Shown in pieces: positions 1-64,000 of a stretch of DNA of 64,000 bases; the first letter of the stretch is position 1; every line of letters starts with the position of its first letter. Location: contig NZ_RYYL01000006.1 of NCBI RefSeq assembly GCF_004378855.1, forward strand, positions 1 through 64,000, written 5' to 3'. The stretch is from Campylobacter sp. US33a. GTDB taxonomy: Bacteria; Campylobacterota; Campylobacteria; Campylobacterales; Campylobacteraceae. A model generated the notes under the pieces. It did no database searches, was not told where the DNA came from, and saw only the letters and a list, made by a program, of their open reading frames with translations. A program made the translations under genes and the position numbers.

Positions 1-605
1 ATGATTCTTATGCATATAGAGATTTAACAGATGGCATACACAAAAACCCTCTTAAAGCTCAAATGCTAAAAGACTTTTCTAAAAATCCTCCTTATGATGA
101 ATTTGGTATGTTACCTTTTCTAGATGAACTTATAGGGGTGGATTGGGTGATAGATCCAAATAGGTATCGATTTGCAGAAGACGAAAAAGGAAGAGTTAAT
201 GATGCTCTAAAAGATGATGTTGAAAAAGGAACACTCAAAGATCCAAGAGATATAGATTCCACTCCAGAGAGTAGATTGGAATTTGAATATGAATTAGATG
301 CTTATAGAAATGGAATGAAAACTAGATTTGATGGAGATAATCCAAATCATTGGAGTAAAGAGCAAGTAGAGAGATTTAATGATACTTTGATTTTATGTGC
401 CAAACTCGCAGCCCTAACTCCTCCTCAAGGCTATACTAATGCACCTTATTATTACTCTCCCGAAAGATTAGAGTTTATTTACAAAAATCATAATTTAGAT
501 AGGCTTCTTGATCCAAGAATCCCTGCTATACATAGATATAATTTCCCGAAAGAACTTAGAGCTAAAATTTTAAAATTTGGTGAAGATAGGGGTATTAGAG
601 ATTGA
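1..605 (+). CDS. 5'-truncated hypothetical protein (C-terminal 200 residues)
   Basis: The reading frame is already open at position 3 and runs to TGA at 603-605, so the gene starts before the window; an internal ATG at 63 is not needed as a start. The visible part is hydrophilic, rich in Asp, Glu, Arg and Tyr, with no signal peptide or membrane segment, and ends in GEDRGIRD. I do not recognise the family. It lies just outside the tRNA-Leu fragment at 842 and does not look like a housekeeping gene, so it may belong to another accessory element at the same site. It is real coding sequence judging by the long open frame in AT-rich DNA. Confidence 0.7.
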   Translation, partial: DSYAYRDLTDGIHKNPLKAQMLKDFSKNPPYDEFGMLPFLDELIGVDWVIDPNRYRFAEDEKGRVNDALKDDVEKGTLKDPRDIDSTPESRLEFEYELDAYRNGMKTRFDGDNPNHWSKEQVERFNDTLILCAKLAALTPPQGYTNAPYYYSPERLEFIYKNHNLDRLLDPRIPAIHRYNFPKELRAKILKFGEDRGIRD

Positions 606-841
606 TTTATAAATCAATCTTTGGGATGAGAGGGATATTAAAGATTAAGCATTATAGATTAGTTACAGAATTAATTCTAATGGTTTGTCTTTTTATGTCT
701 AAATAGCTAAAATTCTAAACAAAACCATAGCTTTTTTTACTATTATTTTTTTATTGCCTGTGAGATTAAAGCAGATAAATAAAATTATTGTATATTTTAT
801 CGGTAGTCTTTAAATAGCCCTTGTTTAAGAATAGTAATTGA

Positions 842-898
842 AATGGTGCCCAAGGTCGGACTCGAACCGACACAAGGTTGCCCTTACCAGATTTTGAG
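842..898. repeat. Left attachment site: 57-bp copy of the tRNA-Leu 3' end
   Basis: These 57 bases are identical to 42129-42185, which contain the 3' half of the intact tRNA-Leu gene (variable arm, T arm, acceptor and CCA). Identity stops in the anticodon loop, where this copy reads ttgagcc instead of ttgagtc. A displaced tRNA 3' end of this kind is the usual scar of tyrosine-recombinase integration. It marks the left end of the island; the integrase remnant begins about 230 bp further right. Confidence 0.93.
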
Positions 899-992
899 CC
901 TAATGCGTTTTATTATCATATTTTATCAAAGTATTGAAAAATAGGTGTTTTGTTGTTTAAGTTTATCTTAAAAATAGTATTATTTTATACCA

Positions 993-1026
993 TTTTGAGA
1001 AAAAAACCGCTACCAAAACCGCTACC
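993..1026. repeat. Short direct repeat near left island end (CCGCTACC motif twice)
   Basis: Bases 993-1023 are identical to 42057-42087 near the right end; the next three bases differ once. The element contains an A7 run followed by two copies of ccgctacc separated by four bases. It lies inside the island at both ends and in the same orientation. Integrase arm-type or excisionase binding sites are a reasonable reading, but this is inference from position and repetition only. Confidence 0.6.
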
Positions 1027-1129
1027 ACTAAAATCCATTTGAGATACCATTTTTAGTATATTTTTAATTTTATATTATGTAAAAAATAATAAAATTTTCT
1101 GCGTAAATTAAAAGCAAAAAAGGAATATC

Positions 1130-2238
1130 TTGAAAAATCTAGTAAAAATAAAAGAATACAAGGGTATATATTTTATAGACAAAGATAAGAAATTGGAGGA
1201 TATAAAAGAAATTAGCTTAGTAGAATTATAAAGAAGATTAACTATACCATACGAATTAGCTATAAGATATTATGAAGGAAAAAAATCAAGTTATGAGATA
1301 TTTCCTATTTTAAATAACACCCAGACTCTTAAAAAGAATTGTGAGTTAATTGCCTTGCAAAGAAATTTAAAATTAAAGAACCTAAACTAAATGAAGTGTT
1401 TGAAGAATGGATTAGTATGCGAAAAAATACTATTTCTAAAAAACATTATGAGGTAACCATATTTTCATATAATGCATATATAAAAGATGTTATAGGAAAC
1501 ATCAAAATAAAACAAGTCAAATTAAAAGATATGCAAAATATTGTCAATAAAATGATTGATCAAGGCAAATCTCCAAGAACAACAAAAACAATAAAAGATA
1601 TACTTTCTCTAGTATTTGAATTTGCTATTAAAAATGATTATATAGAAAAAAATATAGCAAGAGAAATAGAGATACAAAAATTTGATAACAAAAGATATTT
1701 TACTATTGATGATGAGGATAGAAATGCTCTTTATAAAGCTATTATTAATTATGAAAATTTAATGATAAGAGCCATGTTTATATTTCTTTTACATGGAAGA
1801 AGAAAAAGTGAAGTTCTTACATTAAAATGGGACAATATTGACTTTGCTAATAAAATTTATTTTTTACCTTCAAACCAAAACAAATCAAGGAAAAACTTAC
1901 AATTTCCGTTAAGTTCTTTACAAATAGAAACTTTAAAAAACATCGGAGTAAAAAATAAAGGATATATTTTTATCAAAGAAGATGGAAACCCTTATAAAGA
2001 TATAAGATGGCATTGGGATAAAATAAATCAAAAATTAAAAACTCCTATTAGATTGCATGACTTAAGACATTTAATAGGATATATAGATATTAATATGGGT
2101 ATATCTTTAGAAGCCATTGGAGAAACATTAGGACATTCAAGCATAGGAGTTACAAAAAGATATGCAAATATTAAAAATGAAACTATTAATAATACTCTAA
2201 ATACTATTTTTAGTAATTTTAAAACTGAAAAACATTAA
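1130..2238 (+). pseudogene. Tyrosine recombinase integrase, N-terminal part broken
   Basis: The C-terminal catalytic domain is intact from a GTG at 1396 (280 aa). It has the first arginine in LLHGRRKSE, the HDLRHL box, and the tyrosine in GHSSIGVTKRYA. Upstream, a TTG start at 1130 behind AGGAAT opens the expected N-terminal arm and SAM-like domain, but TAA at 1229-1231 interrupts it and the frame must shift by one base before 1390 to join KEPKLNEVFEEW. The enzyme would integrate and excise the island at tRNA-Leu. As written it can only be made without its N-terminal domain, so the island is probably immobile unless helped in trans or unless these are sequence errors. Confidence 0.85.
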
Positions 2239-2266
2239 TTTACAATGGTTTTTTAGTTAAGTGTGA

Positions 2267-2545
2267 TTAAAATTTTAAACTATTTTTAGAGCTATTAAGT
2301 TTTAAATATTCATCAAGATCATCTTTTTTAAAAACAAGTTTTTTGCCAATTTTACAAAAAGGAACTTTTCCTAAATTACAATCCTTGTAAAGTTTTGAAG
2401 TGCTTATTTTTAAATAATTTGAAGCCTGTTGTACATTTAAATTTTCATCAGTTTTATTTTTAATTAATTCATTTTCTTTTAAAATTTTTTTAAAAATATC
2501 TTCAAGATCACTAGCTTTGCAAATTACTATATTATCCATATCCAT
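2267..2545 (-). CDS. AlpA/excisionase-like helix-turn-helix protein
   Basis: A 92-aa protein whose C-terminal half has the MerR-like excisionase helix-turn-helix pattern: VQQASNYLKISTSKLYKDC followed by GKVPFCKIGKKLVFKKDDL. The N-terminal 35 residues are acidic and probably helical. Members of this family act as excisionases or as regulators of integrase and replication genes in prophages and phage-inducible islands. It is on the strand opposite the integrase and directly follows the AAA_25 ATPase gene with touching ends, so the two are probably one transcript from the promoter near 3480. Confidence 0.75.
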   Translation of the reverse strand: MDMDNIVICKASDLEDIFKKILKENELIKNKTDENLNVQQASNYLKISTSKLYKDCNLGKVPFCKIGKKLVFKKDDLDEYLKLNSSKNSLKF

Positions 2546-3479
2546 TATTTTTCCTCATTTTTATTTTTTCTAAGATAATAATAAATAGAATTATTGTCAC
2601 AAGATTCTTGTTTCATACACCATTTTCCTTTTTTTGCATATTCTTGCAAAAGTTTTCTTGCCTTTTCACGACCAACATATCTTTTGCAATTTCTTAAGAC
2701 CAATTTAATCAATTCACTTTGATTAATTTTGCCCATTTTTAAAATTTCTAATGTTGTCTTAATAAATTCTAATTCATAGCAACTAAGTTCTGCTTCGTTA
2801 AATTCAATCTCTTCTGTTATTCTTAAATTTTTAACTCTAAAAGCTCTATTTTTAAAAAGAGGGTATCGTCCCATTTTCTCATACATTAGTAAAATAGACT
2901 CTTTTTCTTTGCTATAAACACATCTAATAGTATAATCAGAATAATCTATAATTTGCTGAGAATCAGCAAAAACTCCATTTTTGTTCAAATGATGTATAAA
3001 AAGCACAGTCCCACCTTTTTTTCGAATTATTTTCTCTTTTGAAAATAAATAATTTGGATCAATAAATCTTCCTATTTTTCTAGTGACACAATTTAAAGAA
3101 TCAACAATTATAAATACCTTAAAAGTATCTTGCATACTCAAAATCTCATCGTATATTTTTTCAAGATAAATATATTTTTCATTACAACAAGTAAGATCAG
3201 CTACATAAAAACGATTTTCATACAGATCAAGCATTTCCTTAAAACCGTATTTTTGAGATTTGCAATACCCATGTCCGCATTAATATAAAATACTCTGGCA
3301 TGGTTATTTTTTTCTAAAATTATTTTACACAAGTATAAAGAAATAGTTGTTTTTCCACTACCACTAGCACCATATAAAACACCTATAGACTCGCTAGGTA
3401 TAGTAGAATTTAGCAACCACTCATCCTCATTTGAACTAAAATCACTTTTTTGTATAAATATTGTATTTAATAACATCAT
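2545..3479 (-). pseudogene. RecA-like AAA_25/RepA-type ATPase, frameshifted
   Basis: Two overlapping frames form one gene of about 310 codons. The N-terminal frame (start about 3479, behind AAGAGAC) has a Walker A loop, YGASGSGKTT, and then INADMG. The C-terminal frame has a Walker B strand, VFIIVDSL, and TVLFIHHLNKNG, typical of RepA/RadA-like hexameric ATPases used for replication by small mobile elements. The frame is lost in the T run 3250-3254 (an A5 tract in the coding strand); one extra A restores it. The gene lies between an AlpA-like gene and a divergent repressor, the layout of a phage-inducible chromosomal island. It is decayed, phase-switched, or affected by a homopolymer sequencing error. 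Confidence 0.75.
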
Positions 3480-3498
3480 GTCTCTTTTATAATTTATT

Positions 3499-3565
3499 AT
3501 GATATAATATATCATATTTTATTATTAAATTTCAATTAAGTGATAAAAAGATAATTTATATCATA
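3499..3565. promoter_or_regulatory. Candidate operators between divergent repressor and ATPase genes
   Basis: A perfect 17-bp palindrome, atgatataatatatcat, lies at 3499-3515. The half site tatatcata recurs at 3557-3565, and a related tatatcatatgat occurs at 4351-4363 after the repressor gene. The region separates the divergent AAA_25 and HTH genes, where a phage-type repressor normally binds. In DNA this AT-rich, palindromes can arise by chance, so this is only a candidate. Confidence 0.4.
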
Positions 3566-3607
3566 TTAAGTAATATTATTTTAAAATTATAAAAATGGAG
3601 TTGTAAA

Positions 3608-4297
3608 ATGTTTGGAAGAAATCTAAAAAAAATAAGAAAAGCAAGTGGTTTAACTCAATTAGAACTATCAAAAATGCTAAATACAACACAAAGAACGATT
3701 AGTCTTTGGGAAACAGGAAATTTTGAGCCACCGCTTAATACAATTTTGCTTTTGTGTGATATTTTTAAAGTTACCCCAAATGATTTATTACTAGAGGGGT
3801 GCTATGATGATGATAATGAATATCTTGCACATCATATTGTAAGATTAACAAAAGAACTTAATTGCAGAACTTATACAAAAAGATTATTTAATCATATTTT
3901 ACGTAGACTAGAGTTAGAAAAACTTACATCACATCTGCAAAAATTTAAAGGTGATTCTTTTGCTAAAAAATTAGCTCATTCTTGGACTGGGAAAGGTGAA
4001 AGAATGTTCTTGGTTTTTTATTATTTTATTGAATATTTAGAAAAACATAATATTAACGAAAACAATATTGATAAAAATCTTTTTTTGAAACTCTTAAATG
4101 ATTTTAATCTATCTAAAGATAATACAAATACCATTCATTGTTTTATTTTAAAAGAAAAAGATAAGAGAAATCTTATAGAATGGGTTGAAAAAGAAATGCA
4201 AGAATTTGAAATAAAAGTTTTGGTGGCGATGTTAAAAGATGAAATTAAGACACTGATTAAAAAAGAAATAAATATGCTGAATAAATTACTAGTGTAG
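3608..4297 (+). CDS. Cro/CI-type helix-turn-helix transcriptional repressor
   Basis: A 229-aa protein with a Xre-family DNA-binding domain at about residues 3-65: FGRNLKKIRKASGLTQLELS, then TQRTISLWETG. The C-terminal 160 residues are charged and helical with no peptidase motif that I can see, so it is not a LexA/S24-type self-cleaving repressor. It starts at ATG 3608 behind GGAG. It is divergent from the ATPase/AlpA pair and probably controls them and itself. Its last 100 bases are duplicated at 26118-26225, on the far side of the defence superoperon. Confidence 0.8.
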   Translation: MFGRNLKKIRKASGLTQLELSKMLNTTQRTISLWETGNFEPPLNTILLLCDIFKVTPNDLLLEGCYDDDNEYLAHHIVRLTKELNCRTYTKRLFNHILRRLELEKLTSHLQKFKGDSFAKKLAHSWTGKGERMFLVFYYFIEYLEKHNINENNIDKNLFLKLLNDFNLSKDNTNTIHCFILKEKDKRNLIEWVEKEMQEFEIKVLVAMLKDEIKTLIKKEINMLNKLLV

Positions 4298-4305
4298 TAT
4301 ATTTT
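4198..4305 (+). repeat. Direct repeat, left copy (3' end of the repressor gene)
   Basis: These 108 bases match 26118-26225 with six single-base differences and no gaps. The left copy is the true end of the repressor gene plus eight bases after its stop. The right copy is an orphan fragment. The pair brackets the superoperon of 5169-24863, which suggests that the cargo entered between two copies of the backbone or by recombination between two related elements. Confidence 0.9.
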
Positions 4306-4395
4306 ATAGCTTTGATTATAAGTTAATATGTAATTATTTCTATCGCTATTATATATCATATGATTGCAAGAAAAAAGGGGAGGGTGTAATTATCG

Positions 4396-4686
4396 CACTA
4401 TGCAGGTGTAGATTCTAATGTAAATTCAAATGGATTGTTCGGATAAACAAAATACAATTATCATGATCCAAGAGGTGTTATGACTGATCACAATAAAGCT
4501 ATAGATGATTTAAATTCTAGAATAAATGGCTTTAATTGAACAAGAAATGCACCTAATGATGCTAAATCAGAAGAATTATCTAGTGGAATTCAAAAAGTAG
4601 CAAGTGCAACTGAATTTAAAACAGGAACTGTTCTTGATGAAAGAAATAATAAGATTGATTATGCTAGTGTACAAAAAAGATATTAA
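4396..4686 (+). pseudogene. Remnant of an unrecognised gene with in-frame stops
   Basis: A single frame from 4396 to TAA 4684-4686 reads as protein-like sequence (for example YNYHDPRGVMTDHNKAIDDL and SSGIQKVASATEFKTGTVLD), but is interrupted by TAA at 4444 and TGA at 4537. It has no clear start. I do not recognise the family. It lies between the repressor and the superoperon promoter and looks like leftover mobile-element cargo. Confidence 0.55.
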
Positions 4687-5121
4687 AGATGAAAAAGATA
4701 GGAGTAGGGAATTAAGAGGTTTTTTAAATGGGGATAAAAATATGTGCATTCTCTCATAGCTTTTTGTATTTCTTTTTGGGGTAATTTTACCATAGTATTT
4801 TTCTTTTTTTATTGTTTAAATTTATTTGATTGTTATATTTTTCTGATGTAATAATTTAAAAAAATTAATTAGGATTTGTTAATGTATATTTTTACTAGTT
4901 TTTTAAAATATTTAATGAACATTATTGTTTAATTTATTATTACATGTATTTTATTATTTGTATTTTTAAACTTTAAAAGCTATATATATTAATCAGCAAA
5001 TAAAATTATCTTTAATATGTATACTATTTTGTGATATTTTATTATATAAATATTTTTCACATATTCTTAACAAAAATAAAGACGGTAAATGCTTCTAAAA
5101 TGTTTTTAAGAAAATGCAAAG
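4687..5121. other. AT-rich intergenic stretch before the superoperon
   Basis: About 430 bases with many stops in all frames and no coding pattern. It contains T- and A-rich runs typical of Campylobacter upstream regions. I see no hairpin or repeat strong enough to name. It probably only supplies upstream promoter context for the operon starting at 5169. Confidence 0.5.
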
Positions 5122-5162
5122 TATAATAAATGATGTAAAATTAAACATAAAATTTCTAGGAG
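5122..5162 (+). promoter_or_regulatory. Promoter and ribosome binding site of the defence superoperon
   Basis: A consensus -10 box, tataat, lies at 5122-5127. As usual in Campylobacter there is no good -35 box, only periodic A/T runs upstream. Transcription would start near 5134, giving a leader of about 35 nt. AGGAG at 5158-5162 sits six bases before ATG 5169. No other clear promoter is seen before 24863, and nearly all later genes overlap or abut, so this may drive the whole set. Confidence 0.6.
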
Positions 5163-5168
5163 TATTAG

Positions 5169-5852
5169 ATGTTTGATCCCTCCAAATTTGCCGTTAACTC
5201 CCCAAAATCCATTCCAGTGTTATTGTTACTTGATGTAAGTGCTTCCATGACAGAGTTTTGCGGAAATAATGATAATATACGCAAAATAAAAGCTCTAAAT
5301 AACGCCTTAATAGAAATGATAGAGGGATTTAGGAAAGCCCAAACATTAGAGACTTTTATTAAAGTCGGTATTATTACTTTTGGTAGCAATGTATCTCTAC
5401 ATACACCACTTACTCCTATTGGTGATTTATCAGAGTTGCCATTATTATTTGCTGATGGCATGACGCCACTTGGTGGTGCTTTATCTATGGCAAAGGAAAT
5501 AGTGGAAGACAAAAGTATTTTTTTGAGCAAAGATTACCGTCCTGTTATTATACTCTTAAGCGATGGGGAGCCAAATGATGAATGGGAAAGCCCTTTGCAA
5601 CAATTTATAGGTAATGGACGAAGCTCTAAATGCGATCGTTTAGCAATAGCTTTTGGAAAAGATGCAAATAAAAATATGTTAAAGTATTTTATCGATGGAT
5701 GTGAAAATGATTTGTTCTATGCTGAGGATGCATCTGCATTATATAAAGTATTTAAAAAAATTACTATGTCAGTTAGCACAAGGGTAACACAAAAAGATAA
5801 AAATCAGGTTTTCAAAATCGATGTAAATTTGGATGATCCAACTACTTATTAA
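5169..5852 (+). CDS. TerY-like von Willebrand factor A domain protein
   Basis: A 227-aa cytosolic vWA protein. The metal-ion-dependent adhesion site is complete: DVSASM near residue 22, a threonine in DGMTPLGGAL, and aspartate in ILLSDGEPND. This pattern matches TerY, the vWA part of the TerY-phosphorylation triad, where it is thought to act as a scaffold regulated by the kinase and phosphatase. The partners here are the PP2C gene at 10509 and the kinase at 11180. A second, smaller vWA protein is encoded at 10132. It is the first gene of the superoperon, followed by the WXG100-like gene after 14 bases. Confidence 0.88.
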   Translation: MFDPSKFAVNSPKSIPVLLLLDVSASMTEFCGNNDNIRKIKALNNALIEMIEGFRKAQTLETFIKVGIITFGSNVSLHTPLTPIGDLSELPLLFADGMTPLGGALSMAKEIVEDKSIFLSKDYRPVIILLSDGEPNDEWESPLQQFIGNGRSSKCDRLAIAFGKDANKNMLKYFIDGCENDLFYAEDASALYKVFKKITMSVSTRVTQKDKNQVFKIDVNLDDPTTY

Positions 5853-5866
5853 TGGAGGAATAAACT

Positions 5867-6136
5867 ATGGCAATGGTACATAATAACCCGGATTCAATGG
5901 AAAGATTTGCTAATGACTTGAGACGATTTATTGATGAAATACAAAATGCTTTAAATTCGTTAAATGGTGCTTATGTTGCGCTTGGTGAAGATTGGCAAGA
6001 TAATAAAAGAGTTGAGTTTGATGAAAATATGATAGGAATTTCTCATTCTATCAGTAGATTTAGCAATTATGCTGACGAATCCATTCATTACATTTTACGT
6101 AAAGCGACTGAATTGAGACAATATCAAGGTAGCTGA
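5867..6136 (+). CDS. WXG100-like small secreted-type protein
   Basis: An 89-aa helical-hairpin protein with a WQD turn (W43-Q44-D45) between two amphipathic helices, the size and layout of WXG100/EsxA proteins exported by type VII secretion systems. The turn is W-x-D rather than the classic W-x-G, a variant known in the superfamily. RBS GGAGG at 5853-5857 precedes ATG 5867. It is followed at a TGATG overlap by a nuclease toxin and then an EssC-like ATPase, which supports the WXG100 reading. Such proteins are rare in Campylobacterota. It might also be a toxin-associated helper (LXG/WXG-type chaperone). Confidence 0.75.
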   Translation: MAMVHNNPDSMERFANDLRRFIDEIQNALNSLNGAYVALGEDWQDNKRVEFDENMIGISHSISRFSNYADESIHYILRKATELRQYQGS

Positions 6137-7104
6137 TGGTATCCGTAAAAGATGTGTCAGCCTTACATGACACTTGTGTTAGGGCGGATGGTATAGTACA
6201 AGATATACACGAAGGCAGTAAAACACTTAAAAATACAATGCAAAACGTTACGAAAGCTAAACTTACCGCAGAGGAAATGCATTCCACTGCTTTGGTTGCT
6301 GATGCTATAACAAAAGTAGTTACTTTGAAAGCAGAGGTTGCAACATTAACAGCTGGATTACCTCAAACCGCCGGAGCACTTGCTGTTGCGCAGATACAAT
6401 TACAAACAGCTTTAGAGAATTTAACCTTAATGGAACAAAGACTTTCTTTAGTATGTGAATTAAATAGTGAATTTATGATATTTTGCGAAGAAAATGTAGA
6501 CAAGCTTGATATTTATATAGAGCATTTTAGTAGCATAGTGAATTTATTAAATGCTAGGATAAATCACGCTGTAGATGCTTTAGAGATCTATCTTTTTGAT
6601 GCTAATATTAGACAAGACCATATTGAATTTATGAGGCAAAAATCACAATATTTTGAATACCAAAAGATGCTCTATACTATGAATAAGACAGGTATAAAGG
6701 ATGTGGAGGATGCATATATAGAAAAGTTAAATGCCAAAAAAAATACTTTTATCACATCGAAAAATGCAAGCGAATTGGATGTAAAAATAAGCAAATATAA
6801 TATGCCAGAATTTGAAGCTAACTTTGAGACAAAAGTTGCTATAAGTGATTTCAATAAAGAGCGATACGTTCATGATAAAATGGCTAACATGCGTTTAAAA
6901 GAAGCAATTACAAAGAATGATAGCCTGAAAAATAAATTTAGTCCAAGACAATTAGAACAAATAGAAAATGGTATAACACCTGATGGATATACATGGCATC
7001 ACGATGGCAATCCACCACCCGGTCGTTTGCAGTTAGTAGACACTTCTTTACATAATGCTGTACGACATACAGGTGGATATAGTTTGTGGTGTGAGAGAGA
7101 ATAA
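6136..7104 (+). CDS. Polymorphic toxin with C-terminal WHH (HNH/endonuclease VII) nuclease
   Basis: A 322-aa protein. Residues 1-110 form an Ala-rich helical N-terminus like toxin trafficking domains; residues 110-270 are helical linker. The C-terminus has FSPRQLEQIENGITPDG, then the nuclease core YTWHHDGNPPPGRLQLVD (W287-H288-H289) and LHNAVRHTGG, the conserved pattern of the WHH family of His-Me finger nucleases. It would cleave nucleic acid in a target cell or on activation. The next gene encodes a SUKH/Smi1-type protein, the usual immunity partner. The start ATG overlaps the WXG100-like stop. No signal peptide is seen, in line with delivery by a dedicated ATPase. Confidence 0.85.
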   Translation: MVSVKDVSALHDTCVRADGIVQDIHEGSKTLKNTMQNVTKAKLTAEEMHSTALVADAITKVVTLKAEVATLTAGLPQTAGALAVAQIQLQTALENLTLMEQRLSLVCELNSEFMIFCEENVDKLDIYIEHFSSIVNLLNARINHAVDALEIYLFDANIRQDHIEFMRQKSQYFEYQKMLYTMNKTGIKDVEDAYIEKLNAKKNTFITSKNASELDVKISKYNMPEFEANFETKVAISDFNKERYVHDKMANMRLKEAITKNDSLKNKFSPRQLEQIENGITPDGYTWHHDGNPPPGRLQLVDTSLHNAVRHTGGYSLWCERE

Positions 7105-7106
7105 AG

Positions 7107-7493
7107 ATGAGATTTTTGTTTGTAGAGCATTTTGAAATAAAAGATATATCAGATCTAAAACTAAAGCAGGAGATAATTGATTTTTTAATCAAAAATAACG
7201 CTGGGACCCCTAAAAATAGAGAGTTGCGTATCGATGGAAAAATATATATTTTTAATAATGTTTTAAATTTCAATCCAAATTCAAAATATGAAAATGTAAG
7301 AGATTATATAAAGAATTTAAAAGATATACTTGATAACGAGATACCTTTTGGCAGGGATGGCTTTGGTAATATTTATTTGGTAGATTTAAACTTGTGTTTA
7401 GTTAGATTCTATGAACATGAAAGTGGCAATAAAATCGAACTATTGCCATTTAATTCTTTTATAAAGTTGTTTGGGGTGGATGATGATATTTGA
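7107..7493 (+). CDS. SUKH/Smi1-Knr4 family immunity protein
   Basis: A 128-aa protein with the SUKH signature: IPFGRDGFGNIYLVD (about residues 81-95), a following beta strand VRFYEHESG, and a C-terminal SFIKLFGVD helix. SUKH proteins are the commonest immunity proteins against HNH-superfamily toxins such as WHH. It begins three bases after the toxin stop, so the two are a toxin/immunity pair and this protein should bind and block the nuclease in the producer. The fold assignment rests on motif recognition by eye. Confidence 0.82.
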   Translation: MRFLFVEHFEIKDISDLKLKQEIIDFLIKNNAGTPKNRELRIDGKIYIFNNVLNFNPNSKYENVRDYIKNLKDILDNEIPFGRDGFGNIYLVDLNLCLVRFYEHESGNKIELLPFNSFIKLFGVDDDI

Positions 7494-7701
7494 AGCAATT
7501 TTAAGCAATATTTATTCTCTAAATAATACATTTAATGACAATGTTAATGATGAATTTGGTGCAGATATACTTACAAATGAGATGGCGGATATGATACGAA
7601 TAGGTACGGAATTATGTGAGACTGAAGCAAATATTTATAACAAAATCAGGGAAGTGGATTCCAGATTGCAAGAAATTCAATCTATGAGACCATTATGTTA
7701 A
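7480..7701 (+). CDS. Small helical protein of the toxin/ATPase cassette
   Basis: A protein of 72-73 aa starting at ATG 7480 or 7483, behind TTGGGGTGG and overlapping the SUKH stop by 11-14 bases. It is acidic, with two predicted helices around a central GADILTNEMADMIRIG segment. Its size and place between immunity protein and secretion-type ATPase fit a second WXG100-like or chaperone-type partner, but it has no W-x-G turn and I cannot assign a family. Its stop overlaps the start of the ATPase gene (ATG 7695), indicating translational coupling. Confidence 0.65.
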   Translation: MMIFEAILSNIYSLNNTFNDNVNDEFGADILTNEMADMIRIGTELCETEANIYNKIREVDSRLQEIQSMRPLC

Positions 7702-10130
7702 ATATATTAGCAAAAATTAATGTTTTGATACGAAGCTATGAATTTAATAAGGAGTTAATAAATAGTGAAGGTGCAGATACAAAAAGACTAAAGAACATAA
7801 AGAAAAGATTTGATGAGCAAGCAAAGCAACTCTTTGATGATTTAAGCAAAGCAATCAAAAAAGAGCGTGGCAAGCAAGAACATTTTTCTAATATCACCTT
7901 GCGTAAAAATGGAATATTTGAAAAATATATTTTGCTAGGGCAAAATACAATTAATTGTAAAGAAATTGAATTATCTGACAATAAAATTCCTGTCCGCCAT
8001 AATTTTTTATTTCCCAAAGGATTTTTTAGTAGCGATTTTGAAATTAGTGAGTATTTTACCACACTTTTATTGCTGAGATTACTAAGTATTACGCCGCTTA
8101 ATAAATTACAACTTATTTTAATTGATACGAATAGCCTGGGGAAACGATTTAGGCGTTTAAGACTTATTCTAAATAATGATTTTGTTTATAATCAACGTAT
8201 TTTAACCTACTCAAAAGAAATCACACAGGCACTTAGGGAGTTGGCTGATTATATGGAGAGCGTGTTGCAAAATCAATTAGCAAATTATGAGAGTTGGGAA
8301 GAATTTAATGAATATAACCCTAAGACTTTATTGCCACTGAAAGTGCTAGTTATCTTTGGCTTTGATGATGAATTTAATAATGAATCTACATTATATCTAA
8401 ACCGCATTGTAAAATTTGGTATTGAATGTGGAATATTACCTATTGTTATAGGGCGTTGTGAGATAGAAGACGAAAGAGACAAAAACAAAGGGGAGCTGAT
8501 TAATCAGTTAAAAGAGCTAAGCGATATTAAAATGTTTCTTGATAGCACCTATGATGGCCTAGAATCATTACACCTTGCTCCTCACAGAGAAAAATTACCA
8601 AGCGAACGGGATTTAAATAAATTTTTAGAATCTATAAACTCATTTTACAGAGAAGATTCACAAATCAAATACGATATTAGCGACTTATTAAATGAAAATG
8701 AATTTTGGAATAAAAAAAGTATAAATGGTGTTAAAATTCCCATAGCAAAGGATATGAATGAAAAAGTTATTTATTTTGAAATAGGAGCGATTGATTCAGA
8801 ACATCACACATTAATAGGTGGTAGGAGTGGTAGTGGTAAATCAAATTTGCTTCACGCAATGATCATCTCATTGTGCTTTTACTATCCACCAGATGAGCTA
8901 GAGCTATTTTTACTGGATTATAAAGAAGGTGTGGAATTTAATATTTATACAAATCCTGTGCTTAATCACGCTTCGTTAGTGGCTACTCATAGTGATATAC
9001 AATATGGTGTTAGCTTTTTAGAATATATTATTGAGGTAAAAAACAAAAGAGCAGATTTGTTTAAAAAAGCAGGTGTGAAAGACTTCAAAGAATACAGAGA
9101 AAAAACAAGGGAAAATCTCGCGAGGATGCTCATTATTATAGATGAATTCCAAGTGTTATTAAGCGATAAAAAAGCAATGTATATTCAAAAGCTTTTTGTA
9201 GAAATTCTGCGTAAAGGTAGAAGCTATGGGATACATTTGATTTTAAGCACACAAAGTTTGCGTGGAATGCAGGTAGATATAAACGAGATGAAAGGACAAA
9301 TAGGCAATAGAATGGCTTTAGTGATGGGACTAGAAGATTCACATAATATACTAAATAGCAATAATGATGCGGCTGCAAATCTAAAAGGTAAGCCTTATGG
9401 TGTCTTTAACTTTTGTGCGGGAGTAAAAGAGGAGAATATCTTAGTCCGTATCCCTTTTGCTAGTGAGTCTGCATTAAAACAAGAGTTAGAAAAAATGGTT
9501 GCGAAAAACCAAAAAAATAATAATAAAGTCTATGATGGTGACAAAGAAATTTATATGCCACAAACCTTTAATAATCAACCCCACATTTTAACATTTGGCG
9601 TAATTAATAATTATGCTGAAGATAATTTGGAGATAAATCTAAATCGTGGGCGACATATCGCAATATGTACGAGAGAGAAAAAGTGTGATATGCTAAGAGT
9701 AGTCGCGCAAAATTTAAAAGATAGAAATGTGTATTTTGTAAAAAATTTAGAATTCTTTAAAGATTTAGATAATATACAAAATAATAGTTTTGTTGTGATC
9801 GAAAAGTATGATGATATAAAAGATTTTATACTGTCTGCGTATGAGTGTAACATGAATGAAAATACGAGGAACTTTAAAGCGTTTATGGAACAAAGTGAGA
9901 GTAAAAATATTTCTATAATATTATTTATAGAGAAAGTTCAAGTATTGAATGGTAATAAAATATATGATTTTATAGATCATTTTATAGCTTTAAATGCTGG
10001 AGCCGGTGTGAAGCATATATTAAAAGATGAAGGTGCTTTATCTATCGCACTTGATGCTTGGTATCATAAGGAGTTTTATTATAATAAATGCTATGGAGAC
10101 ATAGTAGAATTTAAACCTTTTAGGTGCTAA
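7695..10130 (+). CDS. EssC/FtsK-SpoIIIE-type ATPase without membrane segments
   Basis: An 811-aa protein with three ATPase-like blocks. Residues 80-330 and 640-800 look degenerate. The central FtsK domain is complete: Walker A GGRSGSGKS at residues 375-383, FLLDYKEGVEF, Walker B MLIIIDEF at 478-485, and the STQSL sensor. Tandem FtsK domains of this kind occur in EssC/EccC, the motor of type VII secretion, which binds WXG100 substrates. Here the transmembrane pair and FHA domains of EssC are absent and no EccB/D/E-like gene is nearby, so export, if any, would need other membrane parts. A cytosolic DNA or protein pump is the alternative. It overlaps the gene before it. Confidence 0.85.
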   Translation: MLNILAKINVLIRSYEFNKELINSEGADTKRLKNIKKRFDEQAKQLFDDLSKAIKKERGKQEHFSNITLRKNGIFEKYILLGQNTINCKEIELSDNKIPVRHNFLFPKGFFSSDFEISEYFTTLLLLRLLSITPLNKLQLILIDTNSLGKRFRRLRLILNNDFVYNQRILTYSKEITQALRELADYMESVLQNQLANYESWEEFNEYNPKTLLPLKVLVIFGFDDEFNNESTLYLNRIVKFGIECGILPIVIGRCEIEDERDKNKGELINQLKELSDIKMFLDSTYDGLESLHLAPHREKLPSERDLNKFLESINSFYREDSQIKYDISDLLNENEFWNKKSINGVKIPIAKDMNEKVIYFEIGAIDSEHHTLIGGRSGSGKSNLLHAMIISLCFYYPPDELELFLLDYKEGVEFNIYTNPVLNHASLVATHSDIQYGVSFLEYIIEVKNKRADLFKKAGVKDFKEYREKTRENLARMLIIIDEFQVLLSDKKAMYIQKLFVEILRKGRSYGIHLILSTQSLRGMQVDINEMKGQIGNRMALVMGLEDSHNILNSNNDAAANLKGKPYGVFNFCAGVKEENILVRIPFASESALKQELEKMVAKNQKNNNKVYDGDKEIYMPQTFNNQPHILTFGVINNYAEDNLEINLNRGRHIAICTREKKCDMLRVVAQNLKDRNVYFVKNLEFFKDLDNIQNNSFVVIEKYDDIKDFILSAYECNMNENTRNFKAFMEQSESKNISIILFIEKVQVLNGNKIYDFIDHFIALNAGAGVKHILKDEGALSIALDAWYHKEFYYNKCYGDIVEFKPFRC

Positions 10131-10131
10131 A

Positions 10132-10512
10132 ATGCTTAATGTATATATTGATAATAGTGGCTCTATGTACGAGATGGATAAAATTGAGGTGGCTAAATAT
10201 GTGGCATATGCTATTTCAAATGCTACTTTTTATCTCTTAAATGGTAATCAAATAAGATTAGATTTTATAGCTTTAGATAATGATAATAATCTATGCATTG
10301 AGGCAGAGGGGAGAAAGATTTTGCTTAGCGATGGATTATTTAATTGTGATGAAAAAAAATTTGACATAGCACTTGCTATAGGGCTTGATGCAGATATTGA
10401 AGCATTAAAAAAGATGGCAGATACAGTTTATACAATAGATAATATTATGTCGTTTTTAGACTCCGTAAATATGAATTTATCAACTGATGATGAGGATAAC
10501 TCTTGGGAATGA
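10132..10512 (+). CDS. Small von Willebrand factor A domain protein
   Basis: A 126-aa minimal vWA protein. It starts MLNVYIDNSGSMYEM, giving the DxSxS metal site at residues 7-11, and later has LDFIALD and LLSDGLFN. It ends in an acidic tail. The second metal-site threonine is not obvious, so metal binding may be incomplete. It starts one base after the ATPase stop and overlaps the PP2C gene. It is the second vWA of the cluster and probably pairs directly with the phosphatase and kinase that follow. Confidence 0.8.
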   Translation: MLNVYIDNSGSMYEMDKIEVAKYVAYAISNATFYLLNGNQIRLDFIALDNDNNLCIEAEGRKILLSDGLFNCDEKKFDIALAIGLDADIEALKKMADTVYTIDNIMSFLDSVNMNLSTDDEDNSWE

Positions 10513-11180
10513 TGTTTAATGGCTTTGGTATAAGCGTCAAAGGCAAAAATAAGATTTTAAATCAAGATTATTGTTTATTACGTCATTTCAAAAATGCATG
10601 TCTAATGGTTGTGTGTGATGGGTTGGGCTCTAAGAAATTTTCACATATAGGGGCTAAATATTTAGCAAAAAGTCTTACTACCATATTAAGAAAAAAGCAA
10701 TTTGATTTTGATGACTTGGTTAACAGCGAATCTATATTACTTAATCTTTGGCAAAAATATATTAACAAGCAAGGTTTAAACATAAAGGATTGTTCGACTA
10801 CGCTTTTGTGTGCGATAATAAGCGAAAAATACGCATATTTTGGTAGAGTTGGTGATGGTATGATTGTAGTTTTTGCTGATACGACATATATTCTAGAAGA
10901 TAATGGCGAGTTTAGCAATGTTACTACACCTTTTGGTTCTCAAAAAATGAAATGGTTGCAACTAGATTCATCTAATATTAAAGCTATAGGTTTATGTAGT
11001 GATGGCATTAGTGAAATCATAGATTCGCAACATACAAAAACATTTTTTAGTGAGTATATAAGCGAATATAAAAGAATGGATTCACACACAAGAAGAACAG
11101 AAATAAGAGCTTGGTTAAATAATTTTAATAATAAAGGTTTCTGTGATGATAAAAGTATCGTAGTGGCTTGGAGAATGTGA
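10509..11180 (+). CDS. PP2C-type protein serine/threonine phosphatase (TerY-P triad)
   Basis: A 223-aa PP2C phosphatase. Visible metal-binding motifs are NQDY near residue 20, VVCDGLGS, the central GRVGDGMIV, CSDGISE and the C-terminal CDDKSIVV. It should remove phosphates from targets of the kinase encoded next. The start is ATG 10509 or 10512, overlapping the vWA stop, and its own stop overlaps the kinase start (TGATG at 11178-11182). vWA, PP2C and zinc-ribbon kinase in a row is the TerY-P triad known from tellurium-resistance-type and conflict systems. Confidence 0.9.
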   Translation: MMFNGFGISVKGKNKILNQDYCLLRHFKNACLMVVCDGLGSKKFSHIGAKYLAKSLTTILRKKQFDFDDLVNSESILLNLWQKYINKQGLNIKDCSTTLLCAIISEKYAYFGRVGDGMIVVFADTTYILEDNGEFSNVTTPFGSQKMKWLQLDSSNIKAIGLCSDGISEIIDSQHTKTFFSEYISEYKRMDSHTRRTEIRAWLNNFNNKGFCDDKSIVVAWRM

Positions 11181-12529
11181 TGAAAGTGCGAAATAAAAAA
11201 ACACGAGACAAAACAGTGTTAGATATAAATAAATATCAGCATATCTACAATGAGGAAAAAGATTTATTAGGAGAGGGTGGACAAGGTGCTGTGTATAGGA
11301 CAAGAGATGGTGACACAGCATTAAAAATAGACAATGGAAGCGAATCGTTAGAGGATTTTCAAGCCAAAATGGAGCGACTTATTTATAAGCCATTCTTACA
11401 TTTAGATATTATCACCCCTCTTGTTTTACTTAAAGAACAAAAGGGCTATGTTATGAAGCTTTTAGATAATTTTAAGCCACTTATAACTCTTACTCCCAAC
11501 GGTGTGAAACCAGATGATTTTAGAGAGGAGGAAATACCATTCTTTTTACAAGAAATGTTTAAATCCAACCGCATTTGGGCGTGTAAAATCACTCACTATA
11601 AAAATACCGGTGGACTTAGAATGCGTTTATTCATCCTAAAACACATAGCTTGTATCTTAAGCGATCTACACTTAAAAGGGATGGTGTATTGTGATTTATC
11701 GCCTAATAATATTTTTATAAGCGATAGTCAAATGCCATTAATAAAATTTATAGACGCAGATAACATAGAATATCAAAGCAAAGTTAAAAGTAGCGTTTAT
11801 ACCCCTAATTATGAAATACCAGAAATCGATAAAGGCGGTAATAACTCAGTGTATAGTGATATTTACGCCTTTGGTATTTTGGCTTTTTATCTTCTTAGTA
11901 TGGTGTATCCATTTGTTAAAAATGAGAGTGATTGGGATAGTGATAATAATCAATCTAAAAAGATATGGGAAGAAGACTGGATAGACAGTGAGCACTTTAG
12001 CAGTGAATACACTGAAGGATTAAGAGGGATTTTAAGCATAGAGCCATTAAAAGATTTATTTAGTGCGACTTTTGAAGAAGCCAAATTAACACCACACAAA
12101 AGACCTATTATGCCATTATGGATAAAAGCGATAGAAAATGCACTCAATGATACACTTAAATGTCCTAAATGTGAAATGAGCTATTATGATAGCTATGTTG
12201 AAAGCTGTCCATATTGTGGTGAAGTTAAGCCCTTAAGAGTAATGATTGAAGCCAAAAAGGCAAGATTTGTACATGAGTTAGATTCACAAGTGGAAGTGCC
12301 TTTAAGTTTAATAGAAGCAATACAACTAAGTGGCAACACACAAGAGACACTATTTTCCATAAAAAAAGACAAAAATAACGTGATTATAGAAAAGAAATGT
12401 GACAAAAAAATGAGAATTAGCGATAGAGAGATTTTTAGGCAATATAAACGACCTATTGACGAATTTCATTATGTAACAATAGAAGTGGATGCTTACAGTA
12501 TGACACTAAGGATAGGCAATGAAATTTGA
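11180..12529 (+). CDS. Serine/threonine protein kinase with C-terminal zinc ribbon (TerY-P triad)
   Basis: A 449-aa protein. The kinase domain has a glycine loop, LLGEGGQGAVY, ALKID with the ATP lysine, a catalytic loop MVYCDLSPNNIF in place of HRDxKxxN, and IDADN in place of DFG. After the kinase comes a four-cysteine zinc ribbon, CPKCEMSYYDSYVESCPYCG, and a C-terminal beta-rich domain of about 100 residues. This is the domain order of TerY-P kinases. It most likely phosphorylates components of this operon when infection is sensed. The ATG at 11180 fits the TGATG coupling; a TTG at 11168 is possible but unlikely. Confidence 0.9.
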   Translation: MKVRNKKTRDKTVLDINKYQHIYNEEKDLLGEGGQGAVYRTRDGDTALKIDNGSESLEDFQAKMERLIYKPFLHLDIITPLVLLKEQKGYVMKLLDNFKPLITLTPNGVKPDDFREEEIPFFLQEMFKSNRIWACKITHYKNTGGLRMRLFILKHIACILSDLHLKGMVYCDLSPNNIFISDSQMPLIKFIDADNIEYQSKVKSSVYTPNYEIPEIDKGGNNSVYSDIYAFGILAFYLLSMVYPFVKNESDWDSDNNQSKKIWEEDWIDSEHFSSEYTEGLRGILSIEPLKDLFSATFEEAKLTPHKRPIMPLWIKAIENALNDTLKCPKCEMSYYDSYVESCPYCGEVKPLRVMIEAKKARFVHELDSQVEVPLSLIEAIQLSGNTQETLFSIKKDKNNVIIEKKCDKKMRISDREIFRQYKRPIDEFHYVTIEVDAYSMTLRIGNEI

Positions 12530-15500
12530 TGGGATAAAAACCGATAGAACGTTTATAAAACAAGTAGAGATAGATAACGATAAAGTAAAAGTAGAATTAT
12601 TAGGAATCTTACATAGCGTGGATTCTATGGAGCTTGATGGAGTAAATGAAACAATAAAGTTCAGATACATAGACACATACAACGAAATAGAGTTAGAGTT
12701 TAAACGAAGCTCCAATGCAATAGTAAAAGTATTAAAAGTAAAAAATAAAATAGCAACCATCAAAATCATTATCTTTGCTATGCAATTAAGATGTATTTAT
12801 GAAAAATTGTATATTAAACTAGATGAGAGGCTATTAAACAAACAATTGAAAGAAAATGATTTCTTAATCACAATTAATGCGCAAAATTATATCGCCGTTG
12901 CTAGTGGCAATAATGCAAAAGACACATTATTTTTATACGAGTCACAAAAGATTCAGAATGATATAAATAAATTACAACGAACCATAGAAAAAGATATAGA
13001 AAATAAAGTAGAGTTAGAACAAAAAATACAAGACTTAGAACACCAGAAACAAAATATACAAGTTGATGAGATTGCTTTTACATTATTAAGTGATACTAAA
13101 CAATTAGCTATAGAACGATTAAATATGACAGACGATAGGATCATTTATAAAGCTACGAAACTTATGGAAAAAACACAAAAAGAGATAGCAGGGCTACGAT
13201 TAATAAGGCTAAAAGAGCCGTTTGAGTTTAAAGATGGTAGTGTAAGGGCTAGTATAAAAGATGCGCTAGAAGATGGTGATTTGGTTTCTACTTATTTGGA
13301 TATTTGGGATAAATATGCAATAAAAGAAGGAGATTTTTTACTAAAAAAAGCAAGAGATATAGGCGAGATAGAAATAAAAGAAGCAGATAGATTTAGGTTA
13401 AAAGTGGAGATTGATTTAAGAGGCAAGATGAGCGAGAATGATTTTATATGTATTATGGAAAATACACCACCATATCTCGAGAATAAAGAAATAGATTTTA
13501 AAACTTATATACAAGAAAACATCACGCAAGAAAAGCTGAAGGGAAAAAATGAATCTAATAAAATACAGACATATAAAATAGAGAGAATAACAAGTGAAAG
13601 TATAGAACTAGAAAAGCAAGACAACATGAATTTAGAAGATTTAAAAGGTAAGAAATTTAGCTTGAGTATTTTTGGCGACTTTGTAGCGTTGAAGAGAAAA
13701 TATAAAGCAAGACAGAGAATGTTAGAAGGAAAAAGCGCCAATCCTATACTACCCATGATTTTTGCAAGTGAAGTGAGTGAAAATCTAAAACAAATACTAA
13801 ATGAACAGCAAAAAAATACCTATCCACCATTAAGTGATAGTGTTGAACAAAAGATTTTTAAGACTAAGCCTACCGAAAATCAAATAGAAGCTATTAGGAT
13901 GGCTATAAACACAAAAGATATAGCTATTATACAAGGACCGCCAGGCACAGGAAAAACCACTATACTAAATGCCATCATAGAAAGACTAAATGAGTTAATC
14001 GATATGGATTTGAATAAAAGGGGTAGTATTTTTATAGGTGGATTTCAACATACCGCAGTAGAAAATTTGATACAAAGGATGAATTTGAATGGAATCCCTA
14101 CGCCAAAGTATGGCAAAAAAACAAATGAAATAGATAGTTTAGAGAATTATGATTATATAATGGAATGGAGTAGAAAAATAGCAAATAATATCATTGTTAA
14201 AGAAGATTCAAAATCTATTAAGGAATTTAAAGAATTGGCTGCAAATTATTGCAAAAGACCAAACCAAAGCAAACAAAAAGAAATTTTACAAAAAATTATT
14301 AACACAAAAGAATTAAAATTAAAAGAATGTAGAGATATAGCTAGATATTTATTAGATATAAATAACACAAACAAAATAGAGAATGATCTATCACTTATTT
14401 ATGCTATCAGAAGTAATGAGTTGAGTTTTCAGGATGATGGTATTGATAGAAATTATGATTTGCTTGAAAGTGAATTTAGGGAGTTGTTAACAGATAAGGA
14501 AAAACAGATTCTCAAAAATAAATTTTTTTGCCAGGACTTAATAAAATTAAAAAATGATTTGATTAGGCGATTTACCCCTAAACCCAAGTTCGAAAAAGAA
14601 AAACCCAATAGCGAAGTATTGGATTTGATAGAAAAAGTAATAAACGTGTTTAATAATTTAAGCATAGAATCTAGAATTAATGTTGTTTTGGCAGAATTTA
14701 AACAAAAATTACAGAGCAATCCCTTTGCACTAAAGAATATGTTGAAAGATTATAGCATAGCTTTTAGTGCAACTATTGGACAAAGCTCAGGCAAGGAGGT
14801 TTTAGATGCAAAAGGTGTACAAGAAAACAATGAACAATATAGCTATGATACGGTTATTATTGATGAAGCCGCTATGGTTAATCCGCTAGATTTGTTTTTG
14901 GTTTTAGTTTTAGCAAAACATCGCATTATTCTCGTTGGTGATCACAGACAATTACCACATATGTTTCATGAACAGGTTTTAAAAGAGATGGAAGATGACA
15001 CGAAAGAAGGTGATAGTATCGAATCTGAGTTGCTCAAAGAAAGTATGTTTGGTTTTTTAAAAGTAAGAGCTCAAGAGCTAGAGAAGATAGATGGGGTTAA
15101 GCGATTTATCACACTCAACAATCAATTCAGAACACATCCACTTTTAGGACATTTGGTAAGCAATATATTTTATAAAGAGCATAATGAAGGATATGAATCT
15201 CCACGCCCAGAAAGTGATTTTAGCCACAAACTCAAAGACATTGAAGATATTCCAGCAGTATGGATCAATTTATCAAAAGATATGGGTATAGATTCTAAAA
15301 ACGGTACAAGTAGAATGCGAAAATGTGAAATTGATATGATAGAATCTAAACTTGTAGAATATATGAGCAGCGAAGCGGGGTCAGGATTAAGCTATGGAAT
15401 TATTAGTTTTTATAGGGCTCAAACTGATGCAATTAAGGATAGAATAGAAAAGTTGAAACAAAATTTAAATTCTATCACGATAAAAGAAGCATTGGAAAAA

Positions 15501-15779
15501 GTTAAAATCGGTTCAGTAGATCAGTTCCAGGGTAATGAATTTGATATTGTTTTTCTATCGACTGTGCGTAGTGGAAATATTAATAATAATCTATCGCCGC
15601 AAAAAGCTTTTGGCTTTTTGGCAGTACCAAATAGACTATGTGTTGCTATGAGTAGACAAAAAAAATGTCTCATCGCAGTAGGAGATATGGCATATTTTAA
15701 AAGCAATTTAGCTAAGCAATATGTTAGGGGGATGTATGAATTTGCCTCACTTTGTGAAACTAAGGGGCGTGTATTATGA
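12519..15779 (+). CDS. Superfamily 1 Upf1/DNA2-like helicase
   Basis: A 1086-aa protein. Residues 1-450 include a coiled coil near 145-175 and a beta-rich segment. The helicase core follows: QGPPGTGKTT (G473 onward), IIDEAAMVNP (D782-E783), GDHRQLP, FRTHPLLG, SVDQFQGNEFD and VAMSRQKKCL. These are motifs I to VI of Upf1-like 5'-3' RNA/DNA helicases. A long insertion separates motifs Ia and II. Upf1-like helicases accompany some CoCoNuT-type McrBC systems with TerY-P genes, as far as I recall. The gene overlaps the kinase by 11 bases and the next gene by 4. Confidence 0.9.
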   Translation: MKFDGIKTDRTFIKQVEIDNDKVKVELLGILHSVDSMELDGVNETIKFRYIDTYNEIELEFKRSSNAIVKVLKVKNKIATIKIIIFAMQLRCIYEKLYIKLDERLLNKQLKENDFLITINAQNYIAVASGNNAKDTLFLYESQKIQNDINKLQRTIEKDIENKVELEQKIQDLEHQKQNIQVDEIAFTLLSDTKQLAIERLNMTDDRIIYKATKLMEKTQKEIAGLRLIRLKEPFEFKDGSVRASIKDALEDGDLVSTYLDIWDKYAIKEGDFLLKKARDIGEIEIKEADRFRLKVEIDLRGKMSENDFICIMENTPPYLENKEIDFKTYIQENITQEKLKGKNESNKIQTYKIERITSESIELEKQDNMNLEDLKGKKFSLSIFGDFVALKRKYKARQRMLEGKSANPILPMIFASEVSENLKQILNEQQKNTYPPLSDSVEQKIFKTKPTENQIEAIRMAINTKDIAIIQGPPGTGKTTILNAIIERLNELIDMDLNKRGSIFIGGFQHTAVENLIQRMNLNGIPTPKYGKKTNEIDSLENYDYIMEWSRKIANNIIVKEDSKSIKEFKELAANYCKRPNQSKQKEILQKIINTKELKLKECRDIARYLLDINNTNKIENDLSLIYAIRSNELSFQDDGIDRNYDLLESEFRELLTDKEKQILKNKFFCQDLIKLKNDLIRRFTPKPKFEKEKPNSEVLDLIEKVINVFNNLSIESRINVVLAEFKQKLQSNPFALKNMLKDYSIAFSATIGQSSGKEVLDAKGVQENNEQYSYDTVIIDEAAMVNPLDLFLVLVLAKHRIILVGDHRQLPHMFHEQVLKEMEDDTKEGDSIESELLKESMFGFLKVRAQELEKIDGVKRFITLNNQFRTHPLLGHLVSNIFYKEHNEGYESPRPESDFSHKLKDIEDIPAVWINLSKDMGIDSKNGTSRMRKCEIDMIESKLVEYMSSEAGSGLSYGIISFYRAQTDAIKDRIEKLKQNLNSITIKEALEKVKIGSVDQFQGNEFDIVFLSTVRSGNINNNLSPQKAFGFLAVPNRLCVAMSRQKKCLIAVGDMAYFKSNLAKQYVRGMYEFASLCETKGRVL

Positions 15780-17518
15780 AAATTTTAAGCCGTGAGAATC
15801 ATAGACAAGGGGGCAAACATGTATTGATCCCTTGCTATCTATATGAAATAGTTGCAAACAAATCTTATGATGGTAATAATATTTTAGAAGAAGCGGTAGC
15901 AAAAATCATAGAAATAGATCCATATTACAACAACAATATAGAAAAACTAGCGGAAATCTTGGGGCTAAAGAATAATAATGATATAGATTACAGGGCATTA
16001 TTAAAATTAGTTCTCAATAAAATTAACAACCCAACAACACAAGAATTACGAGAAGAAATTGTGCAATACCAAATTTATCAGGAGAGAATAAGCGGTGAAG
16101 TATTGAACATTGTAACACAAGATGTGGATCGGTTTATTGAATCTAGTGGTGGCAATAAAAGTAAAAATGAGATTTTATTTGAAAGAGATGGAAAAAATTT
16201 TAAAGCAAGGGTTATATATCCACCTATATCTAGTGGTATATCTATACCCACACTAGATCAAGTGTTTAAGGCAGTTGCTATGCACAATAAAAATAATGAT
16301 TTTAAAATAAGCGAAAATTTAGATCTGGAAATACCAAAACATAAGGAAGGGATCTATTTGCATTGTCAAATAGTATTAGATGAAAATCGTAAATTTAATA
16401 TAACAAATGGGTTTAATGCAGCTTCTAGTTTGCAGCTAGAGAGTATATTAAATAATCATTGTGGAGATTTATTAAAAAACTTAAGAGCAGAAAATCATAT
16501 AGATGAAAAGCAAGAGAATAATTACAAACAAAATTATGGGGATTTAAGAGATGTGGTAGCTTATAATTTACAGAGATTTGCTAAAGAGAATAAATGTCAA
16601 TATCTATATAATGCTTATGAAAAATATTTTGCATATTTGGTGCAAAAAAATGACTATACAATGTATATCTCTCTAAACAAACCTGAATTCATAAAAGATT
16701 GTGCAGAGCAAATGGGCTTTACAATCAATCAAACGAGATTATTATTTATAAATGACAATGGAGATAATCTAAAATCATATTTAGCAAAATTATTATTTCA
16801 TAAAGATGCAACATTAAACAGATTTACTAAAAAGCCTGAGTTTTTAAATCTTTTATTTATGTTGCACAATGACAGAAATACAGCCTTGCATGGTGGAGGT
16901 ATAGAGAAGAATAATAAGCCAATGGATATAAAAGAACTTAATATATTAAAAGAGCTTTTGGAATCTATAAGCAATATCAATACAGAAGAAGGCAAAGAAA
17001 CGAGATCGCATAATGGCATGATTTTATTAGAGCAAGAAGTACCTAGGAAAGTTTTAAATAGATTAAGCGATGATAATATAGAAGCCTTAGCTGAAACATT
17101 TAGGGCTTTAGAAGCATGCAAAGATAATCAAGATCTAAGCCTAGATGTATTCGGTGATATTGCACATGGGCTTTATAAAGTATGTGAAAGTGTAATGCGT
17201 CAATACATACAAATACATAAAGCATCTATAAGAGAAATGGATATAGAAAAGACTAGAAAGACGGAATGGTTAAGTAAGGTTGGAGAACATCATATAAAAA
17301 AAGCAAAACAGGGTGAAAATGCTACACTCGGAGCATATGCAGTAATATATCTATCTATCAATCAAGATGAGGACTTGCTATATGTAAAGCAACTTTTAGA
17401 GTTAAGGGCGCATGCTAATCCTACAATAGAAGATATCAAAAAAACAAGCGTAGATGAGCTGAAAAAGCTACATGAAAACATTATTAACTTTATCGTTAAG
17501 ATTATTTATCACATTTGA
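15776..17518 (+). CDS. Large helical protein with HEPN-like motif, function unknown
   Basis: A 580-aa protein that I cannot assign to a named family. The N-terminal 80 residues look like a helical nucleic-acid-binding unit (IPCYLYEIVANKSYDG, then LLKLVLNKI). Residues 100-240 are beta-rich. Near residue 367 the sequence DRNTALHGGG gives R-N-x3-H (R367, H372), the HEPN RNase active-site pattern, in a helical setting. The C-terminus again has a helix with RAHANP. HEPN RNases are known companions of CoCoNuT systems, so an RNA-cleaving effector is plausible. The start ATG overlaps the helicase stop; the TGA overlaps the next gene's leader. Confidence 0.65.
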   Translation: MKILSRENHRQGGKHVLIPCYLYEIVANKSYDGNNILEEAVAKIIEIDPYYNNNIEKLAEILGLKNNNDIDYRALLKLVLNKINNPTTQELREEIVQYQIYQERISGEVLNIVTQDVDRFIESSGGNKSKNEILFERDGKNFKARVIYPPISSGISIPTLDQVFKAVAMHNKNNDFKISENLDLEIPKHKEGIYLHCQIVLDENRKFNITNGFNAASSLQLESILNNHCGDLLKNLRAENHIDEKQENNYKQNYGDLRDVVAYNLQRFAKENKCQYLYNAYEKYFAYLVQKNDYTMYISLNKPEFIKDCAEQMGFTINQTRLLFINDNGDNLKSYLAKLLFHKDATLNRFTKKPEFLNLLFMLHNDRNTALHGGGIEKNNKPMDIKELNILKELLESISNINTEEGKETRSHNGMILLEQEVPRKVLNRLSDDNIEALAETFRALEACKDNQDLSLDVFGDIAHGLYKVCESVMRQYIQIHKASIREMDIEKTRKTEWLSKVGEHHIKKAKQGENATLGAYAVIYLSINQDEDLLYVKQLLELRAHANPTIEDIKKTSVDELKKLHENIINFIVKIIYHI

Positions 17519-17529
17519 AGGAGATGATT

Positions 17530-19830
17530 ATGGAAAAGCAAGAATTAGAACAAAGAAAACAAGAATTAGAACAAAGAAAACAAGAATTAGAACAAAGAGA
17601 AAACGAACTCAGCAAAAGAGAACAAGAGCAAGAAACAAGAAAACAAAAACTAAATGAATTTTCTATTAGATTAAAAGAACAACAAGAAAAGTTAAAAAAA
17701 GAGCAAGAAGCCTTAGAGAGCGAAAAAGAAACTTATAAACAAGAGATAGAAGATAAGGTCAATTCGGAGTTTAATGTACGAGTAAATCAGGCAATAGAAA
17801 AACAAACACAAGCAATTCAAAAAGAGCAAGAAATCTTACTCAACAAACAGAAAGACTATCACACAAAAGAAATAATACTTAAGGAAAAAGAGCAGGAATT
17901 AGAGCTTAAAACGCTAGAAATTGATAATGCTAAAAAAGAGCTAAAAAATACATATGAAGCTAGACTGCAAGAAGAAATAAAAAGGAAAAAAGCAGATTTT
18001 GTTAGCAAATTGGATGCTGAATTTAATGAAAAATTTAAAGAAAAAATAGATTCACTAGAGCAAAAAAGAGAACAACTTGCAGAACAAAAAGAACAGATAC
18101 AAGTAGAGCGAATAAATTTAAATGCAGAGAAAAAAGCATTTGAAGCCAGCAAACAAAAGGAATTTGAGAGATTGCAAGATAAAGTACAAGCAAGAATAGA
18201 TTCGCTACAAAATAAACTTAAAACTGAACAGGAAGAAAGAGAAAAATTAGAAAATGAATATAAAATATTAAGAGAAAGCTATGGAGAGTATGAACGCTTT
18301 AAAGATAGAGATTTAATTAGCGAAAAAAATGAACTTGAACAAGAACGAAAAAGACTAGAAGTGAGATTAAAACAGGTAGAAGACGATAGAGAAGAAAGAA
18401 TCAATGCGATTCAAGAGCGAGCTAATAAAAAAGAGCAGTTTTATAACAAACAGCTTGATAAAATAGAAGAGTATAATAGACTTGAATCAGAACTCAATAT
18501 ACTCAAGATAGAGTATGACAATCTAAATAAACAACTAAGAGAGCAAGATTATTATAAAAAGAAATATGAAGAAGCGGATGATAGATTAAAGCAATTGCAA
18601 AGCCAGTTTATGGGTAAAGAAGAGCAGATAAAACGTGAAGAAGCAATTAAGCAAGATTATGCACTCGAAATACAACTCAATAGCGAAAATAAAAACAAAG
18701 AGAATGATGAACTTAAATGGTTAGAGTATATTGAATCTAATATGAAAAAATATGGTGTGGAATATCCACGACGGCTTTTATATGCTTTCCATACCACGCT
18801 AAAAACGGCTTCTATGTCACCACTTAGCATCTTAAGCGGTGTAAGTGGTACTGGAAAATCTGAATTACCAAAGCTTTATGCTTATTTTGGTGGGTTTAAC
18901 TTTTTGAGCGAGGCTGTGCAACCTACTTGGGATAGTCCTGCTTCTATGGTGGGTTTTTATAATACTATTGAGGGCAAATTTGATGCAACAAATCTTTTTA
19001 AATTTTTGGTGCAAACTTCTATAAATTCAAAGCAAGAAGATGAAAATGCACCAAATCCTTATGGGCTAAAAGAATCTATGAATCTCATTTTGCTTGATGA
19101 GTTAAATTTGGCACATATTGAATTATATTTTGCAGAATTTTTAAGTAAATTTGAAACAAAAAGAGGAAGTAATAATGTAAATTTAGATATACCTATTGGT
19201 GCTGGATTAACTATGCCAATAAAACTAGATTCAAATTTATTGTGGGTTGGGGCGATGAATGAAGATGAAACAACAAAGAGTTTAAGCGATAAAGTGCTAG
19301 ATAGAGCATTTTGTCTTAATTTCCCACGCCCAAAAGAACTAGTTAGTCGTTTAGAGCTAAAAAAACTAAATGATATTTGCGAATTTAAATGGCTACCAAA
19401 GACTACCTGGGAAAGCTGGGTTAGTAAAACTCAAAAAAATATTAATTTAACAAAATATAAAGGAATTGCAGAAAAGATTAACGAAAAGCTAGCTAAAGCT
19501 CATAGGGCGATAGGGCATAGAGTGTGGCAATCTATGGAAGCTTATATGCTTCATTATCCGCTTATAGATGATAGAGAAAAAGTGTTAAAGATAGCGTTTG
19601 AAGATTCAATAGTCCAAAAAATTATGCCAAAACTAAGAGGTATGGAGTTGCATGGTGAGGAGAAAAAAGTGCTTGATGAAATTAATGATATTATTCTAAA
19701 AGAAGTGCCAAACCTAGAAAAAGATTTTAAATATGCAATGAGTAATCCCTATGGGCAATTTAAATTTAATAGTGCTTACTATTTAGATTCACAAGAGAAT
19801 GCAAAATCAAAAGAGGATAAAAAGGCATAA
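17530..19830 (+). CDS. Coiled-coil McrB-like AAA+ GTPase (CoCoNuT type)
   Basis: A 766-aa protein. Residues 1-400 are an almost unbroken coiled coil of Glu, Gln, Lys and Arg heptads. A McrB-type AAA+ domain follows: Walker A GVSGTGKS at 437-444, Walker B LILLDELNLAH with D523, and the McrB signature MNEDETTKSLSDKVLDRAF. McrB proteins form GTP-driven hexamers that move on nucleic acid and activate a McrC partner. The long coiled coil is the hallmark of CoCoNuT systems. ATG 17530 is chosen because AAGGAG (17518-17523) lies six bases before it; TTG 17515 precedes that site. It overlaps no gene but follows its neighbour by 11 bases. Confidence 0.87.
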   Translation: MEKQELEQRKQELEQRKQELEQRENELSKREQEQETRKQKLNEFSIRLKEQQEKLKKEQEALESEKETYKQEIEDKVNSEFNVRVNQAIEKQTQAIQKEQEILLNKQKDYHTKEIILKEKEQELELKTLEIDNAKKELKNTYEARLQEEIKRKKADFVSKLDAEFNEKFKEKIDSLEQKREQLAEQKEQIQVERINLNAEKKAFEASKQKEFERLQDKVQARIDSLQNKLKTEQEEREKLENEYKILRESYGEYERFKDRDLISEKNELEQERKRLEVRLKQVEDDREERINAIQERANKKEQFYNKQLDKIEEYNRLESELNILKIEYDNLNKQLREQDYYKKKYEEADDRLKQLQSQFMGKEEQIKREEAIKQDYALEIQLNSENKNKENDELKWLEYIESNMKKYGVEYPRRLLYAFHTTLKTASMSPLSILSGVSGTGKSELPKLYAYFGGFNFLSEAVQPTWDSPASMVGFYNTIEGKFDATNLFKFLVQTSINSKQEDENAPNPYGLKESMNLILLDELNLAHIELYFAEFLSKFETKRGSNNVNLDIPIGAGLTMPIKLDSNLLWVGAMNEDETTKSLSDKVLDRAFCLNFPRPKELVSRLELKKLNDICEFKWLPKTTWESWVSKTQKNINLTKYKGIAEKINEKLAKAHRAIGHRVWQSMEAYMLHYPLIDDREKVLKIAFEDSIVQKIMPKLRGMELHGEEKKVLDEINDIILKEVPNLEKDFKYAMSNPYGQFKFNSAYYLDSQENAKSKEDKKA
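17539..17601 (+). repeat. Three 21-bp tandem repeats encoding coiled-coil heptads
   Basis: The unit caagaattagaacaaagaaa plus one a occurs at 17539-17559 and 17560-17580, and once more with one change at 17581-17601. Each unit encodes seven residues (QELEQRK), one coiled-coil heptad. Slippage in such a repeat would add or remove whole heptads without changing frame, so coiled-coil length could vary between strains. Confidence 0.9.
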
Positions 19831-19831
19831 A

Positions 19832-22800
19832 ATGAATAATCTCTCTAAGCTTTATAAACCTGAGAATAAAGTACTTTTAGAAACAATAAGTCTTTTAAAC
19901 TTTGCCATTGGTTTTGATAAAAGCATAGCAAGTTTTAAGGAGAGTGATTTATTTGGTTTTTTAGAGCGAGTGCAGAATTATGATTTTAAAAATTATGATG
20001 ATTTATTTTATATACTAGATATGTTTGAAGATTCATTTTGGCATATCTCGCAGTACATATCATCACAGATAAGGCGTACGCATGTGGTAATGCCGATATC
20101 TAGAGCCAAAGAGCTAGATAGTAAAAGTATAGGATGGATAGCTAGACAAAATGGTATTACTATACAACAAAAACTAGCTCAAGGCAAAGTGCTAGGTGTG
20201 AAGCGATATGGTTTTAGAGATAATCCTGAGAATCGTGTATTAAAAATAGTACTGATGCGATTGGTGGCAATAGCTGAATTTCGGGCGTTTGATGAAGGGT
20301 TGCGTAATAAAATAGTACAATTTATTAGAAATAATCTCAATGAAGTTAATCATAAAGCGCAAATTACCCCTAATAATATTTTACTACATCACAAGCATTA
20401 TGCAAAATTTTATAAAATATATAAATGGCTTAATCATTTAGAACATGTAATGAGTGATTTTCAATCTTTTAAAAGGAATGTAAATATTACTAGAGAAAAT
20501 CTAAAAAAATTTATTGCTTTATCGTTGTTGCATAAAAATACAAATGTAAGAATTTTGCCAAGCGATTTAAGTTATAGTCAAAAAGATTATAGTGTGCACT
20601 TTGAAACTAAATGGCTATTAGATTGCGATATAGAGAAATATCTAAATAGTGAGAATGATTTAAAAAGTTTTAAAAATAAATGTTTGAATTTTATAGAAAC
20701 AAATAATGCATTAAAGCACATTGCGCCACCACCGGATAAAATCAATAGCAGTAAGAGTAAAATATTTATAGATATTTTTAGGCTTTATCCGATGCTTTAT
20801 GTGAATTCAAAATACATTGCTATGCCATTATTGTTAAAGCAAAAAATTAATAACAAAATAATTAATGCTAATCATACAAAGATAATTGATATGAATAATC
20901 CATTTTATACATTAGCAGAAAGTTTATTGTTAAAAAATAGTGAAGTATTTAATGTATTTTTGCGTGATATTAAAGAATTTGTAGGCGAATCTAATATACT
21001 TTATTATATTTTACCTGATTATATTAATGTATTTGATTTTAATGATAAGCACAAAAGCATAAGAGCATATTTTAATCAAGCTTTTTTTATTAATAAATCT
21101 ATTTTAGCAGCTGCTAAAATGTTATTTAATGGAGAATTAAAAGAGAAAGATACATTATTATATTTTCAAAAAAATAATATGGAAGAGATTTATGTGACAC
21201 CAATTTTAGTGCGGTATAAGGATGAGTTAAAAGAAAGTAAAAGCAAAGGATTATACTTAGAAAAACATCCTAGTAAACAATATAAAAATAACATCAAGAA
21301 TAAAGATAAAATTGTGCAAAAACTATTAAAAAAGTGTTTACAAAATGGAGTAAAAGCGTTAGTTCAAAATAATATTAAGTATTATAAAAATAATAGAATT
21401 TATGATATACCCAAATTACCAAAAGAAGAAGTAAATAATGATATACATGAAGTAAAGCTACTTTATAAAAACTCTCATGATTTATTCAAATCAGATATAA
21501 AGATTATACAAGATGATCCAAAAGAAAATTTAGAGTACTATAAAGAGCTAATAGAACAAAAAGAAAATGGTTTTATATTATGGGGGGAAAAATTACCAAA
21601 ACTGGATATGGGTGTTAGTGATGGTATTAAAGATGAAAAATTTAATTTAGTTAATGATAATGATGAGTTAGATTTTAAAAATGAAATTTGCATAAAAGAT
21701 CAATTTATTATTCCTGCGAATGCAGAAAAAATAATTGCCCCATTATTCCTAGAAGACAAAAATATAAATTATTCCATGGTTTTAGAATCTGATATGATGC
21801 CATTTAAAGAAGAAGTAAGATGTAGATTAACTTTGCAATATAGCTATGATGATGAAAACATTTATACACTTATTTTTAGACCACTTGATGGAAATTTACA
21901 ACAAATGCAAGCAAAATGGCACAAGGGTGTAATGAAGCAAATACGAAAAGATATGTCTCATATATATCCGCCATATCCACCTATAAAAAGAATCGATGAA
22001 TTGCAGCACTATCCCAAAAAAGATGGTTCAGGAGAAAATAATTTATTTGAATGGGTGGAAACAAGTATAAAGAATATACAACAATTGACGCCAAAAAAAG
22101 TGCAAGCTACTGTTTATAGTATTAAAAAAGACTATTGTTTTGCAAAAGATGTGTTGCGCCATGAAGTAATTTGTTACAAAGATCAATTTATCAATCAAAC
22201 AGAATGGGAAAATATAAAGGAGGGAGATGGGATATTTTTAATAAAAGAAGAAACTAAAAAAGGATACAAAGGTGAGTTAATATCTACTAGAAACACTCAT
22301 ATACAATTATCTCCAGAAAAAATCAAACAAGCCACAAAGATTTTATATAGTATGCGTTTTCCTATGATTAGCATTTTTAATGGACACTCATTAAGAGCTG
22401 ATGATATGCCAAATTCTTTTCGCACCAACATCTCTAATTTCATAGAATTTATGGACAATAAAAATATAAATGATGACACATTAAAAAATGAGTTTTTATT
22501 GTTTTGTAGCATGATGCATGATTGCTCGCCTATTGGACAATATCTGGTGGATAATTTTAAAGATATTAAAAATCATAGACTGCTAGCATATTCTATAGGT
22601 GATGCCAAGCAACCTTGGCAGGAAAAAATACTGCAGTTAGTATTTGAAGATAAATTTATCAAACAAATTCCTATACTTGCTATCAGTCTATGGCGAAGTG
22701 AAAATTTGGTATTTGATAAAATACACAACGATAAAATACATACACTAATCAACGAATCGATACAATGGATGAACAACATCAAAACTCCAGTCTATCAACC

Positions 22801-23122
22801 AAAAGATAGTAAAATATTTTTAGTAACACCGTTATTAGTAAATATACTAGAAGTATTACTATCATTACTACGACTTCGCCAAAAAGGCTTTGATATACTC
22901 AACCCTAGTGATAAAAATACCAAAGAATTAATACAAAAATTGATTGAGCTCAATGAATTCATTATGAAAAAGCAAGTCGTACTAAGAAGTTATCTAAACT
23001 TGGAAGTAAAAAAGCCCAGCGCTTATGAAAAAATGCCAAACTTAATTTATGCTTTAATTTCGCTAATCAAAGGTGAAAATAGCGATTCAATCAAAATAAT
23101 AGGAGTAAATGATGGAACTTAA
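19832..23122 (+). CDS. DUF2357/McrC-like partner protein with cold-shock-like OB fold
   Basis: A 1096-aa protein, partner of the McrB-like gene. The N-terminal 200 residues carry the DUF2357 pattern: MPISRAKELDSKSIGWIARQ, then VLGVKRYGFRDNPENRVLK. The middle is helical and lysine-rich. Residues 757-820 (ATVYSIKKDYCFAKD, then KEGDGIFLIKEETKKGYKGE) resemble a cold-shock/S1-like OB fold that could bind RNA or single-stranded DNA. I do not find a clear PD-(D/E)xK nuclease triad, so the nuclease role may have moved to the last gene of the cluster. ATG 19832 is preferred (AAAGG upstream); the frame is open from 19799. Confidence 0.75.
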   Translation: MNNLSKLYKPENKVLLETISLLNFAIGFDKSIASFKESDLFGFLERVQNYDFKNYDDLFYILDMFEDSFWHISQYISSQIRRTHVVMPISRAKELDSKSIGWIARQNGITIQQKLAQGKVLGVKRYGFRDNPENRVLKIVLMRLVAIAEFRAFDEGLRNKIVQFIRNNLNEVNHKAQITPNNILLHHKHYAKFYKIYKWLNHLEHVMSDFQSFKRNVNITRENLKKFIALSLLHKNTNVRILPSDLSYSQKDYSVHFETKWLLDCDIEKYLNSENDLKSFKNKCLNFIETNNALKHIAPPPDKINSSKSKIFIDIFRLYPMLYVNSKYIAMPLLLKQKINNKIINANHTKIIDMNNPFYTLAESLLLKNSEVFNVFLRDIKEFVGESNILYYILPDYINVFDFNDKHKSIRAYFNQAFFINKSILAAAKMLFNGELKEKDTLLYFQKNNMEEIYVTPILVRYKDELKESKSKGLYLEKHPSKQYKNNIKNKDKIVQKLLKKCLQNGVKALVQNNIKYYKNNRIYDIPKLPKEEVNNDIHEVKLLYKNSHDLFKSDIKIIQDDPKENLEYYKELIEQKENGFILWGEKLPKLDMGVSDGIKDEKFNLVNDNDELDFKNEICIKDQFIIPANAEKIIAPLFLEDKNINYSMVLESDMMPFKEEVRCRLTLQYSYDDENIYTLIFRPLDGNLQQMQAKWHKGVMKQIRKDMSHIYPPYPPIKRIDELQHYPKKDGSGENNLFEWVETSIKNIQQLTPKKVQATVYSIKKDYCFAKDVLRHEVICYKDQFINQTEWENIKEGDGIFLIKEETKKGYKGELISTRNTHIQLSPEKIKQATKILYSMRFPMISIFNGHSLRADDMPNSFRTNISNFIEFMDNKNINDDTLKNEFLLFCSMMHDCSPIGQYLVDNFKDIKNHRLLAYSIGDAKQPWQEKILQLVFEDKFIKQIPILAISLWRSENLVFDKIHNDKIHTLINESIQWMNNIKTPVYQPKDSKIFLVTPLLVNILEVLLSLLRLRQKGFDILNPSDKNTKELIQKLIELNEFIMKKQVVLRSYLNLEVKKPSAYEKMPNLIYALISLIKGENSDSIKIIGVNDGT

Positions 23123-24863
23123 ACTTACAATCATTAATCGTGCCGTGCCAGGTAGTGGTAAGACTACAGCTCTAAAAACCATAGAGGATGCCTTAGATGA
23201 ATACGGTGTAGATACAAAAAGTGATTTTAAGGTTCACTCTACAGATGAATTTTTCATGGTTGGAGATAAATATGTCTTTGACATAGCAAAACTCAACGAT
23301 TATCATAAAGAGAATTTGGAGAATTTCAAAGAAAGTCTGATAATGGGTGTAAAAATTGTAATTTGTGATAATACAAATTTATTGCCTTGGCAGTGTAAAG
23401 CCTATACGGACTTGGCTAGATTGTATGACTACAAGATAGTTTTTTTAAACATAGAACCAAAGAGTTTAGAAGAGCATATGGAAACACAAAAAGTAACAGT
23501 GCAAAATCCTTCTGCACATAATGTCTCGCAAGATATTTTGGAGCGTAATATAAAGGATTGGAGAATTTATAATGATTTATTGGATAAAAATACGCCTATA
23601 AACCCAATAAGGCATAGACATTATGTATGGGATAGAGAAAATAAATGCAGAAAAGATGTTGGAGTAACAGAGCATTTTGATACTGATTTTGTTATCTCAC
23701 TCCCATCTTGGTGGGATAAAGAGATTATTAAAAATCGTCTTAGAGAGATTATTAAAAGCATAGGTAAATATGATTGTATCTTTCATACCTGTGGAAATGA
23801 AAAAATGCCACTTGTATGGGCATTAAGAGGGTTAAATGCTGAGGATAATACAATGTGTATTCTGATACACGGAAAAGACCATAAAGAAATAATTGGTGTA
23901 GCACAAAAGTTTACACAAAATGCTAAAATTTATAATATTGAGGTAGATGTTTTTAATCTCCAAGAAATTAAAAATAGAATAAAGGATTTTATAGAAAAAC
24001 ATAATTTGATGAGTAAAAAGATAGCCTTTAATCTAACAGGAGGAACAAAAATTATGCTTTTGGCTGGATTAAGTGTAGCAACAGAACTGAAAAAGAAAGC
24101 ATTTTATATAGATACGAATCAGAATCTATATTCATTAAATGACAATATATTAAAAGAAAGGATACGGCCACTATCTAGGGTAAGTGATTTTTTAAAAGCT
24201 AATACACAAGGACTAGAAATTATACAAGATACTGATATGAATAAAATAAAAAGTAAGATAGGTGCAACTCGCCTATTATTTGACAATAAAGATAAAATAC
24301 GTGAGTTATATAAAAGATTGTACGAATATATAGACTTTGAGACATTTAAAAGTAAAAATTTTGATATCCAAATTGATTCTTTGTGTGTTAGTTTGAATAA
24401 TAAAAATTTGATATTGAAAGATAAACATCAAAGTGTAACTATAAATGGAGATGTGGATGAGCTTGTTGCTTATATTATAGGTGGATGGTTTGAAGAATAT
24501 GTCTACTTAGAGCTTTTGCCATTGGTTGAACAAGGTATTATTTATGATTTGCAGATAAATACAAAGTTAAGAAATAAAACCCTTGCAAAATATCGACATA
24601 GAGATTATCAAGAGTTTGATATATTATTTACAGATGGATATAAACTTTTTGCTATAGAATGTAAAAGTGGCGCCATAAAAGCAGAACATATAGAGAAGTT
24701 AAGCCATATTAAACGACAATATGGAGAGCTTGGTGTAATTTGTATTTTGATTGCATTATATATGCCTCACCATCCAACAACTAAAAAGAAAATTAAAGAT
24801 AGTAATTTCAATGTAGTTAATGACGACTATGCCAAAAATATAGTGAAGTTAATCAGCGGTTAA
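23109..24863 (+). CDS. P-loop kinase - CARF-like - PD-(D/E)xK nuclease fusion
   Basis: A 584-aa protein in three parts. Residues 1-170 are an AAA_33/zeta-like P-loop kinase (RAVPGSGKTT, then IVICDNTN). Residues 190-350 are a CARF/DUF1887-like Rossmann fold with the ligand-loop pattern NLTGGTKIM (N308 on). Residues 460-560 are a PD-(D/E)xK nuclease: FDILFTDG (D504), then AIECKSG (E517, K519). The last two parts match Card1/Can2-type effectors, which bind cyclic oligoadenylates; no CRISPR array or Cas10 is seen here. It is probably the signal-gated effector of the system, perhaps with its own nucleotide kinase. AGGAG (23101-23105) precedes ATG 23109; it overlaps the previous gene by 14 bases. 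Confidence 0.8.
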   Translation: MMELKLTIINRAVPGSGKTTALKTIEDALDEYGVDTKSDFKVHSTDEFFMVGDKYVFDIAKLNDYHKENLENFKESLIMGVKIVICDNTNLLPWQCKAYTDLARLYDYKIVFLNIEPKSLEEHMETQKVTVQNPSAHNVSQDILERNIKDWRIYNDLLDKNTPINPIRHRHYVWDRENKCRKDVGVTEHFDTDFVISLPSWWDKEIIKNRLREIIKSIGKYDCIFHTCGNEKMPLVWALRGLNAEDNTMCILIHGKDHKEIIGVAQKFTQNAKIYNIEVDVFNLQEIKNRIKDFIEKHNLMSKKIAFNLTGGTKIMLLAGLSVATELKKKAFYIDTNQNLYSLNDNILKERIRPLSRVSDFLKANTQGLEIIQDTDMNKIKSKIGATRLLFDNKDKIRELYKRLYEYIDFETFKSKNFDIQIDSLCVSLNNKNLILKDKHQSVTINGDVDELVAYIIGGWFEEYVYLELLPLVEQGIIYDLQINTKLRNKTLAKYRHRDYQEFDILFTDGYKLFAIECKSGAIKAEHIEKLSHIKRQYGELGVICILIALYMPHHPTTKKKIKDSNFNVVNDDYAKNIVKLISG

Positions 24864-24895
24864 AGCTTTAAAAAAGAAGCTTTGTTCTTTAGATA

Positions 24896-24931
24896 AGCTA
24901 AATTAAGTCTGCAAATAGATTTAATTTAGCT
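24896..24931 (+). terminator. Terminator after the superoperon
   Basis: An 11-bp perfect inverted repeat, agctaaattaa (24896-24906) with ttaatttagct (24921-24931), has a 14-nt loop and is followed by catattttt. It lies 33 bases after the last stop codon and is a plausible Rho-independent terminator, though AT-rich. A shorter aaagc/gcttt hairpin precedes it. Confidence 0.6.
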
Positions 24932-26117
24932 CATATTTTTCTATAAATAAAGATCTCGTTGTAATATTCATAAGCAACAATTATATAAGTTTTTTGAATT
25001 TGTAAATGTCTACAAGCATTTGGAGTAAGGAAATTATAAAGGAATAGTAAGTGGATAATAAAGCTGTAAAATAAGTATTTCCTTATTTATTGTGGATTTT
25101 TTTCTTAATATACTAAAAACCTTGATTTTATAGATTATTTAAGATAAAGCTTAGTTATATTTTTACTTTACCTTGCTTGGCGGTTTTACTTTAAATAATT
25201 CCAAAAGTTTTTTGCTAGATAATTTTATTGTTAATAAGCATAATGAATTCATTGCAATGATCACTAAAAAACACTCTATGTTATTATTGCAAACTAGAAT
25301 TCTTGATGCGGCTATAGCGACTATCCAGCATTTAATAAAAATAATAGAATTAATGAAGACATATTCTCTAAAGAAGATTATTGTGATTATGACTTGGTAT
25401 TATTAACTGTGCAGTTTTAAAAATGAAACCATTGGATTAATGTCTATTTTCTCCAAGGTAGTTACTGATAAAGAAGAGAATATGTTGCCTATTGTATTTA
25501 ATCAAAACATCAGTAGTTCTCATTCATTCCCACAGAAAACTTAAACAAAAATTGTGCATCACAACCACCTAAATTCTTTTAAATATGTATATTCAAGAGT
25601 TTTGTATCGGCACATAAAGATGTTTTTAGCCTCAAAAGAAGTATTGTTTAAGGAATCATTTTTTAAATCTTGAAAGTATAATAAAAATTTTTTCTATAAG
25701 TAAAGTTCAAGTTTCATACCTTAATAGTACAGAATGCTGATTGGAGAGTGTATTCAAGAGTCAGTAGAGGTATCCATGAAAATGAAAAATCCGATGCTGT
25801 TGTTTTTTATGAAATAAAAAGAAGTGAAAGAAAAATTGTTAGAGTTCAACTGTATTTTAACAACAGAAAAATAAAATACGATTCCGAACATTTACAAGAC
25901 GATTTTAAATTACTTAAGAATAATCTTTAAAAAATATATGGAAAATTTATTGTGCAAGGTTTCACAATGGATACGAAATTCGCATAAAATTCTATTTTAA
26001 TAATGAGGGTTTGATTTGTAAATGGTTTGAATAATAAAATACATATTTTTTAATTTGTCAAAAGATTTCAATTTGTGATAATTAAAATCTTTCAAAAGTA
26101 CTTACTTATTAGATTTA
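24932..26117. other. Degenerate region between superoperon and right direct repeat
   Basis: About 1.2 kb with no intact gene that I can support. Open stretches at 25173-25406 and 25748-25930 lack good ribosome binding sites; the second ends in protein-like text (VQLYFNNRKIKYDSEHLQDD). A fragment near 25440-25530 reads FSKVVTDKEENMLPIVFNQ in a broken frame. These look like remains of one or more accessory genes of unknown type. Confidence 0.45.
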
Positions 26118-26225
26118 GCAAGAATTTGAAATAAAAGTTTTAGTAGCTATGTTAAAAGATGAAATTAAGACATTGATTAAAAAAGAAATAAATACGCTGA
26201 ATAAATTACTAGTATAGTATATTTT
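26118..26225 (+). repeat. Direct repeat, right copy (orphan 3' end of the repressor gene)
   Basis: A 108-bp match to 4198-4305 with six substitutions. It keeps the last 33 codons and stop of the HTH repressor but has no upstream part of that gene. Its partner lies 21.9 kb to the left, across the superoperon. Confidence 0.9.
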
Positions 26226-26480
26226 CATCCAATATTAAACATCCTGCTTCAATTTCAAATTATGCTTCTCAATATGGAGCAGGTAGTAATGTAGGAAAAA
26301 CACAATAGCAAGTCCTAATGCTTTAAATAAAGAATTTGTGGTAATACTTTACTAAATCATAATCTAAATTAAGAGCAGGTTAATACTAGAGCAACAAATA
26401 TGAAAAATAGTACTGATATGCCAAATACTAAAGATATCAAAGAAGTTGTCTCTAGTTCTAATATAAATAAAAAAGGTTAA
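26226..26480 (+). pseudogene. Fragments of an unrecognised gene
   Basis: Protein-like text appears in two frames: IKHPASISNYASQYGAGSNV at the left, and VNTRATNMKNSTDMPNTKDI running to TAA at 26478-26480. Stops and frame changes lie between. I see no start or ribosome binding site. The product is not recognised; it is low-complexity, Ser/Asn-rich and looks like the C-terminal part of a larger protein. Confidence 0.4.
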
Positions 26481-26525
26481 AGGCGAGAAATGGAATATTT
26501 TTCCATTTCTTTTAAAATTTAACTT

Positions 26526-27290
26526 TTAATCTTTATAAAGCCCTTGAGCAAAACTAAGTGGATTAAGAGCGTCGGTTGGATAAGAGTTGCCAGTGTCATT
26601 TTTTTTAAAATTTTGATTATATTCATAGTCTTTATAATCACTTAAAGGGGTATTTTTGGATATTTTTAAAACTCCAATAAGCACTAAACAAAAAACAATT
26701 GATATAAAAGCAATCATAGACAAAAAAACAATTTCAGAATATGATAACCTATCTATGAATGTTACAAATTTTTCTTTTATTATATTTGTGGTATTCATTG
26801 TATCTACCATACTTAACAACAAAGACAAAGCTAAAACAATAGCAACTAATAATGCTGTAATTATCTTTGCATTTAAACTCAAACCTTTTTTTCTTACCAC
26901 ATTTTCCATAATTTCAACCTCTTGTTTTTGATTTTCTAATTTTCCCATATATATATTTATACTTCTTTTAACTCTAAATAAATCATACTTAATTACATTA
27001 GCAACAGCACTTAATCTAATTTCCTCATTATCGTGAGCTGCGAAATTTCTAGTATCATTTATTCTTTTTAAATCTTTTTTGTCAAATAAAGATAAGATTT
27101 CATCATCAGCACTTTCTTTGATTTTTTTAAAGCTTTCACTGATTTTAATTAGAGAAACAAAAATAAATCTTTGTGCATTTTCATCGTGTAATGTTTTTAA
27201 TACATTCTCATCTTTGATTTGCTGATAAATTAAATTAATCTCATTTGCAATTTTTTATAATCTTTTTATGTTCTCTAATCTTATTTCATT
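26526..27290 (-). pseudogene. HEPN-like protein with two membrane segments, start region broken
   Basis: On the minus strand the frame is open from 27254 to TTA 26526 but has no start codon before ATG 26948. The upstream part reads LIYQQIKDENVLKTLHDENA and then DTRNFAAHDNEEIRLS, where R-N-F-A-A-H matches the HEPN active site (R-x4-H). The part after 26948 has two membrane helices (ITALLVAIVLALSLLLSMV and IVFLSMIAFISIVFCLVLIG) and a soluble tail. A one-base shift near 27250-27256 would connect an ATG at about 27287. A membrane-anchored HEPN RNase would fit an abortive-infection role, but as written only a 140-aa membrane fragment can be made. Confidence 0.55.
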
Positions 27291-27416
27291 TGATATTTAA
27301 ATTCCTTTACATTTAATATTAAAATTATACAAAATTTACAATAAAAATCAAGTTTTTAGTGCTTTTAAATGCCTATTTTATAGTATTTTGCAAGGGTTTT
27401 TATATTTTACATTTTT

Positions 27417-27507
27417 GTCCTTTATAAAGTTTATTTTAAGTGCTTTTTAAGCATATTTTTTACACATAAAAGTCCTTTATATATCCCCCAAATGTCCTTT
27501 ATAAAGT
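27417..27507. repeat. Iterated GTCCTTTATA motif
   Basis: gtcctttataaagt occurs at 27417-27430 and 27494-27507, and gtcctttatatat at 27472-27484. The core ctttataaag is palindromic. The repeats lie in a 340-bp non-coding stretch (27300-27645) between the broken HEPN gene and the antitoxin gene. They could be repressor sites for the RelB-like antitoxin or leftover replication iterons. Nothing else is seen in this gap. Confidence 0.4.
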
Positions 27508-27645
27508 CTTTTTTATAAGCATTAAATATTGATAATTAGTATTTATTCTGTTTTATAATTTAATTTGTTAATTTTAACTTTAAAATTAATATTGGTAAGT
27601 TAAAAATGTGTTATAATGTATTACAAATAATACAAAGGTAAAATC

Positions 27646-27864
27646 ATGAGAACAATATCGTTAAGAATTAGTGATCAAGAAGATATTTTACTAAAAGAAT
27701 ATCTAGCAATTAATAATTTGCAATTATCAAAATTTATAAGAGATACTATTTTAGAAAAAATAGAAGATGGGTTAAATTTAGATGAAAATAAAATTTTAAT
27801 TTCACTCAAAGAAGCTAAAAAAGATAATATTTATAGCTTTGAAGAAGTATTTAAAAATGTATGA
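27646..27864 (+). CDS. RelB/DUF6290-type antitoxin
   Basis: A 72-aa protein starting RTISLRISDQEDILLKEYL, a ribbon-helix-helix DNA-binding unit, followed by a C-terminal segment that would wrap a RelE toxin. AAAGG lies eight bases before ATG 27646. It overlaps the toxin frame by eight bases. It probably represses its own promoter. The toxin gene is frameshifted, so the antitoxin now has no intact partner here. Confidence 0.8.
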   Translation: MRTISLRISDQEDILLKEYLAINNLQLSKFIRDTILEKIEDGLNLDENKILISLKEAKKDNIYSFEEVFKNV

Positions 27865-28131
27865 GATAAAATTCTCAAGTAGCGCCAAAAAATCAATTGA
27901 AAAACTTGATCAGCAAGTAGCAAGGATTATTAGAGCTGGATTATTAAAAATTTAATAGAATCAGATAATTCAAAAAAATTAGCAAAAGAACTTAAGGGTA
28001 ATTTAAAAGGTATTTATAGATTTAGAGTGGGTAATTATAGAATGCTTGCTGAAATTAATGATAATGAATTATTTATTTTTGTATTCGAAATAGGGCATCG
28101 AAGAGAAATATATAAGAAATTTAAAAAATAA
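27857..28131 (+). pseudogene. RelE/ParE-type toxin, frameshifted
   Basis: From ATG 27857 the frame reads MYEIKFSSSAKKSIEKLDQQ, then stops at TAA after LLKI. In the next frame the protein continues LIESDNSKKLAKELKGNL and GIYRFRVGNYRMLAEI, the RelE mRNA-interferase fold, to TAA 28129-28131. One additional A in the A5 run at 27946-27950 would restore a protein of about 91 aa. The arginine-rich core of RelE is present in the second part. The antitoxin immediately upstream is intact, as expected if the toxin was lost first. Confidence 0.8.
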
Positions 28132-28192
28132 ATTTCTCAACTACACATTAAGTCATTTATATCACTATAAAAATAAAAAAAAGGAAAACACT

Positions 28193-28385
28193 ATGGAAAA
28201 ATTATCCCAAGAAGAAATACAAAAAGCTATGAGAGAATGTGTAGTAAGTTCTTAACGAGGAACAAAAAATACTTGGTGTAAGAAAGGATCTAGACCATAT
28301 TTTGTTGCAACACCAAGATAATATTTTATTTCTGTTTTATTACTCCCAACTTATAGAGCGTGTTAAGCTAAAACCTAAAGATTAG
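28193..28385 (+). pseudogene. Small gene of unknown function, frameshifted
   Basis: ATG 28193 (AAGGAAAA upstream) opens MEKLSQEEIQKAMRECVVSS, then TAA at 28253. Shifting one base gives NEEQKILGVRKDLDHI and continues DNILFLFYYSQLIERVKLKP to TAG 28383-28385, a product of about 64 aa. No family recognised. It is another single-base break in this decayed stretch. Confidence 0.5.
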
Positions 28386-28495
28386 CTTTTACTTTCGTTA
28401 GTGTATTTATCGTTAAAATAATGAGCTACTAAAACCAATGTGCCAAAAATAAGAGTGATAGCACCAATTAAAATAGCTATATTATAACCACCCAT
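28382..28495 (-). CDS. Small single-pass membrane protein (37 aa)
   Basis: On the minus strand, AGAGAGA precedes ATG 28495. The product MGGYNIAILIGAITLIFGTL continues into a short charged tail, with one membrane helix and the N-terminus probably outside. It ends at TTA 28382-28384. Function unknown. It resembles in design the second small protein at 28747-28851, and both could be membrane-acting peptides or simple structural micropeptides. Confidence 0.5.
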   Translation of the reverse strand: MGGYNIAILIGAITLIFGTLVLVAHYFNDKYTNESKS

Positions 28496-28746
28496 TCTCT
28501 CTTATTTTCTTTTAAAAAAAGATCAATCTTTAAGAAAGATCGATGATAGTGCAACTATCGCCCATTTGCAAACCATAAAGACTATTTACAAATAATCCTA
28601 CGCCAATAGATTCTATGAATCTTAAGATTACTTTTGCAGGTATTTTTATAAATAATGCTTTTTAAATTTTTATTTATATTGTTATTTTGCAATAAAAAAT
28701 AAAAGCTAAAAGATATAAACATGCTTCTAATAATAAAATATCAAAA

Positions 28747-28851
28747 TCAATTATTTTTATCATTATTGGTTTTTTTATCTTTATCAAAGTCATAAAATGT
28801 CACAAATATGGCAACTGCTATTGCAAAGGCTAATACAATATATTGTCCCAT
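28747..28851 (-). CDS. Small single-pass membrane protein (34 aa)
   Basis: On the minus strand, ATG 28851 follows AAAGGGAAAACAAA. The product starts MGQYIVLAFAIAVAIFVTFY and ends in a Lys/Asn/Asp-rich tail. It has one membrane helix. Function unknown. It is very similar in layout to the 37-aa protein just to its left, so the two may be related peptides. Confidence 0.5.
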   Translation of the reverse strand: MGQYIVLAFAIAVAIFVTFYDFDKDKKTNNDKNN

Positions 28852-29070
28852 TTTGTTTTCCCTTTTTTTGTTATATAAATTATTAAATTAATATATTATC
28901 TAATCAACTTTAAAAATACAATATTATTTTTTAATTATAATATTTCAAAGATCTATCTTTTATCAACTTTGTATTATATCCATAGTTGTTTTGTTGATAT
29001 TTTTGATATTTATGAAATCTACAAATTTCTACTAAGAATAGTTTAAATAATATATTTGCAGAAAAAATTG

Positions 29071-29211
29071 TTTATAAGTTATAAAGTCTATTTTTGATAT
29101 ATTCTTTATATTATTAGCTTAGGATTTTTAATGGGTGTAAGCGAAAATACTTTTGAAATTATCTTAGAAAAATTAAAATAAGCAAAATTAAATAATAAAA
29201 CAAAAGGATAG
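29071..29211 (+). repeat. Direct repeat, left copy: promoter and first codons of the ISP gene
   Basis: This stretch matches 31747-31887 at an offset of 2676 bases with scattered substitutions. It includes the upstream region with its AT-rich promoter, the ribosome site, ATG 29131 and a copy of the first codons (GVSENTFEIILEKLK), then TAA at 29179. It is a truncated copy of the type ISP gene start. The two copies bracket the rlo genes. Confidence 0.88.
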
Positions 29212-29213
29212 AT

Positions 29214-29411
29214 ATGTTTAAAAACGAAGAATATATAAAGCAGAGAAAAGCATTATGGATAAAAAGTTTTGAGGCTTTTAAAGATGATGAAGAATTTCAC
29301 AAAGAACAGTTAGAGTTTGCCGAAGCAGGAATAAATGATGGATTTGAGGAAGATCAATTATATAAATTAAACCAAAATTGCAAAAATAAGACAAAACAAA
29401 CTTACTCATAA
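29214..29411 (+). CDS. Small acidic hypothetical protein (65 aa)
   Basis: ATG 29214 follows AAAAGGATAG, a fair ribosome site. The 65-aa product is highly charged and helical (KNEEYIKQRKALWIKSFEAF, then FAEAGINDGFEEDQLYK). It has no recognised family. It follows the truncated ISP copy, so it may be read from the duplicated promoter. It could be a small regulator or a leftover fragment. Confidence 0.5.
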   Translation: MFKNEEYIKQRKALWIKSFEAFKDDEEFHKEQLEFAEAGINDGFEEDQLYKLNQNCKNKTKQTYS

Positions 29412-29514
29412 ATATTTAAATTGTTTTAGCTAAAAAAACCAATTTTAGATATTATTGATTAATCTGTATATAATCACAATATAAAAAAAGAAGCAGAGTT
29501 TTTATAATATTATT

Positions 29515-30118
29515 TTAAATACCATTATATTGTTCTAGTAATTTTCTAAAATAATATAGATTACTTTGAGTTAGATTATTTAGTGAATTTTTATCAATCT
29601 CACACTGATCATTGCAAAAAACAGCGATATTGCAAAAATACTTTTCAGCATTTTCTATACATCCACCTTTATTTAATATTTGAGAATATAAATCGTTAGT
29701 AGATGATTTAAAATTCTTACTATCGCTATATCCTAATTTTTTATAAAAATTTGTTTTATTATTTTTACTATTATCTACAAAATGAAATCTAAGCCAATCT
29801 TCAAAATCATCAAGAGTAAGAAATAAATGTATATCTTTTGACTTTTTTATATGTTTTATAAGTTTTTCTAAAATTTTTAACTCACTAATATCGCTTTTTG
29901 CTCTATCTAGATCCATTACAATAATAAGCTTATCAATATAAGGTGCTTTTTCTATTTTATAAAGAATGTTTTTATATGAATTATTATTTTTTAAATTTTT
30001 TTACATCTATTTTAACATTATCATAATTTAGATATTTAAAAAGGGAATTAAAATAATCTTCTTCTGTTTTTACCTTCGCACCAAATCTGTATACTGGGCT
30101 TTGTTTTTTATTCATCAT
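29515..30118 (-). pseudogene. rloB: RloB-family protein, frameshifted
   Basis: On the minus strand ATG 30118 or 30115 opens MNKKQSPVYRFGAKVKTEED, then stops after DVKKFKK. In another frame the protein continues YIDKLIIVMDLDRAK, LFLTLDDFEDWLRFHF (the RloB pattern of an acidic strand followed by a [FE]-W-L-x-x-H-F box), to TTA 29515. The break lies in the A6/A7 runs (29987-30002 on the plus strand); removing one base restores about 200 aa. RloB has a Toprim-like fold and always follows RloA. It overlaps the rloA stop by about eight bases. It may be phase-switched rather than dead. Confidence 0.72.
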
Positions 30119-31250
30119 AAAGCCCTTTTAAATAATCAATATATGCTTTTTTCTTTTCGCTTCTAATGTCATAATCGTAGTAAGTTCTTATCTTACTCTC
30201 TAGGTGTTGATCTTTTTGAATTAAAAATATTTGTTGTGAATTTAAAAAACTAACATCAAATAATAAAACATTATGAGATGAAATAATTAATTGTCCATTA
30301 TGGTTTTCATCTGTATTAATAAGATTGTTAAATATAAGTATTAGCGCCAAAGTGCTTATTGAAGAATCTAATTCATCAATGAAAACAATTTTTCCTTCCT
30401 TGATAATTTGGGTTATTTTATCTGCAAAATATACTATTTTTTTAATACCTTCTGATTCTATTTGATAATTAAATTTCTTTCCATTGCGAACAAAAAAGAT
30501 TTCGTATATATTCTTTCCATCTTTTTCATACTTTTTAAACTCAAAATCTTTTATAGTTTTATCTAGCAATTGAAAAATTTCCAAAATACTTTCTTTGTGT
30601 TCTAAAAAATATTTCTTTTTATTTTCTTCAAATTCAAAATTATATTTTTTTGAATAATTACTATTCATATAAACTTCAATATTGTTTATAAGATTTACAA
30701 ATATTTCTTTTTGCTCTATTTCAAAATCTTTTAATAAGTAAAATATATTTTCACTAAGATTTCTTGAAAAAAATGACTCTAATAGCTTATTATCTTCTTT
30801 ACTGTAAATATTAAAAATAGCCTTATCATTCTCAAATTCATATATAATTTTATTATTTTTCAAAAAAGATTCTTTTAGGATATATTTTTTATCAAACTCT
30901 ATCGAATATGTAAAAATATCTTTATTGTTATTAGATAACTCAATACTTAATTTTATAGAATTTGAATTTTCATTAAAGGCATTGTCTGTTAAATGCTCTC
31001 TTAGGGTATGAGAAAAGCCATATTTAATTATATTTAGTAAAATTTTTACGCCTATAAAAAAGTTAGTTTTTCCGCTAGTATTCTTTCCAAAAAAAACTGC
31101 TGATTTCATAGGTTTCCCAGCTTGTGATAAATTAAAATTATACTCATATTTTGTATTTTTCAACTTACTTTTTGGCTTTGCTGTAAAATCAACAATTTGT
31201 GTTTCTATTCCAAAAGAATATAGACCAGATATTTCTATTTTTCTTAACAT
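30108..31250 (-). CDS. rloA: RloA-like AAA ATPase (abortive-infection type)
   Basis: A 380-aa ABC-type ATPase of the AAA_15/AAA_21 group. It has MLRKIEISGLYSFG at the start, Walker A FGKNTSGKTNF, an ABC-signature-like region, Walker B IVFIDELDSSIS, and a switch histidine in IISSHNVLLFD. In Campylobacter such genes (rlo, for restriction-linked ORFs) sit beside restriction systems, and with RloB-like partners they act as phage-defence modules resembling OLD/retron-linked ATPases. ATG 31250 is chosen: GGAAAA lies before it and the family begins here; the longer frame to 31439 is membrane-like junk. Confidence 0.82.
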   Translation of the reverse strand: MLRKIEISGLYSFGIETQIVDFTAKPKSKLKNTKYEYNFNLSQAGKPMKSAVFFGKNTSGKTNFFIGVKILLNIIKYGFSHTLREHLTDNAFNENSNSIKLSIELSNNNKDIFTYSIEFDKKYILKESFLKNNKIIYEFENDKAIFNIYSKEDNKLLESFFSRNLSENIFYLLKDFEIEQKEIFVNLINNIEVYMNSNYSKKYNFEFEENKKKYFLEHKESILEIFQLLDKTIKDFEFKKYEKDGKNIYEIFFVRNGKKFNYQIESEGIKKIVYFADKITQIIKEGKIVFIDELDSSISTLALILIFNNLINTDENHNGQLIISSHNVLLFDVSFLNSQQIFLIQKDQHLESKIRTYYDYDIRSEKKKAYIDYLKGLYDE

Positions 31251-31746
31251 AATATTTTCCTTTTGTGTTATTATAAAGCATTGATAGTTAATATAAACAT
31301 AAAATATGTTTATATTTAAATATATAGTTTTAAAGTCTGTTTTGATATTTTTTATAATATTCACTAAAGAATTAAAGCTATAAAAATGAATTAATAAAAA
31401 TACATTCTTAATCAAGGTAAAAAATAAACAACTTAGCAAATTTCAATATTACACTTCATAGGCATATAAAATATTCGTATAAAACTAAATCCACAAAAAT
31501 ATATTTGCTCTTAATGATTTAAATGAAACATTCAATAAATATATTTTGAAATATTGTTAAGAATAAAATAAGTTATTATGAAGCCCTTTGAAATTAATAT
31601 AATAATTATGGCTTCAAAGAAAACTAAAGCATAAAAACTGTATAAGAAGATATCTCTATAAAGAAAACACTACTGATCCCATAAGCTTTCTAGTGGGTAT
31701 AATATCCATTTATAATTACACAAAATAAAAATACAAAACTTTTATA
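31251..31746. other. Non-coding gap between rloA and the ISP gene
   Basis: About 500 bases of AT-rich sequence without a supported gene. It should hold the rloA promoter (reading left). I see no strong hairpin or repeat except the duplicated segment that begins at 31747. Confidence 0.5.
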
Positions 31747-31887
31747 TTTATAAGTTACAAAGTTAATTTTTGATATATTCTTTATATTATTAGCTTAGGA
31801 GTTTTAATGAGTGCAAACGAAACTACTTTTGAAATCATCTTAGAAAAATTAAAAAAAGCAAATTTAAACACTAGATCGAAGGGATCT
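31747..31887 (+). repeat. Direct repeat, right copy: promoter and first codons of the ISP gene
   Basis: This is the functional copy of the segment found at 29071-29211. It contains the sequence ttgatatattctttatatta that probably supplies the -10 region, the ribosome site TTAGGAG, and the first 27 codons of the restriction gene. Confidence 0.88.
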
Positions 31888-34800
31888 ATGTTTGAAAAAC
31901 TTTCAAAACATCTTTTAAAAGAAAAAGATACAGCAAATATTTATAAAAATATTTATCTTTGGGATGAATGGGATAAAAAAGATGGGCAAGATCGTGGTAT
32001 AGATCTAATCATTCAAACAAAAGACGATGATTATATTGCAGTTCAATGTAAATTTTATGAAAATTCAAAAGTAGATTTTAAAGATTTAAGTACTTATTTT
32101 AGCAAGTTGCAAAGTGGAATAGGGGAGATTAAATTTAGTAAAGGCATTATTATAAGTGCTAGCGATCTCACTCAAAACGCTAAAAAAGAGATGGAGCAAA
32201 TTTTAAAAAACACACCTATAGAATTGATCACTTTAGAAGATTTTTTAAGCTCAAACATAAGTTGGGATAAATTTGATCCAAATAATTCTTTAGAACTACC
32301 AATTACTGCAAAGAAAAAACCAAGAGAACATCAAATACAAGCCATAAATAACACAAAAGAATATTTTGCAAACAAAAATAACACAAGAGGCAAGCTTATC
32401 ATGGCTTGTGGTACTGGGAAAACTTTTACATCTTTAAAAATTATAGAAGAAATTACTCCTAAAAATTCCATTGTTTTATTTTTAGCTCCTAGTATAGCTT
32501 TAGTAGGGCAAACATTTAGAGAATATTGCAAAGAGAAAACTGATGATTTTGTTGCTTCTATTGTATGCTCAGATAGTAAATCAGGTAAAAGCATTGAAGA
32601 TGATATAGATATTTTAGAATTGCCCATTCCTGCTTCTACTGATACACAAAGCATTAAAAAAGCTTACGATATAGCTAAAAAAGACAACAAAAGATTTATC
32701 ATCTTTTCTACTTATCAAAGTGTTGAAAAAATCATGCAAGCTCAAAAACAAAACGATCTAGATGAGATTGATCTAATCATTTGTGATGAAGCTCACAGAA
32801 GTGTAGGAAATTTATATTCAGGTAAGGAAAAAGATAAACTAAATACTTTTACTCTATGCCATAGTGATGAAAACATCAAAGCAAAAAAAAGAATTTACAT
32901 GAGTGCTACTCCAAAGATTTACTCTAGTTCTCAAAAAAGCAAAGCTTTGGAAAGTGATAATGAAGTATTTTCTATGGATGATGAAGAAATTTTTGGAGAT
33001 GAAATTTATAGTATTAATTTTAGAGAAGCAGTTGAAAAAGGCTTACTCACCGATTATAAAGTTATTATTTTAGCTATCAAACAAGAAGGTATTGCAAACA
33101 TAGCAAATACAGCCATAGCAAAATTAAAAGATGAGAAAAATGTAGATGAAAAATATGTAGATATAGACTTTGTATCTAAAATCATAGGTACGCATAAAGG
33201 TTTAGCAAGAAATGATTTAGTTGCTCTTGATGAAAATAACCAAATAGATAATGACTTTTTAGAAGAAATGGATAGTAATATTTCAAGAAGAGTTATAAAT
33301 TTTTGCAAAAGCATAAGAGATTCTAAAAATATAACCAATTCTTTTAAAATTATTATGCAATGTTATGATGAAGCATTAAAAAAAGATTCTTTTAAAAATC
33401 TTGATATAAACATAGATCATGTTGATGGAACTATGAACTCCAATATAAGATTAAATAAACTAAATAATCTCAACTCCCCAAAAGAAAATACTTGTAATAT
33501 ACTAAGCAATGCAAGATGTTTAAGTGAAGGTGTGGATGTACCTGCTTTAGATAGTGTAGTATTTTTTGATGGAAGAAATTCTATGGTAGATATAATCCAA
33601 TCAGTGGGTAGAGTAATGAGAAAAGCTCCAAATAAAAAAACAGGTTATATCATACTGCCTTTAGCATTAAGTGAGAATGAGCTTTCAAATTTAGATGAGG
33701 CTATAAAAAATACCAATTTTTTAAATATATGGAATATCTTAAAAGCCCTAAGAAGTCACGATGATACCTTAGTAGATGAGGCTGTATTTAAAGAAAAGAT
33801 CAAAATAGCTGTGGCTGATTATGTGGCAGATGAAAGCTCAAATAATACAGATAAAAACTATGAGCCAAGCTTGTTTGATAGCTTTACCTTAAGTGAGCTT
33901 GCAAACACGATGTATAATGCCATACCAACTAAACTTGGTGATAAAGGTTATTGGCAAAGCTTTAGTGCAAAAACAGCTAAAATAGTAGAAAAATTAAATA
34001 TAAGATTAAATGCTATCTTTAAAGATCATCCTGAAATTTTAGAAGAATTTTTAACTTCCTTAAAAGAAAATATTCATCCAAATATCAAAGAAGATGAAGC
34101 CATAGATATGATATGCTCTCACATTATAACTAAACCTATATTTGATGTTTTGTTTGATAAGAATATGGATGATAATCCTATAGGAAAAGCTCTTGATAAA
34201 GTAAATCAAAAGTTAAATACCTTTGGTTTAGATGATGAAGAAACAAGATCTTTAAAAGCTTTATATAAAAACGTAGAAGAAAATGTAAAATTAGCAAAAA
34301 GTCAAAAAAGCAAACAAGAACTCATTAAAAACTTATACGATACCTTCTTTAGATCAGCTTTTAAAAAACAAGCTGAAAAATTAGGCATAGTTTATACTCC
34401 TATACAAGTGGTTGATTTTATACTTCATTCTGTTAATGAGCTTTTAAAAAGACATTTTAATACAGATTTTAACGATGAAAATGTAAAAATCTTTGATCCA
34501 TTCACTGGTACAGGAAGTTTTATCACAAGATTATTAAGTAAAGAAAATGATTTAATTAGTGATGAAAATTTCAAAAACAAATACGAAAAAGCAATTTTTG
34601 CTCAAGATATTATTTTGCTTGCTTATTATATAGCGCTTATTAATATCACTCAAACGGGCAATGAAAGAATAAATACTTTAGATAAATTTAAAAATATAGC
34701 CTTAGCTGATAGTCTTGATTATCTAGATAAAAAAATACAAGATAATGGTTTATTTGCTTTAGAATTTAAAGATTTAGAAGAAAATAAAAAGATCAAAGAC

Positions 34801-36576
34801 TTAATAGTCAATGAAAAAATCAAAGTTATTATAGGCAATCCTCCTTATTCAGCTGGAGCAAGTAGTGCAAATGATAATAATGCAAACATTTCTCACCCAA
34901 ATTTAGAAAAACGCATCAAAAACACTTATGGTAAAGAATCAAGTGCAAACTTAGCTAAAAATACTAGAGATACACTAATCCAAGCTTTGCGTATGGCAAG
35001 CGATAAAATAGAAGATAATGGCATTATAAGCTTTGTAGTAAATGGAGGCTTTATAGATGCAACAAGTGCTGATGGCTTTAGAAAATGCGTAGCTAAAGAA
35101 TTTAGTGATATTTATATTTTAAATTTAAGAGGAAATCAAAGAACTTCAGGTGAAACTTCAAGAAAAGAAGGTGGAAAAATATTTGATAGTGGCTCAAGAG
35201 CAAGTGTAGCTATAGTATTTTTTATAAAAGATACAAATGCTAAAACAAATAAAATTCACTATTATGATATAGGAGATTATCTAGATAGACAAACTAAGCT
35301 TGATAAATTAGAAAATTTTAAAAGTGTATTAAATGTGCCTTTTATAAATATAATCCCAAATGAAAAAGGCGATTGGATCAATCAAAGAGGAGGGGACTTT
35401 GATAATTTAATGCCTTTAAAAAGCGATAAAAATGAATATGGAATTTTTGCTATAAATGCCACAGGTATAGCAACAAATCGTGATAGCTGGGCTTATAATT
35501 TTTCCAAAGAAAAGCTTGCAAATTCTATGCAAAAATGCATAGCTACTTATAATGAAGACTTAGCTAAATTTGATCATCAAGCATTTTTAGAAAAAAATAA
35601 AAATGTTAAAAAATCAGAACTTTATAAAGAGTTAAGAGATGAAGATATAACCATAGATGAAACTAAAATTTCTTGGACTGCTGGTCTGAAACAAAATTTT
35701 ATAAATAATGAAAAAATTAAAGAATTTAATCAAGAAAATATAAGAATTAGTTTTTATCGTCCCTTTACTAAAGAATATCTTTACTGGGATAAAACTTGGA
35801 ATGAAAGACAATCTCAATTTTCAAAGTTATTTTCTAAAAATACAGATGAGAATTTGTTGATAAATATCTCACTAAAAAGTTATAATTTTTCAGCTTTAAT
35901 TTGCAATTTATTAAGTAGCTTAGATTATATAACACACACTCAAGCTTTTCCGCTTTATTTTTACCAAGAAAATGGAAGTAAAGAATACGCTATAAGTGAT
36001 TTTGCTTTAGATGAATTTAAAAAACAATTAAAAGATGAAACTATAAACAAAGAAGATATATTTTATTATATCTATGCGATATTTCATCATAAAAGTTATT
36101 TGGAAAAATATAAATTTGAACTTTCAAAAGAAGCTCCAAGAATACCTATAAGTAAAGATTTTAAAAACTTAAGCATTTTGGGTAAAAAACTAGCCATTTT
36201 ACATTTAAACTATGAAAATAATGAAATGTTTAAAGAAGTAGAATTTAAAGATGGAGTTTTGGCTGATACAGACAATGATGAGTTTTATAAAGTCACCAAG
36301 ATGAAAAAACTAGGAAATGATATTTTTTATAATCACAATATCACTATAAAAAATATACCAAATATTGCTTATGAATATAAAATCAATGGCAAAAGTGCGA
36401 TTGATTGGATTATCGATAGATACCAAATAAGCATAGATAAAAAAAGTTTAATAGAAAATAATCCAAATGATTATCAAGGTGGTAAATATATCTATGAACT
36501 TCTTTTAAAAATCATTGATTTATCTATAAAAAGCGTTGATTTGATAGATGAGATTAGTAAAATGGAGTGGGAGTGA
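31807..36576 (+). CDS. Type ISP restriction-modification enzyme (LlaGI/LlaBIII-like)
   Basis: A single 1589-aa polypeptide with all restriction and modification activities, the size of LlaGI-type enzymes. The N-terminal Mrr-like nuclease (residues 20-115) has GIDLI and AVQCK. The SF2 translocase follows: Walker A CGTGKT at 201-206, DEAH at 327-330, MSATP, and QSVGRVMRKAP. The gamma-class adenine methyltransferase has DPFTGTGS at 897 and NPPY at 1011-1014. The C-terminal 450 residues are the target recognition domain. Such enzymes bind an asymmetric site, translocate, and cut after head-to-head collision. The gene is intact and overlaps the reading frame of the next gene. Confidence 0.92.
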   Translation: MSANETTFEIILEKLKKANLNTRSKGSMFEKLSKHLLKEKDTANIYKNIYLWDEWDKKDGQDRGIDLIIQTKDDDYIAVQCKFYENSKVDFKDLSTYFSKLQSGIGEIKFSKGIIISASDLTQNAKKEMEQILKNTPIELITLEDFLSSNISWDKFDPNNSLELPITAKKKPREHQIQAINNTKEYFANKNNTRGKLIMACGTGKTFTSLKIIEEITPKNSIVLFLAPSIALVGQTFREYCKEKTDDFVASIVCSDSKSGKSIEDDIDILELPIPASTDTQSIKKAYDIAKKDNKRFIIFSTYQSVEKIMQAQKQNDLDEIDLIICDEAHRSVGNLYSGKEKDKLNTFTLCHSDENIKAKKRIYMSATPKIYSSSQKSKALESDNEVFSMDDEEIFGDEIYSINFREAVEKGLLTDYKVIILAIKQEGIANIANTAIAKLKDEKNVDEKYVDIDFVSKIIGTHKGLARNDLVALDENNQIDNDFLEEMDSNISRRVINFCKSIRDSKNITNSFKIIMQCYDEALKKDSFKNLDINIDHVDGTMNSNIRLNKLNNLNSPKENTCNILSNARCLSEGVDVPALDSVVFFDGRNSMVDIIQSVGRVMRKAPNKKTGYIILPLALSENELSNLDEAIKNTNFLNIWNILKALRSHDDTLVDEAVFKEKIKIAVADYVADESSNNTDKNYEPSLFDSFTLSELANTMYNAIPTKLGDKGYWQSFSAKTAKIVEKLNIRLNAIFKDHPEILEEFLTSLKENIHPNIKEDEAIDMICSHIITKPIFDVLFDKNMDDNPIGKALDKVNQKLNTFGLDDEETRSLKALYKNVEENVKLAKSQKSKQELIKNLYDTFFRSAFKKQAEKLGIVYTPIQVVDFILHSVNELLKRHFNTDFNDENVKIFDPFTGTGSFITRLLSKENDLISDENFKNKYEKAIFAQDIILLAYYIALINITQTGNERINTLDKFKNIALADSLDYLDKKIQDNGLFALEFKDLEENKKIKDLIVNEKIKVIIGNPPYSAGASSANDNNANISHPNLEKRIKNTYGKESSANLAKNTRDTLIQALRMASDKIEDNGIISFVVNGGFIDATSADGFRKCVAKEFSDIYILNLRGNQRTSGETSRKEGGKIFDSGSRASVAIVFFIKDTNAKTNKIHYYDIGDYLDRQTKLDKLENFKSVLNVPFINIIPNEKGDWINQRGGDFDNLMPLKSDKNEYGIFAINATGIATNRDSWAYNFSKEKLANSMQKCIATYNEDLAKFDHQAFLEKNKNVKKSELYKELRDEDITIDETKISWTAGLKQNFINNEKIKEFNQENIRISFYRPFTKEYLYWDKTWNERQSQFSKLFSKNTDENLLINISLKSYNFSALICNLLSSLDYITHTQAFPLYFYQENGSKEYAISDFALDEFKKQLKDETINKEDIFYYIYAIFHHKSYLEKYKFELSKEAPRIPISKDFKNLSILGKKLAILHLNYENNEMFKEVEFKDGVLADTDNDEFYKVTKMKKLGNDIFYNHNITIKNIPNIAYEYKINGKSAIDWIIDRYQISIDKKSLIENNPNDYQGGKYIYELLLKIIDLSIKSVDLIDEISKMEWE

Positions 36577-36604
36577 AAATGCAAATAAATACAGGTTCTT
36601 CATT

Positions 36605-37945
36605 ATGAGTTTAGAAAATGAAATTTTTTCACACATGAAGATTTTCTTTAAAATATATTTTGAAGAAAATAAAAAAGGAAATTATCTTCCTGATAAGTTT
36701 AAATGCTTTGGCGAAGTTGAAAATATCGATAAAAAAATTTCAAATCTAAAAAAAGAATTGAAAAAGAATGAAGACAAAAAAGTCAAAGAAGAAATAGGTA
36801 ATTGTTATAGAAAAAAAATAGAAATTTTAAATAAATTATTTTGTGAAATACAAAATAAAATAGACAGTGAAAAACTAAATATCCACATAGATATTAAGAG
36901 TATAAAAGATAAAGATACTTATATTGTAGATACTAAAAATGAAGCTTTATTTTTTGCGTTGAAATTTGCACAAAAAGATATACAAAGATCTTTTAAGGTT
37001 AAACAATCTGATAGAAATGCAATAATCGAACAAATAAAATGTTTAATAGATGATGAAATTCCTAAATTTATTATAAGACTTGATATAAAAAATTTTTATG
37101 AAACTATACCTCATGATAAGTTAAAAAAAATAATTAAAGAAAATTATATTTTAGAGCCAACATCAAAAAAAATCATTTTTGCTATATTAAAAGAATATAG
37201 CAAATTATCCAACAATCAAAATATAGGAATCCCTAGAGGAATAGGGATTAGTGCTTATTTATCTGAACTCTATATGAGAGATTTTGATAAAAAAGTTGAT
37301 AGTTTAGAAGAAGTTGTATATTATGCAAGATATGTAGATGATATTATAATAATTAGTACTTCGAACATAGAAAACAAAATTGAAAATTTATTAGAAAAAG
37401 AAACACAATTATCTTTTCATAATAGCACAAGCCAAAAAAGAAAAGTCATTGATACTTCAAAAAATGGACAGTTACATTTTGATTTTCTTGGATATGCTTT
37501 TAAAAAAAAAGAAAAAGAAAAATTATCAATTGGTTTAAGTAAAAATAAAATAAAAAAATATAAAAACAAAATAACCAAGACCATAGAATGTTACAACAAA
37601 CAAAGTAAGCACAATGAAAAAAATGCTAGAAAAATGCTAGAAAAAAGACTAAAATACTTGACCGGAAACACAGCCTTAAAAGGTGTTAAAAAACATATAT
37701 ATACGGGTGTATTTTACTCAAATAGGTATGTTAACAATATTAGTTGTTTTCAAGGATTAGATGCTTTTTTAAAATACAAAATAAATAAAATAAATCCATA
37801 TGAAAAATTAAATTTTGATTTAGAAAAGTTAAAAAGCAAAATAATACAAAAATATTCTTTTGTAAAAAATTTCGAAAGCAAAAAGATTTTTCGTTTGAAA
37901 AGTAATGATGACTTAAAAAAAATATCTTTGGCATGGAAAAGTTAA
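36605..37945 (+). CDS. drt3a: Defence reverse transcriptase, first of a pair (Drt3a/UG3-like)
   Basis: A 446-aa reverse transcriptase without maturase or nuclease domains. Motif A is IIRLDIKNFYETI (D160), motif B is GIPRGIGISAYLSELYM, and motif C is YARYVDDIIII (Y243-V-D-D246), so the catalytic triad is complete. A long N-terminal helical part precedes the palm. ATG 36605 is chosen as it removes an unlikely segment overlapping the ISP stop. The next gene, one base away, encodes a second, different reverse transcriptase, an arrangement known for defence reverse transcriptase type 3 (UG3 plus UG8). Group assignment is by gene order and size, not by a tree. Confidence 0.83.
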   Translation: MSLENEIFSHMKIFFKIYFEENKKGNYLPDKFKCFGEVENIDKKISNLKKELKKNEDKKVKEEIGNCYRKKIEILNKLFCEIQNKIDSEKLNIHIDIKSIKDKDTYIVDTKNEALFFALKFAQKDIQRSFKVKQSDRNAIIEQIKCLIDDEIPKFIIRLDIKNFYETIPHDKLKKIIKENYILEPTSKKIIFAILKEYSKLSNNQNIGIPRGIGISAYLSELYMRDFDKKVDSLEEVVYYARYVDDIIIISTSNIENKIENLLEKETQLSFHNSTSQKRKVIDTSKNGQLHFDFLGYAFKKKEKEKLSIGLSKNKIKKYKNKITKTIECYNKQSKHNEKNARKMLEKRLKYLTGNTALKGVKKHIYTGVFYSNRYVNNISCFQGLDAFLKYKINKINPYEKLNFDLEKLKSKIIQKYSFVKNFESKKIFRLKSNDDLKKISLAWKS

Positions 37946-37946
37946 T

Positions 37947-40322
37947 ATGAAATACAAAAAATACAAAATAAGATACAAAAAAGAAAGAGTTGTTTTATCA
38001 GAAATTTTACCTTATGAAGTTCCTTTAATATTTTCAAATAAAAATTTTTATAATTTTTTATTAAAATATAAAATAGAAATAAATAATTATTTTGATAATT
38101 CTACAAATATTAAAAAAAGTTGCGAAAAAATACTAAACATACTTTTTATAGATAGAAAATTTGATGATTATACCATACCTTTTCACTTTAAAATTCCACA
38201 CAAAACAAATGAATATAGAAAATTATCAATCATACATCCAGTACATCAAATCAAAGTTATGAATTTTTATGATACTTACAAACAAGCTATTTTGTATTTT
38301 TCAAGTAAAAGTGAATTTTCCATTAGAAGACCTTATAAAGTTGCTAATTTATTTTATAATAAAAATGATTTTACGAATACAAAAAACATAGATGACGAAT
38401 TAAATAACAGTATAGAAATAAAACATCACAAAGAAAAATATTTTAAAAGTTTTTTTGCTTATAAAAAATATAGTCATATATATATGTTTTACGAATCATA
38501 TGAGTATCAAAAAAATGAGAAATTATTTAAAAAATTATATAAATTTGACATTAGCAAGTGTTTTGATAGTATATACACACATTCTATCGCTTGGGCTATC
38601 TATGACAAAAAAACAATAAAGGATAATTTAAATAAAATTAATAATACATTTGCTGATGAATTTGATAAATTAATGCAAAATATGAATTATAAAGAAACAA
38701 ATGGTGTCTTAATAGGGCCTGAATTTTCTCGTATCTTTGCTGAATTAATATTGCAAAAAATAGATAAATTAGTTCTAAATAAATTAACAGAAAATAAAAT
38801 ATTACACAAAAAAGACTATGTAATTTTCAGATATGTAGATGATTATTTTCTTTTTTACAATGAAGATGATGTAAAAAATTTGATAATCCAAACTTTTAAT
38901 AATGAGTTACAAAAATATAAGTTTTATCTAAATGAAACTAAAATGGAAGAATTTACTAAGCCTTTTGTCACCAATATAACAATAGCTAAGAAAAAAATCA
39001 AAGATTTATTAAAAGAATTTGATTTCGATAACAACAATAAACACACAATAAGCTCGAAAGAAATGATTATCAATTTTAAAGCAATTTTAAAAGAAAATGA
39101 AATTAAATACAATGATATTTTAAATTACACTTTAGCAATCATTGATAAAAAAATAGATTTTATTAAGAAAGATATAAATAAAAATAAATATATAATTTTT
39201 GAAAATATTATAGATAATCCTAACAAAATTAACACTGAATTAATTTTAGTAAAAATGAAAAAAAAATTAAATAATATTAAGAAAAATAAAACAAAAGACA
39301 TACAAAAAGATATTGAAAGTATAATGCAAACTATTGATATTCATATAAAAAAATTAAAAATGAAAAAAGATCTTGAGCATGATACACTTGAAAAAGACTT
39401 TATTGAAAGTATTAATAATTGTGAAAAAGATATTGAAGATTTAAAAGCTAGTGCTCATGAATACAAAGAAATCACTGAATATATCAATAGTAGCTTAGAT
39501 GAACTTAGTATGTTAAAAGATTTTTATGAAATATATATAAATACAAAAGATAGTTTTAAAGAATCGATTAATGAATTTGATGAACTTTTTTCTTTTAATG
39601 AAAATGATGAATTTAATAATATAAAATCTTCAATTAAAAATGACTGCTTAAAAATAAAAGATAAACTTTTTGCTCATTTGAAAGAAATGTTAAAATTTGT
39701 TTTTTTTATTTATTCAGAATCAGATAAAACTTCTGCTACGGTTAAATTATCTTTAATTCTTGCTAAATTAATTAGCTTTATGAATCATAATTATTTTGAT
39801 AAATATTTAAAAAACAAACTTTATAAACTTGTTTTTGATGAAATTCATCATTTATTAAAAAGAAATAAAAGCAGAAAATATTCACACAATCAAAATTTAT
39901 ATTTATTAATTAACTTAAAAGAGATAAAAAATTACAAAAAACTTGATTTTAATATTCTAAAAACAATTTTCTTAAGTGAAGAAATGAATTACTTTGATAT
40001 TGTAATACTATTGTATTATATAGAGAATGATCCTGAATTTAAAGAGATAAAAGAACAAATCAAAGAAAAAATTATTAATAAATATAAAGATTTTAATAAC
40101 AAAAATACAGAACTAACATTATTGAGTATGGATATTCTTGCTTGTCCTTTTCTTGATAAAGATTTTAAAGTAAAAATTTTAGAAAATTACAAAATTGATG
40201 AAAGGGGTTTACAAAACTATATTATAAAATTTTCCATGAAACAAAAATTTTGGTTTGTAAAATGGAAAAACGTTGATATATTAAAGGAGCTCGAAGAAAA
40301 GAAATCTTACGAAGTTTACTAA
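37947..40322 (+). CDS. drt3b: Defence reverse transcriptase, second of a pair (Drt3b/UG8-like)
   Basis: A 791-aa protein. The reverse transcriptase palm lies in residues 60-340: KFDISKCFDS (motif A, D201), GVLIGPEFSRIFAE (motif B) and FRYVDDYFLF (motif C, Y296-V-D-D299). The C-terminal 450 residues form a large helical, lysine-rich domain with no motif I know. It starts one base after the first reverse transcriptase, so the pair is co-translated. In type 3 defence systems both enzymes and a small RNA are needed. Its end carries the promoter for that RNA: a tataat box sits nine bases after its stop. Confidence 0.83.
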   Translation: MKYKKYKIRYKKERVVLSEILPYEVPLIFSNKNFYNFLLKYKIEINNYFDNSTNIKKSCEKILNILFIDRKFDDYTIPFHFKIPHKTNEYRKLSIIHPVHQIKVMNFYDTYKQAILYFSSKSEFSIRRPYKVANLFYNKNDFTNTKNIDDELNNSIEIKHHKEKYFKSFFAYKKYSHIYMFYESYEYQKNEKLFKKLYKFDISKCFDSIYTHSIAWAIYDKKTIKDNLNKINNTFADEFDKLMQNMNYKETNGVLIGPEFSRIFAELILQKIDKLVLNKLTENKILHKKDYVIFRYVDDYFLFYNEDDVKNLIIQTFNNELQKYKFYLNETKMEEFTKPFVTNITIAKKKIKDLLKEFDFDNNNKHTISSKEMIINFKAILKENEIKYNDILNYTLAIIDKKIDFIKKDINKNKYIIFENIIDNPNKINTELILVKMKKKLNNIKKNKTKDIQKDIESIMQTIDIHIKKLKMKKDLEHDTLEKDFIESINNCEKDIEDLKASAHEYKEITEYINSSLDELSMLKDFYEIYINTKDSFKESINEFDELFSFNENDEFNNIKSSIKNDCLKIKDKLFAHLKEMLKFVFFIYSESDKTSATVKLSLILAKLISFMNHNYFDKYLKNKLYKLVFDEIHHLLKRNKSRKYSHNQNLYLLINLKEIKNYKKLDFNILKTIFLSEEMNYFDIVILLYYIENDPEFKEIKEQIKEKIINKYKDFNNKNTELTLLSMDILACPFLDKDFKVKILENYKIDERGLQNYIIKFSMKQKFWFVKWKNVDILKELEEKKSYEVY

Positions 40323-40330
40323 TCTTATAG

Positions 40331-40336
40331 TATAAT
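40331..40336 (+). promoter_or_regulatory. -10 box of the DRT3-type small RNA
   Basis: tataat at 40331-40336, preceded by ttatag, begins nine bases after the stop of the second reverse transcriptase gene. Transcription would start near 40342-40344, exactly where the structured segment begins. Confidence 0.65.
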
Positions 40337-40341
40337 TCAAC

Positions 40342-40450
40342 ATACGCATTCACAGATAAATTTTCAAACACACACATATGCGAAATAAACTAGTCTGTGG
40401 TTTATTTTATAAACCTAAGAGATTTACTTTTCTTAGGTTTATTTTGTGAT
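40342..40450 (+). ncRNA. Candidate DRT3 small RNA with ACACACACA tract
   Basis: A compact structured segment follows the promoter. Stem 1 pairs cgcat (40345-40349) with atgcg (40378-40382). Stem 2 pairs cacaga (40351-40356) with tctgtg (40394-40399), with wobble pairs at both ends. The two stems cross, so they form an H-type pseudoknot, and acacacaca (40368-40376) is exposed in the loop. A 12-bp hairpin ends the RNA. A type 3 defence reverse transcriptase needs an associated RNA; as I recall recent work, it is copied at an AC-repeat template into GT-repeat DNA. Position, promoter, structure and tract all agree. Confidence 0.78.
40409..40446 (+). terminator. Terminator hairpin of the small RNA
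   Basis: ataaacctaaga (40409-40420) and tcttaggtttat (40431-40442) form a perfect 12-bp stem with a 10-nt loop, followed by tttg. It could both terminate the RNA and be its 3' structural element. Confidence 0.7.
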
Positions 40451-40486
40451 CGATTTGATAAATTATTATTTTTTATAAATTATTGC

Positions 40487-40600
40487 TATAATGTACTATC
40501 GTCACGGCAAATAAGATCCGTTCGAGCTTGTAAAAATTACACAAATAATAACTAAAACACCACTTCCTTGACATAATCTAATAAGACAAGCTCGTAAATC
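40487..40600 (+). ncRNA. Second candidate structured RNA
   Basis: A second tataat box (40487-40492) is followed by gtcacggcaaataagatccg and a 9-bp stem, cgagcttgt (40523-40531) with acaagctcg (40586-40594), enclosing a 54-nt loop. The stretch is less AT-rich than its surroundings. No open frame is seen. It may be an additional RNA of the reverse transcriptase system or an unrelated small RNA or attachment-type element. I know no family for it. Confidence 0.4.
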
Positions 40601-40656
40601 GATTTTAATTATTTAATGCTATTGATTTACTTTATAGTATATTTTTGATTTTAAGC

Positions 40657-40914
40657 TTATTTTTGTTTATATTTGGTGGTATTTAATTGCAATAAAATCT
40701 TTATAATATTTTCAAAGTCTTTAACATCTTCATTTAATAAAGTACCTTCATTTTTAGTTTCTTTAAAGACTCTTAAGACAAATTTGATACAGCCATTTTT
40801 TCTGTTAATGTGTCTTGTATCATAAGGATTTTTTAAAGAATATTTAGTGCAATTTACTACTCAAGTGTGAATTATTTTTTCTAATCTATCACTTTTGTTT
40901 TGTAAGAGTTTCAT
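40657..40914 (-). pseudogene. Small lysine-rich protein gene with an in-frame stop
   Basis: On the minus strand ATG 40914 opens MKLLQNKSDRLEKIIHT, then TGA at 40863-40861, and the same frame continues VVNCTKYSLKNPYDTRHINR and FVLRVFKETKNEGTLLNEDV to TAA 40659-40657. One codon change would give an 85-aa protein. The family is not recognised. It is transcribed toward the reverse transcriptase genes. Confidence 0.45.
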
Positions 40915-41486
40915 CTAGTTTTATCTCATTTTTAGAATTATCAGCGGATACAGTTTTTTTGAAAAATATATTTTTAAACACAGAATAACTTGCCTTTTTT
41001 AACAAAAATTTATAATATTTTATCATACAAAAATTACAAAATCATAACATTTTCATTTTTTAAAAAAAACACAGTAAATCTCAAAAAAACACTAAAGGTA
41101 ACGAAAACATATAATATATACTTACAAAGTAATGTATAGGTGTACGATTATTTTTAACAAAAATGACAAATTTTATAAAAATCTATAAAAAATACACCAA
41201 AAATTTATCAAAATATACGAAATATATACTTTTTAGGCTAAAGGTAATGAAAATGACATATCTGCTTAGCATGGAGTAATGATTGTTTTAAAATAGGCTA
41301 TTTTTTATAAATTTTAACCTATAAAACTCCAAAAATAAAGCTTTAAAACACAGCTTAAAATTTCCATTTTACTAGACTTTTTATCAAAACAAAAAAGGTA
41401 AGATTTTTTGAAAAAATTAACTTGGATTTTTTTGGATATTTTTTATAACTTTAAAAAAATGAAGATATATTTTAAGAAAAAATGAG
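40915..41486. other. AT-rich non-coding stretch
   Basis: About 570 bases without a supported gene. It contains repeated A/T runs and imperfect copies of short words such as aaggtaa-gaaaa. I see no firm signal; it may hold regulatory or decayed sequence. Confidence 0.4.
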
Positions 41487-41655
41487 AGTATTTTTAAGCT
41501 AGTGATTCAACTAAAATAAATTTCATTTTTATAAAAAATAAAAAAGATAAAATCAGATTAATTTTTATTTTAATATCAATCATGATTACCTCCTTATAAA
41601 TTAATAAAATATAAAAAGGATCGTAGCTCCAGCTAATCGCTAGCTTAAAAATACT
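41487..41655 (-). repeat. 16-bp inverted repeat enclosing a micropeptide gene
   Basis: agtatttttaagctag (41487-41502) and ctagcttaaaaatact (41640-41655) are perfect inverted copies. On the minus-strand transcript the first pairs with the last, closing a loop of 137 nt that contains the ribosome site and the whole peptide frame. A smaller tagct-cc-agcta hairpin lies near 41624-41635. A 5'-3' long-distance pairing of this kind is the hallmark of AapA-type toxin mRNAs of Helicobacter and Campylobacter, where it blocks translation until the 3' end is trimmed. Confidence 0.6.
41494..41583 (-). CDS. Candidate type I toxin: 29-aa hydrophobic peptide
   Basis: On the minus strand a near-perfect Shine-Dalgarno AAGGAGG (41589-41595) lies five bases before ATG 41583. 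The peptide starts MIDIKIKINLILSFLFFIKM and ends in ESLA: one hydrophobic, positively charged helix. The stop codon lies in the 3' arm of the inverted repeat. Such a strong ribosome site is unusual in this AT-rich island. Size, charge, hydrophobicity and the enclosing inverted repeat fit a type I toxin-antitoxin module. On the opposite strand gataaaat near 41545 could drive an antisense RNA across the start. Sequence similarity to known AapA peptides is not evident. Confidence 0.5.
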   Translation of the reverse strand: MIDIKIKINLILSFLFFIKMKFILVESLA

Positions 41656-42056
41656 AAGCGATATAATTTTATAATAATTTTAAATTAAAATAATTTTTTT
41701 ATATTTTTGATAAAAAGATTAAGATAATAAAATAATATTTGCTTAACCCTAAAAGCAAAAAACCGAAAAAGCTGAGAAACCATTATTTTACCAATACTAA
41801 TAATTATAAAATTTCATATGTTTTAATGGTTTAACTAATTTTTAAGTCTTATGAATAAAATAAATTAATGTATTTAGTTTTATACTGTCTTTTTTTAATA
41901 AAAAAAGAAATAGAGAATGAATTAGCAAATTGAATATAAAAAAGTAAAATGTATTTTTTATTTTATTCTTTTTTAAATATTTTTATAAAAGTCAATTTCT
42001 TTTTTAGATTATAATGATAAATTATATTATTTTAATATGGAGTGTTAAGAATTAAT
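41656..42056. other. Non-coding stretch at the right end of the island
   Basis: About 400 bases without genes. It includes an inverted repeat aaaccatta (41777-41785) with taatggttt (41824-41832), which may be a weak hairpin. It probably also carries the promoter of the 29-aa peptide (reading left, tataaaattat near 41660-41672). Confidence 0.4.
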
Positions 42057-42090
42057 TTTTGAGAAAAAAACCGCTACCAAAACCGCTCCC
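42057..42090. repeat. Short direct repeat near right island end (CCGCTACC motif)
   Basis: Right-hand partner of 993-1026; 31 bases are identical. It lies 38 bases inside the right attachment site. Confidence 0.6.
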
Positions 42091-42128
42091 TGAGTTTTTT
42101 AAAAAATTTAAAAAACACTTTGAAAAGT

Positions 42129-42185
42129 AATGGTGCCCAAGGTCGGACTCGAACCGACACAAGGTTGCCCTTACCAGATTTTGAG
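42129..42185. repeat. Right attachment site within tRNA-Leu
   Basis: Identical to 842-898. It covers the 3' part of the tRNA up to the anticodon loop, so the tRNA gene stays whole at this end after integration. Confidence 0.93.
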
Positions 42186-42217
42186 TCTGGCGCGTCTACC
42201 AGTTTCACCACTTGGGC
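42131..42217 (-). tRNA. tRNA-Leu (anticodon CAA)
   Basis: On the minus strand an 87-nt tRNA begins GCCCAAG and ends CTTGGGCACCA, with CCA encoded. The D arm contains GGTGAAACTGGTAGAC. The anticodon stem CCAGA/TCTGG holds the loop CTCAAAA, giving anticodon CAA. The long variable arm (TGGTAAGGGCAACCTTG region) is typical of leucine tRNAs, and GGTTCGAGTCC is the T loop. It reads codon UUG. It is the integration site of the island. Confidence 0.95.
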
Positions 42218-42311
42218 ATTCAAAAGCAAAATTATAACTTTTTAAAATTAAAAAGGCTTTAAAAAGTTAAAAAATAATTAAAAAAGACGATAATTCTTTT
42301 AATATTAATTT

Positions 42312-42330
42312 TTAGGAACTCTTTTTGCTT
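42312..42330 (+). promoter_or_regulatory. Sigma-54 promoter of flgL
   Basis: ttaggaactctttttgctt matches the RpoN consensus with GG at 42315-42316 and GC at 42327-42328, ten bases apart. It lies about 30 bases before the flgL start. In Campylobacter, hook and hook-associated genes are controlled by FlgSR and sigma-54. Confidence 0.85.
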
Positions 42331-42360
42331 GTTTCTATGAATATTTTATAAGGAGCTTTT

Positions 42361-44622
42361 ATGCGCATTACGGATCAATTTACATTCAACAAAACTATTA
42401 CCAACACTCAAGGTGGTCAGTCTTCTTTATATAAAATTATGCAACAGCTTTCTTCGGGGAGCAAAATTCAAGACTCTTATGAAGATGCAAGTATTTATAT
42501 AGACAGTTCCAGACTTGAATATGAACTTGCAACTTTAGATCAGATCAGAGAAGCGACTAATTCAGCTATGGAAATGGCAAAAAATACCGATCAGGCTATA
42601 TCTGATATGATTAAATTGCTTGAACAATTTAAAGTAAAATTAGTCCAAGCTGCAAGTGATGGTAATTCTCAAACTTCAAGGGAGGCTATTGCAAAAGAAC
42701 TTACTAAAATTAAAGAAAGTATCATAAATTTAGCGAATACAAGCATTAATGGACAATATTTATTTTCTGGAAGTATGACAAATACTAAGCCTTTTGATCC
42801 TTGGGGAAATTATTATGGCAATGGTAATAATATGAGTGTGGTTACTGGCTCTGGAACTTCTGGAATTTATAACATTCCTGGTTGGGATTTATTTTTTAAG
42901 CCTGATAATGACTATAGCAAACACATTACTACCAATATAGGTTTAACCGATAATCGTTGGGGAGATAAGGATCATCCTGAACAACTAGGTATTTTAAATG
43001 GTGAATCCAAATGGTATCAATTTATTGGACAAGATTATGTGAAAGATGGTGGACTTGATCCTGATAAGGATTTTGTCTATGATGATACTCAGCTTGATTT
43101 TCCACCATCTTCAATGTTTATACAAGGTGTAAGACCTGATGGAACGAGTTTTAAAGCTACTATTAATATTGATAAAAATTCAGATATTAATTCTGTGTTA
43201 GAAAACATAGGGCAACTTTATGGCAATACAGCGGATAATAAAGTCGTAGAAGTTACTTTAAATGATAGCGGGCAAATAGAGATTAAAAATTTAAAAGAGG
43301 GCAATAGTTCTTTAGATTTTCATGCAGTGGCTTTAACCCCGCAGTTTGATGATAAAGCGGAGCTTGAAGAAGTTAGAGCAGCCGCAGAAGCTGCTGGCTT
43401 AAGTATGGAAGATGTAACCAATATGGTTATGACTGAAGCAGTGCGTGGGGGTAATGCAACTGGTGGTGCTGATCTTAATGATATTCAAAGTCCGGTTACT
43501 ATTACAATCAATGGTCAGCAGTTTGAAATTGATGTGCATCAAAATGATTTTATAAAAAGTAAGGCTACGGATAATAATGGAAATCCTGCCGATGGTGCAG
43601 ATTATGATAATATTTATTTCGAGCAAGATGGAAATAAAGTTTTTGGCAATGTCTCGCAGATAAAAAATGGTACAAGTGAGTATGCTACTGATGATACGAA
43701 ATTAAGTGAAGTTCTTGCCAATGCAGACAAAAGTATGACAGGACAAGTGCTTAATCTTAAAGTAACTTCAAAAGGTGGTAATGAATATGATGTTACTATA
43801 GATCTGGAAAATTCAATGGTAAGTTATCCAGATCCTAATAATCCAGGACAAACTATAAGTTTTCCTATTACTCACACGAAAACGGTTGGAAATTCCACCC
43901 AAGGAGTGATTACAGGATCAGAAGATATCACTTATAGACAACTTAATGATATCATAGGAATGTTTGCAACAGATAATATGCCAAAAACAAGCATTGCTGT
44001 AGCTCCTGATGGAAGTATTTCAGATGCGGATTATCAAACTTTACAAAATGGTATTAATAATTCTAAGGGGCAGGTAGAAGTTGGTTTAGATTATGAAGGT
44101 CGTATTACTATCACTGATAAGCTTTCTACAAATACTAATATTAAAATTGCTTTAAGTGATGCAAATTCTAATAAGGGATTTCCACCAGCAGGACAAAGTA
44201 CTAATGGTTCTGGTTTTGTTTTTAATGCAAATAATTCTTTAGTGATTGATGAGCCAAATGTAGATTTGATTAAAGATCTTGATGATATGATTGATGCGGT
44301 TTTAGCGGGAAATATGAGAGCAGATGGTAATAGCGAAGATCCTAGAAATACTGGTATGCAAGGCGGAATCGAAAGGCTTGATCATTTGCTAGATCATTTA
44401 AGAAAACAACATACTATAGTGGGCGCTTATACTAATCATTTAGAGCAAACTAATACAAGAGCCACTTTTTTAAGCGTAAATGTACAGACTATAAAGTCTA
44501 ATGTAATTGATGCAGATTATGTTGAAACTATGATGAATTTAATGCAAACACAAATGGCTTATCAAGCTACCATGAAGGCTTCTACAACCATAGCTCAAAT
44601 GAGTTTATTAAACTATATGTAA
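42361..44622 (+). CDS. flgL: Flagellar hook-associated protein 3 FlgL
   Basis: A 753-aa protein, close to the length known for C. jejuni FlgL. The N-terminus MRITDQFTFNKTITNTQGGQ and the C-terminus (NVIDADYVETMMNLMQTQMA, ending MSLLNYM) are the flagellin-like D0/D1 helices that join hook and filament. The large middle is the surface-exposed, beta-rich domain typical of Campylobacter. It is exported by the flagellar type III apparatus and sits at the hook-filament junction. AAGGAG precedes ATG 42361, and a sigma-54 promoter lies upstream, so it is expressed with the hook genes. Confidence 0.95.
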   Translation: MRITDQFTFNKTITNTQGGQSSLYKIMQQLSSGSKIQDSYEDASIYIDSSRLEYELATLDQIREATNSAMEMAKNTDQAISDMIKLLEQFKVKLVQAASDGNSQTSREAIAKELTKIKESIINLANTSINGQYLFSGSMTNTKPFDPWGNYYGNGNNMSVVTGSGTSGIYNIPGWDLFFKPDNDYSKHITTNIGLTDNRWGDKDHPEQLGILNGESKWYQFIGQDYVKDGGLDPDKDFVYDDTQLDFPPSSMFIQGVRPDGTSFKATINIDKNSDINSVLENIGQLYGNTADNKVVEVTLNDSGQIEIKNLKEGNSSLDFHAVALTPQFDDKAELEEVRAAAEAAGLSMEDVTNMVMTEAVRGGNATGGADLNDIQSPVTITINGQQFEIDVHQNDFIKSKATDNNGNPADGADYDNIYFEQDGNKVFGNVSQIKNGTSEYATDDTKLSEVLANADKSMTGQVLNLKVTSKGGNEYDVTIDLENSMVSYPDPNNPGQTISFPITHTKTVGNSTQGVITGSEDITYRQLNDIIGMFATDNMPKTSIAVAPDGSISDADYQTLQNGINNSKGQVEVGLDYEGRITITDKLSTNTNIKIALSDANSNKGFPPAGQSTNGSGFVFNANNSLVIDEPNVDLIKDLDDMIDAVLAGNMRADGNSEDPRNTGMQGGIERLDHLLDHLRKQHTIVGAYTNHLEQTNTRATFLSVNVQTIKSNVIDADYVETMMNLMQTQMAYQATMKASTTIAQMSLLNYM

Positions 44623-44630
44623 TTTTTTGT

Positions 44631-44656
44631 TATAATAGCTTCTTTTAAAAAAAGGA
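44631..44656 (+). promoter_or_regulatory. ftsK promoter and ribosome binding site
   Basis: tataat at 44631-44636 (preceded by tgt) would start transcription near 44643. AAAGGA at 44651-44656 is the only good ribosome site nearby. Six bases after it lies ATC 44663, in frame with ftsK, not an ATG. Confidence 0.6.
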
Positions 44657-44662
44657 TTTCCA

Positions 44663-47377
44663 ATCAAAAAAGAAGCTATTTTTATCGCAATAAGTTTTGT
44701 TATTTTTATTTCAAGTATTTGTGCTTTTTTTGAAGATGCTAACAAAATAATATTATTTTTTGGCTTTTTATCTTTATTCTTTAAAAAATTTTCTTTTTTG
44801 TATTATATGGCTTTTTTTGGTTTAAATTATTTTTTTTATAAAAACGATTATAATTTTAAGCAAATTTCAAAATACCACTATTTAGCGTTGGGATTGATTT
44901 TTTTCTTCAGTATGATTTTAATCAATTTGTATGATCAAAATTTAGGATATAGCACTTATGTTTATAAAGGCTTTGCATTTGTGCTAGGACGCACTTTGAG
45001 TGCATTTTTGGCCTTTTTTGTAATTGTTTTGAGTGTTGTTTTTTTGGCAAAAGATTTTTTAAAAGAACTTTTTGATATTTCTTTTGTTAAAAAAGATTTT
45101 ATACAAAATGATATAACTTTGCTAAAAGAAAAAGAAGAAAATAAAGAGCCTATAGAAATTCAAACAGAACAGATTCAAGACAAAGATGAAAAATATATCA
45201 AAGAAGAAGCGCAAGAAATAAAAATGCAAGAAAATGATAGCGAAGAGCCAAAAAGCATTGTGGAGCAAATTAAAAATACTTCGCAACAGATTCAAGATGG
45301 ATTTGCTGATTTTGTAAATAAGGCAAGCAAAAATAAAATTTATTATGAAAATATTGCAGAAGAAGAGGAGGAAGCGGTGATTCCGGAAAAATTTTTAAAA
45401 CACAGAAGCATTGAAGATATCAAAAAGCGTTTAAATGAAACAGATATTAGCAATCTTGATGAACCAAGTTATAAAAGAAAAAATATTCTTTTAAACCCTT
45501 TACAAGATAATAAACCTCGTTTTTTTAAAAAACAGCTTGAAAATCAAAATTTAAATGCAAATTCCCAGCCAAGTGTCAGGATTTTGGCTTCAAATTATAT
45601 GGTGCAAAACTTAAACACTCCAAATTTAAATACAATCACCCAAAAAGATAATCAAGAAAAACAAGAAATTAAAAACAAGGAAATTGATATAGAATTTTAT
45701 AAACCTAAGCAAAATTTACCTATAGTTGAAGAATTATTAGAAGAAAAAATTCAAGAAGATAAAGAAGAACAAAATTTAAATCAAACTCAAATGCAAGAGC
45801 TTATTTTAAATGAAAACGAGCAAGAAATTTTAGAGCAAGAAATCATTTCGAATGAAAATTCAACACAGGTTGCACCTATTGCACCTAAATTTAAAAGTGT
45901 GATTTTAAAAGAATTAAGTGGAAATAAAGCTTTATTAAATGAGTTAGAGCAGGGTCAAATGCAAAAACCCAAGGATTTTGAGTTACCAAGTTTGGATTTT
46001 TTGGCTTCTCCTTTGCAAAATACTACCGAGATAAACGAAGAAGAAATTGATAAGAAAATTTATGATTTATTGGAAAAATTGCGTCGTTTTAAAATAGGTG
46101 GTGATGTTATTAGTACTTATGCGGGTCCTGTTGTGACTACTTTTGAATTTAGACCTGCTGCGGATGTAAAAGTAAGTAGAATTTTAAATTTGCAAGATGA
46201 CTTAGCTATGGCTTTAAAAGCAGAATCTATACGCATACAAGCACCAATTCCAGGTAAAGATGTGGTAGGCATTGAAGTGCCAAATGCGAAAATTGAAACT
46301 ATATATTTAAGAGAAATTTTAGAAAGTGAAGTATTTAAAAACGCTAAAAGCCCTTTGACTATAGCTTTGGGTAAGGATATAGTGGGAAATGCTTTTGTAA
46401 CCGATCTTAAAAAACTTCCGCATTTACTCATTGCAGGAACAACGGGAAGCGGAAAAAGCGTAGGGATAAATTCTATGCTTTTAAGTCTTTTATATCGCAA
46501 CTCTCCTAAAACTTTGCGTTTGATGATGATAGATCCAAAAATGCTTGAATTTAGCATTTACAATGAAATTCCGCATCTTTTAATCCCCGTTATCACAGAT
46601 CCTAAAAAAGCGGTTAATGCGCTTTCAAATATGGTTGCTGAAATGGAAAGACGCTATCGCTTGATGGCTGAAGCAAAAACTAAAAACATAGAAAATTACA
46701 ATGAAAAAATACGAGAATTAGGAGGCGAAGAATTGCCTTTTATTGTTGTCATTATCGATGAGTTAGCGGATTTGATGATGACCGCAGGCAAGGATGTGGA
46801 ATTTTATATAGGTCGCTTGGCGCAAATGGCAAGGGCGAGTGGAATTCATCTAATTGTAGCTACACAACGCCCTTCAGTTGATGTTGTAACAGGACTTATT
46901 AAGGCAAATTTACCAAGTAGAATTTCTTATAAAGTGGGACAAAAAATTGATTCTAAAGTCATCTTGGACGCTATGGGAGCTGAGAGTTTATTAGGAAGAG
47001 GGGATTGTCTTTTTACTCCACCAGGAACAAGTAATATAGTGCGTTTACATGCTCCATTTGCTAGCGAGAATGAAATAGAAAAAATTGTTGAGTTTTTAAA
47101 ATCCCAACAAACAGTGCAATACGATGAGAGTTTTTTAAAAGATGAGCAAAGTAGTGGTATAGGTGCTGATTTATCCGCTTTAAATTCAGATGAAATTGAT
47201 GAATTATACGAAGATGCTAAACGCGTGATTTTAGAGGATGGTAAAACAAGTATTTCTTATTTGCAACGCCGTTTAAAGATAGGCTATAATAGGGCAGCAA
47301 ATATCATAGAACAGCTTACTCAAGGCGGTATTTTAAGTGAGCCTGATGCTAAGGGACAAAGAGAAATTTTAATATAA
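44663..47377 (+). CDS. ftsK: DNA translocase FtsK
   Basis: A protein of about 904 aa that pumps the chromosome termini apart at the division septum. Four membrane segments at the N-terminus are followed by an acidic linker and the motor: GTTGSGKSVGINS (Walker A), FIVVIIDELADLMM (Walker B), ATQRPSVDVVTG. The C-terminal gamma winged helix (SYLQRRLKIGYNRAANIIEQ) reads polar DNA signals. The first two membrane segments (EAIFIAISFVIFISSI and the next) lie upstream of the first TTG/ATG starts at 44798/44807, in frame back to ATC 44663 with a well-placed AAAGGA. An unusual ATC start is therefore likely; starting at 44798 would remove these segments. Confidence 0.9.
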   Translation: MKKEAIFIAISFVIFISSICAFFEDANKIILFFGFLSLFFKKFSFLYYMAFFGLNYFFYKNDYNFKQISKYHYLALGLIFFFSMILINLYDQNLGYSTYVYKGFAFVLGRTLSAFLAFFVIVLSVVFLAKDFLKELFDISFVKKDFIQNDITLLKEKEENKEPIEIQTEQIQDKDEKYIKEEAQEIKMQENDSEEPKSIVEQIKNTSQQIQDGFADFVNKASKNKIYYENIAEEEEEAVIPEKFLKHRSIEDIKKRLNETDISNLDEPSYKRKNILLNPLQDNKPRFFKKQLENQNLNANSQPSVRILASNYMVQNLNTPNLNTITQKDNQEKQEIKNKEIDIEFYKPKQNLPIVEELLEEKIQEDKEEQNLNQTQMQELILNENEQEILEQEIISNENSTQVAPIAPKFKSVILKELSGNKALLNELEQGQMQKPKDFELPSLDFLASPLQNTTEINEEEIDKKIYDLLEKLRRFKIGGDVISTYAGPVVTTFEFRPAADVKVSRILNLQDDLAMALKAESIRIQAPIPGKDVVGIEVPNAKIETIYLREILESEVFKNAKSPLTIALGKDIVGNAFVTDLKKLPHLLIAGTTGSGKSVGINSMLLSLLYRNSPKTLRLMMIDPKMLEFSIYNEIPHLLIPVITDPKKAVNALSNMVAEMERRYRLMAEAKTKNIENYNEKIRELGGEELPFIVVIIDELADLMMTAGKDVEFYIGRLAQMARASGIHLIVATQRPSVDVVTGLIKANLPSRISYKVGQKIDSKVILDAMGAESLLGRGDCLFTPPGTSNIVRLHAPFASENEIEKIVEFLKSQQTVQYDESFLKDEQSSGIGADLSALNSDEIDELYEDAKRVILEDGKTSISYLQRRLKIGYNRAANIIEQLTQGGILSEPDAKGQREILI

Positions 47378-47407
47378 TTTCAAATAAATTTATTAGAAAA
47401 TATTAGC

Positions 47408-47413
47408 TATAAT
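47408..47413 (+). promoter_or_regulatory. lepB -10 box
   Basis: tataat preceded by tagc at 47408-47413; transcription would start about 30 bases before ATG 47448, which has AAAGGAAA upstream. Confidence 0.6.
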
Positions 47414-47447
47414 TGCGTTTTTTGATTTTAATAAAGGAAAGTTTTAT

Positions 47448-48296
47448 ATGGAAAAAATAAAAAAAATTTATAAATTTTCTCAGTCTTGGACGGGGACTGT
47501 TATTATTGTTTTACTCATTATTTTCTTTTTTATTCAAGCTTTTGTTATTCCGACAGGCTCGATGAAAAATACACTTTTAGTTGGAGATTTTTTATTTGTT
47601 AAAAAATTCAGCTATGGGGTGCCAACACCGCATATTCCTTTTTTGGAAATTCCTATATTGCCAGATTTTGATGAAGATGGACATTTAATTAAGGCTCAAG
47701 GTCCAAAAAGAGGCGATATAGTTGTGTTTAGAAATCCAAGAAATCCTAAAGAACATTATGTCAAGCGTTGTGTAGCTAAAGGTGGCGATGAAGTTGTGTT
47801 TGCTAATAAAACCTTATATATTAGAATGAGTGAAGGTGATGAATATATGAAAGAAAATTATGCCAAAAATCTTGTTTGGATAGAGAATAAGCTTTTTGTA
47901 AAAGAACCTTATTCACAAAAAGGAATTCATTATGATGATAGGGTTAATACTGAAGCTACATTTTTAAAACACTTAATAGGCAATGATTTGGCGATGAAAC
48001 CTGTAATTATTGATGGTTTTGGTGAAGTAGGTTATAGCGGAGGAAATGCTTATTATTATGAAGTAAGCGAGGATGAGTATTTTATGGTGGGCGATAATAG
48101 GGATCATTCTTATGATAGTCGTTTTTGGGGAGCAGTGCCTTATAAATTTATTGTTGGAAAACCTTGGTTTGTGTATTTTTCTTGGGATGAGCAAAAACTA
48201 GTAAGGTGGGATAGAATAGGGCGTTTTGTGGATACTTTGGAAAATAATGAAAAATTTATTCGTTACCATGAAAGCGATTTAGACGCCTTAGAATAA
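47448..48296 (+). CDS. lepB: Signal peptidase I
   Basis: A 282-aa membrane peptidase that removes signal peptides from exported proteins. It has an N-terminal membrane helix (GTVIIVLLIIFFFIQAFV), the catalytic serine in TGSMKNTLLVGDFLFV, the lysine region KRGDIVVFRNPRNPKEHYVK, and the GDNRDHSYDSRFWG box near the C-terminus. All catalytic motifs are present. It stands alone with its own promoter, 70 bases after ftsK, and is followed after three bases by the MFS gene, so they may be co-transcribed. Confidence 0.94.
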   Translation: MEKIKKIYKFSQSWTGTVIIVLLIIFFFIQAFVIPTGSMKNTLLVGDFLFVKKFSYGVPTPHIPFLEIPILPDFDEDGHLIKAQGPKRGDIVVFRNPRNPKEHYVKRCVAKGGDEVVFANKTLYIRMSEGDEYMKENYAKNLVWIENKLFVKEPYSQKGIHYDDRVNTEATFLKHLIGNDLAMKPVIIDGFGEVGYSGGNAYYYEVSEDEYFMVGDNRDHSYDSRFWGAVPYKFIVGKPWFVYFSWDEQKLVRWDRIGRFVDTLENNEKFIRYHESDLDALE

Positions 48297-48299
48297 CAA

Positions 48300-49487
48300 A
48301 TGAATTCAGTAAATCTTCTCTCTTGGCTGAATTTTTTCATTGCTGATGTTAGAGATGGTTTGGGTCCATTTTTGGGGATTTTTTTAAAAAATCACGGCTT
48401 TTTAGAAGGTCAAATCGGACTTATAAATTCTTTGGCTTCTTTTAGTGCTTTGGTATTTGGCTTGCCTTTTGGAATTTTGATAGATAAAACGCTAAAAAAA
48501 CGCTTTATTGTTGGTTTTTGCATTTTTTTAATTATTATTGCCGTTTCTTTAAATTATTTTTTTGCAAATTTTACTTTTACTTTATTAGCACAAATTGGTA
48601 TTGCTTTAAGTGGAGCTTTTTTAGGTCCAGCATTTTGTGCTATTACCTTAGGTGTTGTGGGTTTAAATCATTATGCTAAACAAACAGCAAAAAATGAAAT
48701 TTATAAACATTTTGGAACACTTTTTGGTGCGATTTTAAGCTTTTTTTGTGCGTATTTTTATGGCATTGCTTCTATTTTTATGATTACAGCTTTAATGGGT
48801 ATAATTTCTTTGTTTTTACTGTCTTTGCTTAAAGAAAAATCCATTAACCATAAAATAGCAAGAGGTGAGTTAAAACATATTAAAAAAGAAAGCTTGCTTA
48901 AGTCTTTAATGGATAAAAGAGTGCTTTTGTTGTCTTTTGTAATGTTTTGCTTTCATTTGAGTAATGCTTATATGCTGCCTTTGCTTAGTCAAAGAGCACA
49001 TAGTATGGGCGTAGATTCAAGCGGTGCTTATGCAGCTTTAACGATAATGATCGCGCAAGGCACTATGATAATAGTGGTGTTTATGTGTTCTAAATTTATC
49101 CTTAAAAAACATGATTTTAAAATTTATTTTTATCTGATTTTTATATCTTTACTTGAGCTTATTATAAGAGGTTTTGTAGCGGCTAATTTTACTCATATTG
49201 TGGCTATGGTTTTTGTGCAAATTTTAGATGGCATTGGTGCGGGTATTACGGGAGTGATTTTGCCTATTATGGTGGCTAAAATTTTATTGGGTAGTGGTCA
49301 TGTGAATGCAGGATTTTCTTTGGTGCTTATAAGCGGTGGCGTAGGAGGAGCTTTAAGTGCCATGATAGCTGGATTTATCGCCCAGAATTATAGTTTTTTC
49401 TATGCTTATGTTTTTCTTGCTTTTATAGCGTTCATTGGTTTGTTGTTTTGGACTTTAAGTTTTAGGTGGTTTTATCTAGGAAAATAA
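48300..49487 (+). CDS. Major facilitator superfamily transporter
   Basis: A 395-aa protein with 11-12 membrane segments and the MFS loop 2-3 motif GILIDKTLKKRF. A central cytoplasmic loop (KEKSINHKIARGELKHIKKE) separates two six-helix halves. The substrate cannot be told from sequence; drug or metabolite export are both possible. ATG 48300 is three bases after the lepB stop. No ribosome site is obvious, so translation may be coupled. Confidence 0.82.
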   Translation: MNSVNLLSWLNFFIADVRDGLGPFLGIFLKNHGFLEGQIGLINSLASFSALVFGLPFGILIDKTLKKRFIVGFCIFLIIIAVSLNYFFANFTFTLLAQIGIALSGAFLGPAFCAITLGVVGLNHYAKQTAKNEIYKHFGTLFGAILSFFCAYFYGIASIFMITALMGIISLFLLSLLKEKSINHKIARGELKHIKKESLLKSLMDKRVLLLSFVMFCFHLSNAYMLPLLSQRAHSMGVDSSGAYAALTIMIAQGTMIIVVFMCSKFILKKHDFKIYFYLIFISLLELIIRGFVAANFTHIVAMVFVQILDGIGAGITGVILPIMVAKILLGSGHVNAGFSLVLISGGVGGALSAMIAGFIAQNYSFFYAYVFLAFIAFIGLLFWTLSFRWFYLGK

Positions 49488-49673
49488 AATTAAGGAGTAA
49501 AAATACTTTTTGTAAATATGATAATATAATTACAACTTGGATGGAGAAAGTATCACTGAGTTTAGGAAAAATAATGCTAAATTTATAAAGCTTTAAGAGC
49601 TTTTTTATATTTTAGTTTTAGTAAAAAAATGCTAAAATTTAGCCTTTAAATTTTGATAATATTTGAGGCAAAA

Positions 49674-50969
49674 ATGCAAAAAATTCATTTCATAGGCATA
49701 GGTGGTATAGGAATTTCCGCACTAGCAAGATTTTTAAAAGAAAAAGGTTTTTTAATAAGCGGAAGCGATCTAAAAGAAAGTAAAATCACCAAAGATTTGC
49801 AAAATGAAGGTGTAGAAGTAAAAATCCCGCATCATAAAGATAATATTTTAGGTAAGGATTTAGTGATTTATTCCGCAGCAATTAAAGAAGAAAACCCCGA
49901 ATTCAAACATGCCAAAGAACTTGGTATAAAATGCCTTTCAAGAAAAGAGGCTTTGCCACTCATCTTAGAAGATAAATGCGTTTTTGCGGTTGCTGGAGCA
50001 CATGGGAAAAGCACGACTTCAAGCATTTTAGCATCTTTAATCCCTGATGCGTCGGTGATTATTGGAGCGATTTTAAAAGAATTTGGGTCTAATATGATCT
50101 ATAAAGAAAGCAAAAATTTAATCTTTGAAGCCGATGAGAGTGATAGTTCTTTTTTAAATTCAAATCCACATCTAGCTATTGTTACAAACGCAGAAGCAGA
50201 GCATTTAGATCATTATGGTAATGAAGTTTGCAGACTTCACAAGGCTTATGATGATTTTTTGGATTTAGCTAAAATTCGCGTGATTAACGTAGAAGATGAG
50301 TATTTAAGGGAATATAAGCAAGAAGCTACTCGGCTTTATCCTAGCAAAGACATTAAAAATTGCACCATGTGTATAGAAAATTTCAAGCCATATACAAGTT
50401 TTGAGCTTAAAAATTTAGGCAGATTTAGTGTTTTTGGTATGGGAGAGCATGTAGCAATCGACGCAGCTTTAGCGATTTTAGCAGCGCTTAATTATGAAAA
50501 TATAGAAAATATCAGAAAAAGATTAAAAAATTATCAAGGCATTAAAAAGCGTTTTGATATTTTGCACGCTGATGAAACTTTAGCTCTCATTGATGATTAT
50601 GGTCATCATCCAACCGAGATAAAAGCTACTTTAAAAGCTGCAAAAGAATATGCAAGATTAGCGGGGTATTCTAAAATCACAGCTATTTTTGAGCCTCATC
50701 GCTATACGCGTTTAGTGGCAAATTTAAATGAATTTGCAAAGGCTTTTGAAGGAGTCGATGAGCTTGTAATTTTGCCTGTATATAGTGCAGGAGAAGAAAA
50801 AATCGAGCTTGATTTAAAAGCAGTTTTTCCTAAGGCTTTATTTGCAGAAGATATTAAAAGAGAGGGAAAATTTTTAGTTGCTTCAAAGGGACAAGTTTTT
50901 GATAAAGGGCTTATCATTGGCTTTGGTGCAGGAGATATTAGTAATAAATTAAGACAAAATGGCGAATGA
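49674..50969 (+). CDS. murC: UDP-N-acetylmuramate--L-alanine ligase
   Basis: A 431-aa enzyme that adds L-alanine to UDP-MurNAc, using ATP, in peptidoglycan synthesis. The N-terminal Rossmann fold has IHFIGIGGIGISALARFL, the ATP loop is AVAGAHGKSTTSSI, and DDYGHHPTEIKATL marks the ligase C-terminal domains. All expected motifs are seen. ATG 49674 (GAGGCAAAA before it) is the family start; a frame begins at 49653. It precedes mutS2, the order known in C. jejuni, though the small membrane gene found between them there is absent here. Confidence 0.94.
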   Translation: MQKIHFIGIGGIGISALARFLKEKGFLISGSDLKESKITKDLQNEGVEVKIPHHKDNILGKDLVIYSAAIKEENPEFKHAKELGIKCLSRKEALPLILEDKCVFAVAGAHGKSTTSSILASLIPDASVIIGAILKEFGSNMIYKESKNLIFEADESDSSFLNSNPHLAIVTNAEAEHLDHYGNEVCRLHKAYDDFLDLAKIRVINVEDEYLREYKQEATRLYPSKDIKNCTMCIENFKPYTSFELKNLGRFSVFGMGEHVAIDAALAILAALNYENIENIRKRLKNYQGIKKRFDILHADETLALIDDYGHHPTEIKATLKAAKEYARLAGYSKITAIFEPHRYTRLVANLNEFAKAFEGVDELVILPVYSAGEEKIELDLKAVFPKALFAEDIKREGKFLVASKGQVFDKGLIIGFGAGDISNKLRQNGE

Positions 50970-50989
50970 AAAAATAGTAAAGATAATCA

Positions 50990-53188
50990 ATGAGAGAAGA
51001 ATTAATTTCAAAGCTTGATTTAAATAGCTTTTTAGATGAATTTAAAGCCCTTCTTGCAAGAGATAAAGATATATTTTTACAAGGTGACTCTCATCTTCAT
51101 TTTAAACGTATTAACGAGCTTTGCGAGGTGGAGTTTCCAAACCCACCTGAGCTTTTAAATTTAGATAAGGCTTTGGTACATTTAAGCAAACAGGGCATTT
51201 TGCACTTAGATGAAATTTTTGAATTTGTAAAAATTTTTCGTTATTTTGAAAAACTTAAAAAGCTAAAATTTGGTAGCAATTTAAATTCATGGCTTGAAAA
51301 AATCGAATTTGTAAATGGAATTTTAGAGCTTTGTGAAAAATTTGATGAAAAAGGTGAGTTAAAAGAAAGTCTAGATGAAAGACTTATAAATATAAACACG
51401 GCTTTAAGGCTTAAAAATGAAGCAGTGGTAGCAGAGTTTAAAAAGTATTGCTATACAAAGTCCTTAATGCCTTATTTAATTGATACGCAAATTCATCTTA
51501 TAAATAATCTTGAAGCCTTGCTTGTAAGGGGTGGATTTAATCACGCTATAAAAGCAAAAATTATTGGCAGAAGTAGTGGCGGTGGCTTTTATATAGTACC
51601 TTTGAGCGTTGAAAATTTGCAAAGCGAAATAGAAAAATTAAAAAATCAAAAAGAAGAAATTTATTATGAATATGCTAAAAATTTTTCTGCTTTTTTGGCT
51701 AAAAATTTGCTTTTTTTGAAATTTATTAATAATGCTTTTGATTTATTTGATCATTATAGTGCCAGAGTAATGCTTGCTAAAAGAAAAGATTATGAATTTG
51801 TCATGTGTGAAAATAGCGATAAAATCGTGCTAAAAAATTTCGCTCATCCAGCTTTAAAAAATCCAAAAAGTGTAAGTTTAGATTTTAGCAAACAAGTTTT
51901 AATCATCACAGGCGTAAATGCAGGCGGAAAATCCATGCTTTTAAAATCCTTGCTAAGTGCAGCTTTTTTAGCCAAACATCTTTTACCGATGAAAATCAAA
52001 GCAGATGAAAGTAAAATTGGTGCTTTTAAGGAATTTGATGCTATCATTGAAGATCCGCAGAATGTAAAAAACGATATCTCTACTTTTGCAGGAAGAATGT
52101 TGCATTTTTCAAATCTTTTTTCTAAGAAGAATTTACTTTTAGGTATCGATGAAATAGAGCTTGGGACAGATTTTGAAGAAGCGGCTTGTTTGTATAGTGT
52201 GATGATTTCAAAACTTATTGAAAACAAGCTTAAAATCATCATCACAACACACCATAAACGCCTTGCCATGCTTTTGGCAAAAAACGAGCAAGTCGAACTC
52301 ATCGCTGCTTTGTATGATGAGGAATTTTCAAGGCCAAAATATGAGTTTTTAAAAGGAACTATAGGAAAATCTTATGCTTTTGAGACGGCTTTGCGTTATC
52401 AAATTCCACCAAATTTAGTTAGTGAAGCAAAAAAACTTTATGGCGAAGATAAAGAAAATTTAGAAGAGCTTGTCGGAAAAAATATCAATCTTGAATTGGA
52501 ACTTAAAGCCAAACTTCAGAGCGTGGAGAAAAAAGAACAAAAAGTCGATGAAATTTTACTTTCTTTAAAAGATCAAAAAGAAAAAAACGAGCAAGAATTC
52601 CGCAATAATTTAAGAAATTTAGAGCTTAAATTCCACAAAGCCATAGAAGAGGCTAAAAAAGGCATAAATTTAAAAGATACTAAGGAAAAACAAAGAAGCT
52701 TAAATAAAGCCAATGAGCTTAAAAAAGAGATCATTTTGCCAAGTATGGAGCAAAATGAAGAATTACGCGTGGGAGACTTTGTAAAATATGAAAAAATTAA
52801 AGGCAAAATTGTAGGTATTTCAAAAAATGACGCCATGGTTGAAAGTGATGGGATAAGGCTTCGCGTGCCTTTAAAACTTCTTAAAAAAAGTGGCGCAATG
52901 CCAAAAGAAGTAGCAAAAACAAGTATAAGTGTAAGTAGGCCAAGTAATTTAAGTGTGAGTTTGGATTTGCATGGGCTTAGAAGCGATGAGGCTATCTCTA
53001 GGCTTGATAAATTCATTTCTGATGCTTTGATAGCTGGATTTGATGAGGTTTTAGTCTATCATGGCATAGGCACAGGAAAACTCGCCTTTGCGGTAAAGGA
53101 GTTTTTAAAAACGCATAAAAGTGTAAAAAGTTTTAGCGACGCTCCTATAAATCAAGGCGGTTTTGGTGCCAAGGTGGTAAGATTGTAA
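50990..53188 (+). CDS. mutS2: MutS2-type DNA-binding ATPase/nuclease
   Basis: A 732-aa protein. It has the MutS ATPase core (LIITGVNAGGKSMLLKS, Walker B LLLGIDEIELGTDFEEA, TTHHKRLAML), then a coiled-coil segment (about residues 490-600), a KOW-like strand, and a C-terminal Smr domain, SLDLHGLRSDEAISRLD with VYHGIGTGKL. It lacks the mismatch-recognition domain of MutS1. Family members suppress recombination or rescue collided ribosomes through the Smr nuclease. It lies 20 bases after murC. Confidence 0.92.
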   Translation: MREELISKLDLNSFLDEFKALLARDKDIFLQGDSHLHFKRINELCEVEFPNPPELLNLDKALVHLSKQGILHLDEIFEFVKIFRYFEKLKKLKFGSNLNSWLEKIEFVNGILELCEKFDEKGELKESLDERLININTALRLKNEAVVAEFKKYCYTKSLMPYLIDTQIHLINNLEALLVRGGFNHAIKAKIIGRSSGGGFYIVPLSVENLQSEIEKLKNQKEEIYYEYAKNFSAFLAKNLLFLKFINNAFDLFDHYSARVMLAKRKDYEFVMCENSDKIVLKNFAHPALKNPKSVSLDFSKQVLIITGVNAGGKSMLLKSLLSAAFLAKHLLPMKIKADESKIGAFKEFDAIIEDPQNVKNDISTFAGRMLHFSNLFSKKNLLLGIDEIELGTDFEEAACLYSVMISKLIENKLKIIITTHHKRLAMLLAKNEQVELIAALYDEEFSRPKYEFLKGTIGKSYAFETALRYQIPPNLVSEAKKLYGEDKENLEELVGKNINLELELKAKLQSVEKKEQKVDEILLSLKDQKEKNEQEFRNNLRNLELKFHKAIEEAKKGINLKDTKEKQRSLNKANELKKEIILPSMEQNEELRVGDFVKYEKIKGKIVGISKNDAMVESDGIRLRVPLKLLKKSGAMPKEVAKTSISVSRPSNLSVSLDLHGLRSDEAISRLDKFISDALIAGFDEVLVYHGIGTGKLAFAVKEFLKTHKSVKSFSDAPINQGGFGAKVVRL

Positions 53189-53205
53189 GGAAATGGAGAT
53201 TTGTA

Positions 53206-55139
53206 ATGGCAAAAAAAGAAGCACAAACAGACTTATGGGTATATGAACTTTTAAAAGAAGCAAATATTAATTTAGTTTATCAAGGTTCTGATGTTAAAGA
53301 ATTAAATGAAGCTTTAAGCACTGCATCTAAAAAAGGAACAAATAAACAAGGATATCCTGAATATTGCGGTGTGATAAAAGATTTTGTAATTGTGATTGAA
53401 AATAAGGCGGATGTGAGTAAGCATATAAAAATGAATGATAAAAATTTCATCTCACAAGAGCAAAAAGACATAGAAAATTATGCACTCAATGGTGCTTTAT
53501 GGTATGCAAAGCAAATTATTAAAAATCAAAATACCTATAAAAAAGTTTTTGCAATCGCTGTAAGCGGGGATAGAAAAAAGCATAAAATCACCCCTTTATT
53601 TGTGGATAATGGAGCGTTGATAAAAGAGCCTTTAGAAGACATTGAAACTTTTATGCTTTTAAATGAGAAAAATATAGAAGAATATTATAAAAGAGAGGTC
53701 TTAAAAGAAGAATCTAGCAAACAAAAAACAAAAGAAGAGATTGAAAAAATTGCTATTACTTTACACGAAGATTTAAGAAATTATGGGGCTTTGGATGATA
53801 GAAATAAGCCTTTAGTTGTAGCAGGGATTTTACTTGCACTTGATGAAATGAGAGCTAAAAATTTAGATTTAAGCTATCTTAATAATGATGAAGTTGATAC
53901 AGATGGAAGTAAAATTTATGATCTTATTAAATCAAATCTTAAGCGTTCTCATCTTGCACCACAAATAAAATTTGATAAAGTTTTGACACAATTTTCTGTG
54001 ATTAAAGATACTAAAAAGATTAATGAGCTTTGTGAAATTACTGACAAAAAAGGTTTGAAAATCAACTGCACTCCTTTAAAACATTATGCAAAATTTATTA
54101 AAGAAAATATTTTTGATTCTATTCATACTATAAAGAATTCTGATGATTACTTAGGAATATTTTATAGTGAGTTTATGCGCTTTAGCGGTGGCGATGGGCA
54201 GACTTTGGGTATTGTGCTTACGCCTACACATATTACAGAATTATTTTGTGATTTAGTAGATTTAAAAGCTAGTGATAAAGTGCTTGATCCTTGTTGTGGA
54301 ACAGGTGGATTTTTGATTATATGCTCTTAAGAGCGAAAAATGAAAGACAGAAAGAAGATATTAAGAAAAATCAGCTTTTTGGCTTTGAATTGCAATCTTT
54401 TATGTTTGCTGTTGCTACTGCAAATATGGTTTTAAGGGGAGATGGTAAGAGTAATTTGTATGATGAAGATTTTTTAAAGCAAATTCCTTTAAAACTCCAA
54501 GAAGATTTTATGGCAAATATTGGCTTTATGAATCCCCCTTATTCTCAAGGTAAAATTGATAAAAACTTAACTGAAATTGCATTTAGCGAACATCTTTTAA
54601 ATTCTATTTTAAAAGGTGGAAAAGTTGTTGTTATCGTGCCACAATCTGCTATGACGGGTAAAAGCAAAGAAGAAAAAGCTATTAAGGCAAATATTTTAAA
54701 GCAACATACTTTAGAGGGTGTAATCACTTTAAATAAAAATACTTTCTATGGTGTAGAGACTAATCCTTGTATAGCCGTTTTTACTGCAGGAATACCTCAT
54801 GATAAAGATAAGATTTGCAAATTTATCAATTTTGAAGATGATGGTTATGAAGTGCAAAAACATAAAGGTCTGGTTGAAACCATACATGCCAAAGACAAAA
54901 AAGCATATTTATTAAAGGTTTGGCGTGATGAGTTAGAAGCACCAAGTAAATTTTGTGTTAAAACCACGATAGAGACAGATGATGAGTGGTTGCATAGTTT
55001 TTATTATTTTAATGATGAGATTCCAACGCATGAAGAATTTGAAAAAACAATGGCAGATTATCTTACTTTTGAATTTAATATGATAACACATGGTAGAGGC
55101 TATTTGTTTGGTTTAGAGGATGAAAAAGATGCAAAATGA
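53206..55139 (+). pseudogene. BcgI-A-like type IIB restriction-methylation subunit, frameshifted
   Basis: Two frames (53206-54330 and 54291-55139) make one protein of about 644 aa, the length of BcgI subunit A. The N-terminal PD-(D/E)xK nuclease has GYPEYCGVIKDFVIVIENK (D59, E65, K67). The adenine methyltransferase follows with DPCCGTGGF (D361) and MNPPYSQG. The frame breaks in T5 at 54310-54314, just after the AdoMet motif; one more T restores it (GGFFDYMLLRAKNE). BcgI-type enzymes cut on both sides of a bipartite site and need a separate specificity subunit, encoded next. The break may be phase variation, decay or a sequencing error. The locus matches that of CjeI in C. jejuni. Confidence 0.75.
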
Positions 55140-55662
55140 TTTAGCTAGTGTAGAGTGGAGAGAATTTAAGATTAGTGAGATTTTTAGAAATTATCATGGA
55201 AAGAGATTGATTGAAAAGCAAAGAACTAAAGGAAAAGTCCCATTGCTTACAGCTGGAGAAAGCAATAATGGAATCGCTTCTTTTATAGGCAACAAAGCTG
55301 TAAGTTATGAGAATTTCATTTCTATAGATATGTTTGGAAACTCTTTTTATCATCCTTATGAAGCGTGCGGAGATGATAATATATATTTTTTCTTAAATAA
55401 AGAAATATCTAAATATGTAAAAATATTTTTTGTTTGTTGTATTAATAGACAAAAAAGTAAATATTCATATGGCAAGCAATTTAGGCAAAAAAATGCTGAT
55501 AATTGTAAGATTATGCTTCCCATAGACTCTAAAGGTAATCCAAATTGGCAGTTTATGGAAAATTATATGAAAAATATAGAACAAAAATATATTACAAATA
55601 TTTTAGATTATTACAATAAGAAATTAGCTAATAATCGGGGGGGGGATTACCACTACTTATAG
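55120..55662 (+). CDS. Specificity subunit, first recognition domain, ends after poly-G tract
   Basis: A 180-aa single target-recognition domain: WREFKISEIFRNYHGKRLIE at the start, LTAGESNNG, and PNWQFMENYMKNIEQKYI at the end, the repeat pattern of BcgI-B/HsdS half subunits. It overlaps subunit A by 20 bases. Right after the domain comes G9 (55637-55645) and the frame ends with GGDYHYL. With G8 (or G11) the frame would run on into the next gene and make a protein with three recognition domains. With G10 it would stop shortly after. Poly-G tracts in Campylobacter vary by slippage, so this is a phase switch. Confidence 0.75.
   Translation: MKKMQNDLASVEWREFKISEIFRNYHGKRLIEKQRTKGKVPLLTAGESNNGIASFIGNKAVSYENFISIDMFGNSFYHPYEACGDDNIYFFLNKEISKYVKIFFVCCINRQKSKYSYGKQFRQKNADNCKIMLPIDSKGNPNWQFMENYMKNIEQKYITNILDYYNKKLANNRGGDYHYL
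55637..55645 (+). repeat. Poly-G9 contingency tract
   Basis: Nine consecutive G in very AT-rich DNA, between the first recognition domain and the next specificity gene. Its length decides whether the two frames are separate (G9) or fused (G8). Confidence 0.9.
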
Positions 55663-55708
55663 TAATCACTCCGTTAGAGATAGAGGCATTTTCATTGAGG
55701 ATGGCCTC

Positions 55709-56803
55709 ATGAAAATTGCAAATGAAAACTTAAAATTAGAAAGCATAAGGTGGAAAGAATTTAAGTTAGAGCAAGTTTTTACTGAAATTAAAAGAGGAAA
55801 AAGATTAATTGAAAAAGATAGAAAAAAAGGTAATATACCTTATTATTCTGCGAGTAAGGAAAATAATGGTTTAACGGATTTAATCGCAAATCCACTTTTT
55901 ATAGAAAAAGATAAAATTATTATAACTACATTTTGCGATTGTTATTATGTTGAAGGTGTTTTTACCGCTAGTGATGAGATTACAATATTTGGCAATAATG
56001 AGTTAAATAAATATAGTGGCTTGTTTGTGGCCAATATCATAAAAAATAATGCCTCTAAATTTGCGTTTGGTTACAAAGCTTTTACCGAAAGACTAAAGAG
56101 GCAAATTATACAACTTCCACAGGATGAAAATAATTTCCCAAATTGGCATTTTATGGAATCTTATATGAAAGCTATAGAAAAAGAGCATTTAGAAAAAATT
56201 ACTACTTATTATAATGCAAAACTTGCTGAAGCTGATAGCGGGGGGGGGGGATTTGATTTAGATGAATATAAAGATTTCATTAAACAAGGTAAATCAAAGA
56301 GTATTCAATGGAAAGAATTTTATTTTGCTGATATTTTTAAAGAAATCAAGCGAGGAAAAAGGTTGATTAAAGATGATCAGATTCAGGGTAAAACCCCTTA
56401 TGTTTCTTCAAGTGCTTTTAATAATGGTGTGGATAATTTTATAGATAATTATGAAAATGTAAGAAAATTTAGTGATTGCATCTCTTTAGCAAATAGTGGA
56501 AGTGTTGGCAGTGCGTTTTTTCACTCTTATGAATTTATTGCAAGCGATCATGTTACGCAACTCATACAACCTAAATTTAGTAAATATATTTATTTATTTT
56601 TACTTCCAATTATTGCTCGCTTAAGTGAAAAATATAGTTTCAATCGTGAAATTAACGATAAAAGGATTAAAAGAGAAAAATTATTGCTTCCTATGGATAC
56701 TAAGGGCAATCCAAATTGGCAATTTATGGAAAATTATACAAGAAATATAGAGTATAAAAAAATAAGCAATGCTGTGGATTACTATCAGAAAAAGATTAAA
56801 TAG
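55709..56803 (+). CDS. BcgI-B-like specificity subunit with two recognition domains
   Basis: A 364-aa protein, the size of BcgI subunit B (two recognition domains). Domain one runs about residues 8-165 (WKEFKLEQVFTEIKRGKRLI, then PNWHFMESYMKAIEKEHLEK), and domain two about 195-362 (WKEFYFADIFKEIKRGKRLI, then PNWQFMENYTRNIEYKKISN). The junction is Gly-rich and coded by G11 (56240-56250); one G more or less stops translation within a few codons, leaving one domain. The ATG at 55709 has GAGGA upstream, inside a gaggc/gcctc inverted repeat. The two domains should read the two halves of a bipartite site. Confidence 0.8.
   Translation: MKIANENLKLESIRWKEFKLEQVFTEIKRGKRLIEKDRKKGNIPYYSASKENNGLTDLIANPLFIEKDKIIITTFCDCYYVEGVFTASDEITIFGNNELNKYSGLFVANIIKNNASKFAFGYKAFTERLKRQIIQLPQDENNFPNWHFMESYMKAIEKEHLEKITTYYNAKLAEADSGGGGFDLDEYKDFIKQGKSKSIQWKEFYFADIFKEIKRGKRLIKDDQIQGKTPYVSSSAFNNGVDNFIDNYENVRKFSDCISLANSGSVGSAFFHSYEFIASDHVTQLIQPKFSKYIYLFLLPIIARLSEKYSFNREINDKRIKREKLLLPMDTKGNPNWQFMENYTRNIEYKKISNAVDYYQKKIK
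56240..56250 (+). repeat. Poly-G11 contingency tract
   Basis: Eleven consecutive G inside the linker between the two recognition domains. At G11 the reading frame is open (SGGGGFDLDEYK); G10 gives a TAG and G12 a TGA just downstream. Confidence 0.92.
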
Positions 56804-56857
56804 CAATTATTTCTTAAAGCATTTTATGTTAAACTTTGAAAAATTCAAGGCTTAACA

Positions 56858-57559
56858 ATGAAAAATATAATGATATTAAGTGGAGCAGGGCTTAGTGCTC
56901 CAAGCGGACTTAAAACTTTTAGAGACAATGATGGACTTTGGGAAGAATACGATGTAATGGAGGTTTGTTCTGCGACAGGCTTTAGAAAAAATCCTAAAAA
57001 AGTGCTTGATTTTTATGATGAAAGAAGAGTGCAATTAAAAGCTGTAAAGCCCAATCACGCTCATTTTAAAATAGCCGAGCTTAAAGAAAAACTAGGTAAA
57101 AATCTCTTTGTTGTTACACAAAATGTCGATGATTTACTAGAGCGTGCAGGATGTAAGGATGTAGTGCATTTACATGGTTTTTTGCCTGAACTTCGCTGTT
57201 TAAAATGTGAAAATATTTTTAATATAGGCTATGAAAAAATTGCAGATAAAAAATGCCCTAAATGTAAAAGCGAGAATTTAAGGCACAATATAGTGATGTT
57301 TGAAGAGCAAGCTCCTGCTTATGCTATGCTTTATTCTTTGCTCAATCAAACTTCAATGTTTATCAGTATAGGCACGAGTGGAGCGGTTTTGCCGGTGGGA
57401 CATTATGCGTCGATGTGCGAAAAAAGTATTTTAAATATTTATGAAAAAGATGCGAATTTGGCTTCTTATTTTGATAAAGTTTATATAGAAGATGTTGTAA
57501 GTGCGATCGATAAGATTGAGCAGGATATAGAAAATTTTATGGAAAGTGTAAATGTTTGA
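56858..57559 (+). CDS. cobB: Sirtuin-type NAD-dependent deacylase
   Basis: A 233-aa sirtuin. It has the NAD-binding GAGLSAPSGLKTFRD, TQNVDDLLERAG, the catalytic histidine in HLHGFLPE, a zinc site with four cysteines (CLKC and CPKC) and SIGTSGAV. FYDERRVQL carries the Tyr/Arg pair seen in class III sirtuins that prefer succinyl-lysine, so it probably removes acyl groups from protein lysines in the cytosol. It corresponds by position to C. jejuni Cj1050c. It overlaps the LysE gene by eight bases. Confidence 0.9.
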   Translation: MKNIMILSGAGLSAPSGLKTFRDNDGLWEEYDVMEVCSATGFRKNPKKVLDFYDERRVQLKAVKPNHAHFKIAELKEKLGKNLFVVTQNVDDLLERAGCKDVVHLHGFLPELRCLKCENIFNIGYEKIADKKCPKCKSENLRHNIVMFEEQAPAYAMLYSLLNQTSMFISIGTSGAVLPVGHYASMCEKSILNIYEKDANLASYFDKVYIEDVVSAIDKIEQDIENFMESVNV

Positions 57560-58151
57560 GTCTTTATTAAATGGTATTATTTTAGGACTTGGTGTATGTG
57601 TTCCTTTTGGACCTGTGAATATTTTAATCTTAACTTATGCTTTAACTTCTTTTAAAAATGCTTTTAGCGTAGGGCTTGGAGCTATGTTAGCAGATGTGAT
57701 TTATCTTTTGCTTTTAAATTTTGGAATTTTGAAATTTTTAAATAATGAATTTTTTTTAAAAATTCTTGCCGTATTTGGTTTTTGTTTTTTAAGCTATATA
57801 GCCTTTTTGACCCTAAAAGCTAAAGCTAAAAATTTGGAATTGCGTGGCAAAAGTGTTAAAGAAAATATAGGAAAAAGTTTTTTCAAAGGTTTGATGTTAA
57901 ATATCACAAATCCTTATATTATAGGATTTTGGCTTAGTGTGGCAACTTTATCTGCCAGTAATGCTTATCCTTTAGCAATGGCTTTTGGTTTGATATTTAT
58001 CATTTTTATATGGGTATTTTCGTTATCTTTTTTTGTAGGAAAGTATAGTTATTTATTTAGTGCAAAAGTTATTTTCCTAATCAATGTGGTTTCGGCTATA
58101 ATTATAGAATATTTTGCACTCAATTTATTATATAGAACTTTTATAGGATGA
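57552..58151 (+). CDS. LysE/RhtB-family exporter
   Basis: A 199-aa inner membrane protein with about six membrane segments. It has the LysE family start GLGVCVPFGPVNILIL and NITNPYIIGFWLS in the middle. Members export amino acids or related small metabolites. Substrate unknown. It overlaps the sirtuin gene and precedes dapE by three bases, consistent with one transcript and with the C. jejuni order. Confidence 0.85.
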   Translation: MFESLLNGIILGLGVCVPFGPVNILILTYALTSFKNAFSVGLGAMLADVIYLLLLNFGILKFLNNEFFLKILAVFGFCFLSYIAFLTLKAKAKNLELRGKSVKENIGKSFFKGLMLNITNPYIIGFWLSVATLSASNAYPLAMAFGLIFIIFIWVFSLSFFVGKYSYLFSAKVIFLINVVSAIIIEYFALNLLYRTFIG

Positions 58152-58154
58152 AAA

Positions 58155-59252
58155 ATGAATGCTAAGGAATTTTTAATAGAACTTTTAAAATTTAAATCAA
58201 TCACTCCAAATGATGATGGAGCTTTGAATTTTATCGCTTTGGAATTAAATGACTTTGAGGCTTTTTTTATTGATAAAGAAGGCGTTAAAAATCTTTTGCT
58301 GACTAAGAAATTTAGAGATGAAGGTGAGCATTTAGCATTTGGTGGGCATGTAGATGTAGTGCCTGCGGGAGAAGGTTGGGGTAGTGATCCTTTTATCCCT
58401 TTAGAAAAAGATGGATATATTTATGCAAGAGGCGCGCAAGATATGAAAAGTGGCGTGGCTGCTTTTGTGGATGCGGTAAAAAATGTTAATTTTTCGGGTG
58501 CGAGATTAAGCCTTATTTTAACAAGCGACGAAGAAGGTGAAGCAAAATACGGCACAAAAGAGGTTTTAGAGTGGATGAAAGAGCAAAATATCTTGCCTGA
58601 TTATGCTGTGGTGGCTGAGCCAACTTGCGTGAGTAAAATTGGCGATAGTTTAAAAATTGGGCGTCGCGGCTCTATTAATGGCAAACTTTTAATCCGTGGA
58701 AAGCAAGGACATGTGGCTTACCCTGAAAAATGCATCAATCCTGTGCATGATTTTGCTTCTGCTTTGAAATTTTTAGCAGATTTTGATCTTGATCCAGGCG
58801 ATGAGCTTTTTTCTCCTTCGAAGATAGTAATCACTGATATTAGAGGTGGAATAGAAGTTTGCAATGTCACACCAAATGATTTAAGATTGATGTTTAATGT
58901 TAGAAATTCTCCGCAAACAAGCTTAGAAGATGTGAAAAATTATGTGGAAAAAATTTGCGAAGGCTTAAATTACGAACTAGAATTAAAGCAAAGCTCAGAA
59001 GCTTTTTTAACAGATAAAGAGAGCAAAATCGTTCAAAAACTTAATCACAGTATACAAAAGATTACTCGCGAAGTCCCAGAGTTAAATACCAAAGGTGGTA
59101 CAAGCGATGCAAGATATTTTGCACAGTATGGCGTAAAGGTTGTAGAATTTGGCGTTTGTAATGATAGAATTCATGCCATTGATGAAAGGGTTAGTGTAGA
59201 AGAATTTGAAAAACTCTGCCTTGTTTTTAGAGATTTGATAGAGAATTTTTAA
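58155..59252 (+). CDS. dapE: Succinyl-diaminopimelate desuccinylase
   Basis: A 365-aa zinc peptidase-like enzyme of lysine and meso-diaminopimelate synthesis; it releases succinate from N-succinyl-LL-diaminopimelate. Metal ligands are seen in [40 protein letters not shown] and VVAEPT; the dimerisation domain has [12 protein letters not shown]. Length and motifs are normal. It is between lysE and thiS, so an exporter and a lysine-pathway enzyme are neighbours. Confidence 0.93.
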
Positions 59253-59261
59253 AGGTTTAGA

Positions 59262-59453
59262 ATGATAATTAATGGAGAAAAACTTGAATTTAAAGAGCTT
59301 AAATTTACAGATTTTTTAAAGCAAAAAGGTTTTAAAATAGAATTTATTGCTTTAGAATTGAATGGTGAAATTATCCCGAAAAGTGAATTTGATAGTTTGA
59401 TTTTAAAAGAAAATGATAGAGCTGAAATTGTAAGCTTCGTAGGTGGTGGTTGA
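59262..59453 (+). CDS. thiS: Sulfur carrier protein ThiS
   Basis: A 63-aa ubiquitin-fold protein ending in SFVGGG, the Gly-Gly tail that is adenylated by ThiF and then carries thiocarboxylate sulfur for the thiazole part of thiamine. It begins nine bases after dapE and its stop overlaps the thiF start (TGATG). Confidence 0.93.
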   Translation: MIINGEKLEFKELKFTDFLKQKGFKIEFIALELNGEIIPKSEFDSLILKENDRAEIVSFVGGG

Positions 59454-60253
59454 TGAGAATCAAATTTAACGGCAAAATGCTTGATACGGATTTTACCAAT
59501 ACTTTGGATTTTTTTGAAAGTGTGAGCAAAAATGATAATGATGTATGGATAGTCAATGGTTTTGCAACAAAGGAAAAAATAGAATTAAGCGAAGATGATG
59601 AGCTTTTTTGTATAGAAAGAAATACTTTACCGCCATTTGATGCACTAGATGCAATGATGAGAGCAAGACACACCCCAAAACTTCATGATAAACTTAAAAA
59701 AGCAAGCGTGGCAGTTTGTGGATTAGGTGGGTTAGGATCTCATATAGCTATAAATTTAGCAAGAAGCGGAGTAGGGCTTTTAAAACTTATTGATTTTGAT
59801 GTGGTTGAACCTAGCAATCTTAACCGTCAAGCTTACCGTGTGAGCGATTTGGGCAAATTTAAAACCGAAGCCTTAAAAGAACAAATTAGCGAAATAAATC
59901 CTTACATCAGCACTCAAATTTGCACTCTAAAAATTGATGAAGAAAATTTGGCTTATTTATTTAAAGATATAGATATAGTTTGTGAAGCATTTGATAGCGC
60001 ACAAGCAAAAGCTATGATGGCACAAAATTTTCACAAATTTTATAAAGATACGATTTTAATCTGTGCTTCAGGACTTGCAGGATATGGCGATAGCAACAGC
60101 ATACAAACGAGAAAAATCGCAAAAAATTTCTATGTGTGCGGGGATTTAGTAAGTGGCGCTAAGGTAGGAAATGGCCTTTTAGCGCCGCGGGTAAATATTT
60201 GTGCAGGGCATCAAAGCAATCTTGTTTTGGAGCTTTTGGTAAATAAGGAGTAA
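59453..60253 (+). CDS. thiF: ThiF/MoeB-type adenylyltransferase
   Basis: A 266-aa E1-like enzyme that activates ThiS. Residues 1-65 form an N-terminal ThiS-like appendage (MRIKFNGKMLDTDF). The Rossmann ATP site is VAVCGLGGLGSHIAINLARS, with DFDVVEPSNLNRQAYRVSDL after it. The zinc-binding cysteine pairs of MoeB are not evident, as in other Campylobacterota versions. ATG 59453 is preferred over TTG 59450. Confidence 0.92.
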   Translation: MRIKFNGKMLDTDFTNTLDFFESVSKNDNDVWIVNGFATKEKIELSEDDELFCIERNTLPPFDALDAMMRARHTPKLHDKLKKASVAVCGLGGLGSHIAINLARSGVGLLKLIDFDVVEPSNLNRQAYRVSDLGKFKTEALKEQISEINPYISTQICTLKIDEENLAYLFKDIDIVCEAFDSAQAKAMMAQNFHKFYKDTILICASGLAGYGDSNSIQTRKIAKNFYVCGDLVSGAKVGNGLLAPRVNICAGHQSNLVLELLVNKE

Positions 60254-60256
60254 AAA

Positions 60257-61033
60257 ATGCAAGAAAATTTAAAAAATGATAAATTAAAAATAGGAAAATA
60301 TGAATTTAACTCAAGATTTATTTTAGGATCAGGTAAATATTCTTTAGAGCTTATAAAATCAGCTATAGAAGAAGCCAAAGCAGAGATCATAACTTTAGCT
60401 TTGCGTCGTGCAAATACAGGGGAAATTGAAAATATATTAGACTATATCCCAAAAAGCGTGACTCTTTTGCCCAATACTTCAGGAGCTAGAAATGCAGATG
60501 AAGCCTTACGCATTGCTAGGCTTTCAAGGGAGCTTGGTTGTGGTGAGCTTATAAAGATAGAAGTTATAGGCGATAGCAAATATTTGCTACCGGATAATTA
60601 TGAGACAATTAAGGCTTGCGAGCTTTTAGCAAAAGATGGATTTACACCTTTGCCTTATATGCATGCTGATCTTTATGCAGCTAGAGCTATGCGTGATGCT
60701 GGAGCAGCAGCTATTATGCCTTTAGCAGCACCCATTGGGAGCAATAAAGGTTTGTGTGCTAAGGAGTTTATACAAATTTTGCTTAATGAGATTGATTTAC
60801 CTATCATTGTAGATGCAGGTATTGGAAACCCTGCACAAGCTTGTGAGGCTATGCAAATGGGAGTAAGTGCAGTGATGGCAAATACAGCTATAGCTGAAGC
60901 AAAAGACATTGCTTTAATGGCTAAGGCATTTTCTTTGGCAATTAAGGCTGGCAGAGCAGGGTATTTAGCGGGTTTAGCAAGTGTTGGCGAAGCTAAGGCT
61001 AGTTCTCCGCTTACTGGCTTTTTAAGGGATTAA
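60257..61033 (+). CDS. thiG: Thiazole synthase ThiG
   Basis: A 258-aa TIM barrel that builds the thiazole phosphate from deoxyxylulose phosphate, dehydroglycine and ThiS thiocarboxylate. Visible motifs: FILGSGKYSLELIK, ITLALRRAN with the catalytic region, LPNTSGARNADEAL, PLAAPIGSNKGL, and IVDAGIGNPAQACEAMQMG. Normal length. GGAGTAAAAA precedes ATG 60257. Confidence 0.95.
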   Translation: MQENLKNDKLKIGKYEFNSRFILGSGKYSLELIKSAIEEAKAEIITLALRRANTGEIENILDYIPKSVTLLPNTSGARNADEALRIARLSRELGCGELIKIEVIGDSKYLLPDNYETIKACELLAKDGFTPLPYMHADLYAARAMRDAGAAAIMPLAAPIGSNKGLCAKEFIQILLNEIDLPIIVDAGIGNPAQACEAMQMGVSAVMANTAIAEAKDIALMAKAFSLAIKAGRAGYLAGLASVGEAKASSPLTGFLRD

Positions 61034-61035
61034 GT

Positions 61036-62181
61036 ATGCAAGATTATATGCAGTATTTACCCCATATGCAAGAGATAAAAAGCGATATTTTGACTAAAGT
61101 TTTAAATGAAGCTCAAAATTATGATGAGAGTAAGTTTGATGTTAAAGATGTTAAAAATGCTTTAAATTCCGCGCATTTAAGTATAGAAAATTTAAAAGCT
61201 TTGCTTTCAAGTGTAGCAGAAGAATTTATTGAAGAAATAGCTTTTAAATCAGCCCAAATGAAGCGAAAATATTTTGGAAATTCCATTTCGCTTTTTACTC
61301 CGCTTTATTTGTCAAATTATTGTAATTCTAAATGCGTATATTGTGGTTTTCAAAAAGGAAATAAAATTGCAAGAGCAAAGCTTGATGAGAGTGAAATTCA
61401 TGAGGAAATGAAAGCAATCGCTAAAAGTGGTTTGCAAGAAATTTTAATGCTAACGGGCGAAGGCAGGGAATTTGCAAGTGTGGAATATATCGCTAAAGCT
61501 TGCAAGATAGCTAGGGAATATTTTAAGGTTGTAGGCGTTGAAATTTATCCTATGAATGAAGATGAGTATAGGATTTTGCATAAAAATGGTTGTGATTATG
61601 TGACGATTTTTCAAGAAACTTATAATCCTTTAAAATATTCTAAAATCCATTTAGGTGGAGAAAAACGCATTTTTCCTTATCGTTTTAACGCTCAAGAAAG
61701 AGCATTAAGAGCAGGGATGCGTGGAGTAGCATTTGGGGCACTTTTAGGCATTGATGATTTTAGAAAAGATGCGCTTGCTACCGCACTTCACGCATATTTT
61801 TTACAACAAAATTATGCGCACGCTGAAATTTCAATTTCGGTACCTCGTTTAAGACCGATTATTAATAATGCTAAAATCAACCCAAAAGATGTGAGCGAAA
61901 AACGCCTTTTACAAGTACTTTGTGCTTATAGGCTTTTTTTGCCTTTTGCTGGTATTACTATTTCAAGTCGCGAAAGGATAGGCTTTAGAGATGAGGTTAT
62001 AAAGCTTGGAGCGACTAAAATGAGCGCGGGAGTGAGCGTAGGTATAGGTGAGCATAAAGGCGAGAAAAAAGGCGATGAGCAATTTGAAATTTCAGATGAT
62101 AGAAGCGTAGAGGAAATTTTAACTATGCTTAAAAGATCAAATTTGCAAGCTGTAATGAGTGACAGTATCTATGTGGGATAA
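61036..62181 (+). CDS. thiH: 2-iminoacetate synthase ThiH
   Basis: A 381-aa radical SAM enzyme that splits tyrosine to give dehydroglycine for ThiG. The [4Fe-4S] motif CNSKCVYC (C-x3-C-x2-C) is present, followed by MLTGEG, TIFQETYN and the C-terminal BATS-like part with GVSVGIGEHKG. It starts two bases after thiG. Presence of ThiH rather than the oxidase ThiO suits a microaerobic lifestyle. Confidence 0.94.
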   Translation: MQDYMQYLPHMQEIKSDILTKVLNEAQNYDESKFDVKDVKNALNSAHLSIENLKALLSSVAEEFIEEIAFKSAQMKRKYFGNSISLFTPLYLSNYCNSKCVYCGFQKGNKIARAKLDESEIHEEMKAIAKSGLQEILMLTGEGREFASVEYIAKACKIAREYFKVVGVEIYPMNEDEYRILHKNGCDYVTIFQETYNPLKYSKIHLGGEKRIFPYRFNAQERALRAGMRGVAFGALLGIDDFRKDALATALHAYFLQQNYAHAEISISVPRLRPIINNAKINPKDVSEKRLLQVLCAYRLFLPFAGITISSRERIGFRDEVIKLGATKMSAGVSVGIGEHKGEKKGDEQFEISDDRSVEEILTMLKRSNLQAVMSDSIYVG

Positions 62182-62776
62182 AAAAATTATTGCTATAAGC
62201 GATAGAAAATGTGTTCAAAAGGATTTTTTAAAACAGATCGAAAAGCTTGCAAAGGCCAGAGTAGATGCTATCGTTTTAAGGGAAAAAGATTTGAGCGAAT
62301 TTGAGTATTTTGATTTAGCAAAAGAAGTTTTGGCCATTTGTGCAAAACATAAAACAACTTGTTTTTTGCATTTTTTTGATAGAGAGTGTTTAAAGCTTGG
62401 ACACCGCTTTTTTCATGCGCCGCTAGATCTTTTAAGAAAAGATCCAAAGCTTAGCAAATATTTCCATGTAATAGGCACTTCAGTGCATAGCAAAGAAGAG
62501 CTTTTAGAGGCAATGAATTATGGGGTAAATTACGCTTTTGTGGGGCATATTTTTGAGAGTTCTTGTAAAGTAAATTTAGCTCCCAAGGGGCTTGATTTTT
62601 TAAAGTCTTTACTAGAATTTAGCAAAATTCCCCTTTATGCTATAGGTGGGATAAATGCACAAAATATCGAAAAATTTAAAGATTTGAATGTAGCAGGTGT
62701 TTGTATGCGTGAAATTTTAATGCGCGAAATTGATCTTAAAAATTACCTTTTAGAGTGTAGACAAAACTTGCAATGA
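62171..62776 (+). CDS. thiE: ThiE/TenI-like thiamine phosphate synthase family protein
   Basis: A 201-aa TIM-barrel protein of the ThiE/TenI family: IIAISDRKCVQKDFLKQI, AIVLREKDLS, GTSVHSKEEL, NYAFVGHIFESSCK and IPLYAIGGINAQN. It lacks several residues of true ThiE pyrophosphate-binding loops, so it may be the thiazole tautomerase TenI; C. jejuni has the same gene here (Cj1043c). ATG 62171 overlaps the thiH end; a GTG at 62159 also opens the frame. Confidence 0.82.
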   Translation: MWDKKIIAISDRKCVQKDFLKQIEKLAKARVDAIVLREKDLSEFEYFDLAKEVLAICAKHKTTCFLHFFDRECLKLGHRFFHAPLDLLRKDPKLSKYFHVIGTSVHSKEELLEAMNYGVNYAFVGHIFESSCKVNLAPKGLDFLKSLLEFSKIPLYAIGGINAQNIEKFKDLNVAGVCMREILMREIDLKNYLLECRQNLQ

Positions 62777-63663
62777 GCGAAATTCTTTCTTTGCCGCGAG
62801 ATTTAAAGCAACTAAAAGGTGTAAATTATAGAAATTTTAAGTCTTGCACTTTTGCAAAATACACACAAACAAATACTTCGCATTCCTCTTTTGTCAATGT
62901 AGAAAGTCATCTTTTAACCTTTGTTCGCAAGGGGTATAAAATTTTACATACCGCATCTAAAGATTATAGGATAGATTCTTATGAGACTTTATTTTTAAAA
63001 GCAGGGAATTATACTTTAAGTAATGTGGGGCTTAGTAGTGGAGTTTATGAGGCTTATTTATTTTTCTTTGACAATGCGTTTTTAATTGAACTTATTTATA
63101 AATATAAAGATTTTTTTAAGCTGGAGCAAAAGATGCAAGATTATGAAATTTTTTGGGTAAAAAACGATAAGATTTTACAAGGAATTTTAGAAAGCTTCAC
63201 GCCGCACTTTGAAGAAAATACGCAAATTTTAGATCCTATTGTGAGTTTGAAATTTGAAGAGATTTTTTTACATTTACTTTTGAATAAAAATACTTATTTT
63301 ATCAGCTTTTTGGCAGGAATTTTAAAAGAATTTCGTCTTGATCTTTCTTTGCTTTTTGAATATTGTGGTAGAGAATTTTTAAGTGTAAATGAAATGGCTG
63401 ATTTTGCAAAATTAGATTTGGCTACTTTTTCTAAGGAATTTAAAAAATGTTTTGGGCAAAGTCCTAAAAAATGGTTAGATGAAAAAAGATTGCAAAAGGC
63501 AAAATTTTTGCTTGAATTTTCTAAAAAAAATGTGAATGAAGTAGCAAATGAGTGTGCTTTTTCTTCAGTGGCTTGGTTTATTGAAAGATTTAAAGAGCGA
63601 TACGGAAAAAGTCCAAAACAATATCAAAAATCAAAAAACTTGTATTTTTTATCAAAAAACTGA
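62773..63663 (+). CDS. AraC-family transcriptional regulator
   Basis: A 296-aa regulator. The N-terminal 190 residues are a cupin-like sensor domain without an obvious ligand motif. The C-terminal 100 residues hold two helix-turn-helix units: LSVNEMADFAKLDLATFSKE and VNEVANECAFSSVAWFIERF, followed by the AraC end YGKSPKQYQ. It overlaps the ThiE-like gene by four bases and corresponds to C. jejuni Cj1042c. Its targets are unknown; the thi operon or the next gene are candidates. Confidence 0.88.
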   Translation: MSEILSLPRDLKQLKGVNYRNFKSCTFAKYTQTNTSHSSFVNVESHLLTFVRKGYKILHTASKDYRIDSYETLFLKAGNYTLSNVGLSSGVYEAYLFFFDNAFLIELIYKYKDFFKLEQKMQDYEIFWVKNDKILQGILESFTPHFEENTQILDPIVSLKFEEIFLHLLLNKNTYFISFLAGILKEFRLDLSLLFEYCGREFLSVNEMADFAKLDLATFSKEFKKCFGQSPKKWLDEKRLQKAKFLLEFSKKNVNEVANECAFSSVAWFIERFKERYGKSPKQYQKSKNLYFLSKN

Positions 63664-63686
63664 TACGCTTTTTTCTTTTTTCTTTT

Positions 63687-63720
63687 TATAATGTTTCAAA
63701 AATTTATTATAAAAGGAAAG
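63687..63720 (+). promoter_or_regulatory. Promoter and ribosome binding site of the last gene
   Basis: tataat at 63687-63692, preceded by T runs, and AAAAGGAAAG at about 63712-63721 just before ATG 63724. Confidence 0.6.
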
Positions 63721-63723
63721 AAA

Positions 63724-64000
63724 ATGAAAAAATACATTTTAAGCTTAACACTTGGTGCAGCTTTGCTTGGTGCAAGTGAATTGAAATATCAAGAATTTGA
63801 CGGCTTTAAAAGTCCTGAGAGTATTTTTGTGGATAAAAATTTTGTTTATGTGTCAAATGTGGGTGAAAAACTTGAACCTTTGGCGAAAGATAATGATGGT
63901 TTTATTTCAAAACTTGATAAAAATGGCAAGGTGCTTGAGTATAAATTTTTAAGCAATTTAAATGCACCAAAAGGTATGATGGAGCTTAATAATACCCTTT
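63724..64000 (+). CDS. Periplasmic SMP-30/beta-propeller-like protein (3' truncated)
   Basis: The first 92 residues of a protein cut by the window end. It has a signal peptide, [17 protein letters not shown], with cleavage likely after SA/GAS. The mature start ([20 protein letters not shown], then [16 protein letters not shown] and NAPKGMM) matches SMP-30/gluconolactonase-like six-bladed propellers. C. jejuni Cj1041c holds this place. Substrate unknown. Confidence 0.8.

Follow-up and report, generated by a model that had tools for sequence, protein, structure and literature searches.

A Campylobacter DRT3 system with a predicted RNA architecture that differs from the published forms compared

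Introduction

DRT3 is a known anti-phage type that comprises two neighboring bacterial reverse transcriptases (RTs) and a short RNA and makes repetitive DNA (PMC13174585). It is also treated in a review (PMC13314766). The mechanism of the E. coli system, reported in 2026, combines RNA-templated poly(TG) with protein-templated poly(CA) synthesis; an ACACAC tract in the downstream RNA is the proven template, and RecBCD is the published regulator (Wang et al. 2026, PMC13174585). The E. coli RNA (L019/L106 type; Drt3b structure 26cz) carries its AC tract 128 nt past the stop and has a long-range closing helix (GTTAAAAGG/CCTTTTAAC).

Two other described systems bear on the locus analyzed here. DRT10 and telomerase RNA share with it a short looped template, a structured 5′ boundary and repeat addition through realignment, but their templates are 9 nt or telomeric, a single RT is used and there is no protein-templated second strand (PMC12632851). 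The DRT2 ncRNA is also a pseudoknot-bearing RNA bound by a class 2 RT, but it lies upstream of its gene, is the rolling-circle template of a coding repeat and has an unrelated fold (PMC12596737).

Results

The cassette encodes Drt3a and Drt3b

The window, which is the whole 64,000-nt stretch of DNA analyzed, contains a DRT3 locus located in a defense island. Its host was placed in the order Campylobacterales, and the genus Campylobacter is likely. The cassette is absent from a genome of the same species that has other genes in that slot. Its protein-coding features are listed below.

36564–40582, + strand: DRT3 cassette, exchangeable unit
36605–37945, + strand: drt3a (UG3, class 2 RT), 446 aa from the ATG at 36605
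37331–37342, + strand: Drt3a YVDD box, one intact box, coordinates derived from residue numbers
37947–40322, + strand: drt3b (UG8, class 1 RT), 791 aa, predicted protein-templating polymerase
38016–38018, + strand: Drt3b E24 codon, corresponding to EcoDRT3b E22 (dA gate); E in 103/108 homologues, D in 5/108
38217–38219, + strand: Drt3b R91 codon, corresponding to EcoDRT3b R71; invariant in two alignments (A3, A4)
38730–38732, + strand: Drt3b R262 codon, corresponding to EcoDRT3b R241 (dC switch); R in 108/108
38832–38843, + strand: Drt3b YVDD catalytic box, residues 296–299, single intact box; D298 and D299 in 108/108
39183–39602, + strand: Drt3b helical (coiled-coil-like) insertion, approximately residues 413–552, in the alpha-repeat domain
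40317–40319, + strand: Drt3b Y791 codon, last residue, corresponding to the EcoDRT3b priming tyrosine Y666; Y in 107/108 homologues

The original prediction, made from the sequence alone, was a type 3 defense pair of RTs with intact YVDD boxes one base apart. PADLOC and NCBIfam bear this out: they identify the proteins as Drt3a and Drt3b and place both inside UG3/UG8 with the equivalog cut-offs exceeded, and the drt3a stop ends at 37945 with the drt3b ATG at 37947. Drt3a has a PADLOC match of 4.4e-101 and scores 330.6 bits against NF041747 (cut-off 200); the corresponding values for Drt3b are 1.6e-175 and 610 bits against NF041748 (cut-off 350). Membership in DRT2 (67.8 bits), DRT4 (108.6 bits) and the group II intron RTs (82.4 bits) was rejected against NCBIfam equivalog cut-offs of 390, 450 and 300, respectively. 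Gene family and key residues are demonstrated by these data; DRT3 membership is further defined by agreement with the published RNA covariance model (subgroup 9), a poly(TG)/poly(CA) DNA product, a 6:6:6 complex and anti-phage activity. An in-frame ATG at 36548 would overlap the preceding RM gene, and the drt3a start at 36605 is likelier because the sequence shared with the same-species genome stops at 36563.

The window Drt3a matches the solved Drt3a 9z6y_A by sequence, and the solved relatives of Drt3b are 26cz and 9z6y. The AF2 model of Drt3b (pLDDT 78, pTM 0.77) has an RT domain followed by an all-helical C-terminal half, that is, an alpha-repeat domain, and its closest folds among the solved structures compared are AbiK, DRT6, UG15 and DRT4. 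All residues known for priming and protein-templating poly(CA) are retained. The insertion comprises about 140 residues and is modeled as helices of low confidence; 170 residues lie between aa 405 and 575, a stretch that in 107 homologues has a median length of 19 and never exceeds 65. The locus shares with E. coli DRT3 (PMC13174585) the UG3 and UG8 pair, the YVDD boxes, the downstream RNA with an ACACAC template, the E/R nucleotide gates and the C-terminal priming Tyr, whereas the E. coli Drt3b is ∼33 to 35% identical to that of the window, occupies a separate tree branch and lacks the large insertion.

A conserved AC tract follows drt3b

40368–40376, + strand: ACACACACA, predicted template for poly(TG), 9 nt, 45 nt 3′ of the drt3b stop

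The AC repeat that had been placed in a loop is found at these positions. Of 109 loci with a full-length drt3b, 108 carry an (AC)3+ tract in the first 300 nt past its stop, compared to 4 of 106 for the following 300 nt as a control, and the sole locus without the tract has an IS1 insertion at that place. These counts demonstrate the conservation of the AC tract on which the original prediction depended. The 9-nt tract of the window is among the longer ones. Across both strands of the window, the expected number of ACACACAC occurrences is 0.28; an occurrence at 35932 is within the RM gene and was taken as chance.

Predicted fold of the downstream RNA

40331–40336, + strand: TATAAT, weak candidate for a −10 box, 8 nt 5′ of S1
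40345–40349, + strand: stem S1, 5′ arm CGCAT, partner 40378–40382
40351–40357, + strand: pseudoknot stem S2, 5′ arm (CACAGA at 40351–40356), partner 40393–40399
40378–40382, + strand: S1, 3′ arm ATGCG, beginning one nt past the template tract
40383–40407, + strand: hairpin H3, 8 bp, AAATAAAC (40383–40390) paired with GTTTATTT (40400–40407)
40409–40442, + strand: 12-bp terminator-like hairpin, arms 40409–40420 and 40431–40442, weak T run after it

Both crossing stems are present exactly where they had been predicted, but H3 had been overlooked, and its 9-nt loop (40391–40399) houses the 3′ arm of S2 (40393–40399). S2 consists of six Watson–Crick pairs (3′ arm TCTGTG, 40394–40399) plus one G-U pair (40357/40393). 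By the definition adopted in this analysis, the window RNA belongs to the compact pseudoknotted-RNA clade of DRT3, in which S1 comes straight after the AC tract and S2 reaches from close behind the 5′ arm of S1 into a hairpin loop. The topology was scored as an S1 adjoining the AC tract, an S2 starting ≤5 nt from S1 and an S2 partner within a hairpin loop; 7 of 5000 dinucleotide shuffles score as well as the window. The MFE fold instead pairs the 5′ arm of S2 with the tail beyond the terminator. The predicted 12-bp terminal hairpin was confirmed and is one of four terminator-like sites found in 5 kb (0.4 expected). An Rfam search returned no family matching the RNA and a single chance snoRNA match. 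The RNA is predicted to be transcribed and to fold in this way.

The TATAAT box that had been proposed to lead into the stems exists as a sequence, but it is a weak candidate promoter element: ∼4% of shuffles do equally well, so it is not clearly above chance. An independent promoter for the RNA found no support in the homologues either, where the −10-like matches overlap the conserved EVY-stop codons.

S1 and S2 covary across a clade of compact RNAs

Homologue loci were gathered with an alignment query; a genome scan with the window protein as the lone query gave no matches. The tree places the window within an 86-row clade (SH-aLRT 100), and its closest rows are the Campylobacterota loci L022 and L023. 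In the window and dozens of relatives from six phyla, the AC template is predicted to lie in a conserved pseudoknot. The topology score exceeds all 40 of a locus's own shuffles in 59 of the 81 short-spacing loci, and the 3′ arm of S1 begins 0 to 2 nt after the AC tract in 56 of these 59 structured homologues.

Covariation of S2 was measured by a permutation test that pairs 5′ windows with hairpin loops chosen independently of them and avoids topology-selection bias. The mean pairing was 12.25 for real loci and 8.95 for locus-swapped ones, and 0 of 20,000 permutations reached the real mean; in the window itself, the hairpin rule of this test selects the terminator and not H3. A MAFFT alignment of 22 members has 89.7% of cells paired compared to 38 to 46% after a slide of 1 to 3 columns, and 6 of the 7 S2 pairs show changes on both sides, although this alignment leans towards the topology because its loci were picked for having it. 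The crossing stems whose conservation the original prediction called for thus covary in homologues, and S1, S2 and H3, which covary there, are all present in the window.

The window RNA is the shortest of its clade. Its S1-to-H3 gap is 0 nt, compared to 21 to 50 nt in 58 others. It lacks the middle hairpin that commonly separates S1 from the loop-paired hairpin in the clade, an element not counted as defining. A hairpin directly 5′ of the AC tract, present in 45 of the 59, is also absent. L022 and L023 (48 to 49% Drt3b identity) have the same compact RNA class with the AC tract 45 to 52 nt past the stop, but they keep the middle hairpin, have their S2 partner in the last hairpin, judged by eye (CCGAAC/GTTCGG and CTGAAC/GTTCAG), and lack the large Drt3b insertion. 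A covariance model of the downstream regions, as had been suggested, was built with nested helices from compact-clade relatives. It scores L022 and L023 at 38.3 and 32.5 bits and the window at 14.2 bits (E 0.0013, 501 bases), which is too weak as proof of the fold, and it would align the window hairpins differently.

Long-spacing branches have RNAs with longer spacing and usually a long closing helix. A search of these branches for the same pseudoknot gave scattered matches, and no pseudoknot is claimed for them because none is conserved between close relatives (L019 versus L106); the E. coli RNA has no conserved S2. The structures 9z6y and 9z6z (L109 type) are presumably the DRT3 structures of Deng et al. 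2026. They represent the same system, with Drt3a and Drt3b matched by sequence, but the L109-type RNA has its AC tract 123 nt past the stop and a long closing helix (GTTGAAGCAACC/GGTTGCTTCAAC). The window system is a DRT3 with an RNA architecture that differs from these published forms. No description of the compact pseudoknotted RNA was found in the literature searched, Deng et al. 2026 and Mestre et al. 2022 lying outside it.

Discussion

The cassette is very probably a complete DRT3 of the compact-RNA clade, with a pseudoknotted template RNA, poly(TG) made by Drt3a, poly(CA) made by Drt3b and control by AddAB. The chemistry and the RecBCD link are carried over from the published E. coli DRT3. 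The RNA just 3′ of drt3b would fold as a small pseudoknotted scaffold, in which S1 closes directly downstream of ACACACACA and S2, starting just past the 5′ arm of S1, engages the loop of the hairpin that follows; this arrangement would therefore confine the AC tract to a short loop between helices. Drt3a would bind the RNA and copy the tract repeatedly into poly(TG). A dinucleotide template would make realignment trivial after every round, and the flanking helices S1 and S2 probably set the template boundaries. In Drt3b, Y791 would prime template-free poly(CA), with alternation enforced by E24 and R262, and the two strands would anneal to repetitive dsDNA. The earlier proposal that GT/AC repeat DNA is made from the AC RNA holds for poly(TG) but not for poly(CA), which Drt3b makes with no nucleic-acid template (PMC13174585).

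Three other readings of the locus were weighed. The missing middle and 5′ hairpins, together with a Drt3b insertion unique among 108 homologues, might mark a decaying, inactive copy whose cassette no longer works, but two long reading frames are intact, the catalytic, templating and priming residues are all kept and the template tract is among the longer ones, which makes decay unlikely. It is quite unlikely that this is an ordinary DRT3 whose RNA, in this strain, needs no more than S1, the AC tract and the 3′ hairpin, with S2 being a fortuitous complement or having given way to another contact upon loss of the middle hairpin. The unusual layout, the weak nested-model score and the 7 of 5000 shuffles that reach the topology score favor that explanation, whereas S2 covaries strongly across the clade, and in the window it begins where expected and ends in the hairpin loop. 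If the downstream structure merely served the drt3ab mRNA as 3′ UTR and terminator, with no template RNA, the terminator-like hairpin and the unproven separate promoter would fit. That reading is highly improbable: all but one of 109 loci have the AC tract, which E. coli DRT3 has been proven to use as template (PMC13174585) and which a covarying pseudoknot encloses.

A complete, compact DRT3 is the reading we favor, and a broader proposal built on it is possible but doubtful. In a DRT3 branch spanning many phyla, a pseudoknot rather than a long closing helix might set both template edges, as an independent bacterial counterpart to the boundary and pseudoknot logic of telomerase RNA; the Campylobacter copy might be a minimal form, with AddAB in place of RecBCD as the guarded nuclease and the Drt3b coiled-coil insertion as a new interaction surface. 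The solved Drt3b proteins come from branches with RNAs unlike that of the window and most sampled sequences. With a covarying pseudoknot that encloses a template of six to ten bases, the compact RNA offers a small, testable case of template confinement and resetting by an RT, a question common to telomerase.

The host end-processing nuclease would hold the repetitive dsDNA low until phage infection blocks it. The host of the E. coli DRT3 has RecBCD, whereas RecC was not found in the genome of the window's host, which has AddB-like and AddA-like genes side by side; the controlling nuclease there is probably AddAB in place of RecBCD. RecC scored above the cut-off in 7 of the 52 DRT3 hosts checked, the window's genome counted, and a RecBCD-based trigger cannot be general as published because most of these hosts are without RecC. 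AddAB or another nuclease is the direct prediction for such hosts.

The reverse transcriptase pair and its residues

The predicted type 3 defence reverse transcriptase (RT) pair is real and its identity is correct. PADLOC and NCBIfam assign the two genes to Drt3a and Drt3b with scores far over the curated cut-offs, and the best sequence matches in the Protein Data Bank are the DRT3 proteins 9z6y (both partners of the complex) and 26cz (a second Drt3b).

31807-36576: Type ISP restriction-modification (RM) gene, preceding both RT genes
36605-37945, + strand: drt3a; the alternative upstream ATG at 36548 falls within the RM gene
37947-40322, + strand: drt3b, one base from drt3a
40368-40376: AC template tract, ACACACACA

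The DRT3 mechanism is already known from E. coli (EcoDRT3), where Drt3a copies RNA ACACAC into poly(TG) and Drt3b makes poly(CA) without a template, priming on Y666 and using E22 and R241 (Wang et al., PMC13174585). The proposal that the repeat DNA is made from an AC template in the RNA holds for poly(TG) and fails for poly(CA). Alignment of 108 full-length Drt3b homologues shows E or D at position E22 and R at position R241 in every sequence, invariant catalytic Asp residues and a C-terminal Tyr in 107; window Drt3b has E24, R91, R262, YVDD (296-299) and Y791, its final residue. Because gate, catalytic and priming residues are conserved, protein templating can be read from sequence alongside the RNA template; the original prediction, which held the whole logic to be readable, mentioned only the latter. 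The stretch from aa 405 to 575 spans 170 residues in window Drt3b but a median of 19 in relatives, and the structure model predicts low-confidence helices for this extra segment.

A conserved pseudoknot frames the template

More than 100 DRT3 loci were collected from genomes, plasmids, E. coli and viral contigs. Conservation of the AC tract in homologues was borne out: (AC)3+ occurs ≤300 nt downstream in 108 of the 109 loci with full-length Drt3b and in the following 300 nt, used as a control, in 4/106. The sole tract-less locus (L018, E. coli MS 145-7) carries an IS1 inserted directly after drt3b (4982-5679), with (AC)3+ no longer present within 300 nt, and its DRT3 is presumably inactive.

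Newly described here is a pseudoknot that frames the template and is conserved and covarying in a clade that includes none of the solved proteins. Alignment of the loci on the AC tract revealed a recurring layout. The S1 5' arm is followed within a few nucleotides by the S2 5' arm and, in many loci, by a small hairpin; next come the AC tract and, 0-2 nt later, the S1 3' arm. Beyond these lie a middle hairpin and then a final one, whose loop complements the S2 5' arm. The window elements are as follows.

S1, stem: CGCAT/ATGCG
S2, pseudoknot stem: CACAGAT/GTCTGTG
H3, hairpin: AAATAAAC/GTTTATTT

A topology search scored 59 of 81 short-spacing loci higher than every one of 40 own-locus shuffles, and several of the remainder match by eye with one bulge permitted. 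The window scores 45.5, a value reached by 7 of 5000 shuffles. A non-circular test, in which the S1 arm and hairpin were picked blind to S2, compared 59 non-redundant loci with swapped partners; the mean S2 pairing score was 12.25 for real and 8.95 for swapped partners, and 0 of 20,000 permutations were as high. Several pair types, including reversed ones, occur at each position of S1 and S2. In a MAFFT alignment of 22 members, drawn from loci already showing the topology and so biased somewhat in its favor, 89.7% of cells pair in register compared with 38-46% when the partner is slid 1-3 columns, and both sides have changed in 6 of the 7 S2 pairs. The topology search, swapped partners and two-sided changes in S2 uphold the predicted stems and their crossing across homologues.

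The window is the most compact member of the pseudoknotted clade. Its RNA is the shortest, with an S1-to-H3 gap of 0 nt (21-50 in 58 others), and it lacks the hairpin 5' of the AC tract that is present in 45/59 loci. A covariance model built from relatives with the pseudoknot left out matched the window weakly (40345-40437, 14.2 bits), aligning hairpin 40383-40407 with the middle hairpin and hairpin 40409-40442 with the last. By this alignment, therefore, the window has lost the middle hairpin, or else the loop of that hairpin has taken over the S2 contact.

Two RNA classes across the Drt3b tree

The window falls in an 86-row clade of the Drt3b tree (SH-aLRT 100, long stem branch) with members from Bacteroidota, Pseudomonadota, Campylobacterota, Acidobacteriota, Nitrospirota and Margulisiibacteriota. 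The AC tract lies 24-77 nt past the drt3b stop in 80 of the 86 rows, in a locus sample skewed to the window's relatives, whose clade proportions need not be those of all DRT3. Both solved Drt3b fall outside (26cz with locus L019, 9z6y with L109). In their branches the tract is 101-261 nt downstream and a long helix closes across it in most loci; the median best-helix score is 24, versus 15 for compact-class loci. A search of these long-spacing branches yielded no conserved S2. The published RNA model is based on EcoDRT3 and close relatives, and the word "pseudoknot" is absent from PMC13174585 and from the review PMC13314766.

Compact-class DRT3 also occurs in E. coli (L020 and L021, S2 TCAGGC/GCCTGA by eye just after drt3b), which offers a native host for studying the class. 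A plasmid-borne E. coli example (L008, 2965-5008) has drt3b annotated in two pieces and is probably frameshifted.

Host nuclease and genomic setting

RecC is absent from the host genome, which has adjacent AddB-like PDDEXK_1 and AddA-like UvrD helicase genes (G000:C11:61800-63667; L140, L143). RecC exceeded the cut-off in 0/2 and 7/49 other DRT3 genomes. Because EcoDRT3 is toxic without RecBCD and Gam, which inhibits RecBCD, triggers it (PMC13174585), AddAB would be the natural candidate for RecBCD's part in this host.

A second same-species genome (locus L139, G029) matches the window to 36563 and again from 40583, and DRT3 is absent from the matching slot (window 36564-40582). In that slot the Type ISP RM gene continues into a DUF3800-like C-terminal extension, accompanied by two GmrSD-type genes and kinase-like fragments. 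With matching flanks and different contents, DRT3 is therefore an exchangeable 4.0 kb cassette in a defence slot. Screening detected a clear DRT3b in just one of the genus's 49 genomes and in few of the phylum's 397. Other defence genes lie upstream.

7695-24863: defence island, with an FtsK/HerA-like ATPase, a Ser/Thr kinase-like gene and the next four
12519-15779: Mokosh-like (MkoA) helicase
17515-19830: PDC-M26A-like protein
19799-23122: DUF2357 protein
23109-24863: Card1-like CARF nuclease with a kinase-like N-terminus
29515-29916, - strand: short RloB-like ORF
30108-31439, - strand: AbiLi-like AAA ATPase

The adjoining last two (29515-31439) are probably an AbiL-type pair, its RloB-like part perhaps truncated. 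Downstream of DRT3, about 1.7 kb (40450-42130) has no ORF ≥60 codons and ends at a tRNA-Leu (42131-42217, - strand), where a flagellin-family gene also lies; this stretch possibly represents decayed genes, a remnant of an ORF intact at L139 13880-14416.
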